Assembly: GCA_026708325.1 (NCBI GenBank)
Contig: JAPOVC010000006.1
Span: 124,001 to 188,000 of the forward strand
DNA length: 64,000 bases
Direction: 5' to 3'
Source: Anaerolineaceae bacterium
Lineage (GTDB): Bacteria; Chloroflexota; Anaerolineae; Aggregatilineales; Phototrophicaceae
Shown here in pieces: positions 1-64,000 of the stretch. Positions within the stretch are counted from its first letter, which is position 1; the number at the start of each line of letters is the position of its first letter. The translations under genes were made by a program, and so were the position numbers. The notes beneath the pieces were generated by a model. The model did not search any database and had not been told where the DNA came from. It saw nothing but the letters and a program-made list of their open reading frames with translations.

Positions 1-848
1 TGCTGCAGGGCCTGCAGGCTCGCCACCTGGCCCATGGTGGGAGCCGCCATCGTGAGGTACTGGTGCAGGCGGCCCATGGCGGCCAGCAGGTCCGGCGGGC
101 CGCAGGCATAACCGATGCGCCAGCCCGTCATCGCGAAGGACTTGCTCATGCCGCTGAGCAACACCGTGCGCTCGCGCATGCCGGGCAGCGACGCAAAGCA
201 ACGGTGCCGGTGACCAAAGACCAGCCGTTCGTAGATTTCGTCCGAGATGACGACCAGATCATGGGCCTGGGCCACAGCCGCCACCTGCATCAGATGTTCG
301 TCCGTCAGCACGGCCCCGGTCGGGTTATTGGGATAGTTGATGACAATGGCGCGCGTGCGCGGGGTTATACGCCTTTCCAGCGCCGCTGCAGTGACCTGGA
401 AATCCTGGGCGACCTCGGTGCTGACCGGCACGCAAACGCCGCCGGCAATGCTTACCGCCGCCGGGTTGCTGACGAAACAGGGCTCAACCACCAGCACCTC
501 GTCGCCAGGGTTGAGCAAGGCCCGCAGGGCAAGGAACAACCCCTCGCTGACGCCAACGGTGACCAGAATCTCCTCATCGGGGTCGTAGGTCAGGCCGTAC
601 AACTCATCAACGTAGTCACTGATGGCGTGGCGCAGTTCGGGCATGCCGGCGTTGGCGGTGTAACCGGTGCCGCCTTGCAGCAGGCTGTCGGCGCCAGCGC
701 GTGCGACGTGGGCCGGCGTGGGAAAGTCCGGTTCACCGATTCCGAGGGATATGACGTCCTCCATATCCGCCGCAATATCAAAGAAGCGGCGGATGCCCGA
801 AGGCGGCAGGCTGCGGACGTCTTCAGCGATCCGGTTTGGCATGGCCAT
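1..848 (-). CDS. Class I/II PLP-dependent aminotransferase (5' part, runs off the window)
   Basis: The minus-strand frame opens just after an in-frame TAA and starts at ATG 848 or the nearby ATG 842; no strong ribosome binding site separates them. The translation has the fold type I aminotransferase landmarks in order: SLGIGEPDFPTP near residue 35, a GYTANAGMPELR substrate-loop region, INYPNNPTGAVL, ISDEIYERLVF and the PLP-lysine motif SKSFAMTGWRIGY. The catalytic lysine is therefore intact. The order and spacing match aspartate/aromatic aminotransferases of the AspC/PatA type, which move an amino group between an amino acid and a 2-oxoacid in the cytoplasm. The C-terminal third lies beyond base 1. 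The substrate cannot be told from sequence. Confidence 0.93.
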   Translation of the reverse strand, partial: MAMPNRIAEDVRSLPPSGIRRFFDIAADMEDVISLGIGEPDFPTPAHVARAGADSLLQGGTGYTANAGMPELRHAISDYVDELYGLTYDPDEEILVTVGVSEGLFLALRALLNPGDEVLVVEPCFVSNPAAVSIAGGVCVPVSTEVAQDFQVTAAALERRITPRTRAIVINYPNNPTGAVLTDEHLMQVAAVAQAHDLVVISDEIYERLVFGHRHRCFASLPGMRERTVLLSGMSKSFAMTGWRIGYACGPPDLLAAMGRLHQYLTMAAPTMGQVASLQALQ

Positions 849-962
849 CCAGGTCCCGGCTTAAAGGGCGGCCATCATGGTGCACGACCCTGGTCAAGTC
901 AAGTTCATTCCGCTGCATGTCCTGTGATCACCATGAAACACTGTGTACGAAAGGCCGGGCGT

Positions 963-1499
963 TTAATCCGGCCGGGCTGACCACTGCGCCAGCGTTTCTT
1001 CCAGTTCCCGACGAATGGCCAGGCGCATGCCTGGCTCCCAGACGGCCGTGTAGCGGCGACCCGCCCCGGTCGGCGGCTGACCGTTGTCCTTGTAGCAGGT
1101 GCGGAATTCGCGCCGGATGCGATGATAGTAGCTTTCGGCGCTGAAGAAGGGCAGGGAGTAGCGCAGAACGCGCAGGCCGCAGACGACGTCGATCGCTTCC
1201 GTGTCGCTGCGCAACGCCCAGATGCCCAGCAGCTGGATCCGGTCGTAGAAGTAATAGCCCTTTCTCTTGTACCAGAGCGCGACCCCGACCCAGGCCCGGG
1301 GCAGGAAACCGCGAAACACGTCCGGGCCGAAGGCGCTGATGTCGCGATGCTGCGCCTCCTGCTGCGCAGCCAGCAGGCCCCAGGCGTTGATCTCGTCGAG
1401 TACCACACCGAGCTCATCGACGAAGCCGGGCCGGCGCCGGTCCCTGCGGGTGTGCCTGCGGGCGTGCGTGTCAAGATGCGGGAATCTGGCGCTGCTCAC
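963..1499 (-). CDS. Hypothetical protein, 178 aa
   Basis: This frame starts at GTG 1499, preceded on the coding strand by an AGGGGA Shine-Dalgarno-like stretch about 8 bases upstream, and ends at TAA 963. An overlapping frame gives a low-complexity translation, while this one gives a balanced protein with an aromatic-rich centre (VALWYKRKGYYFYDRIQLLG) and a basic N terminus. No signal peptide or clear transmembrane segment is present. I do not recognise the family. The neighbours are an aminotransferase and a PP-loop ATPase on the same strand with gaps of 70-115 bases, which gives no functional link. Confidence 0.6.
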   Translation of the reverse strand: MSSARFPHLDTHARRHTRRDRRRPGFVDELGVVLDEINAWGLLAAQQEAQHRDISAFGPDVFRGFLPRAWVGVALWYKRKGYYFYDRIQLLGIWALRSDTEAIDVVCGLRVLRYSLPFFSAESYYHRIRREFRTCYKDNGQPPTGAGRRYTAVWEPGMRLAIRRELEETLAQWSARPD

Positions 1500-1571
1500 G
1501 TCCTGTTCCCCTGGCTGGAGCCCCCGCAGACTAGTATAGCGTTGCTGCAGGGTTTCCGGCTGTGACGGTTT

Positions 1572-2300
1572 CTACTCCAGCACGACGTCGGCATAGAAGT
1601 ATGTCGGGTTGTTCCGGTCTCCCGCCTCGTCGGGACTGGCCTGGATTTCGCGCTCCACGACAGCGCCGGCGCGGGCCTCGACCGGATGCGAAAACATGGG
1701 CCCGTCAATGACGCAGGTGTGGTATTCGCCGTTTTCGCCCAGTGGGTCCGCCGCAGGCGGCAGGTCGCCCAGCAGGTCCCTGTCGAAATGGCGCCCGGCG
1801 AAGGAAGCCGGAATCAGTCGGGGGTTGACGACCGTGACGATAGCGCGCAGGCCGGAATCGAACATTTGCAGCGCCAGGGCAGCGGTGTCCGCGCCGAAGA
1901 GGGGAAACAGGGGTTCAAAGCCGGTGCCGCGCAGTCGCGACTCGCGGTAGGCGCGAATGTCTTCCAGGAAGAGATCGCCGAAGGCCAGGTGGCGCGCGCC
2001 GCGGGCCTCGTCAAGCCTGCGGATACGTTCCAGGAAGGCCGCCATCGCGGTTTCATACTGCTCGTTTGAACAGGGGTAGGGGATCGGAATCTCGTAGAGC
2101 GGCAGGCCCAGACGTTTGGCCTGAAGTCGCAGCACCCGGCGGGGAGTGGCCTGAATGGACACGCGGTCGAAGCGGCTGGTGACGGTGGTAAAGATCCCCC
2201 GCAGGTCGTAGCGTTTGGGCTGCTGGCGCAAAGTGTGCAGCGCCCAGGCGGAGTCCTTGCCGGAAGACCATGAGACCAGGACCGGCACAGGGGCGGGCAT
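1572..2300 (-). CDS. PP-loop ATPase, DUF71/diphthine-ammonia ligase-like, 242 aa
   Basis: The start at ATG 2300 is fixed by a perfect AGGAGG six bases upstream; an upstream in-frame start would leave this site unused. The PP-loop SSGKDS (residues 12-17) follows the first beta strand, as in adenine-nucleotide alpha-hydrolase enzymes that adenylate a substrate. The family signatures FGDLFLEDIRAYRE in the middle and LGENGEYHT near residue 205 match the DUF71 group (archaeal MJ0570 and eukaryotic Dph6 relatives). In eukaryotes Dph6 amidates diphthine on EF2; bacteria lack diphthamide, so the bacterial substrate is unknown. The protein is probably a cytoplasmic ATP-dependent amidase or ligase. It is transcribed divergently from the NUDIX gene. 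Confidence 0.85.
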   Translation of the reverse strand: MPAPVPVLVSWSSGKDSAWALHTLRQQPKRYDLRGIFTTVTSRFDRVSIQATPRRVLRLQAKRLGLPLYEIPIPYPCSNEQYETAMAAFLERIRRLDEARGARHLAFGDLFLEDIRAYRESRLRGTGFEPLFPLFGADTAALALQMFDSGLRAIVTVVNPRLIPASFAGRHFDRDLLGDLPPAADPLGENGEYHTCVIDGPMFSHPVEARAGAVVEREIQASPDEAGDRNNPTYFYADVVLE

Positions 2301-2335
2301 GAAGCGCCTCCTCTTCAATGAAGGCCCGGTCGGGC

Positions 2336-2373
2336 AGTATACACCACGGCCCATCCGCGGCGGCTGCTATAGT
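2336..2373. promoter_or_regulatory. Back-to-back -10 boxes between divergent genes
   Basis: The 103-base gap between the PP-loop gene and the NUDIX gene holds TATACT on the minus strand (2341-2336), 36 bases before the PP-loop ATG, and TATAGT on the plus strand (2368-2373), 31 bases before the NUDIX ATG. Neither has a convincing -35 box, so this is a weak promoter prediction. Confidence 0.3.
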
Positions 2374-2403
2374 TTCAACCGGAAATGATTGAGGGAGAAA
2401 TAC

Positions 2404-3048
2404 ATGGAGCCGCGCTGGCTCGATTTCGCACGGCGCATTCAGGCGATCGCCCAGACCGGCCTGCACTACGATCCACCGGCCTTCGACCGCGAGCGCTACG
2501 AAAAGTTGCGCGATATCGCCGCCGAAATGTTCGCAGCCGGCAGCGGGGCCGACCTGGAGCACGTGCAGGACTTGCTGGAGCAGCAAGGGGGCCACGCCAC
2601 ACCCAAGGTTGACGTCCGCGGCGTGGTCTTCCGCGATGAACGGGTCCTGCTGGTGCGGGAATTTCTGGACGGGGGACGCTGGACGCTACCCGGCGGCTGG
2701 GCGGAGATCAACGAATCGCCGGGCGACGCCACCGCTCGCGAGGTGCTGGAGGAGAGCGGCTGGCGCGTGCGCACGACGCGTCTGCTGGCGCTCTACGATC
2801 GCCGTCGGCACGCGCATCCTGCGAACGTATTTCACATCTACAAGGTGTTCTTCCAGTGTGAAACGCTGGATGCGGCGCCGGTGACCGGCCGCGGCAGCGG
2901 CGCTTCCTGGGAGGAGACCGGCGACGCGACCTTCTTTGCGGAAGACGAGTTGCCGAAAGACCTGTCCACCAGACGGGTGACGCGGGAACAACTGCTGCGC
3001 TTCTTCGAGATGCTGCGCAACCCGCAACTTCCGGCGGACTTTGATTGA
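2404..3048 (+). CDS. NUDIX hydrolase with N-terminal helical domain, 214 aa
   Basis: ATG 2404 follows a GAGGGAG ribosome binding site by 7 bases, better than the in-frame TTG 2389. Residues 1-62 form a helical segment typical of the Nudix_hydro_N group. The catalytic NUDIX box is complete: it starts at G98, has E104, REVLEE at 112-117 and G119-W120, so the metal-binding glutamates are all present. NUDIX enzymes hydrolyse a nucleoside diphosphate linked to another group, giving NMP plus a phosphorylated product. Members with this N-terminal domain have been linked to ADP-ribose or CDP-choline hydrolysis, but the substrate here cannot be read from the sequence. It ends 4 bases before the convergent end of the glycosyltransferase array. 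Confidence 0.93.
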   Translation: MEPRWLDFARRIQAIAQTGLHYDPPAFDRERYEKLRDIAAEMFAAGSGADLEHVQDLLEQQGGHATPKVDVRGVVFRDERVLLVREFLDGGRWTLPGGWAEINESPGDATAREVLEESGWRVRTTRLLALYDRRRHAHPANVFHIYKVFFQCETLDAAPVTGRGSGASWEETGDATFFAEDELPKDLSTRRVTREQLLRFFEMLRNPQLPADFD

Positions 3049-3052
3049 GGGC

Positions 3053-4942
3053 TCATCCAGCGCGGAAGCGTTGCAGGACGTGCATGTCGCTGACGACGCC
3101 GGTATCCTGGTCGCGGGCGTCAAGGCGCTCGCCGGTCCGCCAGTCGTAGAGTGCGACCCGTAGTTCGTAGTCGCCAGGCGGCAGGGCGCGGATGTCGATG
3201 TCGCTTCTGACAGGCACAAAGGTGCCTGGCCCTACGCCGACGTCGCCCTGGGCGACGGCTTCGCCTGTGGCAGGATCGATGACGTGCAGGGCCAGGGAGT
3301 AACGTTCCAGCAGGGACCGGTCGCTGCTGTAGAGGTGCACTTCCACCTGGAGCGAATCGTCGATCTTCTCCGCAATTGCTGCCCCCCAATGGATGTCTGG
3401 TCCGAAATCCAGGCGAAGCGGGTCGTCGGGGCATTGGGATGCGGTCCCTGTGTAGCGTTCCAGCCTGAAACCCCACTGGTCCAGAACCCGTTCGCAAAAG
3501 CGCAACCCGGACTCAAAGGTTTCCAGCGACGATATGGCAACTTTATCGTCATGCCGCATCAGCCAGACGAAGGGATGCGATGATCTGGCTGACAATAAGG
3601 TTGACAAGACATCTTCCCGACCGGACAGGTACAGGGAAAAGGGGAATCGCATCTTGCCTTCCTGCGCCATCCACGCGTGCTGCCGGATTCCTTTAAAGGT
3701 GTTGTCTATACGCACGACCAGACCCTCTTGTTCGCTCACCTGGTCGGCCGCCGCTGCAGTCACGCGGTGAAGTCTGGACTGAAAGAAAAAGCCCATTTCA
3801 TAACGGAACGAAGTGGCCGTGAACAGCCACACAGCGAGAATCAGCCAAAGCAGCAGAAATCGCCTGATCAAAGGGGAATTGCGTTTGAAGAGTCGCGAAA
3901 GAAATGACCCGGCCAGCAGGGCGCACAGGGGCCAGAGAGGCATCAGATAGCGAATCCGGTTGTCCGCAATGATTCTGAGCAGTTCATTTGCCAATCCAAC
4001 AAGAACCAGAAACACGACAAGGACGGTGCCAAGGAAGGAAAACGGGTCAAGTCTGCCCTTGCTGCGTATGTGCCGCAGCAAGCATGCCAACAGGAACAGA
4101 AACAGCCCGGTGGCAAACGCCTCTTGCGCGGGTGTGGAAACAGCAAGGACTCCGTTGCTGAGTCCCCCCAACAACCCGGAAAGCAGGGCGGGTGCCGAAA
4201 GGACACGCGACCCCAGGTCTTCATTTGCGGTAAAGTCGAGCGCTTTCGGAAGGAGTGGAAGCTGAATCACTCCTGCCAGGGCCGCCAGTGCGAAAACGAA
4301 GGTGGTGTTCCACCAGGACCTGCCCCTTGGGACGGAAAAGAGATGCGCGACCCCAAGCGGGATGAGGATCAGGGCAGCAAGGTAGTGTGAAAACATCAGG
4401 CCGGTACTGCCCAAAAGCAGCCCGCCATGCCCCGGGAAACCCGGAGGTCGGGATGAATGGGCAATCTTCCAGTAGCTCCAGACAGCGAGTGTGGCAAAAA
4501 GGGAAACGCCGGCGTAAGGACCTGCCCGCAGCATGTAGGCGAGAAAAAAAACAGAAGTGCCGAGCAGCGAAGCAGCAAGGAATCCGGCGAACGGTGAGAA
4601 AAAATCGCTTCCGCTACGGAAGACAAGGGCAATGGTGAGCAATCCCGCGAAGGTTGCCAGAATCCTGACGGCAAATTCACTCCAGCCCGCAATCCTTGCC
4701 CAAACTGAAATCAGCCCGGCCCAGCCAGGGGCTACCCTCGGCGCCGTATTGTTCCAGACCTCGGTCAGGGAACGTGGTTCGTCCTGACTAATTCCTGCTG
4801 ATGCCAGAGTATGGTTTTCGTCGCCGTTGAATGCATCCGTGTTCAGGCGGGGAACAACCAGAGCGGATGCCAGCAGCATGGGCAACAGGGCCAGGAGCCA
4901 GGTCAGCGTTGTACCAGGAATGCGAATGTTTCGTTCGTTCAA
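3053..4942 (-). CDS. ArnT/PMT-like membrane glycosyltransferase, copy 1 (629 aa, with C-terminal domain)
   Basis: Residues 15-385 form about ten hydrophobic segments, and the first large loop carries FNGDE (Asp41-Glu42), the acidic motif that in the GT39/GT83 (PMT, ArnT) family is essential for catalysis with a polyprenyl-phosphate-sugar donor. The loop motif RIRYLMPLWP near residue 330 recurs in the paralogs. After residue about 490 comes a soluble domain shared with the paralogs: YSLALHVIDPATGE, then LPPGDYELRVALYDW, then SDMHVLQRF at the end. The start is uncertain: the TTG at 4942 has no good ribosome binding site. By family logic it transfers a sugar from a lipid carrier to a lipid or protein on the outer face of the membrane; the acceptor is unknown. 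It is the last gene of the array. Confidence 0.85.
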   Translation of the reverse strand: MNERNIRIPGTTLTWLLALLPMLLASALVVPRLNTDAFNGDENHTLASAGISQDEPRSLTEVWNNTAPRVAPGWAGLISVWARIAGWSEFAVRILATFAGLLTIALVFRSGSDFFSPFAGFLAASLLGTSVFFLAYMLRAGPYAGVSLFATLAVWSYWKIAHSSRPPGFPGHGGLLLGSTGLMFSHYLAALILIPLGVAHLFSVPRGRSWWNTTFVFALAALAGVIQLPLLPKALDFTANEDLGSRVLSAPALLSGLLGGLSNGVLAVSTPAQEAFATGLFLFLLACLLRHIRSKGRLDPFSFLGTVLVVFLVLVGLANELLRIIADNRIRYLMPLWPLCALLAGSFLSRLFKRNSPLIRRFLLLWLILAVWLFTATSFRYEMGFFFQSRLHRVTAAAADQVSEQEGLVVRIDNTFKGIRQHAWMAQEGKMRFPFSLYLSGREDVLSTLLSARSSHPFVWLMRHDDKVAISSLETFESGLRFCERVLDQWGFRLERYTGTASQCPDDPLRLDFGPDIHWGAAIAEKIDDSLQVEVHLYSSDRSLLERYSLALHVIDPATGEAVAQGDVGVGPGTFVPVRSDIDIRALPPGDYELRVALYDWRTGERLDARDQDTGVVSDMHVLQRFRAG

Positions 4943-5006
4943 AGTTGGAATAATGTCCGGCTAACGGATGAACCGGAACACAGATTAACTCATTCAGGAA
5001 AAAGAG

Positions 5007-5379
5007 TCAGTTTATGGGAAAACGTTGCAGGACGTGCATGTCGCTGACGACGCCAGTGGCCGGATCGCGGGTGTCGAGGCCTTCGCCGGTCCGCCAGTCG
5101 TAAAGCGCGATATGAGATTCGCGGGCACCTTGCTTCCCCCTGCCTGTGTCAATCTCCTTCTCTGCACCAACGAGAATGCAAGGATCATTTTCGGCCTTCC
5201 CCTGGGGCAAACTTGCCAGTCCACGGGGCAAATTCGCGGCCGGTCGGTGACAAGTCTGAAGGGCCCGTCAAATGCCGGGATTGCCGAAGCCGAACTTCAG
5301 GCCCGGAAGCGGCCGGTTGCAGGCAGATCGGGCGGCGACGGAATCATGTTTCCTCTCCCGATTTGGTTGCCGCCTGGTC
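5007..5379 (-). pseudogene. Decayed C-terminal domain of glycosyltransferase copy 2
   Basis: The 437 bases between copies 1 and 2 contain no intact gene. On the minus strand, 5118-5007 encode ALYDWRTGEGLDTRDPATG followed by VVSDMHVLQRF, nearly identical to the last 33 residues of copy 1, ending in a stop at the expected place. The distance from the stop of copy 2 (5380) to this stop is 373 bases, equal to the length of the missing domain in copy 1 (375 bases). The intervening bases are in other frames with stops; a stretch reading LKFGFGNPGI may be the relic of LRLDFGPDIHW. The tail has therefore been destroyed in place rather than cleanly deleted. Bases 4943-5006 hold nothing I recognise. 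Confidence 0.75.
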
Positions 5380-6897
5380 TCAGGCGCATTCCGACGCCGA
5401 TGGCGCCAGGCGCTCCAGCGTGTATCCCCAACTGTCGAACACAATTTCGCAAGAAACGCTTCCAAGACTCGCAGGCACATCCCTCAGGTTAGATCGGTCT
5501 TCAGTCAGATAGAGTAGCCAGATCCGCGGGTATTTGAGCAGATCCTCCTCCTGCGACTCGAACAGGGTTCCCGTCTTCGTTTCATGAATGGCCCATGGAA
5601 GACCCATCAACTGGAAATGATAGTAACTGTAGGGGCGCTCGTCCTGCCTGGCGACGCCCCTGTCAACGACCATGAAGTCCTCAGTGGACACGATTTCAGA
5701 AACTGCCCGCCGCACATGATGCAGGTCGAGACGGAAGAAATACCCCGTTTCGTAGCGGAAATCTGTGGCCAGCGCGTAATACGATCCCTGAAGGAGCCAA
5801 AAGACAAGCAACGTCGCTGACAGAATCCGTTGATGGCGAAACAATTGCCACAACCCCGCTCCGGCGATCAGCGCGGCAACAGGCCAGAGCGGCATCAAAT
5901 ACCGGATGCGGGTCTCTCTAAAAAAGACCATCACTTCATTGAAGGTGAGGATCGATACCAGAAATGTGACGCCGACAAGAATCAAATGTCCTGCCGGACA
6001 TGTGACCCAGGACCGGAAATTCAGCTTGATTGCGAGGGCGAACAGCAAGGACAGGATCAAGACGACAAACGCGACGGAAACCTCTACATTCAAGATTCCA
6101 TTGCTGAACAGGTACAGCAGGTGTGAAAGAACGTTTCGTGTTGAGCGGGCCCAGTTGCCGATGTTTTCGCTTGCCGTAAAGTTCATTGCCTCAGGCAACA
6201 GGGGGAGTTGCATGGCGCCAACCGCGGCAGCGAGGAGGAGCAACAGGCAGGTGCGCCACCAGTGGCCTCCTCTGCGGGCGAAAAGCAGGTGGTAAAAAGC
6301 CACAATTGGGAGGAGAAGGGCAGCGAAGAAGTGTGTAAAGGCCAGGCCGACACCTCCCAGCAACAGGCTGGCCTGAACCCCCTTGCCTGGCACGCCAGGG
6401 TGCTTTGCAACCTTCCAGTATCCCCATATTGTCAAGGCGGTGAAGAAAGCCACACTTGAGTAGGGGACAGCGTGCAACATATAGGCGTGGTGGAACACGG
6501 AAGCAGCGAGCAGGATGGCGGCCGCAACCCCGACCATTGGGGCAAACAGGTCCCTGCCCGCGCGATACACCATGGCAATGGTCAGGAGGCCGGCAAGGCA
6601 GGCGAGACTTCGAACAGCGGGTTCGCTCCAGCCCACCAGCCCCCCCCACAGGGACAAGAGAATCGGCCAGCCCGCCGCAACCCGTGGTGGCAGGTTGTCC
6701 CAGACATCTTGCGGCGAAGGATCTCCGTCCTGCAAGGCGCCGGCCGTAACCACAAATATCGTCTCATCGCCGTTGAAGGCGTCGTGATTCAGCAGGGGAA
6801 TGGCGAGTCCAGCGGCCAGCAAGAGGGGCAGCAAGGCCAGCCACCAGAGTGGCAAAGAAGCAGAACCGGAACTCACAGTGACTGACACCAACCACAA
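5380..6897 (-). CDS. ArnT/PMT-like membrane glycosyltransferase, copy 2 (505 aa, C-terminal domain lost)
   Basis: The protein aligns with copy 1 over its whole length: FNGDE at Asp44-Glu45, about ten membrane segments, TRIRYLMPLWP, and an extracytoplasmic region ending GYTLERLAPSASECA. The stop codon falls two residues after the cysteine that in copy 1 precedes the C-terminal domain. The membrane and catalytic part is complete, so the enzyme may still work, but the shared tail is absent and its relic lies just downstream. The start codon is uncertain: TTG 6897 lacks a clear ribosome binding site and several GTG/TTG codons follow. The 415-base gap upstream holds the relic of copy 3's tail. Confidence 0.8.
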   Translation of the reverse strand: MWLVSVTVSSGSASLPLWWLALLPLLLAAGLAIPLLNHDAFNGDETIFVVTAGALQDGDPSPQDVWDNLPPRVAAGWPILLSLWGGLVGWSEPAVRSLACLAGLLTIAMVYRAGRDLFAPMVGVAAAILLAASVFHHAYMLHAVPYSSVAFFTALTIWGYWKVAKHPGVPGKGVQASLLLGGVGLAFTHFFAALLLPIVAFYHLLFARRGGHWWRTCLLLLLAAAVGAMQLPLLPEAMNFTASENIGNWARSTRNVLSHLLYLFSNGILNVEVSVAFVVLILSLLFALAIKLNFRSWVTCPAGHLILVGVTFLVSILTFNEVMVFFRETRIRYLMPLWPVAALIAGAGLWQLFRHQRILSATLLVFWLLQGSYYALATDFRYETGYFFRLDLHHVRRAVSEIVSTEDFMVVDRGVARQDERPYSYYHFQLMGLPWAIHETKTGTLFESQEEDLLKYPRIWLLYLTEDRSNLRDVPASLGSVSCEIVFDSWGYTLERLAPSASECA

Positions 6898-6964
6898 TGC
6901 ATAAAGATAGAATGACGTATATACATATTTATCATTGGCATCCCTGCAATATGGAGCATTGTGC

Positions 6965-7312
6965 CTGGAGTATTGTTACGAATGCCCAGGACCTGCAGGT
7001 CGCAGACAGTGCCGGCCCAGGGGTTGCCGGCGGTCAGGCGCTCGCCGCCGCGGCAATGTTCAAAGGCGACCTGCAATTCATGGTCGCGGAGTTGGGGAGG
7101 CAACTGGACGGCATCACATGCCTTCCACATCAGGGCGCCGTTTTCGACCCCGTCGCTTCCCAGGGCCATGCGTTTCCCCGGTCGGCGAGCAAAAGGTCTG
7201 CAGGGCGAGCGGGAAACGACAGTGCCATTCAACATTTCGCCAGAAAGGCATTTTTTTCGGCGGCCAGGGTGGTTTGGCCCAATAGCAGAGTTTGGCAATG
7301 ACACAGGTGTAT
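6965..7312 (-). pseudogene. Frameshifted relic of the C-terminal domain of glycosyltransferase copy 3
   Basis: Downstream of the copy 3 stop the domain can still be followed on the minus strand, but in more than one frame. One frame reads RFPLALQTFCSPTGE (compare RYSLALHVIDPATGE in copy 1). Another reads QLPPQLRDHELQVAF, then GGERLTAGNPW, then VCDLQVL at 7112-6987 (compare LPPGDYELRVALYDW, TGERLDARD, SDMHVLQ). At least two frameshifts and many substitutions separate it from a working domain. Bases 6898-6964 contain no feature I recognise. Confidence 0.7.
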
Positions 7313-8920
7313 TCAGGCATCTGAGCATACGGCAGCCGTTTTGGTGAAGCGATACAAGGTGAATCCCGCAAGGTCGTACACTCGCTGACAGAGCATGTAG
7401 TCCGGCGCCATGAACGGTGCGGAGACGACGTCGGGGTCGTCCTTCTGATGAACGACCCAGAGGTTGGAGAAGGTTGAATCGCCTGGCGCCGTCCATTCCA
7501 GAGGGTCGTCACGGTCCGGGAAGACGGTTTCCCAGGGTTGGTCTGACAGCGGGATGTATTGCGGGTGGAGATAAAGGACTCCGCCCCGCTTCATCAGGGA
7601 ACTGTCGAGGACGACCAGATCGCCGGCGACTGCGCGTTCCTGCAACCAGCGCTGGACGAGATGGAAGGTGGAATGATAGCGATCGACATAGAGCGATGGG
7701 CCGGAGTTCAGCAGGGTCGGGCCAAGAACCAGCCAGAACGCCAGGAATCCGCCGACAGCGAGGCGGGATTCCACCCGGATTGAACGCAGGGCCTCCCCGG
7801 TCAGCAGGGCGAGCAAAGGAAACAGCGACAGCATGTAACGAATGCGGCCACCCGTGATCACGTCGACGACTTCGTTGGCGGCGACCATGAGCAGAAAGGT
7901 TGAGCCAGCCAGGAATGTTAGCAGCCAGGCGGCATCGACGCGCCGGCCCGCGCGATGTCGGCGCCAGGCAGTTCCAGGCAGGGCGGGGATCAAAAGCAGC
8001 AGCAAAACAGCGCCTGCCGGGTCGGGCAACCTGAGCGTGAGGTTGCTCATGTAATAGAGGAAATGGTGCGGGATTTCGGCGGCATCCAGCGCTGCCTTGC
8101 CCGTTGCCTGATTGCTGGTGAAGAGGGACGGGCCATTCAGGAATCCGCGAACCTGCGCCAGGGCCAGGACGGCCGCCGCCGTCAATGCCGCAATCACCTG
8201 CCACCAGCGTTTGCCGCGCGGTGCAAGGAGCAGGTGAAACAGGACCAGCGGAGGAAGAATCAAGGCTGTGAAGAAATGGGAATACAGCAGGCCAACGCAA
8301 CCCGCAAGGAAGAACCCCAGGGTGGCGGGGCCGGACTGGCGCCTGGCGATCACCAGTCGCCAGTAACTCCAGAGGACCAGAGTGGTCAGGAGCGCGACCA
8401 GGGTGAATGCGCGGGCGATCAGCATGTAGCTGAGGAAAAACAGGGATGCACTTGCCAGGATGGATGCGAACAGCCCGGCCCGTGGTGCGAACAGGTCATG
8501 GCCCGCACGATAAAGCCACGCGATCGTCAGCAGACCGGCAAGGAAGGACAGTGAGCGAATGGCGGGCTCGCTCCAGCCAACGAGATCACCCCAGGTGAAC
8601 AGCAGTAAGGTCCAGCCCCTGGCCTGTGACGCGTGGTTTTCCTCCATGTATCTCCAGGCTTCCCCCGGTGTGCCTGGCGATGAGGCGTAAATTCCCGCCG
8701 GGAACAGGGCATCCGGCTCATCGCGATTGAAGGCCAATGCATCCAGATGCATGGAGGCAAACAGGGAAGCCAGCAGCAGCGGAAAGAGGGCCCGCCACCA
8801 GAAGGGTATGCTGGCAGGTGAAGTGCCCGGGTACAAGGTCAGGTGTCTTTCTCGTCTGCAAGCAGAGCCATTGTAACCTGTGTGGCGGATAGCGATGACT
8901 TGAGCACTGTCAATCGACAT
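7313..8920 (-). CDS. ArnT/PMT-like membrane glycosyltransferase, copy 3 (535 aa, C-terminal domain lost)
   Basis: ATG 8920 has a GGAG ribosome binding site 7 bases upstream and overlaps the end of copy 4 by 11 bases, suggesting coupled translation. The N terminus is about 25 residues longer than in the paralogs. FNRDE (Asp67-Glu68) is the catalytic acidic motif, and GGRIRYMLSLFP matches the conserved loop. The open frame ends with TLYRFTKTAAVCSDA, again within a few residues of the boundary cysteine, and the missing tail survives as a frameshifted relic downstream. It is closest in wording to copy 5 (LAFNRDE/NAFNRDE, shared RGWTLLLFTWG/QGWSKLLFVWG). Confidence 0.82.
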   Translation of the reverse strand: MSIDSAQVIAIRHTGYNGSACRRERHLTLYPGTSPASIPFWWRALFPLLLASLFASMHLDALAFNRDEPDALFPAGIYASSPGTPGEAWRYMEENHASQARGWTLLLFTWGDLVGWSEPAIRSLSFLAGLLTIAWLYRAGHDLFAPRAGLFASILASASLFFLSYMLIARAFTLVALLTTLVLWSYWRLVIARRQSGPATLGFFLAGCVGLLYSHFFTALILPPLVLFHLLLAPRGKRWWQVIAALTAAAVLALAQVRGFLNGPSLFTSNQATGKAALDAAEIPHHFLYYMSNLTLRLPDPAGAVLLLLLIPALPGTAWRRHRAGRRVDAAWLLTFLAGSTFLLMVAANEVVDVITGGRIRYMLSLFPLLALLTGEALRSIRVESRLAVGGFLAFWLVLGPTLLNSGPSLYVDRYHSTFHLVQRWLQERAVAGDLVVLDSSLMKRGGVLYLHPQYIPLSDQPWETVFPDRDDPLEWTAPGDSTFSNLWVVHQKDDPDVVSAPFMAPDYMLCQRVYDLAGFTLYRFTKTAAVCSDA

Positions 8921-10826
8921 GGAAGCGCTCCAGGACCTGCATGTCGCTGACTTCGCCCGTCTGCAGGTCGCGGGCGGTCAGACGCTCGCCTGTTTGCCAG
9001 TCGTAAAGCGCGACGTGCAGTTCGTAGTTGCCCGTTGGCAGAGCCGCCAGGTCTATGGCACCTTGAACCACAACGCTGGCCCCTGGCCCGATGCCCGCGT
9101 CGCCCTGGGCGACGCGTTTGCCCAGGCGTGGATCGATGACGTGCATGGCAAGCGAATAGTTGGCGAGAAGACCCGTGTCAGCGCTGTGAAGGAGCGTTAC
9201 AACGCGCAGGGTGTTGTTTTCCTGAAGCTTGCCTGACCCCAACAGGCGGATGTCTTGCCCAAACTCCAGCACACGTTGATCGGGCAAAGGATTGAGAAAA
9301 GGTGAGGTGAGGCGAACAAACACGATTCCAGCCCTGCTCTGGAGGGGCTGCCTGACCCAAAGGTGCCTTTCGAAAAATTCAACATGGTCCTGCACATTGA
9401 ATTCCTTTTCCCAGTGGTCACGCACCAGGAAAAAGACCTCCGGATGATTGAGAGCACGCCGCAACAACTCCTCTGAGGTGGCTTCATTGCCCAGAAGCTC
9501 ACGGGGTCCGGGGTGGATGCTGAAGTAGGCTTCGCTCACCCGGTCTTTTTCGAGGAACCGTTCATCCACAAACAACAGTGAATCCGGAGTAGCTTCATTC
9601 AGTTGCTTCTCCAGTTCTCGAATGGTTGACGGGGATACATTGTTGTCGCGCCAGAACCAGGATGTGCGAACCAGTGGTCCTTCACCACGAAAATCGACAA
9701 CACCGGCAAGGCTGATGACCAGCACCAGTACTACACCAAAGTGCGGTCTCAGGAGCGCCCGCTTCGGGTGCAACAGGGCCTGGCTGCCAAGCAAAACGGC
9801 GGGCGGCCAGAGGAAGGCCAGGTAGCGGATTCGGACCGCATCAAACACGCGGGCCAGCTCATTCGCACCCGCAATCAGCAAGAGCGACAGCATGCCGGTG
9901 AAAGCGAGGTACCAGCATGCATCAAGGCGTTGCCGGCGCTGTCTCCGGATCCGGGCTGCGCCCACCAGATACAAGGGCATGGCCAGCAACAGCATGCTGA
10001 CCAGGGGCTGCCGGATATTGAGCAAGTCGTTGCTCAGATAGCGCAAAAACAGGGAAAGGACATCCGGTGCATGCATTGCTCTGGCATGAAGCGCTTCCCT
10101 TCCCTCGTTTATCGCCATGCCTTTCAGCAAGTCCGGCGCTTGTGGCAGGGCAAGCAGGATCGCCAGACAGAGCAAGACCACAGCCTGCTTCCAGTGACGA
10201 TCCCTGCGCAGGAAAAGAAAATGAAAGAGACCCAGGGCCACAATGATCGACAAACCGAAATAGTGCGAATAGAGCAGACCTGTTGCGCCGAGCAGCAGGG
10301 CCGCGCGGTCCCTGCGCCTGGCGGGCCCTTCCCGCCGCGCGACGCGCCAGTAAGCCCACAGGGCGACGATCGCAAAGAGCGTCGCGGGTCCGTAGGGACG
10401 GACGTTGTGCATGTAGGTGAGGAAGACTACCGAGCATGAAAGCAACAGGGTTGCGAACCAGGCGACCCGCGGGGAAAACAGCTCTCGACCATGGCGGTAG
10501 CACCAGGCGAGAGTCAGTAACCCGCAGAACCAGGGGAGTGCCCTGATGGCCAATTCACTCCAGCCGACCCATTGCCCCAACTGCGAAAAGGCAACGGCGT
10601 GACCCCAGCCGTTTTCCGGCCAGCGGGCAGAAGCAAGCACGGCCTCGTAAGGCGAGCAGGGCCCGAAGTGTCTCATGCAGGCCGAGATCATGGTGGCGCT
10701 TTCGTCCACGTCGACAACGACGCTTCCGAGGTAGGGCACAACCAGCGCCGCGGCCAGTAACAGGGGGGCCAGCGCCCACAACCACGCAGGTGCTGCCCTG
10801 CGGGCCACATCGCTGCAGTCAGACAT
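8910..10826 (-). CDS. ArnT/PMT-like membrane glycosyltransferase, copy 4 (638 aa, with C-terminal domain)
   Basis: ATG 10826 is preferred because AGGTG lies about 8 bases upstream; a GTG three codons earlier is also open. The acidic motif here is VDVDE (Asp41-Glu42). This copy and copy 6 form a subgroup with a shared CSPxEAV loop and the segment VGWSELAIRALPW. Around ten transmembrane segments precede a roughly 240-residue outer region. The last 90 residues are the shared domain (YSLALHVIDPRLGKR, LPTGNYELHVALYDWQ, SDMQVLERFHVD). The boundary cysteine seen in other copies is absent, so the two subgroups differ there. Predicted role is polyprenyl-phosphate-sugar dependent transfer at the outer membrane face; the acceptor is unknown. 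Confidence 0.87.
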   Translation of the reverse strand: MSDCSDVARRAAPAWLWALAPLLLAAALVVPYLGSVVVDVDESATMISACMRHFGPCSPYEAVLASARWPENGWGHAVAFSQLGQWVGWSELAIRALPWFCGLLTLAWCYRHGRELFSPRVAWFATLLLSCSVVFLTYMHNVRPYGPATLFAIVALWAYWRVARREGPARRRDRAALLLGATGLLYSHYFGLSIIVALGLFHFLFLRRDRHWKQAVVLLCLAILLALPQAPDLLKGMAINEGREALHARAMHAPDVLSLFLRYLSNDLLNIRQPLVSMLLLAMPLYLVGAARIRRQRRQRLDACWYLAFTGMLSLLLIAGANELARVFDAVRIRYLAFLWPPAVLLGSQALLHPKRALLRPHFGVVLVLVISLAGVVDFRGEGPLVRTSWFWRDNNVSPSTIRELEKQLNEATPDSLLFVDERFLEKDRVSEAYFSIHPGPRELLGNEATSEELLRRALNHPEVFFLVRDHWEKEFNVQDHVEFFERHLWVRQPLQSRAGIVFVRLTSPFLNPLPDQRVLEFGQDIRLLGSGKLQENNTLRVVTLLHSADTGLLANYSLAMHVIDPRLGKRVAQGDAGIGPGASVVVQGAIDLAALPTGNYELHVALYDWQTGERLTARDLQTGEVSDMQVLERFHVD

Positions 10827-10883
10827 CGTCCACACCTGACTCTGTCCGTGATTCCCTAATGTTCATTTCAGACACAGGGCTCA

Positions 10884-12782
10884 TCAATCGACGTGGAAAC
10901 GCTGCAGGACGTGCATGTCGTTGACGTCGCCCGTCTGTAGGTCGCGGGCGCTCAGACGCTCGCCTGTCTGCCAGTCGTAAAGCGCGACGTGCAATTCGTA
11001 GTCGCCCGGCGCCAGGGCGCTGACGTCGATGTCGCTGCCGACGGCGACGAAAGCGCCGGGGCCGACGCCGATGTCGCTTTGGGCGACGCGCTCTCCCGTA
11101 CGCGGATCCATGACGTGCAGGGCGAGGGAATAGTGGCTGAGCCGGTAGTCATCCGCGCTTCGCAGGCCGGCTTCCACACGCAGCACGTTGTCGGCGAGGG
11201 AAATCCAGGGGCCCGTCAGCCCTATATCCCGGTCAAGGGCAAGCCGGAAGGGCGTGGGCTCGCAGTCTGATGTTGCCCTTGCGTGGCGCTCCAGGGTGTA
11301 GCCCGCCATGTTGTCCAGTCGCTCACAGAGCTGGAGTCCCGGAGCGTTGCTTTCAGTGAAACCAAAACCCCCTGTATCCGCCTCAAAAATGAGCCAGATG
11401 CTGGAGTAGGGGGACCAGACGGGCAGGGCATCGCCCAGTAGTCCCATGCCATTCCAGAATTCGGTTTTCCACGCATTGTCCGAGAGCGGGATATAGAGGG
11501 GATGCAAATACAGCACTTCCCCATCGCCCAGAGAGCTCTGCAAGACGACCAGATCGCTGACAGATGCGCGCTCCTGCAGCAGCCGCTGCACATGATGAAA
11601 GGTCGTCGAAAAGCGAAAGGCATGGAAGTCCGTTTGATTCAGGACCAGGACCGGCCCCAGGAACAGCCAGAACACAAGCAATCCGGCGCTGGCGTGAGGG
11701 AAGGCTCGAAGGCAATTGCGCAGGGCATAGCCCGCCAGCAGGGCGATCGGCGGAAACAGCGACATCATGTAGCGGATCCGCTTTTGCTCTATCACGCGCA
11801 CCACTTCATTGGCCCCGACGATGAAAAGAAATGTTGTGGCCGTTACAAAGCTCAATAGCCAGACGGCGCCGGTGGGGCTGAAAGACCTGAGTTTGCGCCA
11901 GGTAGAAAGCAGCAGAAAAACCAGCAGCACCGCGACAAACATTGTACCCGCCTGGCCTTGCAGGGTTACCAGGTAATTGCTCAGGGCATAAATCAGGCGC
12001 CCGGGGATGTCGGCATGCGTCATGGCCTTGTCGGCCAGGCTTGCATCTTCCCGGGACAGGGACAGGCCGTTCAAAAACCCTGGCGCCTGCAGCAGGGCTA
12101 ACAGAAGGGCCAGGGTCAGGGCCGCGGACACCTGCCACCAGCGCCGGCCCCTGGTCACAAACAACAGGTGGTAAATTCCCAAGGCAGGCAGGAACAGCGC
12201 CGCAAAGTAGTGGGAGTACAGCAGGCCGGCGCCGGACGCGAACAGGACGGCCAGCATGCTGTGTCCTGCCGGTCGTGTCGCTTGCGTCAGGCGCCAGTAG
12301 CTCCAGAGGACAAGGGTGGTGTTCAACGCGACCAGCGTGAAGACGCGCGCAATTGCCATGTAGGCCAGGAAGAAGACCGAAGCGCTCGACAGCAGAACGG
12401 CGAGCAAGGCCACCTGGGGCGAAAAGAGGGCCATGCCGGCGCGGTAAAGCCAGGCGATTGTGAGCAGGCCGGCAAAGGCTGCAAGGGAGCGGATGGCGGG
12501 TTCATGCCAGCCAACCAGGCGACCCCAGACGAACAGCAGTTTCGACCAGCCCTGGGACTGGTTGGGACGGGTTTCCTCAACGTGTCGCCAGACTTCCTGC
12601 AGCGTGCCCGGTCCCGAGGCGTACATGCCTGCCGAATAAAGTGACTTGAATTCGTCACGATTGAAGGCGTTGTCGTCCAGTTGAATGGACGAAAGCAGGG
12701 CAGCCAGCAAAAGTGGCGCCAGGACCAGCCACCAGAAGGGCAACCTGGATTGCATCGATCCTGACAACGGGGTCAAGGGCAT
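10884..12782 (-). CDS. ArnT/PMT-like membrane glycosyltransferase, copy 5 (632 aa, with C-terminal domain)
   Basis: The acidic motif is NAFNRDE (Asp43-Glu44), followed by VGWHEPAIRSLAAFAGLL and about ten membrane helices; the loop KRIRYMMSLFPPIALLAG is conserved. The boundary cysteine occurs in ATSDCEPTPF and is followed by the complete shared domain ending NDMHVLQRFHVD. ATG 12782 or the internal ATG at 12755 could be used; neither has a strong ribosome binding site. The gap to copy 4 is 57 bases and to copy 6 is 62 bases, short enough for one transcript. It resembles copy 3 most, so copy 3 probably once had the same tail. Confidence 0.87.
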   Translation of the reverse strand: MPLTPLSGSMQSRLPFWWLVLAPLLLAALLSSIQLDDNAFNRDEFKSLYSAGMYASGPGTLQEVWRHVEETRPNQSQGWSKLLFVWGRLVGWHEPAIRSLAAFAGLLTIAWLYRAGMALFSPQVALLAVLLSSASVFFLAYMAIARVFTLVALNTTLVLWSYWRLTQATRPAGHSMLAVLFASGAGLLYSHYFAALFLPALGIYHLLFVTRGRRWWQVSAALTLALLLALLQAPGFLNGLSLSREDASLADKAMTHADIPGRLIYALSNYLVTLQGQAGTMFVAVLLVFLLLSTWRKLRSFSPTGAVWLLSFVTATTFLFIVGANEVVRVIEQKRIRYMMSLFPPIALLAGYALRNCLRAFPHASAGLLVFWLFLGPVLVLNQTDFHAFRFSTTFHHVQRLLQERASVSDLVVLQSSLGDGEVLYLHPLYIPLSDNAWKTEFWNGMGLLGDALPVWSPYSSIWLIFEADTGGFGFTESNAPGLQLCERLDNMAGYTLERHARATSDCEPTPFRLALDRDIGLTGPWISLADNVLRVEAGLRSADDYRLSHYSLALHVMDPRTGERVAQSDIGVGPGAFVAVGSDIDVSALAPGDYELHVALYDWQTGERLSARDLQTGDVNDMHVLQRFHVD

Positions 12783-12844
12783 TTCCTGGTTGAGGGCACC
12801 CGACAGTTTAGCACGGGCGGAGGCGATGCAAGCCGGCCGTCTGT

Positions 12845-14764
12845 TCAGCCAATGCGAAAACGCTGCAGGACGTGAATGTCGCTGATGGCGCCGGTCTGCA
12901 GGTCGCGGGCGCCCAGTCGTTCGCCGGTTTGCCAGTCGTAGAGCGCGACCTGCAGTTCGTAGTCGCCCGCTGGCAGGGCGCTGATATCAATGTTGCTGCG
13001 GACGGGAATGCAGGTCCCTGGCCCGATGCCGACATCGCCCTGGGCCACGAGCTGGCCCGTTCGCGGGTCAATGACGTGCAGGGCGAGGGAATAGTCGCCG
13101 GGCAAGTTATGGTCAGCGCTTCGCAAGTCAACCCTGATCAGCAGACGGCCGTCCTGCAGGGCAATCCAGGATCCTGCCCATCTGATTTGTCCGTTGAATT
13201 CAGGCGCGACCCGATCATTCTCCCTCAGGCGAAGCGGAGAACGCAGTTGCCGCAAAGTGACCTCTCCGTCCTTCCAGTCGAGGCTCAGGGACCAACCTTC
13301 CTGTCTTAGCCCTTCGACTATTTCTGGGACATGGAGCGCTTCCTCAAAGGCCGTGCGGTAAAGCAGCCAGACGCCTTCGCGCTCCAGGGTCCTCTCGATT
13401 GTTTCCGTGATCGCTGCATCCGGATGCAGTGGTATGCGGCGCAGGCCCCAGGCGCCGGTGTAGAGCTCATAGCTGCGGTTTTCATATCTGAACGCGAATG
13501 GATCGACCAGCAACAGGCTGTCCGAACAGGCTTCTGCGACGATCCTGTGTGCCACCGGGAGCGTAACGGGGTGTTCCCTGTTGTCCCAGGAGTGACGAAT
13601 TAACTCACCTCTCTGAAGAAAGTCGAGCGTACCGGATAAAGCGATCAGGGCCACCGGGACAAACATGAGGTAACGCAGTGCGTCCCGCAACAGGCGATGG
13701 ATGATCGCACTGATGAGCAGCAGGGTGGGAGGCCAAAGGCTGGCCAGATAACGAACCCGCCTTGGTTCCAGCACCAGTATCCATTCATTGACAGATACGA
13801 TGAGCAAGAGCAAAAGGGTACTGGTGCCTGTGAGGAAGCCGACTGCATCCGGCTGCCGGCGGCCGCGCGTGTTCCGGACAACGAACAACAACAGCAGGGA
13901 CAGGGCCGGCAAGAGCAGTCTGCCGGCAAGTTCACCAGGACTGAGAATTCCATTGCTCAGGTAGCGCAGGAACAGGGACAGGACTTCCGGAGCGCGCAAT
14001 GCCCAGTCATGCAGCCCTTCATTGCCCTGGTTGAAAGCGATGCCCTTGAGCAAATCCGGCACCTGGGGCAGGGCAAGTACACCTGCAAGGGCGAGCAGGG
14101 AAAGGGCATGCCACCAACCCCGGTTCCTGCGCAGGAACAAGAGATGAAACAGCCCCAGGGCCGGGACCAACAGGGCACAGAAATACTGGGTGTAGAGCAA
14201 AGCCGTGGCGCCCAGGAGCAGGGCAACCCTCGCTTCCCGTTTTGGCGACTTGTCGGCAAGGACGACTTGCCAGTAACCCCACATCGTGATGGATGCGAAC
14301 AGCATTGCGGGGATAAAGGAGCGGGCAATATGCAGGTAGGTGAGGAAGAGGACGGAGGTCGCCAGGAGGAATGCGGCCGTCCGGGCGATGGTTGCGGAAA
14401 ACAGGTCCCTTCCGAGGCGATAGACCCAGGCGAGAGCCAGCGGCCCCGTGAGCCAGGGAAGGACGCGCATCGCGAATTCGCTCCAGCCGACCAGTTGCCC
14501 CCATTGGGAAAAGACAATGGCCTGGCCCCAGGCCTGGTCCGGCCAGCGCAGGGACTCCCTGACAGCTTCCAAAGGGGAACAGGGTCCGAGGTGGCGGGCA
14601 CAGGCGCCGATCATGGTTGCCGCCTCGTCGACGTCAAAGATGCCTCTGCCGAGGAAGGGCATGACAAGCGCCGCGGCCAACAGCATCGGCGCCAGCGCCC
14701 ACAGCCAGTCAGGTGTCGTCCTCCGGCCCTTGTTTCTGCGTTCTGGTGTGGTCAGCTTCTGCAT
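12845..14764 (-). CDS. ArnT/PMT-like membrane glycosyltransferase, copy 6 (639 aa, with C-terminal domain)
   Basis: A basic N terminus of about 18 residues leads into the first helix; the acidic motif is FDVDE (Asp46-Glu47). It pairs with copy 4: both have CSPLEAV/CSPYEAV, a WxxWGQxVGWSE segment and an outer region with RRVRYLASLWPP/VRIRYLAFLWPP. The final 90 residues are the shared domain (YSLALHVIDPRTGQ, LPAGDYELQVALYDWQ, SDIHVLQRFRIG). The start at ATG 14764 lacks a clear ribosome binding site but fits the alignment. The pair 4/6 interleaved with 3/5 suggests duplication of a two-gene unit. Confidence 0.87.
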   Translation of the reverse strand: MQKLTTPERRNKGRRTTPDWLWALAPMLLAAALVMPFLGRGIFDVDEAATMIGACARHLGPCSPLEAVRESLRWPDQAWGQAIVFSQWGQLVGWSEFAMRVLPWLTGPLALAWVYRLGRDLFSATIARTAAFLLATSVLFLTYLHIARSFIPAMLFASITMWGYWQVVLADKSPKREARVALLLGATALLYTQYFCALLVPALGLFHLLFLRRNRGWWHALSLLALAGVLALPQVPDLLKGIAFNQGNEGLHDWALRAPEVLSLFLRYLSNGILSPGELAGRLLLPALSLLLLFVVRNTRGRRQPDAVGFLTGTSTLLLLLIVSVNEWILVLEPRRVRYLASLWPPTLLLISAIIHRLLRDALRYLMFVPVALIALSGTLDFLQRGELIRHSWDNREHPVTLPVAHRIVAEACSDSLLLVDPFAFRYENRSYELYTGAWGLRRIPLHPDAAITETIERTLEREGVWLLYRTAFEEALHVPEIVEGLRQEGWSLSLDWKDGEVTLRQLRSPLRLRENDRVAPEFNGQIRWAGSWIALQDGRLLIRVDLRSADHNLPGDYSLALHVIDPRTGQLVAQGDVGIGPGTCIPVRSNIDISALPAGDYELQVALYDWQTGERLGARDLQTGAISDIHVLQRFRIG

Positions 14765-14812
14765 CGGTCATTCAGTGCAGCCGGGACGTCGATTATGGCA
14801 TTTGTCAAAAAA

Positions 14813-16687
14813 TCAGCCAATTTGGAAATGCTGCAGGACGTGCATGTCGCTGATGGCGCCGGTCTGCAGGTTGCGGGCCGTCAGTCGTTCGCCGGTCTGC
14901 CAGTCGTAGAGCGCGACGTGCAGCTCGTAGTTGCCGGGTGGCAGGGCGCTGACGTCGATTTCCCGGAACACGGGAATGAAAACTCCCTTCCCCAATCCGC
15001 TGTCACCCTGTGCCATACGCTCGCCGCTGTCCGGATCAATGACGTGCAGGGCCAGGGAGTAGCGGGCGGGAAGACCCCGGTCCGGACTGTGGATTCCGGT
15101 CTTTACCTGCAATATGCCATTCCGCAAGGAGATTTCGGGAGGTGACAGCAGCAGTCCCGCATCATACTCCAGATTCGGGGCGGCATGGCCGCAGTCCTGC
15201 GCGTCTGGCGCAAGGCGATCGAGGCTGAATCCCCAGCGATCAAGCGATCGTTCACAGAGCGCTCGCCCCAGTTGTTCCGGCAAATCACTGAAGCGACCGC
15301 GATCTTCGCTGCGATAAAGCAGCCACAGGTCCTGATAGTCCTCATGAGAAGTCCTCACGCGCAGGAAGGGGTCTTCCCAACGCCGGTGGATCACCCTGGA
15401 GGAGATGCCCGGCAAGCCGGTATGCAGCTCGATCGAATAGCCACCGGCGACGTGGTCATCAATGGCGAGCAGGTCCCCCGAACTCATCTCGAGGGCGAGA
15501 TGATCGAAAACCCTGTGGATGTTGGTGGGAAAGAAGAATCCCATTTCATAGCGAAAGTCGGTCGCCAGGCTCAGGAAGGCGCCGAGGGCAATCCAGAGCG
15601 CCAACAGCAGCGATACAAGGGCCTGACCGCGGTCGGCCAGGCGCTGCAGCCCTGCAGCGGCCAGCAGGGCGCAAGGTGGCAGAAGTGGCATCAGGTAACG
15701 CAGGCGGTCATCAAGCAGCGTGCCAATAGCTTCGTTGACCGCTACGGCAAGCAACAGGAATCCGGCGAAGCTGAAGAGCAGCAACCACAGGGCGTCACGC
15801 CTGGCGCCTTCCCCGCGTCGTCGCAGGAGGAGGTAAAGGAACAGCGGTGGAAGCAGCAGGATCAGGGCGTTGCCGAGCCACTCTGCACGGGGAATGATGC
15901 CATTCGACAGTCTGTACGCGAGACTGGCCAGCATGTCGGGCGCAGCGAGGGCGCGGCCGCCGAGGGCATGATCGCCGGTCGTTCGTTGCAGCCCGTTGAG
16001 GAAGCCTGGCAATTGCGGCATCGCCAGCAGGGCGGCCAGCACAAAGAGCGTCGCAGTCTGCAGCCAGCGTCGGTCCCGGGGTCGCCGGGACAGGTGGAAG
16101 AGGACGAGCACCGGCAAAAACAGGGCGCTGAAATAGTGGGCGTAGAGCAGTCCGACGCTGCCCGCCAGCAGTCCGACGCGCGCAAGGAGTGGCGCAGGCC
16201 GGGGATGAAAAGTCAGGCGCCAGTAGCACCACAGCATGAGCGCCACACAAAGGGCCACCAGGGAAAAGGCGCGCGCGTGGGTCAGGTAAGCGAGAAAAAA
16301 CAGCGACGCAGCCAGCAGCAGACAGGCCAGAAGGCCCGCCGTGGGAGAGAGGAAGTCACGGCCACAGCGGTAGACCCAGGCCAGCGCCAGCAGGCCGGCG
16401 AACAGGGGTAGCGCGCGAATGGCGACCAGGCTCCAGCCGACGAGGCGTCCCCAAACGAAAAGCAGCAGCGCCCAGCCATGGGCCTGGTGGGGGTCATCTT
16501 CAGCGATGAAGTGCCAGGTCGCTGCCAGGGTATGCGTGTCCGGCTGCAAGATGCCGGCCGCCAGCAGCGTTGCAGGCTCGTCGCCGTGGAAGGAATCTGC
16601 GTCCAGAAAAGGGAGGGTGAGCGCAGCCGCCAGCAACAGTGGCAGCAGGGCCCGTAGCCAGACGGTGGGTGGCACGCGCGCAGGCAA
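14813..16687 (-). CDS. ArnT/PMT-like membrane glycosyltransferase, copy 7 (624 aa, with C-terminal domain)
   Basis: The start is a TTG at 16687 with a strong AAGGGAG ribosome binding site about 6 bases upstream; the N terminus then runs directly into the first helix. The acidic motif is SFHGDE (Asp36-Glu37), the membrane loop reads DRLRYLMPLLPP, and the boundary cysteine is in DAQDCGHAAP. The complete shared domain follows, ending SDMHVLQHFQIG. It is the first gene of the seven-gene array, so the promoter for the array should lie in 16688-16792, which also separates it from a divergent small membrane protein gene. I could not find a convincing -35/-10 pair there. Confidence 0.87.
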   Translation of the reverse strand: MPARVPPTVWLRALLPLLLAAALTLPFLDADSFHGDEPATLLAAGILQPDTHTLAATWHFIAEDDPHQAHGWALLLFVWGRLVGWSLVAIRALPLFAGLLALAWVYRCGRDFLSPTAGLLACLLLAASLFFLAYLTHARAFSLVALCVALMLWCYWRLTFHPRPAPLLARVGLLAGSVGLLYAHYFSALFLPVLVLFHLSRRPRDRRWLQTATLFVLAALLAMPQLPGFLNGLQRTTGDHALGGRALAAPDMLASLAYRLSNGIIPRAEWLGNALILLLPPLFLYLLLRRRGEGARRDALWLLLFSFAGFLLLAVAVNEAIGTLLDDRLRYLMPLLPPCALLAAAGLQRLADRGQALVSLLLALWIALGAFLSLATDFRYEMGFFFPTNIHRVFDHLALEMSSGDLLAIDDHVAGGYSIELHTGLPGISSRVIHRRWEDPFLRVRTSHEDYQDLWLLYRSEDRGRFSDLPEQLGRALCERSLDRWGFSLDRLAPDAQDCGHAAPNLEYDAGLLLSPPEISLRNGILQVKTGIHSPDRGLPARYSLALHVIDPDSGERMAQGDSGLGKGVFIPVFREIDVSALPPGNYELHVALYDWQTGERLTARNLQTGAISDMHVLQHFQIG

Positions 16688-16792
16688 GGGGGACTCCCTT
16701 TCAGAAACGGATGCGCGTCAGTATACTGGGAAACAACAATGCCGGGCCGGCGGACCCTGGCAAGGTCATTGGACTGCCCCGGCCAGGTGGAA

Positions 16793-17152
16793 ATGAGTGT
16801 GATGTCCAGAAGACGAACACGCCGGCCGAATTTGCCGCAGGACACCCTGGCGCGTGCCAGACGCGAGGCCGGCCTTGAGGAAGCGCCCGCCGCCGGCGCT
16901 GGCGCCCGGGCCAGGCGTCGTTCTGCAGGCGAGGGAAGCGCAGGAAGGCCAGCGCGCCGTGCGCGCAGTTTGCGCGCCGGTGAAGAACTGACGCAGGAAG
17001 AGATTGCCGAGCGTCTGGCCAACCCTGTGCGGCAGGTCAGTGAAGGGCAACTGCGGGCGCAATATGGCTACGTCATTGCCGATTTGCGCAGCATGGGACT
17101 GCTGGCCCTCGGGCTTTTTGTCCTGATGATTTTGGCGGCCCTGCTGCTTTGA
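16793..17152 (+). CDS. Small C-terminal single-pass membrane protein, 119 aa
   Basis: ATG 16793 lies just after an AGGTGG ribosome binding site; an ATG three codons later is an alternative. Residues 1-60 are very rich in Arg, Ala and Gly and look disordered. Residues 63-95 (EELTQEEIAERLANPVRQVS, then EGQLRAQYGYVIADLR) look helical, and residues 99-119 form one hydrophobic helix ending at the C terminus. The topology is therefore a basic cytoplasmic domain anchored by a tail helix. I do not recognise a named family. It is divergent from the glycosyltransferase array and about 105 bases upstream of the ferredoxin gene. Confidence 0.65.
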   Translation: MSVMSRRRTRRPNLPQDTLARARREAGLEEAPAAGAGARARRRSAGEGSAGRPARRARSLRAGEELTQEEIAERLANPVRQVSEGQLRAQYGYVIADLRSMGLLALGLFVLMILAALLL

Positions 17153-17257
17153 TTGCGGTTTTTTGTGGCATGGTTTGTGTAATACTGGACAGGCGGCGGG
17201 GCGCCTGTTACGCTAGGTTCATAGAGGCGGCCCGAATGTGGCGAGGAGAACCGTGAC

Positions 17258-17608
17258 ATGACGCACATTATCACCCAGTTGTGCCTGCGCGACAGCGCCT
17301 GTGTGGAAGTGTGTCCGGTGGAATGCATCATCCCGGGGCAGCCCGAGAGCGAATGGCCCTGGTACTATATCGACCCCGATACCTGCATCGACTGTGGCGC
17401 CTGCATCCCCGAGTGTCCCTACGAAGCCATATTCGTCGAGGAAGAAGTGCCGGATGACTACGTGGCGGATGGCAGCCAGGAAGTGATGCCCCATGACAGC
17501 AAGGAGCTCCGCACGCCGGAAGAGGGCGAGGTACTCGACCTGACGGTCGACATCCAGCCCAACTACGATTTCTTCATCGACGGCCCGGGTTACGACGCGC
17601 TCGGCTGA
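17258..17608 (+). CDS. Two-cluster ferredoxin (FdxA-like), 116 aa
   Basis: The start ATG 17258 has a GAGGAG sequence upstream. The N-terminal half resembles bacterial FdxA 7Fe/8Fe ferredoxins: MTHIITQLC9, C14-VEV-C18-PVEC, then YIDPDTCIDCGACIPECPYEAI, giving a CxxCxxCxxxCP motif plus the N-terminal cysteines. Relative to typical FdxA the first loop is shorter by about three residues, which may alter the first cluster. A 55-residue acidic C-terminal tail (many Asp/Glu) follows the second cluster. It would act as a small cytoplasmic electron carrier. The next gene, 37 bases on, is a sulfurtransferase, which may use or supply sulfur for Fe-S clusters; that link is only positional. Confidence 0.93.
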   Translation: MTHIITQLCLRDSACVEVCPVECIIPGQPESEWPWYYIDPDTCIDCGACIPECPYEAIFVEEEVPDDYVADGSQEVMPHDSKELRTPEEGEVLDLTVDIQPNYDFFIDGPGYDALG

Positions 17609-17645
17609 ATTGCCGGTCGGGCCCGGCAGTCAGGTGGACCATTCC

Positions 17646-18497
17646 ATGCGGGACAACCTGCTGGTCACGACAGACTGGTTGCAGAAGCACCTTGACGACC
17701 CGGACCTCCGGGTCGTTGACATTCGCGGTCACGTGATTCCGGCCAGCGAAACGCCGCCGCATTACTTCAACCACCGCGAGGACTGGCTGGAGGCGCATAT
17801 TCCCGGCGCCGTGTTCGTGGACTGGGTGCACGAAATCACCGACCCCGGGGACCCGCGCCACGCGCCGGTGGCGCCACCCCGGCGCTACCAGGCCTTCGCG
17901 CGGCGCATTGGCATTTCGGAAAACACGCGCGTGGTGGCCTACGATGACGCCGACGGCATGTTCGCCGCCAGGCTGTGGTGGACGCTGCTCTACCATGGCC
18001 ACCGGCAGGTTGCCGTGTTGGATGGCGGCTGGCAGCGCTGGGTCGCGGAGGGTCGGCCGGTCACGGCCGACGAGCCCGCCATTGCCACGGGCAACTTTGT
18101 GGCGCGGCCCAATGAAGGCCTGCGGCGCAGCGGCGGCCAGGTGCTGGCCGGGCTGGAAAGTGCAGAACGCCTGCTGGTCGACGTGCGTTCCCCTTCCGAG
18201 TTCGCTGGCCAGTCCAGCCGTGCCCGCCGTTTCGGGCATATACCCGGTGCACTTAACATTCCCCGCCCGGCGCTGGTCGCGGAAGATGGCGGCCTGCGGC
18301 CGGCGGAGGAGTTGCGCGCGCTCTTTGCGCAGCACGGACTGGACGACGAGGTCGAGGTCGTGACCTACTGTAACGCCGGCGTATCGGCCAGCTACGGCAT
18401 GCTGGCGCTGCGGGTGGCCGGTTTTGGCGACGTGGCGGTCTACGACGGGTCCTGGAAGGACTGGGGCAACGACGACAGCAAGCCAGTCGTTACCTGA
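17646..18497 (+). CDS. Thiosulfate/3-mercaptopyruvate sulfurtransferase (tandem rhodanese), 283 aa
   Basis: ATG 17646 follows AGGTGG by about 8 bases; the frame is open further upstream but only with a TTG. Two rhodanese domains are present. The N-terminal one (to about residue 135) has HIPGAVFVDW and VVAYDDADGMFAARLWW, with Asp-Ala in place of a catalytic cysteine, as is usual for the inactive half. The C-terminal one has LLVDVRSPSEFAG, GHIPGALNIP and the active loop CNAGVSAS, so Cys is present for persulfide formation. It moves sulfane sulfur from thiosulfate or 3-mercaptopyruvate to an acceptor in the cytoplasm. It follows the ferredoxin gene closely and is probably co-transcribed. Confidence 0.93.
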   Translation: MRDNLLVTTDWLQKHLDDPDLRVVDIRGHVIPASETPPHYFNHREDWLEAHIPGAVFVDWVHEITDPGDPRHAPVAPPRRYQAFARRIGISENTRVVAYDDADGMFAARLWWTLLYHGHRQVAVLDGGWQRWVAEGRPVTADEPAIATGNFVARPNEGLRRSGGQVLAGLESAERLLVDVRSPSEFAGQSSRARRFGHIPGALNIPRPALVAEDGGLRPAEELRALFAQHGLDDEVEVVTYCNAGVSASYGMLALRVAGFGDVAVYDGSWKDWGNDDSKPVVT

Positions 18498-18558
18498 GAG
18501 CAGTACCTGCTCTCGTCGATCCCATTTGGAAACAAGAGCACACGAGCAGGAGTGGCAA

Positions 18559-19005
18559 TTGGCAGAGATTAATCTGACCCAGGCCGAGGCTGACGCGCTT
18601 TTGGCAATGGAAAAACACACTGTAGATGAAAGACCTGTTTCATTTCCGGTCCGAGGCCAGAAATCTGTCTGTAAACTCAAGTCACGAGACGGGCGCGAAG
18701 AGTTTTTTCTTGATCTTAGCCGGGGTCGCATTGACCTTCGAAAAATTAAGTTACAGAATCGTGCAAGAAAAGTCGTAAGACTGGCAAGACTAGACTTGTC
18801 CGGCGGACCACACCAGAATCCGGATGGCGAGTATGTCCCTACCCCACACTTGCATTTGTATTGTGAAGGCTATGACGACAAGTGGGCCAAACCCTTACCG
18901 GAAGACATATTTCCTGAGACGAATAATGAGTTGGTAATCCTGGAAGATTTTTTGCGATTCTGTAACATAAGGGGAACGCAGGTAGTTCAAATGAATCTCC
19001 TGTGA
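18559..19005 (+). CDS. DUF6978-like protein, 148 aa
   Basis: The likely start is TTG 18559, six bases after AGGAG. It gives an N terminus reading AEINLTQAEADALLAMEKH, which resembles the opening of DUF6978-family proteins. The central part (FPVRGQKSVCKLKSRDGREE, then LDLSRGRIDLRKIKLQNRAR) and a C-terminal HLHLYCEGYDDKW are also consistent with that family, which I recall as uncharacterised and usually next to DUF1828/DUF1829 genes. Base composition is clearly more A/T-rich than the neighbours, a sign of transfer. Its TGA overlaps the ATG of the next gene, so the two are translationally coupled. No catalytic motif is visible. Confidence 0.75.
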   Translation: MAEINLTQAEADALLAMEKHTVDERPVSFPVRGQKSVCKLKSRDGREEFFLDLSRGRIDLRKIKLQNRARKVVRLARLDLSGGPHQNPDGEYVPTPHLHLYCEGYDDKWAKPLPEDIFPETNNELVILEDFLRFCNIRGTQVVQMNLL

Positions 19006-19775
19006 TGATCGACGAAATCCGGCAGCTTACGGAGCAGTACCATGCTTGGCTGCGCGAGAAAACCAACCTGCGCTCTATTGACGACTGGGTTGAGATCACC
19101 GCACCTTTTTTGGACAGGCACAATGACTTCATTCAAATCTATGCAAGGCGCACAGATGATGGCTACTTTCTGACCGATGACGGTGAAACTATTGACGATC
19201 TGGAATTGAGCGGCTGCACGTTGGACAGTCCCAAACGCAAGGCCTTGCTCGGAACGACACTAAACGGCTTCGGTGTTCGGCTGGACAGCAACAACAATGC
19301 GCTTGTCGTGCGCACGAACGCCAAGGATTTCGCGAGAAAGCAACACAACCTGCTACAGGCCATGCTGGCCGTCAACGACCTCTTTTATCTGGCCACACCA
19401 ATTGTCAAGACCTTTTTTGTCGAGGATGTGGAAGCCTGGCTGAGAATATCAAACGTTCGCTTTGTTCCTGGAATAAAGCTGCCCGGCAAGAGTGGTTACG
19501 ATCATCTCTATAATTTCATCATTCCAGAATCACGAAATGCTCCCGAACGCGTGCTACTGGGAGTCAACCGGCCGGATGGCAACAGCGCGAAGCGCATGGT
19601 ATTTGCCTGGGAAGACACGCGGCAGGCTCGTCCGACTGAATCCAGGGCTTATGCCATTCTGAATGATTCGGCGAAGCGGATTCCTGCGGGAGTGCTGGAC
19701 GCCTTCAGCAATTACGACATGAAGCCGGTTCCCTGGTCACAACGCGAGGACGTGCGCGAAGAACTGGCTGCCTGA
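19005..19775 (+). CDS. DUF1828/DUF1829 domain protein, 256 aa
   Basis: The ATG at 19005 shares its A with the stop of the preceding gene (TGATG); a GTG one codon earlier is an alternative. Residues about 25-120 resemble DUF1828 (PFLDRHNDFIQIYARR, GYFLTDDGETIDDLELSG). Residues about 135-235 resemble DUF1829 (FVPGIKLPGKSGYDHLYNF, then WEDTRQARP). Both domains are uncharacterised; the architecture is common on prophages and genomic islands. The low GC and the tight pairing with the DUF6978-like gene suggest a mobile two-component cassette, possibly toxin-antitoxin or phage defence. That role is inference; the sequence shows no nuclease or kinase motif I can name. Confidence 0.75.
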   Translation: MIDEIRQLTEQYHAWLREKTNLRSIDDWVEITAPFLDRHNDFIQIYARRTDDGYFLTDDGETIDDLELSGCTLDSPKRKALLGTTLNGFGVRLDSNNNALVVRTNAKDFARKQHNLLQAMLAVNDLFYLATPIVKTFFVEDVEAWLRISNVRFVPGIKLPGKSGYDHLYNFIIPESRNAPERVLLGVNRPDGNSAKRMVFAWEDTRQARPTESRAYAILNDSAKRIPAGVLDAFSNYDMKPVPWSQREDVREELAA

Positions 19776-19972
19776 TGCATTTGCGAATCAAGGGACGGTC
19801 AGGTCCTGTGAAGATTTCTGCTCTGGACCCGAAGGGATTCGTGGCTGATTTGAGGCTGCCCAATATCGCGTTGATTCCACAACTTTGAGTGGCGCAAGGT
19901 TGAACGTCAAGAGTTACTTGATCAGATTGACCAAGCAATCCTGTAGGAACCGCCCAGATTGGAATTTGATTC
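19776..19972. other. Intergenic stretch with a possible gene relic
   Basis: The 197 bases between the DUF1829-like gene and glycosyltransferase copy 8 (convergent) hold no complete gene. A plus-strand run from about 19876 reads FHNFEWRKVERQELLDQIDQAIL before TAG and could be the 3' relic of another cassette gene. No hairpin terminator is obvious. Confidence 0.25.
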
Positions 19973-21865
19973 TCACTCCAGCACGACGTGTTGCAGGGTG
20001 TGAATGTCGTTGACGTGCCCCAGGGTCAGGTCGCGGCCGACGCTGCGTTCACCCGTTTCCCAGTTGTAGAGGGCGAGACGCAGGGCATACTCGCCAGGCG
20101 GCAACTGGCTGACAGCGATGTCGGCGTGCAAGGGAACGACAGCCCCTCTGCCGATACCCAGGTCAACCTGGGCGACCCGCTCAAGCGAATCGACGTTGAT
20201 CAGCTGCAATGTCACGGAATAGTGGGTAAAGGCATGGGCATCTTCGCTGCGCAGCAACAGGTCCACGGCCAGGACGCTGTCGTCCAGGGTCACTGTCGGG
20301 GGTGCGAGCGTGAAACCTCCTTCGAAGGCCAGCAGGTCGGGCGCATCGGGGCAGGCCAGTCCGCCGACTGTGTAGCGCTCAAGCACAAAGTTGCCGTCGC
20401 TGTAAACAGTGTCGCAATTGACCCTTCCCAGCCCGGCGATTGAACGCTGGACTTCGGCACGATCCCGTTCAAGAAAGAGAAGCCAGAGCCAGGGATATCG
20501 ATGATGGACCTCCCGGATGCCTGTGAGGGGCTCGTCGAGGTCCCTGTTTAGAATTCGGTGGGGCCTGGACAGCCAGCGATCATAGAGCCTGGCGGGATCG
20601 CGATTGAGCGCCTCAAGATCAGCTACGAGCAGGTCTCCGGCCAGCGTGTGCTCATCCAGGGTACGCCAGACGTGGTGAATTGTCGAGGGAACCAGCACGT
20701 CCATTTCGAGTCGATAGGCGGTCGATCGTGAATTCTGCACGCCGCCAGCCAGCCAAAGGGTAAGAAGGCAAGGCAGCACAAGGCGGGGTAAACCAGGCGC
20801 CAGGCGGGACAGCAGAATCCCGCCCGCCACTGCAGCGAGGGTCCACAGGGGCATCAGGTAGCGAATCCGGTTAAAGGGAATCACCTGGAAACGCAGGTTA
20901 AGCAGGATCATCGATACCTGAAGGACGAAGGCGGCAAGAAAAAGCAGCCACAGGACGCTGTTCCGACGCCAGGGACTTCGCTTCCAGATGGTGTGGCAAA
21001 TAACCGCGAACGGTATGCCCAGCAGCAGGATCGCACTGATGTCAGGGCCAGGCCGAAACAGTCCGTTGCCAAGATGGTACAGGAACAGTACGGGCAGTTC
21101 GTGGGTGGCCAGGGCGTTCCCGTGGAGAACAGTGTTGGCAAGCGTGCGCTGGAAACCCATGGTGAACACGGGCAATTGCAACGATGCCAGCAGCAGGGCC
21201 AGCGCAAGCAACAGGGCGCTGATTCCGTGGTGCCGTGTCTTGCGCGCAAAGAACAAATAGTGGATTCCCAGAGCAGGAACGAGCAAGGCGCCAAAGTAGT
21301 GGCTGAAGAACAGGCCCAGCACACCAAGGAAGAGACCGGCCTGCGCGCGAGGACCTGGCGTTCCTGAACGCATTACGACGCGCCAGTAACCCCAAATCGT
21401 CAGGGTCGCAAAAAAGAGCACCAGGGTGAAGGTGCGGGCGACGCCGATATAGATCAGAAACAGCGTTGAGCCGGCCAGAAGCGCTGCAGCAAACAGGCCC
21501 GCGGAATGGGACCACATGTCGCTTGTGCAGCGGTATAACAGGGCAATCGTCAGCAGGCCGGCGAGCAGGGGCAGTGTTCGCACCGCCCCTTCGCTCCAGC
21601 CGACGAGCCTGCCCCACAGTGAGAGCAACAGGGGCCAGCCCAGGGCCTGCTCCGATGAGTGCTCGGCAGTCTCTTCAATCACTTTGGCCAGTGACCAGGT
21701 GCCGCTGCCCAGCGCACCGGCACTGTGGAGAGAAGCGCCTTCGTCGATGTAAAAGGCTTCGTTATCCAGGCGCGGGATGGAAATCACACATATCAGGAGA
21801 AGAAGCGGCACCACCCACAGCCAAAAGCCCTGCGTATATGCGTTTCCTTTCCGCAATTGCGGCAT
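19973..21865 (-). CDS. ArnT/PMT-like membrane glycosyltransferase, copy 8 (630 aa, diverged C-terminal domain)
   Basis: ATG 21865, preceded by GAAGGCGGG, starts 8 bases after the stop of the DUF1579-like gene and aligns with the paralogs; a GTG at 21886 would overlap that gene. The acidic motif is AFYIDE (Asp41-Glu42), and FNRIRYLMPLWTLAAVAGG matches the conserved loop. The boundary cysteine (GLACPDAPD) is followed by the shared domain in a more diverged form: YSVTLQLINVDSLERV, LPPGEYALRLALYNWE, HVNDIHTLQHVVLE. It lies outside the seven-gene array and appears to be the last gene of the operon led by the acetyltransferase and two-component genes. Its expression may therefore be regulated separately from the array. 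Confidence 0.86.
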   Translation of the reverse strand: MPQLRKGNAYTQGFWLWVVPLLLLICVISIPRLDNEAFYIDEGASLHSAGALGSGTWSLAKVIEETAEHSSEQALGWPLLLSLWGRLVGWSEGAVRTLPLLAGLLTIALLYRCTSDMWSHSAGLFAAALLAGSTLFLIYIGVARTFTLVLFFATLTIWGYWRVVMRSGTPGPRAQAGLFLGVLGLFFSHYFGALLVPALGIHYLFFARKTRHHGISALLLALALLLASLQLPVFTMGFQRTLANTVLHGNALATHELPVLFLYHLGNGLFRPGPDISAILLLGIPFAVICHTIWKRSPWRRNSVLWLLFLAAFVLQVSMILLNLRFQVIPFNRIRYLMPLWTLAAVAGGILLSRLAPGLPRLVLPCLLTLWLAGGVQNSRSTAYRLEMDVLVPSTIHHVWRTLDEHTLAGDLLVADLEALNRDPARLYDRWLSRPHRILNRDLDEPLTGIREVHHRYPWLWLLFLERDRAEVQRSIAGLGRVNCDTVYSDGNFVLERYTVGGLACPDAPDLLAFEGGFTLAPPTVTLDDSVLAVDLLLRSEDAHAFTHYSVTLQLINVDSLERVAQVDLGIGRGAVVPLHADIAVSQLPPGEYALRLALYNWETGERSVGRDLTLGHVNDIHTLQHVVLE

Positions 21866-21872
21866 CCCGCCT

Positions 21873-22343
21873 TCAGACACTGGCACGAGTCATGATCGTT
21901 TCGAAGTAAGGCGACCAGGTGCGACCATCCGCCGAGTTCTCCGAGCGCATCAGCAGACGACCATCGCCCGGCAAGCTATAGACGACACGCGCCCGCTGCT
22001 CGCCGACGGGGTGGACCTGGTCAAATACGAGCCTTGTCTCCTGCTCGAGTCGGCCATTATAGACCAGCAGATTGCCAAGATTGTTGGCGGCCCAGGAACG
22101 ATAGCCGCCGTCTTCATCCAGGGTCACGCCGCCCTGCACCTGGTACTCGCCCATGCCAGGCATTTGCAGCCGGCTGTCGAAGCAAAGCCAGCGGCCCTGC
22201 ATTTGCCAGTGGAAGCGGGTCTCACCGCTTGCGTCGCCACCTGGTCCGAAGCGCCCCGGGTAAACGATGCCACGGTTATGCCAGGCGCCAACAAATTCAT
22301 CCAGCAGGCGGGCCGCCGGCGCGGTGCCCGAGGAATCGTTCAT
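21873..22343 (-). CDS. DUF1579-like beta-barrel protein, 156 aa
   Basis: The start ATG 22343 overlaps the histidine kinase stop in an ATGA arrangement. The protein begins with a helix (LLDEFVGAWHNRG) and continues with alternating strands: GETRFHWQMQGRWLCFDSRL, EYQVQGGVTLDEDGGYRSWA, LVYNGRLEQETRLVFDQ. This pattern resembles the DUF1579 family of small lipocalin/FABP-like barrels, which may bind a hydrophobic ligand. No signal peptide is present, so it should be cytoplasmic. Its place between a sensor kinase and a glycosyltransferase, all overlapping or nearly so, suggests one transcript. The function is unknown. Confidence 0.7.
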   Translation of the reverse strand: MNDSSGTAPAARLLDEFVGAWHNRGIVYPGRFGPGGDASGETRFHWQMQGRWLCFDSRLQMPGMGEYQVQGGVTLDEDGGYRSWAANNLGNLLVYNGRLEQETRLVFDQVHPVGEQRARVVYSLPGDGRLLMRSENSADGRTWSPYFETIMTRASV

Positions 22344-23827
22344 GCCACACCCTCCCCGTTTGACGTCGCGGCCGGCCCCGCCAGGGGCAGCCAGACTGTG
22401 AAGGTACTGCCCTTGCCCGGCCCCTCGCTATGGGCGTGGATTTGGCCGCCGTGGGCCTGCACGATCTCCCGCGCGATGGCCAGCCCCAGTCCGCTGCCAC
22501 GGCGGGGGCCGCGCGTCTTGTCCACCTGAAAGAAGCGCTCGAAGATGCGCGGCAGGTCCTCTGACGGGATGCCGGCGCCGTTGTCCTGCACCCTGATTGC
22601 GACGCCCCTGTCATGTCGCCTGGCGCTGACCCGCACTTCACCGCCGGCGGGCGTGAAGCGAATGGCGTTGTCCAGCAGGTTGGTCAGCACCTGGGCGAGG
22701 CGGTCGCCATCCCCGCGCAGGGTCGGCAGGCCATCGCAATGCTGCTCCAGGGTCACCTGTTGCTCATCCGCCACTACAGCAAGGCGTTTCACGACCCCGT
22801 CGATGATGCCGCCAACGTCCAGCGCATCCAGCGCAGGCGTCAGCCGCGGGTCCTGCAGGCGCGCGAGATCGCTGATTCCGGTGACCATGCGATTGAGACG
22901 ACCGGCCTCCTCGTGAACGACGCGCGCGGCTGACACCGCATCCTGCGCGGCGCCGTCAATAATCGCCTGCGAATAGCCCTGGATCGAGGTCAACGGCGTG
23001 CGCAAATCATGCGAGACGTTGACGAGGAAGTCCTTCTGCGCCTGCTGCGTGGCCTGGACCTCGCTACTCATCTGGTTAAAGGCGGTCGCCACGTCCTGCA
23101 TCTCCGGCGGGCCGTTAACCGACACGCGCTGCTCATGCTCCCCGCGGGCGATGGCGCGCGCGGCCCCGGCGATCTGCTGCAGGGGGCCGGCAATGGTGCG
23201 ACTGACCGCCAGGGACAGAACGATGGCTGCAAGGGCGCCCGCCAGCGCCGCCTGCACCAGGGGCGCCATCAGGGCGGAGCCATACTCGGTGAGCGCCCTG
23301 CCCAGGGTCTGGGGCGTCCCGGGGCTGGCCAGCACCACGGCCTGGCGCGCCTGGCGCGAGCGGCCCGTCGGCAGACCGATGAACAGCCAGGTGCTGCCAT
23401 CCGGGTCAGCAAAGCTGCCAGCGACGACGTCGCGTGGCGCCCTGCCGGGCCCGGGCAGCGCCCGTTCCAGGTCGGCATCGAAACGCAGTTCCAGTCGGGA
23501 CTCAGGCGCAAGGATACCGTTGCTGTCAAAGCGCACACGGGGATTGCCGGAAAGGTCGAAGGCCAGAACGCGCACACCGGTCGAGCTGGCCAGGGACTGC
23601 AGCCATTCAACCGGCAGATGCGCTTCGGACTCCCCTTCGTCATGACCGGCGATATCCAGGTCGAGGCCACGCAGGCCGACCTGCAGGTTGCCGATGAGTT
23701 GACGATAGGCGGCCAGCGGCGGCGCCGGCTGCGTTTCAAGCACAAAGAGCAGGATGACCACGATCACGCCAAGGGTGACCCCGATCAGCAGCAGGTAGGA
23801 GAGCAGCAGCCGCGCCTGCAATTTCAC
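22340..23827 (-). CDS. Sensor histidine kinase with HAMP domain, 495 aa
   Basis: The start is a GTG at 23827 overlapping the response regulator stop. Order of parts: transmembrane segment 8-30; periplasmic or extracellular sensor region about 31-188; second transmembrane segment about 189-209; HAMP about 210-262; HisKA with H-box VSHDLRTPLTS (His273); HATPase_c with N-box LLDNAIRFTP, G1 VQDNGAGIP, F-box IFERFFQ and G2 GSGLGLAIA. All the catalytic boxes are intact. It should autophosphorylate on His273 and pass the phosphate to the regulator encoded immediately upstream. The sensor region has no recognisable ligand domain. The gene lies in a chain of four overlapping reading frames. Confidence 0.96.
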   Translation of the reverse strand: MKLQARLLLSYLLLIGVTLGVIVVILLFVLETQPAPPLAAYRQLIGNLQVGLRGLDLDIAGHDEGESEAHLPVEWLQSLASSTGVRVLAFDLSGNPRVRFDSNGILAPESRLELRFDADLERALPGPGRAPRDVVAGSFADPDGSTWLFIGLPTGRSRQARQAVVLASPGTPQTLGRALTEYGSALMAPLVQAALAGALAAIVLSLAVSRTIAGPLQQIAGAARAIARGEHEQRVSVNGPPEMQDVATAFNQMSSEVQATQQAQKDFLVNVSHDLRTPLTSIQGYSQAIIDGAAQDAVSAARVVHEEAGRLNRMVTGISDLARLQDPRLTPALDALDVGGIIDGVVKRLAVVADEQQVTLEQHCDGLPTLRGDGDRLAQVLTNLLDNAIRFTPAGGEVRVSARRHDRGVAIRVQDNGAGIPSEDLPRIFERFFQVDKTRGPRRGSGLGLAIAREIVQAHGGQIHAHSEGPGKGSTFTVWLPLAGPAATSNGEGVA

Positions 23828-24513
23828 GGTCGCAGGGTCTCCAGTCGGTAACCGACGCCCCAGACCGTTTCAATGCGGGCCTCCATACCTGCCAGTTTTT
23901 GACGCAGGTGGGCGATATGGACGTCTACCGTTCGTGTCTCGCCGGGGATTTCGTAGTCCCACACGGCATTGAGCAACTGGTCGCGGCTGAAGACCATGCC
24001 AGGGTGGCGGGCCAGGGTATGGAGCAGGTCGAATTCAAGGCGTCGCAATCGAACGTCCCCACCGTCCAGCTGGACGCGGTACTGATTTGGCAGGATGCGC
24101 AGGTTGCCGATGACGAGCGGCCGTTCGTCCGAGTGGGCGTCACCCTTTTGCACGCTGCGACGAAGGATGGCGCGGATGCGGGCCACCAGTTCACGCGGGT
24201 TGAAGGGCTTGGTCAAATAGTCGTCAGCGCCCAGTTCGAGACCGACGATCTTGTCCGTGTCGTCATCGCGCGCGGTAAGCATGATGATGGGCAGGTCGGA
24301 GCGGGCGCGCACACGCCGGCAGATCTCGCGGCCATCCAGACCGGGCAACATCAGGTCGAGCACGACCAGGTCCGGTGGCTGCGCCAGAATCCGGTCCAGC
24401 GCTTCCTGGCCCTCACCGGCGCTGTCGACCCGAAAGCCTTCCCGTTCCAGATAGAGGCGTACCAGATCGATGATATGTTGCTCGTCATCCACCAGGAAGA
24501 TTCGTTCGCTCAT
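23824..24513 (-). CDS. OmpR/PhoB-family response regulator, 229 aa
   Basis: Receiver domain residues 1-118: acidic pair Asp9-Asp10, phospho-acceptor Asp53 in VVLDLMLPG, Thr in IIMLTA and Lys in YLTKPF. A winged-helix effector domain follows (about 130-229), with RRLEFDLLHTLARHPGMVFS and the terminal TVDVHIAHLRQKL and TVWGVGYRLE elements. It is the cognate partner of the overlapping histidine kinase gene. Its start overlaps the acetyltransferase stop (ATGA). DNA targets are not evident, but autoregulation of this operon, including glycosyltransferase copy 8, is plausible. Confidence 0.96.
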   Translation of the reverse strand: MSERIFLVDDEQHIIDLVRLYLEREGFRVDSAGEGQEALDRILAQPPDLVVLDLMLPGLDGREICRRVRARSDLPIIMLTARDDDTDKIVGLELGADDYLTKPFNPRELVARIRAILRRSVQKGDAHSDERPLVIGNLRILPNQYRVQLDGGDVRLRRLEFDLLHTLARHPGMVFSRDQLLNAVWDYEIPGETRTVDVHIAHLRQKLAGMEARIETVWGVGYRLETLRP

Positions 24514-25514
24514 GAGGCAAGATCAAGGCGCATGTGCAGCACCTCGCGCAGGGGGCGGAAATACAGGCTGCGCAATACCCCGTTCACGGCCTGTTCGTCG
24601 GCCGGGTGTTCGAGCAACAGGCTGTGACGTCCGATGCCATGGCGGCGGACGGCCGAGCCGAGCAGCAGGGCTGCGTTGGCCGCCAGCCGCTGCTGGTCGG
24701 CGAACAGGGTCAACTGGGTGGACGCCGTCAGCAGGCCGTGATCGATCCACAGGCTGGCGAGCAAACGCCTGTCGTCTTCTGTGCGGACGACGAGGCGCTC
24801 CTGGCCGCGCATGTTCAGCCAGTCGTTGAGGCGGCGCGACAGGGGACGCCGGAACTCGTCGCGGCGCAGGGGGCGCTGCCAGCCCAGACCGCCGCGTTCC
24901 ATGGGGCGCAGCCGTTGCGCCATGTCGTATTCGGCCTGCCACTCGCCGCGACGCAGGTTTGAAATGCGCGGACCCTCGGCCTCGACGTCCGGCAGACTGC
25001 GGATGCTGGCATCGCGGCGCCAGTGTGTCCAGGCGCGCTCAACGTGGAAGCCGCGGCGCTCATAGAGGCGCTGCGCCGCTTCGTTGTCGCAATCAACCTG
25101 CAGGAGGGCCAGGCGCCCGCCACGGCGACGAACCTGCGCGACGGCGGCCGCCACCAGCCGGTCGCCAATGCCGCGCCGGCGAAAGCCGGGATGGACGCCG
25201 ACGTTGGCGATGAGCCAGGTGTCCGCCTGCGGCCTGTTGCTGGCGAAGAGTGAGATGTTTCCCACCAGACGTCCCTGTTCCACCCAGACGTAGCCCTGGC
25301 CCATCCCCTGCACGACGTCGCTCATGCCGGGCAGGACGGCCAGGCCGCTGCGGCCCAGCAGACGCATGTCGCGTACCGCCTCGCGCCCGGCGCGGTCCAT
25401 GCCGGGGCTGAAGACCAGCTCGATAAGATCGGCCAGTTCACCGAGGTCGCTGCGCAGGTTAACCGGGCGCAGTCCGTCGGCGCTGCGGCTGCCGGGCGCG
25501 GCAATCGTGGACAC
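24510..25514 (-). CDS. GNAT-family N-acetyltransferase, 334 aa
   Basis: GTG 25514 has GGAGG five bases upstream and is preferred; GTG 25526 is also open. The acetyl-CoA binding core is around residues 110-170: WLIANVGVHPGFRRRGIGDR is motif A with the RRxxGxG-type loop, followed by LALLQVDCDNEAAQRLYERR and GFHVERAWTHW. The C-terminal half (about 180-334) may be a second, degenerate GNAT-like lobe (VVRTEDDRRLLASLWIDHG). It should acetylate an amine of an unknown substrate in the cytoplasm. It heads the operon with the two-component pair. Confidence 0.88.
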   Translation of the reverse strand: MSTIAAPGSRSADGLRPVNLRSDLGELADLIELVFSPGMDRAGREAVRDMRLLGRSGLAVLPGMSDVVQGMGQGYVWVEQGRLVGNISLFASNRPQADTWLIANVGVHPGFRRRGIGDRLVAAAVAQVRRRGGRLALLQVDCDNEAAQRLYERRGFHVERAWTHWRRDASIRSLPDVEAEGPRISNLRRGEWQAEYDMAQRLRPMERGGLGWQRPLRRDEFRRPLSRRLNDWLNMRGQERLVVRTEDDRRLLASLWIDHGLLTASTQLTLFADQQRLAANAALLLGSAVRRHGIGRHSLLLEHPADEQAVNGVLRSLYFRPLREVLHMRLDLAS

Positions 25515-25634
25515 GCGCTCCTCCACCTGACGGAACGCCGCCCAGTATAGCGGATGGAGGCGGGGCCGCGTCCTCTGAAGGAGGGCGGGCCGCCGGTTGC
25601 ACGCGCTGCCGCCCTGTGGATAATGGCCGTTCCT

Positions 25635-25706
25635 GGCCCCGTAGTTCAGTGGCAGAACAGCGGACTTTTAATCCGCGTGTCGCAGGTTCGAATCCTGCCG
25701 GGGTCA
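25635..25706 (+). tRNA. tRNA-Lys (anticodon TTT)
   Basis: A full cloverleaf can be folded. The acceptor stem GGCCCCG pairs with CGGGGTC (one G-T pair). The D arm has the AGTTCAGTGG loop. The anticodon stem GCGGA/TCCGC closes the loop CTTTTAA with anticodon TTT at 25667-25669. The T arm CGCAG-GTTCGAAT-CCTGC follows. The discriminator is A at 25706, and CCA is not encoded. Confidence 0.95.
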
Positions 25707-25725
25707 CAGGGGCCCTGCCTGGCGA

Positions 25726-26097
25726 TCAATCCGGCCCGACGTCCCTTTCCCAGCGTTCAAGTTCCTCGCGCAGTTGGCCCAGCAGGGTTTCCCGCGCGCG
25801 TTCGTCTTCAAAAAAGGTGCTGTGCTCGAAAAAGGCGACAAGCGCGGCCAGGCGCCGGAGATCTCGCGCAACCCCTGGTGTCGGCTTTTCCTTGGTCCGA
25901 ATTTGTAGCAGCCTTTGCCACAGCGACATTTCTGACCAGGACGGGGGCGCGCTGTGTTGGGCGAGGATGTACTCCGCGTCCTGGAAATTCCGCGTGATGG
26001 CCCGGTGCCCGGCCCGTTGCGTCACGCCCAGCATGACGGCGACGACCAGCGCCATGCCTGCGCCAACGAAGACCAGCGCCAGGCAAAGCAGGTCCAT
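25726..26097 (-). CDS. Small membrane-anchored hypothetical protein, 123 aa
   Basis: Residues 2-24 form a hydrophobic N-terminal helix (LLCLALVFVGAGMALVVAVM), followed by a soluble region of about 95 residues rich in charged helices (RLAALVAFFEHSTFFEDERA, then LLGQLREELERWERD). The topology is that of a single-pass anchor. I do not recognise the family. It begins 9 bases after the end of oppF on the same strand and is probably the last gene of the GH117-like/oppD/oppF transcript, but its link to transport is only positional. Confidence 0.65.
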   Translation of the reverse strand: MDLLCLALVFVGAGMALVVAVMLGVTQRAGHRAITRNFQDAEYILAQHSAPPSWSEMSLWQRLLQIRTKEKPTPGVARDLRRLAALVAFFEHSTFFEDERARETLLGQLREELERWERDVGPD

Positions 26098-26106
26098 CGG
26101 CCCCGG

Positions 26107-27135
26107 TTACTCCTGCGCCACTCCCGCCAGATCCAGCTCGCTGGCGAAATGACAGGCGGCATAGTGACCGGGCGTCACCTCCTGCCAGGGCGGCGCTTCT
26201 TGCCGACAGATGTCCTGCACGTAGCGGCAGCGGGGATGGAAATAACAGCCCGGGGGCGGACTGGCCGGGTTGGCGACCTCGCCCAGCAGGATAATGCGTT
26301 CCATCTTGACCTCGGGGTCCGCGGTGGGGACGGCGGAGAGCAGGGCTTCCGTGTAGGGGTGTTTCGGATTGTTGAACAGGTCGGCTGTCTCGGCCATTTC
26401 GACCAGCTTGCCCACGTACATGACGCCCACGCGGTCGGAAATGTGCTCGACGACCGAGAGATCGTGGGCGATGAAGAGGTAGGTGAGGTTGAATTCCTCC
26501 TGCAGGTCCTGCAGCAGGTTGAGGATCTGCGCCTGAATGGAAACGTCCAGCGCCGAGACGGCCTCGTCGCACACGATCAGGCGCGGCCGCGGCGCCAGCG
26601 AACGGGCGATGCCGATGCGTTGCCGCTGCCCGCCGGAGAAGGCGTGGGGGTAGCGTTTGAGATGTTGCATCTCCAGCCCCACGACCTGCATCAGTTCCAT
26701 GACCCGCTCCTGCAGCTCGGCCGTTTCCGCCAGATTGTTCTCGCGAATCGGCTCGGCGATGATGTCCAGCACGGTCATGCGCGGGTCAAGCGAAGAATAG
26801 GGGTCCTGAAAAATCATGTGGAAGTGACGACGCAGGCGTCGCAGTTCACGCCGGTCGAGGCGGGCAAGGTCCTGTACGCTGCCATCGGGCAGCCGCAGCA
26901 GGATGAGACCGTCGTCGGGGTCGATGCCGCGTACGATGCAGCGCCCGAGGGTGGTCTTGCCGCAACCCGACTCACCGACCAGGCCGAAGGTCTCTCCTTC
27001 ACGGATATCGAAGCTGACGTCATCGACCGCGCGCACTTCGCCAATCTGGCGGCGCAGCAGACCTTTCTCGATCGGGAAGAATTTCCTGAGGTTGCGGACC
27101 TCCAGCAGCACTTCGCTGCGCGCCGGTTCAGGCAT
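26107..27135 (-). CDS. oppF: Opp/Dpp-type ABC transporter ATP-binding subunit (OppF-like), 342 aa
   Basis: ATG 27135 lies 8 bases inside the oppD coding end, so the two are coupled. Walker A is GESGCGKT (54-61), the Q-loop is [11 protein letters not shown], the signature is [10 protein letters not shown] and Walker B is [12 protein letters not shown], followed by the H-loop FIAHDLSV. The C terminus has the oligopeptide-transporter extension with cysteines ([17 protein letters not shown]) typical of OppF/DppF. It powers import through the OppBC channel encoded at 34,020-36,155. In this context (hydrolases, GMC oxidoreductase, enolase-family enzyme) the cargo is more likely an oligosaccharide than a peptide, as seen for some Opp-family importers in Thermotoga. 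Confidence 0.95.
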
Positions 27136-28168
27136 GGTGCAGTTCCCCATCCCCGACGGGCTCTTCCGCCTCGCTGTGCAGAAAGCAACGCACGTAGTGG
27201 TCCGGCGCAAGTTCGACCAGGGCGGGTTGGGCGCGTTCGCAGCGGTCTTCGATCAGATCGTCGCAGCGCGAGCAAAAACCGCAGGCGCGGGGCGGGTCGA
27301 TGGGTACCGGTACGTTGCCGCGAATGGCGTCCAGGCGCGAACCGATACTCTTGCCGAGGCGCGGGATGGAGTGCAGCAGGCGACGCGTATAGGGGTGCAG
27401 GGGATTGCGGAACAGTTCGACGGTTGGCGCGCGCTCGACGATGCGGCCGAGGTACATCACGTTGACCAGATCGGCGATCTCGGCGATGACGCCCAGGTCG
27501 TGCGTGATGTACATGATGGCCATGCCGTATTGCTCCTGCAACGACGCCAGCAGGTCCAGTATCTGGGCCTGCACGGTGACGTCGAGCGCCGTGGTTGGCT
27601 CGTCGGCGATGAGCAGGGTGGGGTTGCAGGAAAGCGCCATGGCGATCATGGCCCGCTGGCGCATGCCGCCGCTCAGCTGGTGCGGGTATTCGTCGACGCG
27701 CTGCAGGGGGTTGTTGATGCCGACCTGTTCCAGCATGGTCAGCGCGATCTCGCGGGCCTCCCGTTTGTCGGACGTGCGGTGCAGGCGGATGGCCTCAATG
27801 ATCTGCGCGCCGACGCTGTGCACCGGCGAGAAGCTGGTCATCGGTTCCTGGAAGACCATCGAGATTTCGCTGCCACGGATATCGCGGATGGCCGCGCTGC
27901 GCGAGTCCAGGGCGGCGAGATCGACCTGCGCGCCATTGCGCCGGCGAAAGTGCATTTGTCCGTCTGTAATCTGGCCGGGCGGCGGCACGATCTGCAGGAT
28001 GGACTGGGCCGTGACGCTCTTGCCCGAGCCGGATTCGCCGATGATGCCCACGGTCTGGTGCGCGTCAATGCTGAAGTCCACGCCATCGACGGCCTTGAGC
28101 GTGCCCTCGTCGACCTGAAACCAGGTCCGCAGGCCGCGCACGTCCAGTACCCTGTCCCTTGCGTTCAT
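27128..28168 (-). CDS. oppD: Opp/Dpp-type ABC transporter ATP-binding subunit (OppD-like), 346 aa
   Basis: ATG 28168 overlaps the stop of the GH117-like gene by four bases. Walker A is GESGSGKS, the Q-loop is [11 protein letters not shown], the signature is [10 protein letters not shown] and Walker B is [12 protein letters not shown], with the H-loop YITHDLGV. The C-terminal cysteine-rich extension ([15 protein letters not shown]) is typical of OppD/DppD. It forms the ATPase heterodimer with the OppF encoded next. The position directly behind a GH117-like hydrolase, translationally coupled to it, ties transport to sugar processing. Confidence 0.95.
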
Positions 28169-29394
28169 GGGCCCAGGATCGTACATCCGTCGGTTTCTGC
28201 CTGCTCCTCGAGGATACGCGCCTTTCCTTCGGGAGAAAGGGCCAGCACCCGCTGGGTCCAGGTGTCCTCGTTGTATCGGAGGTTGCTGCTCTGGAATTCC
28301 GGCCGCTCCGCATCGCTGAGGTTGCAGTCAAAACGAACGATGTAGCAGCCGTTGTCGGGGCCGCCTCCCTCCGGGTTGATGTGGGCCAGCCCCCAGCGAA
28401 CGCCCTGTCCGTCGCCGTTGTCGGCGAAGGCATCCGGGCAATAGGGGCCCGGCGCCTGGGGCGGTGTGGTCACGAGGGCCTTTGGCACGAAATTCAGCCC
28501 GTCCTCCGCGTACTGGACCGTGTTTTTCTCCGGCCCGTCAAGACTCAGCAGGGTCGCGATACCGCCGCGCCAGGGCCAGAGCATGGTCTCGTGGCCGGAA
28601 TTGGTGACCGGGTTGAGCGGGGACTTGACGAAGGGGCCCGCCGGATGGTCCGCGATGGCGACGCCCTGGGCGATGCGCAGGTTTTCCGGCGGCCTGTCCA
28701 CCGGCGTGCCCTTGTAGTAAAGCCAGACCTGCCCCTTGTAGACCAGGGGGTAGGGGTCATGAATGGCGCAGCCGTCCCATTCGTCCGGGCCACCGCGCAT
28801 CACCACCGGACGGTCCACGCGCGTCCAGGGGCCCCAGGGCGAGTCCGACCAGGCGGCGCTGACGCTGACGCAATCGTGCGCGCGCCAGCGCCTGGTGAAG
28901 CACTGGTAATAGAGCCAGAACTTGCCTTTCCAGGCGAGCACGTCGGGCGTGGAGAGCGAACGATCGCCATAGCTGCCCTGGGGCGCGCGCGGCACGGCGA
29001 CGCCCTCTTCCTGCCAGTCAAAGCCATTGGAAGAGGTCGCGTGGCAGATGTCGGCGAGGTCCCAGTCCACCGCCGGGGTCTCCTCGTCGGCCTCCGCATG
29101 GCGGTCCATGCCCAGGGGCGGCACATTGGTCACGCGGCGCGTATACCAGACGTGGTAGCGGTCGCCGATTTTCAGCACCTTGGAGGGATCGCGGCGGGAT
29201 ACGGAGACCCTGTCGTCGCGGCCAATGCCCGTGACCGGGGAGTAGCGAAAGGTCGTGTAAAAGGGGTTCGTCCGGTCCTGGGTCGTATTCCACAGGTCGT
29301 AGAAGCGCGCTGTAGCGGCGCTGATCGGCCGGTCGGCCGGTTTGGCCCTGGCAAGGCGCGCAGGGAAGCTTCCGGTGGTCTGGGTTTCGTCCAT
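28165..29394 (-). CDS. GH117-like five-bladed beta-propeller hydrolase, 409 aa
   Basis: ATG 29394 has a GGGAG site upstream and fits the paralogs. Repeated blades show the family wording: [70 protein letters not shown] and [15 protein letters not shown]. In family GH117 (alpha-1,3-(3,6-anhydro)-L-galactosidases), as I recall, the key residues are two aspartates and a His-Glu pair. The matching residues here are Asp69, Asp213 and His268-Glu269, with similar spacing. There is no signal peptide, so it should act in the cytoplasm on imported oligosaccharides. Specificity within the propeller-hydrolase group (GH117, GH43-like) is not proved. Confidence 0.75.
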
Positions 29395-29459
29395 GCATCG
29401 CTCCCTGGGCGTGGGTCCGGCCGCGAATTGCCCGACTGCAAGCTGCGCCTGACTGCGAT

Positions 29460-29477
29460 ATTGTAGACAATCTACAA
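29460..29477. promoter_or_regulatory. Predicted GntR/FCD operator, site 1 (divergent promoter region)
   Basis: The 112-base gap between the divergent GH117-like and GMC genes contains TTGTAGA-CAA-TCTACAA (29461-29477), a perfect 7-bp inverted repeat with a 3-base spacer. It includes ATTGTAGACAAT (29460-29471). On the minus strand the site contains TACAAT (29465-29460), a good -10 for the hydrolase/oppDF transcript, so binding would block it. On the plus strand TACAAA (29473-29478) could be the -10 for the GMC gene. The same core occurs at 36216-36227. Confidence 0.7.
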
Positions 29478-29506
29478 AATCCTGCAAGCGGGGCAAGCGC
29501 AGAGGC

Positions 29507-31087
29507 ATGAGTTGGGACTACCTCATCGTGGGCGCGGGGTCGGCGGGCTGTGTGCTGGCGGACCGGCTGAGCGCGGATGGCGAAAGCACTGTGCTTCTGC
29601 TGGAGGCCGGCGGGCCGGATACAGCGCCCGACATCCACGTGCCGGCGCGCTTTACGGACCTCTTTCACACGGAGATTGACTGGGCGTACGAGACGCTGCC
29701 GCAGCCCGGCCTGAACGGGCGTCGGGAATACGTCCCGCGCGGCAAGGTCTACGGCGGCACCAGCTCGATCAACGCCATGGTCTACGCCCGCGGCCATCCC
29801 TCCGACTACGATCGCTGGGCAGAAGCGGGCAATGCCGGCTGGCGCTACGAGGAATTGCTGCCGCTCTTTCGCGACATGCAATGCCAGGGGCGGGGGGCAT
29901 CCGAACACCATGGCGTGGACGGCCCGCTGCACGTCTCCGACCCGCGCGACCCCAACCCCCTGAGTCTGGCTTTTGTCGAGGCGGCCGGGCAGATCGGCCA
30001 ACCCCTGCGCGACGATTTCAACGCCGGCGTGCAGGAGGGCTTCGGCGTCTACCAGACGACCACCAGAGACGGACGGCGCTGGAGCGCCGCCGACGCCTTT
30101 CTGCGCCCGGCCCTGGCGCGCGCCAACCTTGAGGCCTCCCCCTGGTCGCTGGTGACGGAACTGCTCTTTGAAGGCCGGCGCTGCGTCGGTCTACGCTTTG
30201 AGCGAGACGGCGAGACCCGTGAAGCCTTCGCGCGACGCGAGGTCATCCTCTGCGGCGGCGCCATCAACTCGCCGCAATTGCTGCTGCTCTCCGGGATCGG
30301 GCCGCCGGAGCAGTTGAAAGCCTGCGGCATTCCGTTGCGTCATGCCTTGCCCGGCGTCGGCCGCAACCTGATGGACCACGTTCAGGTGCCGGTCGCCTGG
30401 CACTGTCGCGAGCCGGTCTCGCTGGTGGCGAAGGAAGACCCGGAACAACTGGAGCTGTATCAGAGGGAGCGGCGCGGTCTGCTGAGTTCCAACCTGGGCG
30501 AGGCGGGCGGCTTTGTGCGCCTCGATCCCGCGTCGCCAGCGCCGGAATTGCAGTACCACTTCGGCCCTGGCTGGTTCATCCGTCACGGCTTTGGCGACCC
30601 GCCCGGGCATGGCTTCACGGCGTTGACGGGCCTGGTCGCCACGCAGAGCATCGGCGCGCTGAAACTGGACCCGGAATGTCCGCAGGGTCCGCCGCTGATC
30701 GACCTGGCCTGCCTGACCGACGAACGCGACCTGCAGGTGTTGCTGGCGGGCGTGCGTCTGGCGCGGAAGATCGTGGCGGCGCCCGCCTTCGATCGCTATC
30801 GCGGCGAGGAGTTTCTGCCAGGCGAGGAGGTAGAGGACGACGCAGGTTTGCGTCTATTCCTGCGGGATTTCGCGACCACCATTTATCACCCGGTGGGCAG
30901 TTGCAAAATGAGTCAGGACGTTCTGGCGGTGGTCGACGAGCGCCTGCGCGTGCGCGGATTGCAAGGACTGCGGGTGGCCGATGCCTCGATCATGCCGCGC
31001 ATTATCAATGCCAACACCAACGCCCCCTGCATGATGATCGGGGCGAAGGCGGCCGCGATGATCCGGCAGGAAGGGGGCGGGCCATGA
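29507..31087 (+). CDS. GMC-family FAD oxidoreductase (choline/alcohol dehydrogenase-like), 526 aa
   Basis: The N terminus has the FAD-binding Rossmann motif GAGSAG (9-14) and the GMC signature PRGKVYGGTSSINAMVYARG. The second GMC signature GGAINSPQLLLLSGIGP lies near residue 250. The C-terminal part has the catalytic pair: His461 in YHPVGSCKM and an Asn in NANTNAPCMMIG. The enzyme should oxidise an alcohol or sugar hydroxyl, with FAD as cofactor. No signal peptide is present. Its stop overlaps the ATG of the double GH117-like protein, so the two are produced together, which suggests oxidation of the sugar released by the hydrolase. Confidence 0.95.
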   Translation: MSWDYLIVGAGSAGCVLADRLSADGESTVLLLEAGGPDTAPDIHVPARFTDLFHTEIDWAYETLPQPGLNGRREYVPRGKVYGGTSSINAMVYARGHPSDYDRWAEAGNAGWRYEELLPLFRDMQCQGRGASEHHGVDGPLHVSDPRDPNPLSLAFVEAAGQIGQPLRDDFNAGVQEGFGVYQTTTRDGRRWSAADAFLRPALARANLEASPWSLVTELLFEGRRCVGLRFERDGETREAFARREVILCGGAINSPQLLLLSGIGPPEQLKACGIPLRHALPGVGRNLMDHVQVPVAWHCREPVSLVAKEDPEQLELYQRERRGLLSSNLGEAGGFVRLDPASPAPELQYHFGPGWFIRHGFGDPPGHGFTALTGLVATQSIGALKLDPECPQGPPLIDLACLTDERDLQVLLAGVRLARKIVAAPAFDRYRGEEFLPGEEVEDDAGLRLFLRDFATTIYHPVGSCKMSQDVLAVVDERLRVRGLQGLRVADASIMPRIINANTNAPCMMIGAKAAAMIRQEGGGP

Positions 31088-33393
31088 GCGTGGTTGAGAG
31101 CGCTGCGACGTGGCGGCTGCGTGAACAGTGGCAGGGTGGAGAGAGCGAGCTGGCAACGGCTTTCCGCTACAGCGAGGTCACGGGCATTGGCGAGGAGCCG
31201 GGCGTCACGCGGCGCGACCCGAGCACCGTGCTGAAGATCGGCGAGCGATACTACGTGTGGTACACGAGACGGCAGACCCAGGCGCGCAAACGGCAGATGC
31301 CGCCAGAAGAGCAGACCTGGGACGTCCCGGCCTTCGACTGGGACCTGGCCGAGATCTGGTACGCGACCTCTGCGGATGGCTTCCACTGGGAAGAACAAGG
31401 CGTGGCCGCGCGCCGCGGCCCGCGCGACGCGCACGACGGTCGTTCGATTTTCACGCCCGACGTGCTCTACGCGGAAGGGCGCTACTGGCTTTACTACCAG
31501 GCCGTCGGCCACCCTTACGGCATCCGCACGCGCAACACGGTGTGCATGTCCTGGTCCGACTCGCCGGACGGCCCCTGGCAGCGCTGGCCGGAACCGCTGC
31601 TGCGGCCGGGCCAGCCAGGCGAATGGCTGGGCGAGGCCGACGACAATGAGGTGCTGCGCTACGGCGCCTGGGACAGCCACAAGGTGCACGACCCCTTTGT
31701 GTTTCGCCGCGAGGGCCGCTACTGGCTCTATTACAAGGGGCAGCCGGTGGGCTGGGGCACGCGCCATGACCGCGGCATCGGCCTCGGTGTGGCCATCGCT
31801 GACCGCCCACAAGGTCCCTTCGTGAAATCGCCGCTGAACCCGGTCACCAACAGCGGCCACGAGACCTGCCTCTTCCCCTGGGGGGATGGCGTCGCTGCAA
31901 TCTGCGGCCACGACGGGCCGGAGAAGGACAGCGTGCAGTTCGCGCCCGACGGGCTCAACTTCGAGCTGATGTCCTACGCGCTGCTGCCGCCGCCCGCGCC
32001 TGGCCCCTTCGTTCCCGACGCCTTCAACGACACGCGGGACGGGGCGGGCATCACCTGGGGGCTGGCGCACATCGCCACGGAAGAGACGAAAGGCGAAAAC
32101 TCGTGGATCATTCGTTTCGACTGTGACCTGCGCCGCGGCACGCAGCGGCCCGGCTTCCGCCCGACGCACCAGGCGCTGCCCGCCAGCGTCTGGCTGTCGC
32201 CGGACCTGGTCATTAACGAGGCCAACAGCCGGCAACGACGCTGGCACCCGCAGACGCCGGGTCCTCCGGCGCATCCCCCTGCGGAACGGCGCAGCGCCGC
32301 CACCCGACGCGTCTACGCGCGCTACGGCGTCGGCAAGGACCAGATGAGCGAGTACTTTTCGGCCTTTCGTTACGCCCTGGTCCCTGGCCTGGAGCCGCAG
32401 CCAGGCGTTTCCCGCAGCGACCCCTCTAAGGTCATCCGCGTCGACGGTCGGCACCTGGTGTGGTACGCGCGCTGCAGCAGTGACGACAAGCGGCAGCGGA
32501 TTTGGTACGCCAGTTCGGCTGACGGCATTCACTGGCAGGAACAGGGACCGGCGCAGTTGACGGGGCCCGATAGCAGCGCAGGAGACACATTGGCCTCCGC
32601 GCCGGACATCATTGTGCAGGGCGGCGCGTTCTGGCTCTATTACCAGACCGGCCCTGGCGCGGCGACGCCGGACGCGCCCCAGGCGATCGGCGTGGCGCGG
32701 GCGGAATCGCCGGATGGCCCGTGGCAGCGCATGGAGGCTCCGGCGCTGCAGCCGGCCGCGTCCGGCGCCTGGGATGCGGGCCGTCTGCAGGATCCGACGG
32801 TCCTGTTCTGGCGCGGTCAGGTCTGGCTTTTCTATCGCGGCGAGCGGGGCGGCGCGGCCGGCAGCGGCGGTTGGGGCGTGGCGCGGGCGGACGACCCCCG
32901 CGGTCCCTTTCACAGGTCGGCGCTCAATCCGGTCAGCAACAGCGGGCGGGCGCCCTTCCTTTACCCCTGGCGCGATGGCCTGGTGGCCATAACGGGGCAG
33001 GCCGGACCGGAAGCCAACTGCGTTCAGTTCGCGCCGGACGGACTGAATTACGAAATCGTCGGCCGCGTCAGCGCGCCGCCGGTCAGCGCCGGCCCGCAAT
33101 TGGACGAAGCCTGGTCCGATGCCGCCATGCCGGCCGCGGGCGGAAGGGGCGTGGCGCGGGGCCTTTGCCACTGCAGCCAGGGCGAGGACGGCCCGCTGCA
33201 ATACAGTCACCTTTTGCGCTTCGAATGCAACCTGCGCATGGGGGAGGACCGGCAGGACTTCTATCGCAGCTGGAACTACCGCTTTCCGCCCTCGGCCTAC
33301 TTCTCGCGGGACTTCCGCCTCGGCGACGCGCGGCGCGCGGAAGCACTGGCGCTGATGCGCGCCATCGATGAGGAGACGACAGGGCCGGATTGA
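31084..33393 (+). CDS. Double-domain GH117-like propeller protein, 769 aa
   Basis: ATG 31084 overlaps the GMC stop (ATGA). Residues 1-375 form one complete GH117-like propeller with all key positions: Asp45 (TRRDPS), Asp203 (VHDPFVF) and His259-Glu260 (NSGHET). After a Pro/Arg-rich linker (about 380-410), a second propeller spans about 420-769: Asp446 (SRSDPSKV), Asp570 (LQDPTVLF), but NSGRAP at 619-624, so Arg622-Ala623 replace His-Glu. The first domain looks catalytically competent, while the second has lost the presumed acid/base pair and may bind substrate or have changed activity. There is no signal peptide. It converges on the regulator gene with only 3 bases between. Confidence 0.75.
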   Translation: MSVVESAATWRLREQWQGGESELATAFRYSEVTGIGEEPGVTRRDPSTVLKIGERYYVWYTRRQTQARKRQMPPEEQTWDVPAFDWDLAEIWYATSADGFHWEEQGVAARRGPRDAHDGRSIFTPDVLYAEGRYWLYYQAVGHPYGIRTRNTVCMSWSDSPDGPWQRWPEPLLRPGQPGEWLGEADDNEVLRYGAWDSHKVHDPFVFRREGRYWLYYKGQPVGWGTRHDRGIGLGVAIADRPQGPFVKSPLNPVTNSGHETCLFPWGDGVAAICGHDGPEKDSVQFAPDGLNFELMSYALLPPPAPGPFVPDAFNDTRDGAGITWGLAHIATEETKGENSWIIRFDCDLRRGTQRPGFRPTHQALPASVWLSPDLVINEANSRQRRWHPQTPGPPAHPPAERRSAATRRVYARYGVGKDQMSEYFSAFRYALVPGLEPQPGVSRSDPSKVIRVDGRHLVWYARCSSDDKRQRIWYASSADGIHWQEQGPAQLTGPDSSAGDTLASAPDIIVQGGAFWLYYQTGPGAATPDAPQAIGVARAESPDGPWQRMEAPALQPAASGAWDAGRLQDPTVLFWRGQVWLFYRGERGGAAGSGGWGVARADDPRGPFHRSALNPVSNSGRAPFLYPWRDGLVAITGQAGPEANCVQFAPDGLNYEIVGRVSAPPVSAGPQLDEAWSDAAMPAAGGRGVARGLCHCSQGEDGPLQYSHLLRFECNLRMGEDRQDFYRSWNYRFPPSAYFSRDFRLGDARRAEALALMRAIDEETTGPD

Positions 33394-33396
33394 GCG

Positions 33397-34005
33397 TTAC
33401 TGAATGTTGTCCGCCAGCGCGCGCAGGGCTTCCTCACGCCGGCCGCTGCGGATGGCATCGAGGATGCGGCGGTGTTCGCGCCAACTGTCCATCAGGTCCG
33501 CGAATCGTGTGTAGCGCATCATCATGCGCATGACGACCGGCTGCCACAGCGCGACGATGTCGTGATCGCCGTGGCGCAGAATCAGCGCGCGATGAAAACG
33601 CAGGTCGTGCTCGACCAGGGCGTCGATATCGCCGCTTTCGCAGGCGTCCCGGATGTCTTCCACGATGGCTTCCCAGGCCTTGAGGTCGGCCAGGTTGATC
33701 GAGTCGAAGAGCGAGTCCAGCACAAAACATTCGATATCGCGTCGCAGACCCGCCACCAGCGGTCGCACCGAATCGCTGGTGTTGGGCGCCACGCGCACAC
33801 CCTTGTTGGGCTCCAGCACCAGCAGACCATCCTGCGTCAGTTGACGCAACGCCTCACGGATGGGGCCGCGGCTGACGGCGAAGCGCTGCGAGACCTCGAT
33901 CTCACGCAGGGGGTCGCCTGGCTTCAGTTTGCCGGAAAGCACTTCCTGGCGCAGCAGGTCGGCGATCTGTTCCGGCAGCGTGCGATAGAGTTCGGCGTCG
34001 CGCAT
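33397..34005 (-). CDS. GntR-family (FCD subfamily) transcriptional regulator, 202 aa
   Basis: ATG 34005 gives the usual N terminus for the family. Residues 8-75 form the GntR winged helix (LPEQIADLLRQEVLSGKLKP, then EVSQRFAVSRGPIREALRQL). The C-terminal FCD domain has the acidic/histidine positions expected for metal or ligand binding, including ALRRD-type LRRDIE, HDLRFHRALI and EHRRILDAI. FCD regulators usually sense small organic acids or sugar acids and release DNA. It is the third gene of the oppB-oppC-gntR unit, so it would be autoregulated. The ATTGTNNACAAT palindromes at 29,460 and 36,216 suit this family and are its likely operators. Confidence 0.93.
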   Translation of the reverse strand: MRDAELYRTLPEQIADLLRQEVLSGKLKPGDPLREIEVSQRFAVSRGPIREALRQLTQDGLLVLEPNKGVRVAPNTSDSVRPLVAGLRRDIECFVLDSLFDSINLADLKAWEAIVEDIRDACESGDIDALVEHDLRFHRALILRHGDHDIVALWQPVVMRMMMRYTRFADLMDSWREHRRILDAIRSGRREEALRALADNIQ

Positions 34006-34019
34006 GGGCCCTGACCCGC

Positions 34020-35144
34020 TCACTGCTTGTAGGGGTCGGCGGCGTCGCGCAGGGCGTCGCCCACGTAGTTGAAGCTGAGCACGGTGATGATGACGAAGAT
34101 GCCCGGGATGAGCAGCCAGGGGCTCTGACTCAGCGCGCGGATGTTTTGCGCGCCCTGCAGCAGCACGCCCCAGCTGACCGCCGGCGGGCGGATGCCGATT
34201 TGCAGGAAGCTCAGCGCCGTCTCCGAAATGATCATGAAGGGCACGGAGAGGCTGAGCGCCACGATCAGGAAGCTGGCGAAGGAAGGCAACAGGTGTTTGA
34301 CGATGATGTCGAAGTCGTTCATGTTGGAGATGCGGGCGGCCATCACGAAGTCCGCTTCCCGCAGTTCCAGCAACTTGCCACGCACAATGCGCGCCAGGTT
34401 CGGCCAGCTCAGAATGGACAGGATGATTGTGATGCCGAAGTAGACCTGGGTGGATGACCAGTTGGCGGGCAGGGCGGCAGCCAGCGCGATCCACAGCGGA
34501 ATGTGCGGGATGGAAATCAGAAACTCGATGACGCGCTGGATGAACACGTCGATGATGCCGCCGTAGTAGCCCGAAATGCCGCCAATCAGGCAGCCCAGCA
34601 CGAAGCTGATGACCACGCCGATGAAGCCGATGGAGAGCGAGATTCTCGCGGCCTGCATGGTGCGCGAAAACATGTCGCGCCCGAATTCATCGGTGCCGAA
34701 GAAGAAGACCACGCCCGGTTTGTCCACGTTCACCAGGTGGATGTCGGTCTCGATCAGACCCAGGATCTTCCAGGGGTCGCCGCGCGTGAAGAAGCGCAGG
34801 GGATAACGTTGGTCGCGCTCCTCGTTGTAGATGCGCTGCAGCGTTTCCATGTCCAGGGTCTGCTTCATCTCGTAGACGAAGGGCGGGAAGTGGAAAACAC
34901 CGTCATCGTCGAGGAAATAAATGGTGTGGGGCGGGGCCTTGGCGTAACCGGAATGGCGCAGCTGGTAATCGCTGGTGGAGAGGAATTCGGGGAAGAGCGC
35001 GATGAAGTACAGAACGGCAATGATGCTCATACCCACCAGCGCCAGGCGATGGCGCCGGAACTTGCGCCACATCAGTTGCCACTGGGATGCGAGGTAGTAG
35101 CTTTCGTCGCGTTCTTCCTGGCGAATGGCGGCCTGTGCGCTCAT
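34020..35144 (-). CDS. oppC: Opp/Dpp-type ABC transporter permease (OppC-like), 374 aa
   Basis: After a soluble N-terminal region, the first helix is at about 38-55 (LALVGMSIIAVLYFIALF). A large extracytoplasmic insert (about 58-160: TIYFLDDDGVFHFPPF and more) follows, as in the longer OppC variants. The five-helix permease core then begins near SLSIGFIGVVISFVLGCLIG. The EAA-like coupling motif is READFVMAARISNMNDFDII, then KHLLPS. It pairs with the OppB encoded 15 bases upstream to form the membrane channel. The insert-bearing form is often found in importers outside classic peptide uptake. Confidence 0.93.
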   Translation of the reverse strand: MSAQAAIRQEERDESYYLASQWQLMWRKFRRHRLALVGMSIIAVLYFIALFPEFLSTSDYQLRHSGYAKAPPHTIYFLDDDGVFHFPPFVYEMKQTLDMETLQRIYNEERDQRYPLRFFTRGDPWKILGLIETDIHLVNVDKPGVVFFFGTDEFGRDMFSRTMQAARISLSIGFIGVVISFVLGCLIGGISGYYGGIIDVFIQRVIEFLISIPHIPLWIALAAALPANWSSTQVYFGITIILSILSWPNLARIVRGKLLELREADFVMAARISNMNDFDIIVKHLLPSFASFLIVALSLSVPFMIISETALSFLQIGIRPPAVSWGVLLQGAQNIRALSQSPWLLIPGIFVIITVLSFNYVGDALRDAADPYKQ

Positions 35145-35159
35145 GGTCGGGTCTCCGTC

Positions 35160-36155
35160 TCAGGCCACGCCGCGGTCCATGCGGATGCGGGGATCGAGGA
35201 CGACCAGGAGGACGTCCGACACGGTGGTGCCGAAGACCGTCATGACGGTGATGAACATCAGCAGGGTGGCGGTCAGGAAGGTGTCCTGGGCGATGAGCGC
35301 CTTGAGCAACATGGGGCCCACCGTCGGCAGACTGAGCACGATCGCGGTGATGACGCCGCCAGAGACCAGCGCCGGAAAGAGGCTGGCCAGGCCGCTGACG
35401 ATGGGGTTCAGCGCCAGGCGCACCGGATACTTGAAGAGCAGCGTCGTTTCGCTGACGCCCTTGCTGCGCGCCGTGATGACGTACTGCTTGTTGAGTTCGT
35501 CCAGCAGGGTGCCGCGCAGCACGCGGATCATGCCGGCGGTGCCGGCCGTGCCCACCACGACCACCGGAATGATGAGGTGTTTCACCAGGTCCCCGACTTT
35601 GGCCAGGCTCCAGGGCTGGTCGATGAATTCCGGTGAGAACAACCCGCTCAGATTGTGGCCGAAGAAGCGGAAGGCGACGTACATCATGACCAGCGCCAGC
35701 ATGAAATTGGGCACGGCCATGCCGATGAAGCCTATAAATGAGACGACGTAGTCCCCGACTGAATACTGGTGCGTGGCGGAATAGATGCCGATCGGGATGG
35801 CGACGGCATAGGTCACTATGGCGCTCAGCAGGGCGATGGCGAAGGTGAGCACCAGACGCTCGCCGATGATGTCGCGCACCGGCTGCTGCCAGGTGTAGGA
35901 GAAACCGTAGTTGCCCTGCAGGACAGAACTGAACCAGTTGAAATAGCGCAGGTGTATGGGCAGGTCGAGCCCGTAGCGCAGGCGCAGTCCCTCGATGATT
36001 TCATCGCTGACGTTTCCGCCGGCGCTTTCGAGGCGCTCGATGACTGAGGAAAGATAATCGCCAGGCGGCAACTGGATGATGATGAAGGTGGCGATCGAGA
36101 TCAGCCACAGCACGATGACCATGTAAATGAGGCGCTGGACGATGTAGCGAAGCAT
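35160..36155 (-). CDS. oppB: Opp/Dpp-type ABC transporter permease (OppB-like), 331 aa
   Basis: ATG 36155 begins MLRYIVQRLIYMVIVLWLIS, the standard OppB N terminus; the open frame extends upstream but through the promoter. Six helices follow the family order: about 9-31 first, then VLTFAIALLSAIVTYAVAIP, FIGFIGMAVPNFMLALVMMY and others. The coupling motif is ELNKQYVITARSKGVSETTL and the protein ends LVVLDPRIRMDRGVA. It leads the oppB-oppC-gntR unit from the divergent promoter at 36,196-36,223. Confidence 0.94.
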   Translation of the reverse strand: MLRYIVQRLIYMVIVLWLISIATFIIIQLPPGDYLSSVIERLESAGGNVSDEIIEGLRLRYGLDLPIHLRYFNWFSSVLQGNYGFSYTWQQPVRDIIGERLVLTFAIALLSAIVTYAVAIPIGIYSATHQYSVGDYVVSFIGFIGMAVPNFMLALVMMYVAFRFFGHNLSGLFSPEFIDQPWSLAKVGDLVKHLIIPVVVVGTAGTAGMIRVLRGTLLDELNKQYVITARSKGVSETTLLFKYPVRLALNPIVSGLASLFPALVSGGVITAIVLSLPTVGPMLLKALIAQDTFLTATLLMFITVMTVFGTTVSDVLLVVLDPRIRMDRGVA

Positions 36156-36195
36156 GCCTGGTTCCGGACGACGGGCCGGGCCCGTCAATACCAAC

Positions 36196-36262
36196 ATTGT
36201 AGCCTGGCGCGGGAGATTGTCAACAATAGACACTTGACAATGAATCCCCGGCTGGCTAGTCT
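36196..36262. promoter_or_regulatory. Bidirectional promoter with GntR/FCD operator, site 2
   Basis: Minus strand (toward oppB): -35 TTGACA (36223-36218), 16-base spacer, -10 TACAAT (36201-36196). Plus strand (toward the enolase-family gene and oppA): -35 TTGACA (36234-36239), 17-base spacer, -10 TAGTCT (36257-36262). The palindrome ATTGTCAACAAT (36216-36227) covers the minus-strand -35, and a half-site TTGACAAT (36234-36241) covers the plus-strand -35. One bound regulator could thus repress both directions. The core matches site 1 at 29,460 (ATTGTNNACAAT). Confidence 0.75.
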
Positions 36263-36292
36263 TTGTCCTGCCTGCGCTGCCGGGGAACCCGC

Positions 36293-37387
36293 ATGCGTCT
36301 CGTCGACATTCAGACCCGCCTGTACCGTCTGCCGCTCAGCCACCCCATGAGCGACGCCACGCACGGACAGATGACCCATTTCGAACTGGTGACCGTCACC
36401 CTGCGCGATGACGATGGCCGCGCCGGGCTGGGCTACAGCTACACCATTGGCGAGGGCGGGGCCGCCCTGCGCGCGTTGATCGACCGGGCCCTGTGCCCCC
36501 TGCTGAAAGGGGCGGACCCGCGGCGCATCGAGCAGATCTGGCAACGTATGTGGTGGCAACTGCATTACATCGGCCGCGGCGGTCTGGTGTCCTTTGCGAT
36601 GGCGGCGGTGGACATCGCCCTGTGGGACCTTCGCGGTATCCGCGAGGGCGAGCCGCTCTGGCGTCTGCTGGGGGGCTGCCAGGGTTGCGCCCGCGCCTAC
36701 GCCGGCGGCATCGACCTGCAGCTATCGACGGATGGCTTGCTGGAGCAGACCCAGGCCAACCTGGAGGCCGGCTTCCGCGCCATCAAGATCAAGGTCGGGC
36801 GCGAGCGCTTGAGCGAGGACGTCGATCGCGTGCGCGCGGTGCGTGAGTTGATCGGCCCGGACATCCCCCTGATGGTGGACGCCAACATGCGCTGGAGCGT
36901 CGAGCAGGCCGTTCGCGCGGCGCGGGCCTTCCGCGAGCACGACATCTACTGGCTGGAAGAGCCGACCATCCCGGACGACTATCGCGGGCACGGCCGCATC
37001 GCGCGGGAAGGCGGCGCGCCCCTGGCGGCGGGCGAGAATTTCCGCACGGTCTATGAATTTCGGCACCTGATGGCCGAAGAGGCCGTCGATTTTCCGGAGC
37101 CGGACGTCTCCAACATCGGCGGTATCACGCCCTGGATGCAGGTCGCGCGCCTGGCCCAGGCCCATAATTTGCCGGTCACCTCGCACGGCGTGCACGAGTT
37201 GCACCTGCATTTGCTGGCCGCCGTGCCCAACCCCTCGCTGATGGAAGTGCACAGTTTCGGACTGGAGCGCTACATGCACGATCCTCCCGTCCTGCGGGAG
37301 GGAATCATGCAGGCCGGGGAAGCGCCCGGCCACGGCGTCTGCCTTGACATGGACGCCATCGCTGAATTCGAGCAGGACTGTCGATGA
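36293..37387 (+). CDS. Enolase-superfamily enzyme (mandelate racemase/dehydratase subgroup), 364 aa
   Basis: ATG 36293 (MRLVDIQTRLYRLPL) is the usual beginning of the family. The capping domain is followed by the barrel with Lys165-x-Lys167 (IKIKVG), metal ligands Asp196 (MVDANM), Glu222 (WLEEP) and Glu248 (AAGENF), and the Asp271/His298 dyad (EPDVSNIGG; TSHGVHE). This set defines the mandelate-racemase subgroup, which includes many sugar-acid dehydratases. It would abstract an alpha proton from a sugar acid in the cytoplasm. The GMC oxidoreductase in the same regulon could make such an acid or its precursor. It is co-directional with oppA, 95 bases apart. Confidence 0.93.
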   Translation: MRLVDIQTRLYRLPLSHPMSDATHGQMTHFELVTVTLRDDDGRAGLGYSYTIGEGGAALRALIDRALCPLLKGADPRRIEQIWQRMWWQLHYIGRGGLVSFAMAAVDIALWDLRGIREGEPLWRLLGGCQGCARAYAGGIDLQLSTDGLLEQTQANLEAGFRAIKIKVGRERLSEDVDRVRAVRELIGPDIPLMVDANMRWSVEQAVRAARAFREHDIYWLEEPTIPDDYRGHGRIAREGGAPLAAGENFRTVYEFRHLMAEEAVDFPEPDVSNIGGITPWMQVARLAQAHNLPVTSHGVHELHLHLLAAVPNPSLMEVHSFGLERYMHDPPVLREGIMQAGEAPGHGVCLDMDAIAEFEQDCR

Positions 37388-37482
37388 ACGTCTCTTGTCG
37401 CCCACGTGCTGCCCGCGTCATCATGTTGCGGGAAGCCGCAACCCTTAAGTCGATCGTATCCGTATTATTGGAGGAATCCGTC

Positions 37483-39468
37483 ATGAGCTTGCGTAACATC
37501 GTTTTCGCCCTTGCAAGCGTCCTGTTGCTGTCAACGGTCGTGGTCGCCCAGGATGCCCTGGTCTACCCCTTCCAGTACGGCAGCCTGGATGAATTCACGG
37601 CACTGACCGGCAACAGCATCGACAGCTACGGTGAGGCGCCGCAACTGGCCGACATGGTCGCCGCCGGCGAACTGCCCGCCGTGGCGGAGCGTTTGCCCTC
37701 GCAACCGGTGGTCGTGCAGCCGCTGGAAAGCGTCGGGCAGTACGGTGGTGAACTGGTCGGCCCCTCGGCCGTGGCGACCTGCTGCGGCTGGGACGTGCTG
37801 GAGATGCGCCTGCAGAAGCTTTTCACCATCGATACCGACCTGCAGACCATCATCCCCAACATCGCCCTGAGCTACGAGGCCAACGAGGACTCGACCGTTT
37901 ACACCATCTCCCTGCGCGAGGGTCATCGCTGGTCGGACGGCGAGCCCTTCACCAGCGAGGACTTCCGTTTCTGGTTTGAGGACATTCTCGGCAACACCGA
38001 GTTGACGCCCTCGCCGGGCGGCGTCTGGGCGCCGGGTGGCGAACTGGCGCAGTTCGAGGTGCTGGACGAGACCACCATTCGCTACACCTTCGGCCGCTCT
38101 CACCCCGGCTTCATCGTGACCCTGGCCAGCGAGGTCGGCCATCGCGGCTTCCGTCCCGCGCACTATTTCAAGCCCATGCACGCCGACTACAACGAAGAGG
38201 CCGATGGGCTGGCGGCCGAGAACGGCTTCGCGGACTGGAAGGAAATGATCCGGGCGCGGCTGAACCCCTACAACTTCACCTGGAACCTGGGTTCGGAGAC
38301 CGACCCCTCGGCGCCAACGCTGAACACCTTCCGCTTCGTCAGCGAGGACAACCTGGGCAACAAGTTCTACGAGCGCAACCCCTACTTCTTCAAGGTCGAC
38401 GTGGCCGGCAACCAGTTGCCCTACACCGATACCCTGCGCCGCGTCCTGGTCGAAAACCTTGAGGTGCAGGACCTGAAGGGCATCGCCGGCGAGTACAGTC
38501 ACTATGGCTGGGGCCAGCTGGCCAGCTACCCGACCTACAAGGAAAACGAGGAAGCCGGCGGCTATCGCACGGCGCTGGTGACCTACAGCCGCGGCAACGA
38601 ATACGTCTTCATGTTCAACTTCACGCATGAGGATGAGGGCCTGCGCGAGATCTACGCCGACGTGCGCTTCCGTCAGGCGATGTCCGTGGCCATCAACCGC
38701 GCTGAAATCAACGACCTGGTCTACTTCGGCCTGGCGACGCCTTCGCAGGCCGCGCCCACGCCCGATTCGGCCTTCTACGAAGACTGGATGACCGACTATT
38801 ACGCCCAGTACGACCCCGACCTGGCCAACCAGTTGCTCGACGAGATGGGCCTTGACCAGCGCGACGCGGAAGGCTTCCGCCTGCGCCCCAATGGCGACCC
38901 GCTCTTCATCAACCTGCAGGTCTCGGTGCCGGAGGAAGCCTGGTCGCGCATCGCCGAACTGACCGCCGACTACTGGAACGCGGTTGGCGTGAAGACCAAC
39001 TTCAAACTGATCGACAGCGGCCTGTACACCGAATTGCGCAACGGCAACCAGGTGGACGTCGCCGCCTGGGGCCATGACATCGTCGACATCGGCGAGGTCG
39101 CGACCGGTTTGACCAACCTGCGGCCGCGCTGGGGCGCGCGCGCTTCCGGCCGTCTGTGGCAGGACTGGTTCAACAGCGACGGCGAGAGCGGCATGGAGCC
39201 GCCGGAGGACATCAAGGCGCTCTGGGACCTGGGCGAACGCTATCTGCAGGCGCCCTACGGTTCCGAGTTGTACTATGAACTCGGCAACGAGTTCTACGAC
39301 ACGCACTTCGAGGCGCTCTACATGATCGGCACGATCCAGCGGCCGCCGCAGCCCCTGCTCTTCAAGACCAACCTGCGCAACACGCCGCCTTCGGATACCG
39401 AAGGCCTGTGGAGCTGGAGCTATCGTCAGTGGGTGATGTTCATGCCGGAGCAGTGGTACTTCGAGTAA
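37483..39468 (+). CDS. oppA: Extracellular solute-binding protein family 5 (OppA-like), 661 aa
   Basis: ATG 37483 follows a GGAGG site and begins a clear signal peptide (LRNIVFALASVLLLSTVVVA, cleavage around AQ-DA). No lipobox cysteine is seen. The mature protein has the family 5 hallmarks: IALSYEANEDSTVYTISLRE, GHRWSDGEPFTSEDFRFWFE and FRQAMSVAINRAEINDLVYF. At 661 residues it is longer than E. coli OppA, matching the large subgroup that in some thermophiles binds oligosaccharides. It delivers cargo to OppBCDF. It is followed by a strong hairpin terminator, so the enolase-family/oppA unit ends here. Confidence 0.94.
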   Translation: MSLRNIVFALASVLLLSTVVVAQDALVYPFQYGSLDEFTALTGNSIDSYGEAPQLADMVAAGELPAVAERLPSQPVVVQPLESVGQYGGELVGPSAVATCCGWDVLEMRLQKLFTIDTDLQTIIPNIALSYEANEDSTVYTISLREGHRWSDGEPFTSEDFRFWFEDILGNTELTPSPGGVWAPGGELAQFEVLDETTIRYTFGRSHPGFIVTLASEVGHRGFRPAHYFKPMHADYNEEADGLAAENGFADWKEMIRARLNPYNFTWNLGSETDPSAPTLNTFRFVSEDNLGNKFYERNPYFFKVDVAGNQLPYTDTLRRVLVENLEVQDLKGIAGEYSHYGWGQLASYPTYKENEEAGGYRTALVTYSRGNEYVFMFNFTHEDEGLREIYADVRFRQAMSVAINRAEINDLVYFGLATPSQAAPTPDSAFYEDWMTDYYAQYDPDLANQLLDEMGLDQRDAEGFRLRPNGDPLFINLQVSVPEEAWSRIAELTADYWNAVGVKTNFKLIDSGLYTELRNGNQVDVAAWGHDIVDIGEVATGLTNLRPRWGARASGRLWQDWFNSDGESGMEPPEDIKALWDLGERYLQAPYGSELYYELGNEFYDTHFEALYMIGTIQRPPQPLLFKTNLRNTPPSDTEGLWSWSYRQWVMFMPEQWYFE

Positions 39469-39495
39469 GCCTGACTCCGGTTTCACCCAAAGCGC

Positions 39496-39524
39496 GGGAG
39501 GCGTGGCCAGGGGTCACGCCTCCC
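39496..39524 (+). terminator. Hairpin terminator after oppA
   Basis: A perfect 10-bp stem (GGGAGGCGTG / CACGCCTCCC) with a 9-base loop lies 28 bases after the oppA stop and is followed by TTGTGTT. The T tract is imperfect, but the position and stem strength suit a Rho-independent terminator. Confidence 0.7.
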
Positions 39525-39635
39525 TTGTGTTATGCGCCTGTCACCTGGCCATGACCCAATTGCCCTGCCGGCCGCAAACTGACATACTCGCCCCGATCGT
39601 CGGACATTGGCACATGAAGGCAGAGGGAACTGCGT

Positions 39636-41288
39636 ATGAAGGTCATTGACGCCATCGCCCACATCATGAAGCTCGAAGGGGTAGAGTTTCTGGCGACCTT
39701 CCCCACGACCCCCGTCATCGAGTCCGCCGCCGGCGTCGGCATCCGTCCGGTGGTGTGCCGCCAGGAGCGGGTGGGGGTCGGCATGGCCGACGGCTTCGCG
39801 CGCATTACCAACGGGAAACCGGTCGGCGCCTTTGCCATGCAATTCGGTCCCGGCGCAGAGAACGCCTTCGCCGGCGTCGCCACCGCTTTCTCCGACTCCG
39901 TGCCGCTGCTGGTCCTGCCCCTGGGGCACCGCCGGGACAGGGCGCAGGTCTACCCGCATTTCAGTTCGGCCCGCGCCTTCGAATCGGTGTTGAAGTCGGT
40001 TGAGACGATCAACGTGGCGCATGACGTCGGGCCGGTGATGCGCCGCGCCTTCAATGCGATGAAGCAGGGCAGGGCGGGGCCGGCCATGGTCGAGATTCCG
40101 GAGGACGTGGCCCTTGAGGAGGTGGATGAGGCCGCCCTGGACTACCTCCCGGTGAAGGCCACCCGCACGGCGGGCGACCCGCAGGATATTGAGAAAGCCG
40201 CGCGCGCGCTGGTGGAGGCGAGATGCCCCGTCATTCTCGCCGGGCAGGGCGTCCTTTACGCCGAAGCCAGCGACGATCTGGTCGAACTGGCTGAGTCGCT
40301 GCAACTGCCGGTCATGACCACCATGGAGGGCAAGAGCGGCTATCCGGAGGATCATCCCCTGTCGCTGGGGGTGGCCGGCGGCGGCGTCATGACCGGGCCG
40401 GTGCACCATTTCCTGCACGAGGCGGACCTCATCCTCGCCATCGGTTGCAGCCTGACCGCCCATTTCATGCACGTCACCCTTCCGCCCGGAAAAACGATCA
40501 TCCACGCGACCAACGACGAGCGCGATCTCAACAAGCATCATCCGACGGAGCATCCGATCCTCGGCGACGCCAAACTGGTCCTGCGCCAGTTCCTCGAGGC
40601 CGTCCAGGACTCTGGCGCGAAGTCAACTGACGATGGCGCCACGGCCGCCCTCATAGAGTGCAAGCGGGAGGACTGGCTCCGCGAATGGATGCCCAAACTC
40701 ACCTCGACGGAGTGCCCGATGACCCCCTACCGGGTGATTTGGGAATTGATTCAGATGGTCGATCCCGCCGAAACGATCGTCACCCACGATTCCGGCAGCC
40801 CGCGCAACCAGATGCTGCCCTTTTACCGCGCCACCACGCCGCGCGGCTATATGGGTTGGGGCAAGTCCCACGCCCTGGGGACGGGCCTGGGTCTGATCAT
40901 GGGGGCCAAACTGGCGAAGCCGGACAAGTTCTGCGTCAACTTCATGGGTGACGCGGCCTTCGGCATGACCGGTCTGGACTTTGAAACAGCGGTGCGTTGC
41001 GACATCCCGGTCCTGACCGTGGTCTTCAACAATTCCACGATGGCGATTGAGACGCCCGCCCGCGTTCTGTCCCACAAGCTGTATCGCACGCGGGACCTCG
41101 GCGGCGACTATGCCGACATGGGGCGCGCCATGGGCGGATACGCCGAGCGGGTCGAAGACCCGGAAGACGTGGGGGCAGCCTTGCGGCGGGCCAAAGGGGC
41201 GACGGAAGCGGGCCGGGCGGCCCTGCTGGAATTCATCACCAGTGAGGAGATCACTTTCTCGAATTTCCGCTATGTCTCGTCGCATTGA
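39636..41288 (+). CDS. Thiamine-diphosphate-dependent enzyme (acetolactate synthase/decarboxylase-like), 550 aa
   Basis: Three-domain ThDP architecture. The N-terminal pyrimidine domain has the activating Glu44 (CRQERVGVGMADG). The middle domain is near 190-330 (PVILAGQGVLYAEASDD). The C-terminal PP domain has MGDAAFGMTGLDFETAVRCD, then FNN, the GDG(A)-N metal/ThDP motif. It should cleave or join C-C bonds next to a carbonyl of a 2-oxoacid or 2-hydroxyacyl substrate. True acetolactate synthase usually has a different quinone-like FAD region, and a small subunit is absent here, so a catabolic decarboxylase, lyase or sulfolyase-like function is possible. It is followed by two dehydrogenases on the same strand. 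Confidence 0.88.
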   Translation: MKVIDAIAHIMKLEGVEFLATFPTTPVIESAAGVGIRPVVCRQERVGVGMADGFARITNGKPVGAFAMQFGPGAENAFAGVATAFSDSVPLLVLPLGHRRDRAQVYPHFSSARAFESVLKSVETINVAHDVGPVMRRAFNAMKQGRAGPAMVEIPEDVALEEVDEAALDYLPVKATRTAGDPQDIEKAARALVEARCPVILAGQGVLYAEASDDLVELAESLQLPVMTTMEGKSGYPEDHPLSLGVAGGGVMTGPVHHFLHEADLILAIGCSLTAHFMHVTLPPGKTIIHATNDERDLNKHHPTEHPILGDAKLVLRQFLEAVQDSGAKSTDDGATAALIECKREDWLREWMPKLTSTECPMTPYRVIWELIQMVDPAETIVTHDSGSPRNQMLPFYRATTPRGYMGWGKSHALGTGLGLIMGAKLAKPDKFCVNFMGDAAFGMTGLDFETAVRCDIPVLTVVFNNSTMAIETPARVLSHKLYRTRDLGGDYADMGRAMGGYAERVEDPEDVGAALRRAKGATEAGRAALLEFITSEEITFSNFRYVSSH

Positions 41289-41361
41289 TGAATGGTCGAA
41301 AAGTATCCGCTTTGCAAGGGCGGTGCAGGCAAATTCGGAAATCTGAAGGGAGTGCACTGCT

Positions 41362-42336
41362 GTGAAACCAAGAGTGTGGATAGGGGTCAAGTCCCCACCC
41401 GCCGAAATCGCGGGGCCACTTTCTGGACTTGCCGAGGTCGTGACCGGCGGAGACCAGGGCAATCTGCCCGGTTCAACGGTCGCCGTCTGTGGCGGCGCAA
41501 ATGCGGCTGACGGCGCCTTCATGGACCTGGTCGGCCCACAATTGCAACTGCTGGCCATGCCGGGGATTGGCCTGAACCACATAGACCTTGCTGCGGCGAG
41601 CAAACGTGGAATTCTGGTCTGCAACAATCCGGACGCCCCCACGGAATCAACGGCGGAACATACGGTTGCCCTGTTGCTGGCTGTGGCCAAGCGGGTCATG
41701 GTGGGAGACATGCAACTGCGCGGAGCCGATATTCCGCGGGCCCGGATGACCGGGACCGAAGTGCTTGGCCGGACTCTTGGCGTCCTCGGATACGGGCGGA
41801 TTGGTCGGCGCGTGTCTGAAATCTGCGCCCTGGGTCTCGGGATGACCGTGCTGGTTTACGATCCCTTCATTGACCCGGGACAGCCCGGAGCGCCGGGGAT
41901 CAGCTTCACCGAGGATATGGACGCCGTCTTCGCAAGAGGCGACTTCGTAACGCTGCACACCCCTCTGACGACCGAAACGCGCCACCTGGTGGGCGAGCGA
42001 CAGCTACGCCTGATGAAACGCGGCAGCTATCTGATCAATGCCAGCAGGGGCCCGGTACTGGATGAAGCGGCCCTGATCCGGGTGTTGCAGGATGGTCACC
42101 TGGCCGGCGCCGGCCTCGACGTCTTCGATCCGGAGCCGCCCGAGCCGGACAATCCCTTGCTGAAGATGTCGAACGTCGTCCTGACACCACACATCGCATC
42201 GCGTACGGACGCGGGGGTACGGGCGATGTGGGGCGGGGTGGCCTACCAGATCGGCCAGGTATTGCGCGGCGAGCGTCCCACACACCTGGCCAATCCCGAA
42301 GCCTGGCCCGGAAGGGTCGGGGGTGGCCAGGGCTGA
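41362..42336 (+). CDS. D-isomer-specific 2-hydroxyacid dehydrogenase, copy A, 324 aa
   Basis: GTG 41362 follows AAGGGAG by about 10 bases. The catalytic domain wraps an NAD(P)-binding Rossmann fold with GYGRIGRRV. The active-site triad positions are Arg in INASRGPVLDE, Glu in DVFDPEPPE and His in LTPHIAS. The family reduces 2-oxoacids to D-2-hydroxyacids or the reverse (SerA/GhrB-like). It is closely similar to the next gene along its whole length, down to NPEAWPGR at the C terminus, so the two arose by tandem duplication. The substrate is likely a hydroxyacid in the same pathway as the TPP enzyme upstream. Confidence 0.93.
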   Translation: MKPRVWIGVKSPPAEIAGPLSGLAEVVTGGDQGNLPGSTVAVCGGANAADGAFMDLVGPQLQLLAMPGIGLNHIDLAAASKRGILVCNNPDAPTESTAEHTVALLLAVAKRVMVGDMQLRGADIPRARMTGTEVLGRTLGVLGYGRIGRRVSEICALGLGMTVLVYDPFIDPGQPGAPGISFTEDMDAVFARGDFVTLHTPLTTETRHLVGERQLRLMKRGSYLINASRGPVLDEAALIRVLQDGHLAGAGLDVFDPEPPEPDNPLLKMSNVVLTPHIASRTDAGVRAMWGGVAYQIGQVLRGERPTHLANPEAWPGRVGGGQG

Positions 42337-42371
42337 CCAGGCGCAACCTGCCGCAAGGTCAAGGCATCCCA

Positions 42372-43337
42372 TTGAAAGCGCGACTTTGGATCGAGTTCCC
42401 GGTGCCGCAGGAATTCCTGGCGCCATTGTCGGGTCTGGTGGAAATCGTCAACGGCGATGGCCCGCACAAACTGGCCGGATCGACGGTAGCGATTCGCAGC
42501 CCGGGGCTCGTCATCGATGCCGACTTCATGGACAGCGTCGGGCCCCGCCTGCGCTTGCTGGCCATGCCCGGGACCGGCCTGGACCACATCGACATTCCCG
42601 CCGCCAGCGAACGGGGCATTCTGGTCTGCAACAACCCGGACGCCCCCTGCGAATCGACGGCGGAACATACAGTGGGCCTGCTGCTGGCGGTCGCCAAACG
42701 CATTGTCAGCGGCGACAGGCAACTTCAGGCGGGCACAGTCGATCGCACCAGTCTGGTTGGCAGCGAACTTCGGGGTCGAACGCTGGGCGTTGTGGGCTAT
42801 GGCCGGATTGGCCGACGCGTCGCCGAAATCTGCTCGCTCGGGCTGAAGATGAAGGCGCTGGTCCATGGTCCCCGGCTGCGCCCGGGAACGCCGCTGGCGG
42901 AGGGAATCGCGCTCGCGCCCTCGCTGGATTCAGTCTTTGAGCAGGCCGACGTCGTCACACTTCACACGCCTCTCACTGCGGAAACCCGGAATCTGGTGCG
43001 GGAGCGACACCTGCGCCTGATGAAACGCGGCAGCTATTTGATCAATACGAGCCGTGGCGCGGTCGTTGACGAGGACGCCCTGATCCGGGTCCTGCAGGAG
43101 GGTCACCTCGCGGGGGCCGGCCTGGACGTGTTCGATCCGGACCCGCCGGCCGGCGACAACCCCTTGTTGCACATGCCCAACGTGGTCGCGACGCCGCACA
43201 TTGCCCCCTTTACCGAGGAGAGTTTCAGGGCGATGTGGAGCGGCGTCGCGCTGCAGATCAGGCAGGTGTTGCGGGGCGAACGGCCGGTCAACCTCGCCAA
43301 TCCTGAAGCCTGGCCGGGTCGTTCGGGTCAGGGCTGA
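42372..43337 (+). CDS. D-isomer-specific 2-hydroxyacid dehydrogenase, copy B, 321 aa
   Basis: Alignment with copy A places the start at TTG 42372 (LKARLWIEF versus MKPRVWIGV); a longer open frame upstream only overlaps copy A. GYGRIGRRV, INTSRGAVVDE, DVFDPDPPAG and ATPHIAP give the same cofactor and catalytic residues (Arg, Glu, His). Differences cluster in the region after the Rossmann loop (VHGPRLRPGTPLAEG versus VYDPFIDPGQPGAPG), which may change substrate or cofactor choice. It ends before a non-coding stretch with palindromic repeats. Confidence 0.92.
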   Translation: MKARLWIEFPVPQEFLAPLSGLVEIVNGDGPHKLAGSTVAIRSPGLVIDADFMDSVGPRLRLLAMPGTGLDHIDIPAASERGILVCNNPDAPCESTAEHTVGLLLAVAKRIVSGDRQLQAGTVDRTSLVGSELRGRTLGVVGYGRIGRRVAEICSLGLKMKALVHGPRLRPGTPLAEGIALAPSLDSVFEQADVVTLHTPLTAETRNLVRERHLRLMKRGSYLINTSRGAVVDEDALIRVLQEGHLAGAGLDVFDPDPPAGDNPLLHMPNVVATPHIAPFTEESFRAMWSGVALQIRQVLRGERPVNLANPEAWPGRSGQG

Positions 43338-43397
43338 GGCGTCGCCCGGCGCGGACTCGCGGGCGCCTGGCCGCCCGCATTGGCTTCATGCGGCGGG

Positions 43398-43420
43398 CGG
43401 GCGACATGGCATGTCGCCCG
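43398..43420. repeat. Palindromic repeat, copy 1
   Basis: A perfect 10-bp inverted repeat (CGGGCGACAT / ATGTCGCCCG) with a 3-base loop. It lies in the 257-base gap between hydroxyacid dehydrogenase B and aldo/keto reductase 1, which otherwise holds no gene. It shares flanks with copy 3 (upstream GGGCGCCTGGCCGCCCGCA, downstream TACAGCGTGGCAGGGGCA). Confidence 0.8.
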
Positions 43421-43483
43421 TACAGCGTGGCAGGGGCAATTCATCGAATCATCGAATCTCCCGGCCAATCGTCATTTGGCTCG

Positions 43484-43506
43484 CGGGCGACATGATATGT
43501 CGCCCG
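43484..43506. repeat. Palindromic repeat, copy 2
   Basis: The same perfect 10-bp stem as copy 1 with loop GAT, 86 bases further on. The downstream flank is a variant (TACACTTTGGCAAGGGCA) of that of copies 1 and 3. In RNA either strand would form a strong hairpin, so it may also stop transcription between the convergent genes. Confidence 0.8.
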
Positions 43507-43594
43507 TACACTTTGGCAAGGGCAGGGCCAGGGGCGATTGGCAGGGCGCTCGCCGCGCTACTCCGACAGGGCCGGGATTACCGGGCCTGGCGGG

Positions 43595-44650
43595 TTACCA
43601 GGCGTAGGCGTCCGGCGCCTGGCCGCCCGGACCGGGCCAGATCTCGTCGAGGCGCGCCATGGCCGCCGCGTCCAGCCGGGTTTCCAGGGCACGCAGGCTG
43701 CTACTCACCTGGCCGGCGCGGCGCGGGCCGATGATCGGCGCCGTGACCACCGGGTTCTGCAGCAACCAGGCGAGCGAGAGGGTCGCCGGTTCAACGCCAA
43801 GTTCGCGGCAAAGGGCATCGTGGGCGTCGACCTGCGCCCTGACGCCTGGTTCCAGCGACTCGTAAGGGGGCGTACGGCGGCCCGCCTCGGCCCGTTTCAT
43901 GGCGCCGGAGAGCAGGCCGGCGCCCAGGGGGCTGTAGGGCAGCTGGCCCAGACCATACTCGCGGCAGGCGGGCAGGATTTCCAGTTCAATCGCCCGGTTG
44001 GCGAGGTTGTAAACGCTCTGGTCGCTGACCAGGCCGAGGGTGCGCCGCGCTTCAGCCCGTTCGCAAGCCTGGACGATGTTCCAGGCGGCGAAATTGCTGC
44101 TGCCAACGTAGAGCACCTTGCCCTGCCGGACCAGCACTTCCAGCGCCTGCCAGATCTCCTCCCAGGGGGTTTCGTGACGCCGGTGGGGCGGCCGGTACAA
44201 CGCGCCGTAAGGCCGGGTGATCCCCTGTTCATACTCCCAGGGCTGCGGCAGACCGCGGTCGACGTGGTGCAGCTGATAGAGATCGATACGGTCCGTCTGC
44301 AGGCGGCGCAGACTGTCCTCGCAGGCCTGGCGAATGTGAAGCGCCGACAGGCCGCGATCGTTGACGGCATCGCCCATCGGGAAATAGACCTTGGAGGCCA
44401 GCACGGTCCTGTTTCTGCGCGAGCGGTCCTGCGTCAGCCAGCGCCCGATAATTTCTTCACTCAGGCCCGGCTGGCGGACCTCCCACCAGCCGTAGATGTC
44501 GGCCGTATCGATGAAGTTGATGCCCGCGTCGAGGGCCACGTTCAGGATTTCATGGCTTTCCGCTTCGGAGGCATGCGGCCCCAGACTGGCCGTGCCCAGG
44601 CACAGCCTGCTGACTACCAGTCCCGTGCGTCCCAGATGGGTGTATTGCAT
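43595..44650 (-). CDS. Aldo/keto reductase, copy 1, 351 aa
   Basis: The start MQYTHLGRTGLVVSRLCLGT is typical of the family. The catalytic tetrad is Asp48 and Tyr53 (DTADIYGWW), Lys87 (LASKVYF) and a His at 128-129 (LHHVD). The NADPH-binding end has IGPRRAGQVSSSL. The YghZ/AKR14-like length and the GxSNF motif (VGSSNFAAWN) place it with bacterial sugar-aldehyde reductases. It shares its C terminus (GPGGQAPDAYAW) with copy 2, and that 3' sequence is part of a repeated DNA unit. It converges with hydroxyacid dehydrogenase B. Likely reaction: NADPH-dependent reduction of a sugar or aldehyde. Confidence 0.93.
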   Translation of the reverse strand: MQYTHLGRTGLVVSRLCLGTASLGPHASEAESHEILNVALDAGINFIDTADIYGWWEVRQPGLSEEIIGRWLTQDRSRRNRTVLASKVYFPMGDAVNDRGLSALHIRQACEDSLRRLQTDRIDLYQLHHVDRGLPQPWEYEQGITRPYGALYRPPHRRHETPWEEIWQALEVLVRQGKVLYVGSSNFAAWNIVQACERAEARRTLGLVSDQSVYNLANRAIELEILPACREYGLGQLPYSPLGAGLLSGAMKRAEAGRRTPPYESLEPGVRAQVDAHDALCRELGVEPATLSLAWLLQNPVVTAPIIGPRRAGQVSSSLRALETRLDAAAMARLDEIWPGPGGQAPDAYAW

Positions 44651-44776
44651 GGCTCTTGCCTCAATTCCTGTGTAGCCATGTCAACCCGCCGCAGCCGCCA
44701 CGCTCGCCAGCCCGTACCGGATTACCAGGCGCAGGCATCGGGCGCCTGGCCGCCCGCACTGTCTTCATGTGGCGCG

Positions 44777-44799
44777 CGGGCGACATGATTTGTCGCCCG
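44777..44799. repeat. Palindromic repeat, copy 3
   Basis: CGGGCGACAT pairs with TTGTCGCCCG (one mismatch at the loop end). It lies between the two aldo/keto reductase genes in a 220-base gap. That gap also carries, at 44702-44756, a roughly 55-base copy of the 3' end of aldo/keto reductase 2 (44851-44905). Confidence 0.75.
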
Positions 44800-44870
44800 T
44801 ACAGCGTGGCAGGGGCAGCGGCAAGAGTGAATTGGCGAGGCGACCGCCAGGCTCGCCCGCCCGTGCCGGC

Positions 44871-45929
44871 TTACCAGGCGTAGGCATCGGGCGCCTGGCC
44901 GCCCGGACCGGGCCAGATCTCGTCGAGGCGGGCCATGGCCGCCTCATCGAGGTCAAGCTCAAGGGCGCGGGTGTTGTCGGCCAGTTGCTCCCTTGAGCGC
45001 GGCCCGAGGATCGTGGCGGCGACGACCGGGTTCTTCAGCAGCCAGGCGGTCGCCACGTGGACCGGCGATTCGCCCAGGTCGCGGCAGAAGGATTCCCAGG
45101 CATCGACCCTGGCTTTCATTGGCTGGTCCAGGTCGTCGTAAACGGGCGTGCGCCGGCCCTCGGCGGCTTTCTTCAGGACGCCGGCCAGCAAGCCGCCATC
45201 GAGGGGCATGTAGGCCAGCAGGCCCAAACCGTATTCGCGACAGGCCGGGATGACTTCCAGCTCCACGGTTCGCTTGTTCAGGTTGTAGAGGCTCTGGTCG
45301 CTGACGGGGCCGAGGAAATGTCGCGCCGCGGCCCGTTCGCAGGCCTGGGCGATGTTCCAGCCGGCGAAGTTGCTGCTGCCCACGTAGAGCACCTTGCCCT
45401 GCTGCACCAGCAACTCCATGGCCTGCCAGATTTCCTCCCAGGGCGTGTCCGCCTTGCGGTGAGCCGGGCGATAGAGGTCGACGCCCGGTTTGGCCATGCC
45501 CCATTCGAATTCCGTGGGCTGCGGCGCGCCGCGGTCCACGTGGTGCATCTGGTACAGGTCGATGTGGTCCGTTCCCATGCGTCGCAGGCTGTCTTCACAG
45601 GCCTGACGAATGTGGTAGGCCGACAGGCCCCGGTCGTTGACCTCGTCGCTCATGGGGAAGTACACCTTGCTGGCGAGGACAATCTGTCTTCTGCGCGATT
45701 TGTCCTGCGCCAGCCAGCGCCCGATGATTTCCTCGCTCAGGCCCGGCTGTTCGCGACCGCCCCACCAGCCGTAGATGTCGGCTGTATCGAAGAAATTGAT
45801 GCCCATCTCCAGGGCGTGGCTCATGATCTCGAGGCTATCGGCGGCGGCGGTGAAGGGGCCGAGGTTGGCCGTGCCCAGGCAAAACCTGCTGACCACGGCG
45901 GCAGTTCGTCCCAGATGCGTGTATTGCAT
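44871..45929 (-). CDS. Aldo/keto reductase, copy 2, 352 aa
   Basis: ATG 45929 with AAGGAG about 10 bases upstream sets the start; the frame is open upstream without support. It is closely similar to copy 1: DTADIYGWWGGRE (Asp, Tyr), LASKVYF (Lys), MHHVD (His) and VGSSNFAGWN. The C-terminal NADPH region reads ILGPRSREQLADN. The two copies differ mainly around 195-230 and 275-300, the substrate-loop regions. It is divergent from a GH117-like gene (202-base gap), so both may act on the same released sugar; that is inference. Confidence 0.93.
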   Translation of the reverse strand: MQYTHLGRTAAVVSRFCLGTANLGPFTAAADSLEIMSHALEMGINFFDTADIYGWWGGREQPGLSEEIIGRWLAQDKSRRRQIVLASKVYFPMSDEVNDRGLSAYHIRQACEDSLRRMGTDHIDLYQMHHVDRGAPQPTEFEWGMAKPGVDLYRPAHRKADTPWEEIWQAMELLVQQGKVLYVGSSNFAGWNIAQACERAAARHFLGPVSDQSLYNLNKRTVELEVIPACREYGLGLLAYMPLDGGLLAGVLKKAAEGRRTPVYDDLDQPMKARVDAWESFCRDLGESPVHVATAWLLKNPVVAATILGPRSREQLADNTRALELDLDEAAMARLDEIWPGPGGQAPDAYAW

Positions 45930-46131
45930 GATCGGCGCTCCTTCCTGAAGGCCGCAGCGCGGCTCGCCTGTCCTGTTTGCTGCGGGCCGGGGAGCTGTGA
46001 ATTCGCAGCGACGGTCCATTGTAACGCCTGGCGCCGACGGCGTCCCTTTGGCGGCATCATCGGCATTGTTCGGTAAACTGTGGGTCACCCTGTTGCTGGC
46101 TGCAACAGTTGCGCGATCAGGAGTTGATGAC

Positions 46132-47217
46132 ATGTCGCCATTGAGCGCCGCCATGGCGCGCTTCGCAGGGCCGGACATCCACAGCCCCTGGCACACCAAC
46201 TTTCGCTACAGTCCGATCAGCGGCCTGGCGTATGACTCCGGCGTCACCCGACGCGATCCGAGTTGCATCCTGCTGGTGGACGGGCGCTATTATGTCTGGT
46301 ACACGCGCCACGCGGGGCCGGCCGCGGTGGGGCACGAACGCGCCACGGAGGTGTTGCCGGCCATGCCCTGGGACCTGGCGGAGGTCTGGTACGCGACTTC
46401 TGCAGACGGCCATAACTGGCAGGAGCGGGGACCGGCGATTCGGCGCGGCCCCAAAGGGGCGTACGACGAGCGCAGCATTTTTACGCCCGACGTCATGGCG
46501 CACGAGGGGCGTTTCTATCTGGTCTACCAGGTCAGTCCGGCGCCCACCTGGCGTTGCACCCCGGAGTCGATCGCCATCGCCTGGTCCGACAGCCCGGATG
46601 GCCCCTGGACGAAGAGCGATGCGCCGGTCGTCGAGCCGGACGACTCGGGAGAGGTTGACGAACGCGCCAACCCGGAGGAAGCGAGTGTGCAGGGCGCCTG
46701 GGACAGCCTGCGCGTGCATGACCCGGCCCTGCTCTACCGCGACGGGCAGTACTGGCTTTATTACAAGGGCGAGGGCATCGGCTACAGCAACCAGGAATCA
46801 AAGTGGGGCGTGGCCATTGCCGACGATCCCCTGGGCCCCTACCGCAAGTCCGCGCTGAACCCGGTCACCAACAGTGGCCATGAGGTGATGGTCTGGCCCT
46901 GGCAGGGCGGGGTGGCGGGTCTGTTGACGCGTTGCGGGCCGGAACGCGACACCATCCAGTACGCGGCGGACGGCCTCAACTTCGAGCCGCGGGCCAGCAT
47001 CAGCCGCCCGCCCGAGGCCGCGGGCGCCCTGCGCATCCCGCCGGAGCAGAACGATCATCCCCTGGCCGGGCTGGCCTGGGGATTGTGTCACGTCACGCAA
47101 TGGAGCCTGCACGGCGTACGGCAGGGCAATGACAATCTGGGGCTGGCGCAGATCAACGCGCCGCGCGACTTTCTGCTGCGCTGGGAAAGCGACCGCAGAC
47201 GCTCGGCTTTCGTCTAG
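46132..47217 (+). CDS. GH117-like propeller hydrolase, third gene, 361 aa
   Basis: ATG 46132 follows AGGAG by 8 bases. The same blade wording is present: TNFRYSPISGLAYDSGVT, RRDPSCILLVDGRYYVWYTR, YATSADGHNWQERG, RSIFTPDVMAHEGRFYLVYQ, LRVHDPALL and NSGHEVMVWPW. The presumed catalytic positions are Asp42, Asp197 and His250-Glu251, all present. It lacks a signal peptide. The gene opens a plus-strand run with the VCBS protein, the TIM-barrel protein and a sulfatase, spaced or overlapped tightly, which looks like one operon. It is the closest match in the window to canonical GH117 length. Confidence 0.77.
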   Translation: MSPLSAAMARFAGPDIHSPWHTNFRYSPISGLAYDSGVTRRDPSCILLVDGRYYVWYTRHAGPAAVGHERATEVLPAMPWDLAEVWYATSADGHNWQERGPAIRRGPKGAYDERSIFTPDVMAHEGRFYLVYQVSPAPTWRCTPESIAIAWSDSPDGPWTKSDAPVVEPDDSGEVDERANPEEASVQGAWDSLRVHDPALLYRDGQYWLYYKGEGIGYSNQESKWGVAIADDPLGPYRKSALNPVTNSGHEVMVWPWQGGVAGLLTRCGPERDTIQYAADGLNFEPRASISRPPEAAGALRIPPEQNDHPLAGLAWGLCHVTQWSLHGVRQGNDNLGLAQINAPRDFLLRWESDRRRSAFV

Positions 47218-47245
47218 AGAAGAGGACCGGCAAGGGGGCACGAAA

Positions 47246-50224
47246 ATGAAACGGGCAATTTTGTTGCTGACATTGATCCTGACATTGACGAACGCAGTCC
47301 CGGCCCAGGAAGCGTCCCTGCCGCCGTTCAGCGACGTGACCGTCGCCGCCGGCGTCGGCCTGGCGCATGCCGGAACGGCGCCGGGCATGCCGCTGGGCAA
47401 CGGCGTCGCCTGGGGCGATTTTGATCGCGACGGCTGGCCCGACCTCTTCGTCAGCAACCAGGGCGGCCCCAACGCGCTCTACCGCAACCTTGGTGACGGC
47501 AGCTTCGTCGACGTCGCTGCGGAGGCGGGCGTCAGCGCGACGGAGGACTTCGGCAGCGGCGCGGTCTTCGGCGACTATGACAACGACGGCTGGCCCGACC
47601 TCTTCGTGGCCAACATCGGCGCCAACCGGCTCTTCCGCAACCTCGGCGACGGACGCTTCGAGGACGTGACCACCGCCGCCGGTCTCGGCGACGAAGGCTA
47701 CAGCCAGTCCGGCGCCTGGGGCGACTACGACAACGACGGCTGGCTCGATCTGTACATCAGCAACCATATTGCGCCGGACGGCAGCGCCGATCGCCTGTGG
47801 CACAACCTGGGCGATGGCCGTTTTGAGGACGCCTCCGACCTCTTGCCCTGGCGCCTGCGCTCCGGCGCGGCCTTTGTGGCCAGCTTTGTAGACTACGATG
47901 ACGATGGCGACCAGGACCTCTACGTCATCAACGACAAGTGGTTTGGCGAGACCACCAGCAACGTGCTGTGGCGCAACGAGGGGCCTGGCCCGGCGAATTC
48001 GGCGGAGCGGCACGACTGGCTGTTTCGCGACGTTTCGACCCACAGCGGCACGAGTTACACGGTCAACGGCATGGGTCTGGCTGTAGGCGACGTCGACAAC
48101 GACCTCGATCAGGACTTCCTCTTCACCAACATCGGCGCCAACGTCTTGCTGAGCAACAGCGGCGACGGACGTTTCCGCGACTTCACACAGGTGGCCGGTG
48201 TGGCGCGCGCCAGCCTGCCGGATGGCAGCGAGGCCCTGACATGGTGCGCGCTGTTCCTTGACTTTGACCACGACACCTGGCTGGACAGCTTCCTTTGCGG
48301 CAGCCCGCTGGACAGCGGTGACGGCCAGCCCGATGCGCTCTACCACAACCGCGGCGACGGCCGCTTTGCGGACATCGCGGTTGAGACCGGCATGGACGCG
48401 GCGCAGTGGACCCGCTCCGGCGCCTGGGCGGACTACGACCGCGACGGCGACCTGGACCTGTACCTCGCCAGTTACGGCCAGAGCGGGCAGCTGTGGCGCA
48501 ACAACGTCCGGGACAGCAACTGGCTGACGCTGGAGCTGCGCGGCGTGGTCAGCAACCGTGACGGCATCGGCGCGAAGATTCGACTCGACGCAGGGGGCGT
48601 CACCCAGTTGCGCGAGATGCGCAGCGGGGAGAGCCTGGGCGCGGGCAACCAGTTGCTGGCGCACTTCGGCCTGGGTGGCGCCGACAGCGCGGAACGCATC
48701 GAAATCGCCTGGCCCTCCGGCATTGTCCAGACCCTGGCCGACGTGGGGGCGCGTCAGCACCTGGTCGTGGAAGAGGCCGCCGTTTACGGCCACGCACGTG
48801 ATCTGCGCCTGCGCCTGTCGGACGGGCACCTGGACCGGATTGCCTGCGGTCAGCCCTGGGATCTCGGGATCGACGTTCTCAACATGGGCAGTGAAGCGCA
48901 GCGCGATCTGCAACTTCAGGTCATGGTCAGCGGGAGCGACGGGCTGGAGCTGTCCCACACGATCAATCTGGCCGACCCCACCGGCAGCGCGCTCTTGCCG
49001 GCCGGGGAATCGCTGCACCACGTATGGGAGGGAGCGTTTGTGCCCGGGGCCGGAATCGATTACGCGCTTGAAGTGGAAGCGCTGCTCCCTGGAGATGACT
49101 GGCCAACGAACAACGTCGTTCACATCACCCTGGCGGGCGCGGCCCTGATAGCGCCGCAGGTGCCGCTGATGCCGGCCGAATACGAACCCGGAGCGGCGGC
49201 CGTCGCCGGCGACTTCAACGGCGACGGTCTCCATGACATTTACCTGGTCAACCACGGGCAGACCAATGCCCTGTTGCTGAACCAGGGCGACGGCGGCTTC
49301 GTCGCGGCCGGTGAAGCGGCGGGCGTCGATCACGGTGGCTTTGGCGTGGCGGGGGTCGCGGCGGACCTGGACGGCGACGCGGACCTGGACCTTTACCTGC
49401 TCAACGCGCAACAGAAGGACGTCCTCTATCGCAATCGCGGCGATGGAGTTTTTGAAGTCGCTGAAGACGCGGGCGTGGGTCAGGAGGCGCTGGGCAGCGA
49501 AGCGGCGGTCGCCGCCGACTTCGACGGCGATGGCGACCTGGACCTCTATGTGGTGCACCAGCGTCAGCCCAACGAACTCTGGCTGAACGACGGGTTGGCC
49601 CGATTCACCCTGGTCGACGCGGAGATCGCCGGACGCGGCATAGGAAGGGCCGTTGCCGCCCTCGACGTAGAGTCGGACGGCGACCCTGATCTCTACCTGG
49701 TCAACGACGGCCAGCCCGACCAGCTCTTCATCAATCAGGGCGGAGCCGTTTTTCTGGAAGCCGACCTGAGCGGGAGCGCGGCGGGTCGCAGCCCCGGCCG
49801 CGGCCTCGCCAGCGCCGACTTCGACGGCGACGGACTGCCTGACCTGTTCATCGCCAGAGAGGGACGAGCCGGCGCGCTCTACCTGAACGGTGGCGATGGC
49901 AGCTTCAAAGAGGCGGAGGCGGGCATGATAGCCGCCAGCGGCAGCGAGGTGGTGGCGCGCGACTTTGACGATGACGGCGCAATTGACCTTTTCGTGACCG
50001 GTAGCCAGTCCAGTCAATTGTGGCTCAACCGGGGCGACGCCAGTTTTCATCTGGTCAGCGCCTGCGCCGGCCTTGACCTGGCCGGAAGCGCCGTGGCCGC
50101 CACAGCGGCCGACCTCGCTGGCGACGGCATGCCGGAGCTTTACCTGGTGAAGGCCGGTCTCCCCGATCTCCTGCTCGTCAATCATTACGGCAAGGGGCCC
50201 GCCTGCCACGAGGATGGCGCATGA
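47246..50224 (+). CDS. Secreted VCBS/FG-GAP repeat protein with UnbV/ASPIC domain, 992 aa
   Basis: ATG 47246 starts a signal peptide (KRAILLLTLILTLTNAVPA). Residues about 30-415 are FG-GAP/VCBS repeats with calcium-binding loops such as DFDRDGWPDL, DYDNDGWPDL and DVDNDLDQDF, probably one beta-propeller. Residues about 418-512 form an ASPIC/UnbV domain (GIGAKIRLDAGGVTQLREMR, then SGESLGAGNQ, IEIAWPSGIVQTL), as in CRTAC1-like proteins. About 515-640 looks like a CARDB-type beta domain. A second FG-GAP series (DFNGDGLHDIYLV, DFDGDGDLDLYVV) fills the rest. It should be exported and bind carbohydrate or protein. Its stop overlaps the next ATG, tying an extracellular binding protein to the hydrolase genes. 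Confidence 0.85.
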   Translation: MKRAILLLTLILTLTNAVPAQEASLPPFSDVTVAAGVGLAHAGTAPGMPLGNGVAWGDFDRDGWPDLFVSNQGGPNALYRNLGDGSFVDVAAEAGVSATEDFGSGAVFGDYDNDGWPDLFVANIGANRLFRNLGDGRFEDVTTAAGLGDEGYSQSGAWGDYDNDGWLDLYISNHIAPDGSADRLWHNLGDGRFEDASDLLPWRLRSGAAFVASFVDYDDDGDQDLYVINDKWFGETTSNVLWRNEGPGPANSAERHDWLFRDVSTHSGTSYTVNGMGLAVGDVDNDLDQDFLFTNIGANVLLSNSGDGRFRDFTQVAGVARASLPDGSEALTWCALFLDFDHDTWLDSFLCGSPLDSGDGQPDALYHNRGDGRFADIAVETGMDAAQWTRSGAWADYDRDGDLDLYLASYGQSGQLWRNNVRDSNWLTLELRGVVSNRDGIGAKIRLDAGGVTQLREMRSGESLGAGNQLLAHFGLGGADSAERIEIAWPSGIVQTLADVGARQHLVVEEAAVYGHARDLRLRLSDGHLDRIACGQPWDLGIDVLNMGSEAQRDLQLQVMVSGSDGLELSHTINLADPTGSALLPAGESLHHVWEGAFVPGAGIDYALEVEALLPGDDWPTNNVVHITLAGAALIAPQVPLMPAEYEPGAAAVAGDFNGDGLHDIYLVNHGQTNALLLNQGDGGFVAAGEAAGVDHGGFGVAGVAADLDGDADLDLYLLNAQQKDVLYRNRGDGVFEVAEDAGVGQEALGSEAAVAADFDGDGDLDLYVVHQRQPNELWLNDGLARFTLVDAEIAGRGIGRAVAALDVESDGDPDLYLVNDGQPDQLFINQGGAVFLEADLSGSAAGRSPGRGLASADFDGDGLPDLFIAREGRAGALYLNGGDGSFKEAEAGMIAASGSEVVARDFDDDGAIDLFVTGSQSSQLWLNRGDASFHLVSACAGLDLAGSAVAATAADLAGDGMPELYLVKAGLPDLLLVNHYGKGPACHEDGA

Positions 50225-52011
50225 CCCTCAGGCGTTCGGACGTGGTCATCACCCGACCCTGCAGCATGGAGGACTATCGCCGCTACCGCGCCACGGCGCT
50301 CGCCTGGGGTTTCCTGCCGGAACCGGACCGGCGCGGTCTGTCGCCGGACGGCGAGATGATGCGCGACGTGGACGAGGCCCATCGCTGCGGCGCGAAATTT
50401 CAGGGCCGGGTCGAGCTGGATGCCGACTGGATCGGCATGATCGACTATGACCCGGACTACATGGACTCGGTCGTGCGAGACATCGAAGGCCGGCCGCAAT
50501 ACACCTGGTGGACGCATCGCTATCGCGGCAATCCCTCCTGGCATTTCTGCACCAACGCGCCGGGCTACCGGCGCTACCTCTTCCACCAGCTGGACCGGGT
50601 GATGAAGGCCGGCACGGACTGGTTGATGATCGATTCGGCCATCCCCACCATCGGCGCGCTGACCGCGCGCTACGGCGGCTGCTTCTGCAGGCACTGCATG
50701 GCGGGCTTTCGTGACTGGCTGGCGCAGAATACAACGCCGGAGCAACTGGCGGCCGAAGACGTGGAGGACATCTGCCGCTTCGACTGGGGCGAGTGGTTGC
50801 GCGAGCGCGGCGTCGATGACTCTCGTTATCGCGAGAACATCCAGGCTTTCCCGCCGACCATCCCGCTGGCCGGGCGCTATTTCGACTATCAGTGGGGAGA
50901 GGTCGACGCCCTTTTCCGCGAATTCAAACGACGGGCGCAGGAATACCGCGACGACTATGTGCCGATGAGCTCGAATTCGCCCTGGTACTGGCCGCAATTC
51001 CCCTACGCCGTCGAGGCCCACGATTTCTACACCAACGAACTGGAATACCACCCGCCGGAACGCGAGGTCTTTCCGACCTCGCCGATCTACGTCCTGAAAC
51101 TGGCCGAGGCGCTGGGGCGGATCGTCGGCCTGACCGGCATACCGCGCGCCTTTGAGCCCTACCGCCTCAGGCCGCGGCCGGGGCACATTCGCCTGTGGAT
51201 GGCGCAGGCCGCGGCCCTGGGCCACGTCTTCATGGTGCCGGCGAAGATGTGGACCCTGCGCGTCCCCGGCGAGGCCGACCGCTGGTACTACAGCGACCCC
51301 GGCGACTACGAAGAGATTTGCCACTTCATCCGCGACCATGCCGGTCTGCTGGATGAATACGAGTCCCTGGCCAGCGTGGCGCTGGTCTTCAGCAACCTGG
51401 CCGTGCGGCGTTTCGTGGGTGAGACGCGCGTCGGGCGTCTGGGCGGGCAGGAGCGCAGCGCGCCGGACACGCCCCTGCATCGGGCCACGCTGGCCCTGAC
51501 TCACGCCAACATTCCCGCGCGTTTGCTCGTCGCCGGCGACGGCATGCTGCCGGACCAGTTGGCGACGGCGGACCTTGACGCCTTTCAGGCGGTCGTGCGC
51601 TTCGAGCCCTCGCCACTGACGGAGGAACAGGAGACTCGTCTGCAGCGGGCCAGTGACCGGTTGCACACCTTCAGATCGACGGAGGCGCTGCTGGCGACGC
51701 TGGAACGGCCGCTGACCCTTGAAGGGGCGGCGGGCATTGTGGCCGTGCCGCGCCATCAGCCGCAGGACCCGGGTGCCCCGGCCATCGTACATTTGTTGAA
51801 CACAAACTACGACGCCGAAGGGGATGCCTACCACGAGCAGCGAGAGTTCACCCTGGTCCTGAAACACTGGCTCTACGGACGCGAATTCAGCGGCGCGCGT
51901 TTGCACGCGCCCGGCGAGCCCGCGCAGGCGCTGGACTGCGTCAATGACGATGATGAGACCCGCGTACGTGTATCGCGGCTCGACATGTGGGCCATCCTTG
52001 AACTTGAATGA
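50221..52011 (+). CDS. Putative glycoside-hydrolase-like TIM-barrel protein, 596 aa
   Basis: ATG 50221 overlaps the preceding stop (ATGA). The N-terminal 400 residues alternate strands and helices in a TIM-barrel-like way, with ADWIGMIDYDPDYMD, DWLMIDSAIPTIGALTARYG and a CFCRHCMAGFRDWL motif resembling the cysteine cluster in uncharacterised GH42/GH-A-like families. SSNSPWYWPQ and EAHDFYTNELEY could be later barrel strands bearing acidic residues. The C-terminal part resembles the glutaminase-amidotransferase-like and beta domains that follow such barrels (HLLNTNYDAEGDAY). No signal peptide is present. The function is uncertain; glycoside hydrolysis is inferred from fold and neighbours. Confidence 0.6.
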   Translation: MTLRRSDVVITRPCSMEDYRRYRATALAWGFLPEPDRRGLSPDGEMMRDVDEAHRCGAKFQGRVELDADWIGMIDYDPDYMDSVVRDIEGRPQYTWWTHRYRGNPSWHFCTNAPGYRRYLFHQLDRVMKAGTDWLMIDSAIPTIGALTARYGGCFCRHCMAGFRDWLAQNTTPEQLAAEDVEDICRFDWGEWLRERGVDDSRYRENIQAFPPTIPLAGRYFDYQWGEVDALFREFKRRAQEYRDDYVPMSSNSPWYWPQFPYAVEAHDFYTNELEYHPPEREVFPTSPIYVLKLAEALGRIVGLTGIPRAFEPYRLRPRPGHIRLWMAQAAALGHVFMVPAKMWTLRVPGEADRWYYSDPGDYEEICHFIRDHAGLLDEYESLASVALVFSNLAVRRFVGETRVGRLGGQERSAPDTPLHRATLALTHANIPARLLVAGDGMLPDQLATADLDAFQAVVRFEPSPLTEEQETRLQRASDRLHTFRSTEALLATLERPLTLEGAAGIVAVPRHQPQDPGAPAIVHLLNTNYDAEGDAYHEQREFTLVLKHWLYGREFSGARLHAPGEPAQALDCVNDDDETRVRVSRLDMWAILELE

Positions 52012-52027
52012 CGGAACGGGAGGCACC

Positions 52028-53812
52028 GTGAAGGACATCCAAGGTCCCAACATCGTGCTGGTGATGACCGACGATCAGGGTTACGGCGACCTGGGTTGCA
52101 CCGGCAACCCGGTCCTGCGCACGCCGCATCTCGACGCCTTTCACGACGAGAGCCTGCGTCTGCGCGACTACCACGTCGGGCCGACCTGCGCGCCGACGCG
52201 GGCCGGTCTGCTGACCGGGCGTTACGCCAACAGCACCGGCGTCTGGCACACCATCGGCGGCCGCTCGCTGCTGCGCCAGGACGAGCGCACGCTGGCGGAC
52301 TGCCTGCGGGAGGCGGGTTGGCGCACGGGCATCTTCGGCAAGTGGCACCTGGGCGACGTCTCGCCCTACACGCCGCTGGAGCGCGGCTTCGACGAGGCCA
52401 TCGTGCACGGCGCCGGCGGCATCAGCCAGACCAACGACCACTGGGGCAACGACTACTTCGACGACGTCTACCGCGACAATGGGGAGATGCGACAGTTTGA
52501 GGGTTACTGCACCGACGTCTGGTTCCGCGAGGGCCTGGCCTTCATCGAACGCAACCGCGAGCGTCCCTTCTTTTGCATGATTACGCCCAACGCGCCGCAC
52601 AGCCCCTGGAACGTGGAGACGCGCTACAGCGAGCCCTACCGCGGGCAGGTGTCCGAAGAGCGCGCCCGCTTCTACGGCATGATCGCCAACATCGACGAAA
52701 ACTTTGGCGGGCTGCGCGCGCGTCTGGCGGAGCTTGGGCTGGAAGACGACACCCTGCTGATCTTCTCGACCGACAACGGCAGCGCCGGCGGCGTCAGCGT
52801 GGATGAGGACGGTCACCTGGTCGACGGCTACAACGCGGGCATGCGCGGCATGAAGGTCTGGCAGTACGAAGGCGGCCACCGCGTGCCCTTCTTCCTGCGC
52901 TGGCCGGCCGGCGGCATGGGCGGTGGTCGCGATATCGACCAGCCCGGTTCGCACATCGACATCAAGCCGACCCTGCTGGACCTCTGCGGCGTGGTCGACG
53001 AGGCCGGCCCGCGGGTGCACGGCCGCAGTCTGCGACCGCTGCTGGAGGGCGACGGGGCCGACTGGCCGGAGCGCAGCATCGTCACCGACACGCAGCGTCT
53101 GGTGCAACCGCGCAAGTGGCGCAAGAGCGCGGTGATGCGGGGCTCCTGGCGCCTGATCGACGGCCGCGAACTCTACGACCTGGCGAGCGATCCCGGTCAG
53201 CGCGAGGACGTCGCCGGGCAGCATCCGGGGCGCGTGGAGCAGATGCGCGCGGACTACGAGGCGTGGTGGGAGCTGGTCAGCGAGCAGTTTGATCGCGACA
53301 TCCCGATGGCCATCGGCGGGCCGGCTGCGCAACAGACCCTGCTCACCGGACACGACTGGCGCAACGAGGACGTCACCTGCATCGTCTCCCAGGGGGACGT
53401 ACGTCAGGGTCGCGACGCCGAAGGCCATTTCGAAGTGGAGATTCTGCAGGGCGGGCGCTACGAGTTCGAATTGCGGCGCTGGCCGCCGGAGACGCAGCAC
53501 GCCATCGATGCCGGCATCAAGGGCGACGATGTGGCCTGGGAGCGCGAGTGGGTCGATGAGCGTTTCAACTATTGGTACACGGGCGGTGTCGCCCTGCCGT
53601 TGACGCGGGCGACCTTACGCATCGACTACGCGGACGAACATCCGCCTCTGGACCTGGCGGGCGAGGTCGAGCCCGGCAGTCAGGGCGTGTGCTTCACAGC
53701 CGACTTGCAGCCGGGCGCGGCCCATCTGCGCGCGCGCCTGCTGGACGACGAGGGTCACGCCCGCGGCGCGTACTACGTGCAGGTGCGGCTGCTGGAGGCC
53801 GGGTTGGCCTGA
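52028..53812 (+). CDS. Sulfatase (arylsulfatase family S1), 594 aa
   Basis: GTG 52028 has GGGAGG five bases upstream. The formylglycine motif is C54-A-P-T-R in GPTCAPTRAGLLTGR, modified after translation to the catalytic aldehyde. Metal ligands are visible: MTDDQGYGD at the N terminus and FSTDNGSAGG near residue 250. KWHLGD and APHSPW are further active-site stretches. Residues about 430-594 form an extra beta-rich C-terminal domain found in some carbohydrate sulfatases. No signal peptide is seen, so it would desulfate imported fragments in the cytoplasm unless exported by another route. It closes the plus-strand operon starting at 46,132. Confidence 0.94.
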   Translation: MKDIQGPNIVLVMTDDQGYGDLGCTGNPVLRTPHLDAFHDESLRLRDYHVGPTCAPTRAGLLTGRYANSTGVWHTIGGRSLLRQDERTLADCLREAGWRTGIFGKWHLGDVSPYTPLERGFDEAIVHGAGGISQTNDHWGNDYFDDVYRDNGEMRQFEGYCTDVWFREGLAFIERNRERPFFCMITPNAPHSPWNVETRYSEPYRGQVSEERARFYGMIANIDENFGGLRARLAELGLEDDTLLIFSTDNGSAGGVSVDEDGHLVDGYNAGMRGMKVWQYEGGHRVPFFLRWPAGGMGGGRDIDQPGSHIDIKPTLLDLCGVVDEAGPRVHGRSLRPLLEGDGADWPERSIVTDTQRLVQPRKWRKSAVMRGSWRLIDGRELYDLASDPGQREDVAGQHPGRVEQMRADYEAWWELVSEQFDRDIPMAIGGPAAQQTLLTGHDWRNEDVTCIVSQGDVRQGRDAEGHFEVEILQGGRYEFELRRWPPETQHAIDAGIKGDDVAWEREWVDERFNYWYTGGVALPLTRATLRIDYADEHPPLDLAGEVEPGSQGVCFTADLQPGAAHLRARLLDDEGHARGAYYVQVRLLEAGLA

Positions 53813-53852
53813 GGGGCGAAGGCCCTGTCACGCCTGTTGGAAATCTGCAATT

Positions 53853-55187
53853 TCAGCCTTCGCTGACCAGCGGATCGCCGGCTGCGCGCTGCCAGATGCG
53901 CAGGCGGGCGCGCATGCGCTCCATGACGTGCTGGTAGCCGCGCATTTCCGAGAGGTCATTCATCTCCAGCGGGTCGGCCTGCAGGTCGAAAAGTTGGGTG
54001 TGCGCCGCGCCGCTGACCCGCGACTCAATCAGTTTGAAGCGCTCGCCGCGCAGGCTGCGCATGTGGGGTAGCGCGCCCGGGTGCCCCTGGTCGGGCTGCC
54101 AGGCGGCGAAGAGCGAGCGGCGATGCCGCGTCCCCTGACCCGCGAGAAGGGCGTTCAGACTGAAGCCTTCGTTGGTCTCCGGCAGGGCGCAGCCGGCGCG
54201 TTCCAGCAGGGTGGGGAAGAGATCGTGCAGGTAACAAAGCGCGTCTGAGCGCTGGCCGGCGACGATGCCCGGTCCGCGCAGAATGAGCGGGACGCGAAGG
54301 CTGTGTTCGTAGACGTTCTGCTTGCCCATCAGGCCGTGCTGGCCGAGCGAGAGGCCGTGGTCGGCGCAGTAGATGACGATGGTGTTGTCGGCCAGGCCCT
54401 GGCGCTCCAGCGTCTCCAGGATGCGCCCGATTTCGGCGTCCATGTGCGTGATCATGCCGTAGTAGTCGGCGATGTGCTGACGGATTTCGGCCTCGTCGCG
54501 CGGCTGTACGGCCAGCACTTCGTCGCGGATATCGCTGATGCCGAGGTCGAAAGGGTGTTGCGCCATGAAATTGTCCTGCAGTTCGATGTCATCAGCCTGG
54601 TAGCGGGTCGCGTAGTCGCCGGGCGGCGTACGCGGGTCATGCGGCGAAGTGAAGGACACCCAGGCGAAGAAGGGCTCGTCGTCGGGACCGCGTGACTGCA
54701 GGAAGTCGATGGCCTCGTCGGCGAAAAGCGTGGTGGAAAAGGTATCGTGGACTTCCAGGCGGCTTTCGTCCTGGGTGCGCACGGCGGCCCAGGGATAGAC
54801 CGGCACGGCGTACTGGTCGGACATGCCGCCGAGGAAGACCACCCCGCCAGTACTGAAGCAGCGGGCGTAGCTTTCGCTGTGGTTGTGCCACTTGCCGATA
54901 CCGCAGGTCTCGTAGCCCTCCTGCCACAGCAGCTCGGGCAGCAGGGGCGCGTCGGATGGCAGCGGATCGGGCGTGCGGAAGAGGCCGCGTCCGCTGAGCA
55001 GCATGCCGCGACTGGGCAAACAGACGGCGCCGGAGGTGGCGCCCATGATGCCGGCACGGGTGAAGGCCGTGCCCTGCGCCATCAGGCCGTCGAGGGTCGG
55101 CGTTTCCACCGGCTCCAGGCCCAGCGCGCCGATGGCGGAATGGCGGTGGTCGTCGGCGATGAGCAGCAGGAAATTGGGTCGGGTCAT
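53853..55187 (-). CDS. Sulfatase (family S1), 444 aa
   Basis: ATG 55187 follows the stop of the neighbouring sulfatase by a single base; an in-frame ATG four codons earlier would overlap it. The formylglycine motif is C56-L-P-S-R (AVCLPSRGMLLSGR). Metal-binding segments are LLIADDHRHSA and YCADHGLSLGQHG; GIGKWHN is the active-site lysine region. The C terminus has LFDLQADPLEMNDLS, typical of the family. No signal peptide. It is co-transcribed with the next sulfatase and converges with the plus-strand one. The sulfate ester substrate is unknown. Confidence 0.94.
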   Translation of the reverse strand: MTRPNFLLLIADDHRHSAIGALGLEPVETPTLDGLMAQGTAFTRAGIMGATSGAVCLPSRGMLLSGRGLFRTPDPLPSDAPLLPELLWQEGYETCGIGKWHNHSESYARCFSTGGVVFLGGMSDQYAVPVYPWAAVRTQDESRLEVHDTFSTTLFADEAIDFLQSRGPDDEPFFAWVSFTSPHDPRTPPGDYATRYQADDIELQDNFMAQHPFDLGISDIRDEVLAVQPRDEAEIRQHIADYYGMITHMDAEIGRILETLERQGLADNTIVIYCADHGLSLGQHGLMGKQNVYEHSLRVPLILRGPGIVAGQRSDALCYLHDLFPTLLERAGCALPETNEGFSLNALLAGQGTRHRRSLFAAWQPDQGHPGALPHMRSLRGERFKLIESRVSGAAHTQLFDLQADPLEMNDLSEMRGYQHVMERMRARLRIWQRAAGDPLVSEG

Positions 55188-55188
55188 G

Positions 55189-56607
55189 TCAGTCCACATC
55201 CAGTTGATAGCGTTGGTCGCCGACTTCGGCCTGCAGGCGGTGGAGTTCGTCCTTCAGCGTGGCGACCGTATCGGCCATGTCCGGCCGATCAACAATATTG
55301 TGCAGTTCGGCCGGGTCACCCTGCAGGTCGAAGAGTTCCCATTCGGGTTCGTGGCGCTCGCCGACGCTGCCGGAATGGCCCAGCCCGTCGGCGTAATAGT
55401 AAATCAGCTTGTGGCGATGCGTGCGGACGCCGTAATGGGCGAAGACGTTGTGGTGCGAGCGGTGCATCCAGTAGCGATAGTAGAAGGACTGGCGCCAGTC
55501 CGGCGGCGTGTCGCCCTCCAGGATGGCTGCGAAACTGCGACCCTGGATGCCCTCGTCGGGCTCGAGGCCGGCCAGTTCGAGGAAGGTGGGCGCGAAGTCG
55601 ACGTTGAGCACCATGTCGGCGCTGACGCTGCCGGCCTCGATCCGGCGCGGGTAGCGCATGACCAGCGGCATGCGCAGCGACTCCTCGTACATGAAGCGCT
55701 TGTCGTACCAGCCGTGGTCGCCGAGGAAAAAGCCCTGGTCGGAGGTGTAGACCACGACAGTGTCCTCCGCCAGGCCCTGTTCATCCAGCCAGTCGAGCAG
55801 GCGACCCACGTTGTCGTCGATGCTGGCGACGACGCGCAGGTAGTCCTTGATGTAGCGCTGGTAGGCCCAGCTGCGCAGTTCGGCCTCGGGCATGTCGCGC
55901 GGCATTTCGGCCTTGATGTCTGTGTCGTTCATGTGCACGCCGACGCGCATATGGGCCGCCGCCGCCGCGGCAGCGCGTTCGCTGTAGTCGTCCTGCAGGG
56001 TGTCGGGCTCCGGCACGTCCTCGTTGAGGAACATGGAGGCGTGTGCGTCGTCGGTGACCCAGGGGCGGTGCGGCGCCTTGTGGTGGCACATGAGCATGAA
56101 GGGCCGTTCGCGGTCGCGGCCATCCAGCCAGTCGAGGCACATGTCGGTGATGATGTCGGTGGTGTAGCCCTCGACGACCCGGCGCTGCCCGCCCTCCGGC
56201 CCCTTGAAGATGAAGGTCGGGTTGTGATAAATGCCCTGGCCGGGCAGAACGGCCCAGTCGTCGAAGCCTGCAGGGCAGTGCGCCGGACCCGTGCCGAGGT
56301 GCCACTTGCCGAAGATGCCGGTCTGCCAGCCGGCGGCCTGCAGGGTCTTGACGAAGGTCGGCAGGCGGTTGTCCATGTGGGTGGCGAGGGTGGTGACGCC
56401 GTTGACGTGGTTCCAGGTGCCGGTGAGGATGGCGGCGCGGCTGGGCGTGCAGATTGAGTTGGTGCAGAAGCAGTTGTCGAAGCGCATGCCGCCGTCGGCG
56501 ATGCGGTCGAGCTGGGGCGTCCGGTTGATGCGGCTGCCGTAGCAACTCATGGCATGCGCGGCGTGGTCGTCGGACATGATGAAGAGGAAATTGGGTGGAC
56601 GGCTCAT
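55189..56607 (-). CDS. Sulfatase (family S1), 472 aa
   Basis: ATG 56607 with a GGGAG ribosome binding site begins MSRPPNFLFIMSDDHAAHAM, which supplies the first metal-binding aspartates. The formylglycine motif is C53-T-P-S-R (SICTPSRAAILTG). Later landmarks are FGKWHLGTGP, CHHKAPHRPW, VYTSDQGFFLGDHGWYDKRF and ELFDLQGDPAELHN. The length and the DHGWYDKRFMYEES segment resemble choline-sulfatase or heparan/iduronate-sulfatase type members. No signal peptide. It is the first gene of the minus-strand pair; the next sulfatase starts one base after its stop. Confidence 0.95.
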   Translation of the reverse strand: MSRPPNFLFIMSDDHAAHAMSCYGSRINRTPQLDRIADGGMRFDNCFCTNSICTPSRAAILTGTWNHVNGVTTLATHMDNRLPTFVKTLQAAGWQTGIFGKWHLGTGPAHCPAGFDDWAVLPGQGIYHNPTFIFKGPEGGQRRVVEGYTTDIITDMCLDWLDGRDRERPFMLMCHHKAPHRPWVTDDAHASMFLNEDVPEPDTLQDDYSERAAAAAAAHMRVGVHMNDTDIKAEMPRDMPEAELRSWAYQRYIKDYLRVVASIDDNVGRLLDWLDEQGLAEDTVVVYTSDQGFFLGDHGWYDKRFMYEESLRMPLVMRYPRRIEAGSVSADMVLNVDFAPTFLELAGLEPDEGIQGRSFAAILEGDTPPDWRQSFYYRYWMHRSHHNVFAHYGVRTHRHKLIYYYADGLGHSGSVGERHEPEWELFDLQGDPAELHNIVDRPDMADTVATLKDELHRLQAEVGDQRYQLDVD

Positions 56608-56686
56608 GCGCGCTCCCTGTTTGCGGCAGCCAGGCGACGAGTATAGCGTGAAGGCGGAGGATCCTGTGGGCGGGCCCTCACCCCAA

Positions 56687-56709
56687 CCCCTCTCCTTCAG
56701 GGAGAGGGG
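56687..56709. repeat. Dispersed hairpin repeat, 9-bp stem
   Basis: CCCCTCTCC and GGAGAGGGG flank a 5-base loop, preceded by CCTCACCCCAA. This wording is a common interspersed repeat in many bacterial genomes. It sits in the 195-base gap between the SDR 3' end and the sulfatase start; the rest of that gap shows nothing I recognise. It may serve as a transcription terminator for the upstream minus-strand SDR only if read on the other strand, so its role is unclear. Confidence 0.6.
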
Positions 56710-56802
56710 CTTGCCAACTTGTTCCAATGAGCAAATAGTGAGTCCTGCTTCACTGGTTGGGTGTTCACCCTTACAAAGACGATTTTCCCAGATGAGGACC
56801 CT

Positions 56803-57573
56803 TCAGCGGCCCATCCAGCCGCCGTCGACCGTGAGGATTTCGCCGGTGACGTAGTCCGAGGCCGGCGAGGCGAGATAGAGCGCCGCCCCGCGGAAGTCCC
56901 CGGGCTCGGCCCAGCGGCCGGCGGGGATGCGGTCCAGGATGGCCTGGTAGCGGGCCGCGTCATTTTGCAGATCGACGGTGAGTTCGGTGGCGACGTAGCC
57001 GGGCGCGATGGCGTTGACCTGCACGCCCTGGCCGGCCCACTCGTTGCTGAGCGACTGGGTCAGGCGCGCGATGGCGCCCTTGCTGGCGGCGTAGGCAGGG
57101 ACGCGGATGCCGCCCTGAAAACTCATCAGCGAGGCGATGAAGATGATTTTGCCGCCACCGCGCGCCAGCATGCCCCGCCCGAACTCGCGGGCGAGGATGA
57201 ACTGGGCGTTGAGGTTGACTTCCAGCACCTGGTCCCACTGTTCGTCCGGGTAATCGACGGCGTCAGCGCGCGGCACGATGCCGGCGTTGTTGACGAGGAT
57301 GTCGACCGGCGGGGCCGTCGCCTGCACGTCGCGGATGAAGCTGTAGAGCGCTTCACGGTCGCCCATGTCGCCCCGGAAAGCGTGGAATTCGCGACCCAGG
57401 GCGCGCGTTTCGGCGCCGATCGCGCCGCCGTCGCCTTCCATGTTCTGGCTGACGCCGACGAGGTCCGCGCCGGCTTCGACCAGGGTCAGGGCGATGGCCC
57501 GACCAATGCCGCGGCGACAGCCGGTGACGAGGGCGGTCTTGCCATCCAGGCGAAAGAGCTCGGGCAGGGCCAT
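56803..57573 (-). CDS. SDR-family oxidoreductase, KduD/gluconate dehydrogenase-like, 256 aa
   Basis: Classic short-chain dehydrogenase. NAD(P) binding TGCRRGIGRA (18-26), NNAG at about 95-98, and the catalytic Ser148, Tyr161 and Lys165 (YAASK). The C-terminal wording IPAGRWAEPGDFRGAALYLA, then YVTGEILTVDGGWM resembles 2-deoxy-D-gluconate 3-dehydrogenase (KduD), an enzyme of uronate and sugar-acid breakdown. It is cytoplasmic. Such an activity fits the surrounding sugar-acid genes (two enolase-family enzymes, two hydroxyacid dehydrogenases). Confidence 0.92.
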   Translation of the reverse strand: MALPELFRLDGKTALVTGCRRGIGRAIALTLVEAGADLVGVSQNMEGDGGAIGAETRALGREFHAFRGDMGDREALYSFIRDVQATAPPVDILVNNAGIVPRADAVDYPDEQWDQVLEVNLNAQFILAREFGRGMLARGGGKIIFIASLMSFQGGIRVPAYAASKGAIARLTQSLSNEWAGQGVQVNAIAPGYVATELTVDLQNDAARYQAILDRIPAGRWAEPGDFRGAALYLASPASDYVTGEILTVDGGWMGR

Positions 57574-57699
57574 GGTTTACTCACGTGAATCCGGCGAAAG
57601 GCAGAATGGTAACCCTGCCATTGCGGAAACTCCAGTGCGGGACAAGCGCCACGACTCCGGCCGTGGCGCTGATGTCTGAAGAATGGAAGGGCTGCGACC

Positions 57700-58746
57700 T
57701 TACCCGCAGGCCGCCCCTGGCGGGCCGTCGTAGGTCGTGACGGTGCCACCGACCTGGCCGTTGAGGCCGCCGTTGAAGATCACGTGAAAGGTCTTGTTTT
57801 CGTGGTCCGGCCCCATGGCGATGACGGCATTGCCATTGGCCTGTTTGGTGGCAGCGATGCGATTGTCCGAACTGGCCTTGAAACAACCGACGCCGGCGCT
57901 GTTGAACTCCGCCTGGTTCACGCGGAAGGCCAGTTCCTCCTGGGTCGCCGAGACCAGGCGGTGCACCACCAGCGCCGGAGCATTGGCATAGTCGGCGCGA
58001 TAGATGCGACCCAGGCCGCCGAGGTTGTTGGCCAACTCATTGACTTCCCAGTGCGGGGCGGCGGGCAACGCGGCAGAAGCGGCGGGTGCGCCCGCGCCAG
58101 CGGCCGCGAAAGCAAGCTGTGTCGGATCGGTGCCGACGCAATTCCACAATCTGTGCAGCCCGGCCAGCGCGTCATGCATGCCGGCCGGCAGGACCGAGGA
58201 GGGCAGGGCAGCCGTGGTGGCGCGCTCCGCTCGTGCGTCTGCGCGGTACGCGCTCTGGTGCCGGTCGCCATGGAACGCAGGCGACGGTCGATCGTCGCTG
58301 GCGCTGTGAGTTGAATGTGACAAGTTATCAGTCCGGCCAAGGCCCGGGAAAAGCAGCGGAACGTCGAAGACGAGACCGGCCGCGTTTTCCGGAACCCCGA
58401 ATAGGAATTCACTGTCCGGCAGCCAGGTGAGGGAACGGGGCAGGCGGTAGCCGCTGGCGCCAAAGTCCGGCAGGGTCAGGGTTGGCAACTCGGCAGCGGC
58501 GAAGGCCCATGCGTTGCCGGCGCTGAAAGGCAGGGAGACCGCCGGAAAACCGGTCGTTGCGGGCGCAGGTGCCGAAAAACTGCCGCCGTTGCCGATCACA
58601 CAGGACGGATCGTTCTGCCGGGTTCCGGCCAGCCCCTGCGCGGCGAAGGCTTCGAGGTTGAACACAGTGGGTTCCGTCAATTGTTGGGCGCTGACCGGTG
58701 AGAGCAGGGTCACGGCAATGACGACGAACACCAGAATCCGCAGCAT
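57700..58746 (-). CDS. Unknown secreted protein, 348 aa
   Basis: ATG 58746 has GGAG about 6 bases upstream and begins a signal peptide (LRILVFVVIAVTLLSPVSA, cleavage before QQ). The mature protein is rich in Ala, Pro and Gly, with two cysteine-containing stretches (NDPSCVIGNGGSF and VGCFKASSDN) and a C-terminal region VIAMGPDHENKTFHVIFNGG, then TVTTYDGPPGAACG. The beta-rich look and lack of charged runs suggest an extracellular or surface protein. I do not recognise the family. It is followed 69 bases later (transcription order upstream to downstream is reversed here) by an FAD oxidoreductase end on the same strand. Confidence 0.65.
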   Translation of the reverse strand: MLRILVFVVIAVTLLSPVSAQQLTEPTVFNLEAFAAQGLAGTRQNDPSCVIGNGGSFSAPAPATTGFPAVSLPFSAGNAWAFAAAELPTLTLPDFGASGYRLPRSLTWLPDSEFLFGVPENAAGLVFDVPLLFPGLGRTDNLSHSTHSASDDRPSPAFHGDRHQSAYRADARAERATTAALPSSVLPAGMHDALAGLHRLWNCVGTDPTQLAFAAAGAGAPAASAALPAAPHWEVNELANNLGGLGRIYRADYANAPALVVHRLVSATQEELAFRVNQAEFNSAGVGCFKASSDNRIAATKQANGNAVIAMGPDHENKTFHVIFNGGLNGQVGGTVTTYDGPPGAACG

Positions 58747-58815
58747 GTCTCGCTCCAATTGGCAGAGCATCCAGATTAACTGTTGCGACAATGGTACGCA
58801 AACATTGGATTCTGA

Positions 58816-60429
58816 CTAGCGGGGCGTAAGGCGGATGTCTTCCGGCCACTCGAGGACGAAACCGAGGCTGTTGCGCAGCAGGGTCTGGAAGTCATGGAGC
58901 TGCGCAGCATTGCCGCGGACCTGCCTCGGCTGCAGACCCTGCGTCTGGCACCAGGCGGCCAGGGCGCCGGCCGCCTCGCCGACGTTCCATTCGACCGGAT
59001 GCAGGCGGTAGCAACCATTGGTGACGTGCGTCACGCCGAGGTTCTTGCAGGCCGGCAGAAGGTTCTCCACGCGCTGCGGGATGAGCGCGCCGAGGGGAAT
59101 CTGGAAGGGGTAGCAGCTGACGTCGACGTAGCTGCGCCCGGCCGTTCCCGGGTGCAGGTCAATGCGGTAGCTGCCTGTGCCGACGGAATCCGGAAATATC
59201 TCGGCACCGGCCAGCCCCCCGCGCTGCTCGACGCCGAGGTGCTGCTCCACGACGGTGAACTCGGCCCGGATCCGGCGCGCTTCGCGCACATAGACTTTTT
59301 TCGCCAGGCCGTCTTCGCTGCCGACGACGTCGGGGCGCAGTCGCAGGCCGGGGTAGCCCTGGCCGCCATCGTGGCGCGGCGCTTCGGTCTGCATCCAGTA
59401 CAGGAGGGAGAGGCTGAGCTGGCGGGCGGCGCGCAGGTTGGCCTGCGCCTCTTCCCTTGAGACGCCGACCAGAGGCCCCAGCCAGTAATCGTTTTGCGGC
59501 CAGTTGACCAGGGTGATGTCGCTGCGGAAGCTGCCGGGTCGGTAATGGTCCTTGCAAAGAATGCGGCGGTAGCGCCAGAAGTCGGGCTGATCGCCGGCGA
59601 CGAATAGTGGCCGATGCACCGGCTCGAGCGTAACCGGGTCCGGATAGCGCCAGCCCAGTTGCGGCCCCGGCCAGAAGTCGGCACGGTAGCCGCGCCAGAA
59701 GTCATGGTCCGCGGGCCGTTCGATGACGTGGTATTCGCCCGGCAGCCAGTCCATGGCGAAGCACCAGGTGACGGCCTGCTGGTCCAGTGGATCGGGATCG
59801 CCGGGCAGGGCGTGCAATTCGCCGGTCTGCGCCTGGCTCTCCGCGCCGATGACGTGCTCCACGCCGGCCAGTTCCAGCAGGTCGCCTGGCTCGGTCGCGT
59901 CGAGGAACCAGTCCGCGCTGACCACAGTTTCGTCGCCGCCTGCGAGGCTGCGCAGCGTGACGGCGCGGACGCGGTCGCCGTCTGTTTCGGCGCTGACCGG
60001 GACCTGCCCGCGCCATAGTTCCAGCTGGCCGCTGTTGCGCCAGGGGGCCAGCATGGCCTCGAGGACGGCGAGCGCCACGCGCGGCTCGTGGCAAAGGCGG
60101 CTGACCGTCCCCACGCCCGGATTGAAGTTGACGATGCGGCGCGCCTCGTCGGTCAGGGGGTAGTGGCGGCGGTAGTAGTCGCGCACGCCCTGGGCAAACT
60201 GCATGTAGCTGCGGGTGGCGCCGGTCCGCTCGATCCAGGGGTGTTCGTCGGGCGGGACGGCCTGGGCCGTGAGTTGCCCGCCGATCCAGTCGCTCTCCTC
60301 GCTCAGGATGACGCGTCGGCCGAGGCGCAGGGCTGCGAGGGCCGCGGCCACGCCACCCGTCCCCCCGCCGACAATCAGAATGTCCGTAGTCCCTTCGCCG
60401 GCGATGGCTTCCTCCGCGAATGCGCGCAC
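58816..60429 (-). CDS. FAD-dependent oxidoreductase (FAD_oxidored type), about 537 aa
   Basis: The Rossmann motif [20 protein letters not shown] follows a short N terminus and is joined by [14 protein letters not shown], the usual FAD/diphosphate signature of the FAD_oxidored family, with [10 protein letters not shown] nearby. The C-terminal FAD region is [20 protein letters not shown], then AAGALAAWC. The start is uncertain: GTG 60429 or TTG 60474, neither with a good ribosome binding site. No twin-arginine signal is visible with either start. Members occur in polysaccharide-use loci of Planctomycetes and Chloroflexota with unknown substrates. The gene is divergent from the sugar-binding protein gene. 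Confidence 0.87.
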
Positions 60430-60521
60430 TGTTCGGAACGACCATGTGCACAGGGCCCAACATTGTGCTATCAATTATGCCGCTTTACCGTTCGCATGCA
60501 TGGTTTCGAGAGGATTTGAAA

Positions 60522-61796
60522 ATGAAGCAACTTGTACTCGCTGTGTCACTGTTGCTGCTTGCCGTCGCGCCGCTGGCCGCGCAGGAAGCGACCACCATCA
60601 CCTGGCTCAACTGCTGCAACTGGCCCTCCGAAGAGGTCATCGCCGAATTTGAAGCGGAGAACCCGGACATCAACGTTGAGGTTGAGACGGTCGGCTTCAA
60701 CGCACTCTTTGAGCAGATCCAGGTCCGTCTGGGTGGCGGCGCGTCGGACCCGGACGTGCTGTCCGTGGACGTGCCGGTCACGGCCGGTTACGGCCTGCGC
60801 GGCTGGCTGCTGCCGCTGGACGACGTGTTCAGCGATGAGGACCGCGCCGACTGGCTGCCGGCCGCTCTGGCCGCCGGCACCTACAACGGCGAGTTGATTT
60901 CCGCGCCGGTCAGCACCTCCACGCAGTTGCTGTTCATCAACAGCGACATGTTTGAAGCGGCCGGCATTGAGGTGCCTGGCGTCGATGATCGTCTGACCTA
61001 CGAGCAGGTCGCCGACATCGCCGAACAGTTGACGCAGGACACCGATGGCGACGGCGTCACCGACCAGTGGGGCTTCAGCTGGGAACAGACCGTTCGCATT
61101 TACCAGCTTCAGCCGCTGGCGGTTGGCCTTGGCGGACAGTCCATCGGCGACGATGGCCTGACGGTCGACGGCGTCATCAATTCGCAGGCATGGATCGACG
61201 GCTTCACCTTCTACTCGAACATGTTCAATGAAAGCATGGTTGCGCCGCAGGACGACACCATCGGCACCAGCGACCTGTTCTGGTCCGGCAAGATGGGCAT
61301 GATGATCGCCGGCCCCTGGAACATCAACCGCTACCTGCGGGAAGCGGAGAACATCGAATTCAACTGGACGATCGCGCGTCATCCCTACTTTGAGGATGGC
61401 GAGGTCACCACGCCGACCGGCAGCTGGCACATTGGCGTGAACATCAACAGCGACAGCCCCGATGAAGCGAAGCGTTTCGTGCAGTGGATCTCCACGGGCG
61501 CGGGTGCCGAGGCCTGGTGGCGACGCGGCAGCGGCGACTTCCCGGCGCAGCAGTCGGTGCTGGCGCTCTTCCAGTCCGACGAAGAATTTGACGAGGGTGT
61601 CAAGTACTTCCTGCGCGTGGCCGCCGACGAGGCGACCGTGAACCCCGATCCGCGGGCGGTGTCCCCGGGTTACCTTGAGTATGAACAGATCCTGCAGGAT
61701 GCCTTCCAGGACATCCGCACCGGTGCGGACGTGGAGGAATCGCTCAACCTTGCAGTAGCCCGCATCGAAAGTGAAATGGCGAAGTACCGCGGCTAG
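60522..61796 (+). CDS. Sugar ABC transporter substrate-binding protein (family 1), 424 aa
   Basis: ATG 60522 follows AGAGGA by about 8 bases and starts a signal peptide (KQLVLAVSLLLLAVAPLAA, cleavage before QE). There is no lipobox. Family 1 features: FEAENPDINVEVETVGF, PDVLSVDVPVTAGYGLRGWL, LPLDDVF and SGKMGMMIAGPWNI. It captures a sugar or oligosaccharide outside the membrane for the two permeases that follow. No ATPase gene of this system is in the window; such importers often share one MsmX-like ATPase encoded elsewhere. Confidence 0.94.
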   Translation: MKQLVLAVSLLLLAVAPLAAQEATTITWLNCCNWPSEEVIAEFEAENPDINVEVETVGFNALFEQIQVRLGGGASDPDVLSVDVPVTAGYGLRGWLLPLDDVFSDEDRADWLPAALAAGTYNGELISAPVSTSTQLLFINSDMFEAAGIEVPGVDDRLTYEQVADIAEQLTQDTDGDGVTDQWGFSWEQTVRIYQLQPLAVGLGGQSIGDDGLTVDGVINSQAWIDGFTFYSNMFNESMVAPQDDTIGTSDLFWSGKMGMMIAGPWNINRYLREAENIEFNWTIARHPYFEDGEVTTPTGSWHIGVNINSDSPDEAKRFVQWISTGAGAEAWWRRGSGDFPAQQSVLALFQSDEEFDEGVKYFLRVAADEATVNPDPRAVSPGYLEYEQILQDAFQDIRTGADVEESLNLAVARIESEMAKYRG

Positions 61797-61817
61797 TTGA
61801 CTGGCCGACATGCAATG

Positions 61818-61852
61818 GGCCGGGGGCTGCCTCCGTCAGGTTGCCCCCGGCC
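61818..61852 (+). promoter_or_regulatory. Intercistronic hairpin between binding protein and permease genes
   Basis: A perfect 10-bp GC stem (GGCCGGGGGC / GCCCCCGGCC) encloses a 15-base loop that can add three inner pairs. No T tract follows. Such structures between a binding-protein gene and its permease genes usually protect or attenuate the mRNA, so that binding protein is made in excess. Confidence 0.6.
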
Positions 61853-61877
61853 AGGGCCGCACAGGTAAAGCCCCGCA

Positions 61878-62741
61878 ATGACCGGACGCGAGCGTTTCAT
61901 GCCCTATGTCTTTCTGCTGCCGGCGCTGGCGTTGATCGTCATCTTCAACCTCTTTCCCACCATTGCCACCCTGATCGAAAGCCTGCACGGCAACTCGCTC
62001 GTGCGCGGCGGGCGCGTCTTCGTCGGTCTGGGCAACTTCAATCGCGTGCTCAACGACCCCATTTTCTGGAAGTCGATGCAGGTCACCGGGCTGTTCAGCG
62101 TCCTGGTCAATACGATTCAGGTGGTGCTGGCGCTGGGCCTGGCCCTGCTGGCCAACAGTCGCGTTCGCGGCATCACTGTCTTTCGCAGCATCTACCTGTT
62201 GCCGGTGGCCGTATCCATCAACGTGACCACGGTGGTCTGGGGCCTGATGCTCAACAGCGAGGGCGGCCTGATCAACGGCATGCTGAGCCTGGTGGGTATC
62301 GAACGCCAGCCCTTTCTCATCGCGCCGACGCATGCCTTGTGGTCGATCATAGTTCTGGCGACCTGGAAAGGCGTGCCCCTGTGGACGCTGTTCTTTCTCG
62401 CCGGTCTGCAGGGCATCCCACAGACGGTGCTGGAGGCGGCGCGCATTGACGGCGCCGGCCGCTGGCAGTGCTTTCGATTCGTCACCCTGCCGCTGCTGCG
62501 GGGCGTGCTGCTCTTCGTGCTGGTGGCGGATACGGTAGCCAACTTCCTGCTCTTCGCGCCCGTGCTGTTGTTGACCAAGGGCGGGCCGCAACTGAGCACC
62601 AATCTGGTCATGTACGAGACCTACCGGCGCGGCTTCGTCTATGGCGATCTGGGCGTTTCATCCGCCATGCTTTCCCTGATGTTGCTGCTGGTTTTCGCCG
62701 TGATTGGCGTCCAGTTCACGCTTCTGCGGCGGCGGACCTGA
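61878..62741 (+). CDS. Sugar ABC transporter permease (MalF/UgpA-like), 287 aa
   Basis: Six transmembrane helices in the MalF-like order: PYVFLLPALALIVIFNLFPT first, then the FKS-like MQVTGLFSVLVNTIQVVLAL and others. The cytoplasmic coupling (EAA) loop is EAARIDGAGRWQCFRFVTLP, which docks on the ATPase. It lies 81 bases after the binding-protein gene with a hairpin between, and is followed by the second permease 7 bases on. Together they form the import channel; the sugar is unknown. Confidence 0.94.
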   Translation: MTGRERFMPYVFLLPALALIVIFNLFPTIATLIESLHGNSLVRGGRVFVGLGNFNRVLNDPIFWKSMQVTGLFSVLVNTIQVVLALGLALLANSRVRGITVFRSIYLLPVAVSINVTTVVWGLMLNSEGGLINGMLSLVGIERQPFLIAPTHALWSIIVLATWKGVPLWTLFFLAGLQGIPQTVLEAARIDGAGRWQCFRFVTLPLLRGVLLFVLVADTVANFLLFAPVLLLTKGGPQLSTNLVMYETYRRGFVYGDLGVSSAMLSLMLLLVFAVIGVQFTLLRRRT

Positions 62742-62748
62742 GAACCTG

Positions 62749-63657
62749 ATGGGCGCGAAGACCGGCAGGGCGATCTCCGCGGCGCAGCCACTGCAAGGGC
62801 TGAAGTTGCCTTCGCATGTATGGCGCCACACTGGCGAACGCCTGCTGATTTACGTCCTGCTGGTCCTTGTGGCACTGATGGCCTTGTTGCCCCTGATGTG
62901 GGCCTTTGCCGCTTCCTTCACGCCCAACGCCAGGGTCTTCGATTACGCCTTCCCCTTCTCCCTGCGGGCCCTGTTCCCGGTCGAGTTCACGCTGGAAGCC
63001 TATGATGCGATTTTTGCGCGCGGCTTCGGCGACGCACTGAAGAACTCCTTCTGGCTGTCAGGCGTCACGGTCGTGCTGGGTGGCACCATCAACGCGCTGG
63101 CCGGTTTCGCCTTCGCGCGCTTCGAATTCCGGGGCAAACGCATTCTCTTCCTGACGGTCATCCTGCTGCCCTTCCTGGTGCCGGTGGACCTGACGGCGAT
63201 CCCGCGTTTCATCCTTGTGAACTCCCTCGACTGGCGCAACACCTGGCAGGCCCTGATCGTCCCCGGGCTGGGCAACAGCCTGGCGATATTCCTTTTTCGT
63301 CAGTTTTTTGAGGAGATTCCCCAGGACCTGATCGACGCCGCCCGGGTCGACGGGGCTTCCTGGCTGCGGCTGTTTTTCAACGTGGTCCTGCCCCTGTCGC
63401 GGCCGGTGCTGATCACGGCGGCCCTCTTCCTCTTCCTGCAGCAATGGGACGCCTATTTCTGGCCACTGCTGGTGGCGCCGCGGCCGGAATTGCGCCTGGT
63501 GCAGGTGGCCATTTCCACAGCCGTTGAAGAACACCGCACGCGCTGGAACGAACAACTGGCCGGCTCCATGCTGGCCGCCATCGTGCCGATTCTGCTGTTG
63601 TTGCCCTTCCAGCGATACTACATTCAGGCCGTCACCAGCAGCGGTCTCAAGGACTAG
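62749..63657 (+). CDS. Sugar ABC transporter permease (MalG/UgpE-like), 302 aa
   Basis: ATG 62749 is 7 bases after the previous stop. A cytoplasmic N terminus of about 30 residues precedes six helices; the first is LLIYVLLVLVALMALLPLMW. MalG landmarks: NSFWLSGVTVVLGGTINALA and the EAA loop IDAARVDGASWLRLFFNVVL, then PLSRP. It ends in QRYYIQAVTSSGLKD, the usual C terminus of this family. Its TAG stop overlaps the stop of the convergent enolase-family gene through the shared palindrome CTAG. Confidence 0.94.
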   Translation: MGAKTGRAISAAQPLQGLKLPSHVWRHTGERLLIYVLLVLVALMALLPLMWAFAASFTPNARVFDYAFPFSLRALFPVEFTLEAYDAIFARGFGDALKNSFWLSGVTVVLGGTINALAGFAFARFEFRGKRILFLTVILLPFLVPVDLTAIPRFILVNSLDWRNTWQALIVPGLGNSLAIFLFRQFFEEIPQDLIDAARVDGASWLRLFFNVVLPLSRPVLITAALFLFLQQWDAYFWPLLVAPRPELRLVQVAISTAVEEHRTRWNEQLAGSMLAAIVPILLLLPFQRYYIQAVTSSGLKD

Positions 63658-64000
63658 CAGTTCGCCGCGCGCACTTTCGCCAGGTCCAGTTCGACGCCCA
63701 GTCCCGGCCCCTCCGGAATCATGAAACGCCCCGCCTCGACGACAAGCGGCTCCTGCAAGAGGCTGCTGGCCAGTTCCACCACGGGCGGCTGGTACTCCAG
63801 CAGGTAGAGATTGGGGAGCGCGGCGGCCAATTGAATCGAGGCGGCGTTGCAGGGGCCGAGGCCCACGCTGAGGTGCGGCGCCATGCGCGCGTTGAAGGCC
63901 TCGGCCATCTGGGCGATGACCATGGACTCGGATATGCCGGCGCGCCCGATGTCCGGTTGCAGGACGGAGATGGCGCGCTGTTCCAGCCAGGGCCGGAACT
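63654..64000 (-). CDS. Enolase-superfamily enzyme, C-terminal part (5' end beyond the window)
   Basis: The visible 114 residues begin FRPWLEQRAISVLQPDIGRAGIS and continue ESMVIAQMAEAFNARMAPHL, SVGLGPCNAASIQLAAALPN and FMIPEGPGLGVELDLAKV. This is the end of a mandelate-racemase/muconate-lactonising barrel: QPDIGRAG holds the Asp of the barrel strand and APHLSVG the His position of the Asp-His dyad. The wording is nearest to galactonate-dehydratase-like members. It converges with the sugar permease gene and is a second enolase-family enzyme besides the one at 36,293. Confidence 0.88.
   Translation of the reverse strand, partial: FRPWLEQRAISVLQPDIGRAGISESMVIAQMAEAFNARMAPHLSVGLGPCNAASIQLAAALPNLYLLEYQPPVVELASSLLQEPLVVEAGRFMIPEGPGLGVELDLAKVRAANC

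What the first reader, a model, noticed from the sequence alone, without database searches (positions are those of the whole stretch)
31084..33393. Fused double GH117-like protein whose second domain lost the His-Glu pair
The first domain has NSGHET with both presumed catalytic residues; the second reads NSGRAP, with Arg-Ala in their place, while its two aspartate positions remain. An active plus pseudo-active propeller in one chain is an unusual arrangement. In GH117, dimers swap N-terminal segments, so the fusion could be a covalent dimer with one regulatory half.
Basis: partly seen in the sequence, partly recalled or inferred. Interest (0 to 1): 0.65.

Follow-up and report, generated by a model that had tools for sequence, protein, structure and literature searches.

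The report
Fused twin GH117 with dead half
This gene makes one protein from two joined copies of a red-algal-sugar-cutting enzyme; the joined form is normal in related Chloroflexota with both copies apparently working, but here the second copy has lost its cutting residues and most likely survives as a built-in structural partner for the first.

Summary
Window 31084-33393 (+) encodes a 769-aa protein with two GH117 (3,6-anhydro-alpha-L-galactosidase) five-bladed propellers. Half 1 keeps every GH117 catalytic position. Half 2 keeps three acidic positions, but has Arg622-Ala623 where His302-Glu303 belong, Ala640 where the acid-dyad partner Asp320 belongs, and shortened active-site loops. (1) The fusion is not peculiar to this genome: 30 of 34 genomes of one other genus of the same family carry the orthologous fused gene, and all 30 have His-Glu in both halves. 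(2) Of 154 distinct GH117-like domains checked, only this one has lost both residues by substitution. The tree puts half 2 inside the second-half clade on a branch about three times longer than those of half 1 and the two single-copy GH117s of the locus. Best explanation: an ancestral covalent GH117 dimer in which half 2 became a pseudoenzyme kept to complete and stabilise half 1 (both SxAxxR dimerisation motifs remain). Structural completion is inferred; a regulatory role is untested. New variant of a known kind, of moderate interest.

The parts
31084..33393 (+). Tandem GH117 protein, 769 aa, the subject of the finding
31099..31116 (+). First SxAxxR motif (S6-R11), half-1 N-terminal arm, shortened relative to relatives
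   Evidence: S6 and R11 invariant in 30 tandems; truncation visible; motif role from PMC13118177
31165..32118 (+). Half-1 propeller (res 28-345), predicted catalytic
31216..31218 (+). D45 = Asp90 (general base)
   Evidence: alignment to 4ak5, role from PMC11574756
31459..31461 (+). D126 = position of Glu167 (Asp in most of the set)
31690..31692 (+). D203 = Asp245
31858..31863 (+). H259-E260 = His302-Glu303 (general acid and pKa modulator)
   Evidence: roles from PMC11574756
31912..31914 (+). D277 = Asp320 (dyad partner of the catalytic His)
32119..32253 (+). Half-1 C-terminal arm (res 346-390), diverged (7 of 19 conserved columns changed)
32254..32292 (+). Linker (res 391-403)
32293..32310 (+). 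Second SxAxxR motif (S404-R409), start of the half-2 N-terminal arm (res 404-427; 1 of 13 conserved columns changed)
32365..33219 (+). Half-2 propeller (res 428-712), predicted catalytically dead; 62 of 159 conserved columns changed, loops deleted
32419..32421 (+). D446 = Asp90 position, retained
32605..32607 (+). D508 = Glu167 position, retained as Asp
32791..32793 (+). D570 = Asp245, retained (preceding His is Gln569)
32947..32952 (+). R622-A623 in place of His302-Glu303
33001..33003 (+). A640 in place of Asp320 (Glu in second halves of the sister genus)
33220..33390 (+). Half-2 C-terminal arm (res 713-769), W730/N731/R733/P735 invariant in all tandems; expected to reach the half-1 pocket
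29507..31087 (+). GMC oxidoreductase directly upstream, 4-bp overlap, same order in the sister genus
28165..29388 (-). Single GH117 (P0002), canonical NSGHET, same order in the sister genus
45997..47217 (+). Third GH117 (P0003), canonical NSGHEV; start is probably an internal ATG

Best explanation
The protein is a GH117 dimer written as one chain. The fusion is old: it is shared, in the same gene order and with both halves canonical, by another genus of the family. In the window's lineage the second half lost the general acid (His302 to Arg), its dyad partner (Asp320, Glu in sister second halves, to Ala), the pKa-modulating Glu303 (to Ala) and several pocket loops. Half 2 therefore cannot use the known GH117 mechanism. 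Half 1 keeps the full catalytic set and should still be an exo-acting 3,6-anhydro-L-galactosidase or close variant, working in the cytosol on imported galactan oligosaccharides. Half 2 is kept as a propeller that donates its N- and C-terminal arms to half 1, stabilising it and completing the +1 side of its pocket as the partner chain does in homodimeric GH117. Shown: sequence, homology, orthology, residue losses, accelerated half 2, retained reading frame and both SxAxxR motifs. Inferred: half 1 active, half 2 inactive, arm donation, substrate.
For: GH117 identity of both halves (Zg3615 Z 43.0). Catalytic columns with roles from PMC11574756. Orthologous fused gene complete in 30 of 34 sister-genus genomes, all HE/HE. 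Same P0002-GMC-tandem gene order. Tree: half 2 within the sister-genus half-2 clade (100/99), end branch 1.1 against 0.39 (half 1), 0.35 (P0002), 0.31 (P0003). Conserved columns changed: propeller 62/159 in half 2 against 25/206 in half 1 (Fisher p 3e-9); half-2 arms 7/39 against half-1 arms 15/35 (p 0.024, post hoc). Third-position GC 0.83 in half 2 and 0.86 in half 1: still an ordinary coding frame. PMC5849685: partner H392 completes the +1 subsite. AlphaFold pTM 0.81 for this protein and 0.87 for a sister tandem.
Against: Only one genome carries the degenerate half, so the change could be recent decay on the way to loss: the tandem was found in neither of the two other genomes of the genus (G001 has no GH117 match; in G002, 85% complete, the GMC and tandem genes are absent next to the P0002 orthologue). 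The arm-conservation test is small, post hoc and partly reflects a shortened N-terminus. No activity data exist.
Confidence: 0.62

Rival explanations
1. Half 2 is simply decaying: selection on it has been relaxed because half 1 (or the other GH117s) suffices, and it has no present role beyond being attached.
For: Long branch and skewed residue make-up of half 2, large loop deletions, one genome only, tandem not found in the two other genomes of the genus.
Against: Frame is open over the whole half with normal codon-position GC; 97 of 159 highly conserved propeller columns and 32 of 39 conserved arm columns are kept; the fold is still confidently GH117.
Confidence: 0.2
2. Half 2 has become a regulatory or carbohydrate-binding domain: it binds a sugar through its retained acidic residues without cutting and tunes or targets half 1.
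For: D446, D508 and D570 remain; pseudoenzymes often regulate active paralogues (general knowledge; review PMC10211241 listed).
Against: Positions next to the acids are lost as well (R445S, R502T, T506A, H569Q and three shortened loops), which argues against a kept binding site for the same sugar. No direct evidence for regulation.
Confidence: 0.12
3. Half 2 has a new catalytic activity built on Arg622 and the remaining aspartates (neofunctionalisation).
For: Three acidic positions remain; long branch; wider pocket expected from loop losses.
Against: No new conserved constellation can be recognised from one sequence; the general acid and its partner are gone.
Confidence: 0.04
4. Assembly or sequencing error in the genome that holds the window.
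For: Only one assembly holds the sequence; no independent copy could be checked.
Against: Changes are spread over 285 residues, in frame, with normal codon-position composition and in-frame loop deletions; the gene lies inside a long contig.
Confidence: 0.02

Closest known systems
GH117 3,6-anhydro-alpha-L-galactosidases (PpGH117/BpGH117 4AK5-4AK7, BuGH117B 5TA7, Zg3615 4U6D, Zg3597 4U6B, SdNABH 3R4Y)
   Same: Same fold and family; half 1 has the full catalytic set; SxAxxR dimerisation motif; dimer needed for the +1 subsite in the known enzymes.
   Different: Known ones are single-domain homodimers; here two domains are fused and the second lacks the general acid, its dyad partner and the Glu.
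Fused tandem GH117 proteins of sister-genus Chloroflexota (L004-L011, L031-L063, L065, L067-L070, L075, L118-L127), found here
   Same: Orthologous gene in the same locus (P0002-GMC-tandem), same length class and domain order.
   Different: All have His-Glu in both halves; the window protein alone has Arg-Ala in half 2, shorter loops and a truncated N-terminal arm.
Anaerolineales UBA3499/UBA3001 tandem GH117 (L064, L066)
   Same: Two fused GH117 domains, both canonical.
   Different: Insert between the halves; second half not in the same clade as the sister-genus second halves, so possibly a separate fusion.
GH43-like propeller plus GH117 fusions of Bacteroidota (L087, L088, L091, L093, L096, L099)
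   Same: About 770 aa, two propellers in one chain, one canonical GH117.
   Different: The N-terminal half is a distant GH43-like propeller with its own conserved residues, not a GH117 copy.

Membership tests
GH117 | Significant sequence similarity to solved GH117 enzymes over the propeller | tested here: met
   Half 1 E about 1e-84 to 5ta7/4ak5; half 2 E 4e-51 to 4u6d
GH117 | Five-bladed propeller fold of the GH117 type | tested here: met
   Predicted model best matches Zg3615 (Z 43.0, 2.6 A, 360 residues, over half 1), other GH117 Z 37-40, GH43/GH62 about 20-24; model pLDDT 78
GH117 | Catalytic Asp90, Asp245, His302, Glu303 and Asp320 in half 1 | tested here: met
   D45, D203, H259, E260, D277
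GH117 | Catalytic His302-Glu303 and Asp320 in half 2 | tested here: not met
   R622, A623, A640; half 2 is homologous to GH117 but not expected to be a GH117 enzyme
GH117 | SxAxxR motif in the N-terminal dimerisation segment | tested here: met
   S6-R11 and S404-R409; motif from PMC13118177
GH117 | Hydrolysis of the alpha-1,3 bond of neoagarobiose with inversion | not testable with these tools
   Needs an enzyme assay
Fused GH117 tandem (covalent dimer) | Two GH117 halves in one chain, conserved as such among relatives | tested here: met
   30 of 34 sister-genus genomes
Fused GH117 tandem (covalent dimer) | Halves pack as the crystallographic dimer with exchanged arms | tested here: inconclusive
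Glycoside-hydrolase pseudoenzyme | Loss of catalytic residues with fold retained | tested here: met
   for residues; for fold; inactivity itself not tested

The most novel reading that the evidence does not exclude
A natural covalent GH117 heterodimer in which one protomer has been relieved of catalysis and is kept only to complete the +1 subsite and stability of the other: a natural separation of the catalytic and partner roles of an obligate glycosidase dimer.
Probability: 0.4. Interest if true: 0.6.

Novelty: new variant of a known kind. Interest (0 to 1): 0.47.

Why it matters
GH117 dimers complete each other's active sites, so one cannot normally separate 'being a catalyst' from 'being a partner'. 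A conserved fused version with both halves canonical, and one relative whose second half is catalytically dead, offers a natural test of what the partner protomer must supply. It also adds a lineage of Chloroflexota with a red-algal-type galactan locus (three GH117 genes, at least three sulfatases, an enolase-superfamily enzyme, aldo-keto reductases and an oligopeptide-type ABC transporter). No paper describing fused or degenerate GH117 was found in the library searched; that library lacks most subscription papers.

Tried and rejected
Frameshift or pseudogene reading: rejected, since the frame is open, third-position GC is normal throughout, and neither other frame of the linker restores a relative-like sequence. 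Horizontal acquisition of an unrelated second half: rejected, since half 2 falls inside the sister-genus second-half clade. Viral origin: a viral-contig scan confirmed no relative. Finding a second degenerate case: searches of 98 family, 154 order, 396 class and 400 phylum genomes, plus a genome-contig scan, gave none in the loci read. Pfam and NCBIfam gave no GH117 model that names the protein; only GH43/GH32-type propeller models match. The key structural paper on Zg3597/Zg3615 (Ficko-Blean 2015) is not held in the library.

Full report
OBSERVATION. The gene at 31084-33393 (+) is an intact ORF of 769 aa whose ATG overlaps the stop of the GMC-oxidoreductase gene before it. Against solved structures, half 1 matches GH117 enzymes at E about 1e-84 (5ta7, 4ak5) and half 2 at 4e-51 (4u6d). 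NSGHET is at residues 256-261 of half 1 and NSGRAP at 619-624 of half 2. In PpGH117 the His and Glu of this motif are H302 and E303 (the chain index in the PDB sequence is offset by two, read from the alignment).

CATALYTIC RESIDUES. PMC11574756 gives Asp90 as general base, His302 as general acid sharing a proton with Asp320, and Glu303 as pKa modulator; single mutations of Glu303, Asp90, Asp245, Glu167 or His302 inactivate the enzyme, and the His, Asp and Glu are conserved in the family with two exceptions. Half 1 has D45, D126, D203, H259, E260, D277: complete (Asp at the Glu167 position is the usual state in the sequences gathered here). Half 2 has D446, D508, D570 but R622, A623, A640.

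THE FUSION IS CONSERVED. Of 34 genomes of one other genus in the same family, 30 hold a complete fused tandem (826-908 aa open frames) and one more is split over contig ends; I read all 30 and every one has NSGHET in both halves. A scan of named genomes gave the same picture: MAGs labelled Chloroflexi or Anaerolineae, plus tandem proteins in Anaerolineales UBA3499/UBA3001. Gene order around it is also conserved: single GH117 on one strand, then GMC oxidoreductase and tandem on the other, with the GntR regulator, permease, enolase-family and binding-protein genes nearby. No other genus of the order, and no other genome of the class or phylum samples, gave a fused match in the genome search. Of the two other genomes of the window's own genus, G001 has no match and G002 has the P0002 orthologue (85%) next to the enolase-family gene, without the GMC and tandem genes between them.

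HALF 2 HAS CHANGED FAST AND WHERE IT MATTERS. In the maximum-likelihood tree half 1 groups with first halves and half 2 with sister-genus second halves (100/99). End branches: half 2 1.1, half 1 0.39, P0002 0.35, P0003 0.31; the tree tool warns that the exact place of such a long row is unsure and that half 2 has an odd letter make-up. Best-hit identity agrees: half 2 is 51-54% identical to sister second halves and 43-45% to sister first halves. Against columns conserved in at least 95% of 40 other tandems, the propeller of half 2 has 62 of 159 changed and that of half 1 25 of 206 (Fisher p 3e-9). Changes include R445S beside the base, R502T/T506A in the RSxFTPD motif, H569Q beside D570, H622R, E623A, E640A and three shortened loops. 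Yet codon-position GC of half 2 is that of an ordinary gene (0.70/0.57/0.83; half 1 0.68/0.53/0.86), so it is still read as protein.

WHY KEEP IT. [quoted passage not shown] The SxAxxR motif in the N-terminal segment mediates dimerisation (PMC13118177). Both copies of the motif are kept here (S6-R11, S404-R409). If the fusion is a covalent dimer, the arms that half 2 gives to half 1 should be kept and the arms that half 1 gives to half 2 should be free to drift. Conserved arm columns changed are 7 of 39 for half 2 and 15 of 35 for half 1 (p 0.024). This is in the predicted direction, but it is a small post-hoc test: half of the effect comes from the shortened N-terminus, and the C-arm contrast alone (7/19 against 6/26) is not significant. 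AlphaFold models of this protein (pLDDT 78.1, pTM 0.81) and of a sister tandem (84.4, 0.87) give two propellers with a defined mutual arrangement. Structural matches to single GH117 chains such as 3r4y run from half 1 to the half-2 tail (model ranges 3..746 and 23..807), which hints that the half-2 tail lies on half 1, but without coordinates this remains a hint.

FUNCTION. Half 1 should be an exo-acting 3,6-anhydro-L-galactosidase or a close variant. No signal peptide is apparent at the start of the protein (by eye), and the locus has an oligopeptide-type ABC transporter, sulfatases, an enolase-superfamily enzyme nearest to talarate/galactarate dehydratase, aldo-keto reductases and a GntR regulator, which fits import of sulfated galactan oligosaccharides and cytosolic cleavage. 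The substrate is inferred.

VERDICT. Observation right; covalent-dimer idea plausible and indirectly supported; 'regulatory' unsupported; 'unusual arrangement' true only of the dead half. Simple decay remains the main rival because only one genome shows the state.

Noticed in passing
L087:12589-14898, L088:8849-11167, L091:11393-13702, L093:8852-11155, L096:8843-11182, L099:5986-8289: Bacteroidota proteins of about 770 aa in which a distant GH43-like propeller with its own conserved residues (WDGDCTHNP, MMTSTPT, DDHxEW) is fused in front of a canonical GH117 domain: a second kind of propeller-GH117 fusion.
   Followed up: partly
Second halves of sister-genus tandems (e.g. L058:9974-12472) and P0003-like GH117s (window 45997-47217): The dyad partner of the catalytic His (Asp320 in PpGH117) is Glu in second halves of tandems and apparently Cys in P0003-like enzymes (D 94, E 34, C 13 of 154 domains), so the His/Asp dyad is not uniform in GH117-like proteins.
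   Followed up: partly
L114-L117: P0003-like GH117 genes occur as adjacent unfused pairs in the sister genus, both with NSGHEV.
   Followed up: partly
window 47129-56727: At least three sulfatase-family genes (51944-53812 +, 53853-55199 -, 55189-56727 -) lie downstream of the third GH117, with a 1031-aa FG-GAP/ASPIC-UnbV protein at 47129-50224, suggesting a sulfated-galactan locus.
   Followed up: partly
G120:C37:338-1516 and G130:C162:5620-6531: Two sister-genus GH117 matches are reported with one in-frame TAG inside the matched stretch.
   Followed up: no
L101 (G002:C11:18000-29484): In a congeneric genome the P0002 orthologue (85%) is directly beside the enolase-family gene (92%), with the GMC, tandem, GntR and permease genes missing between them.
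   Followed up: partly
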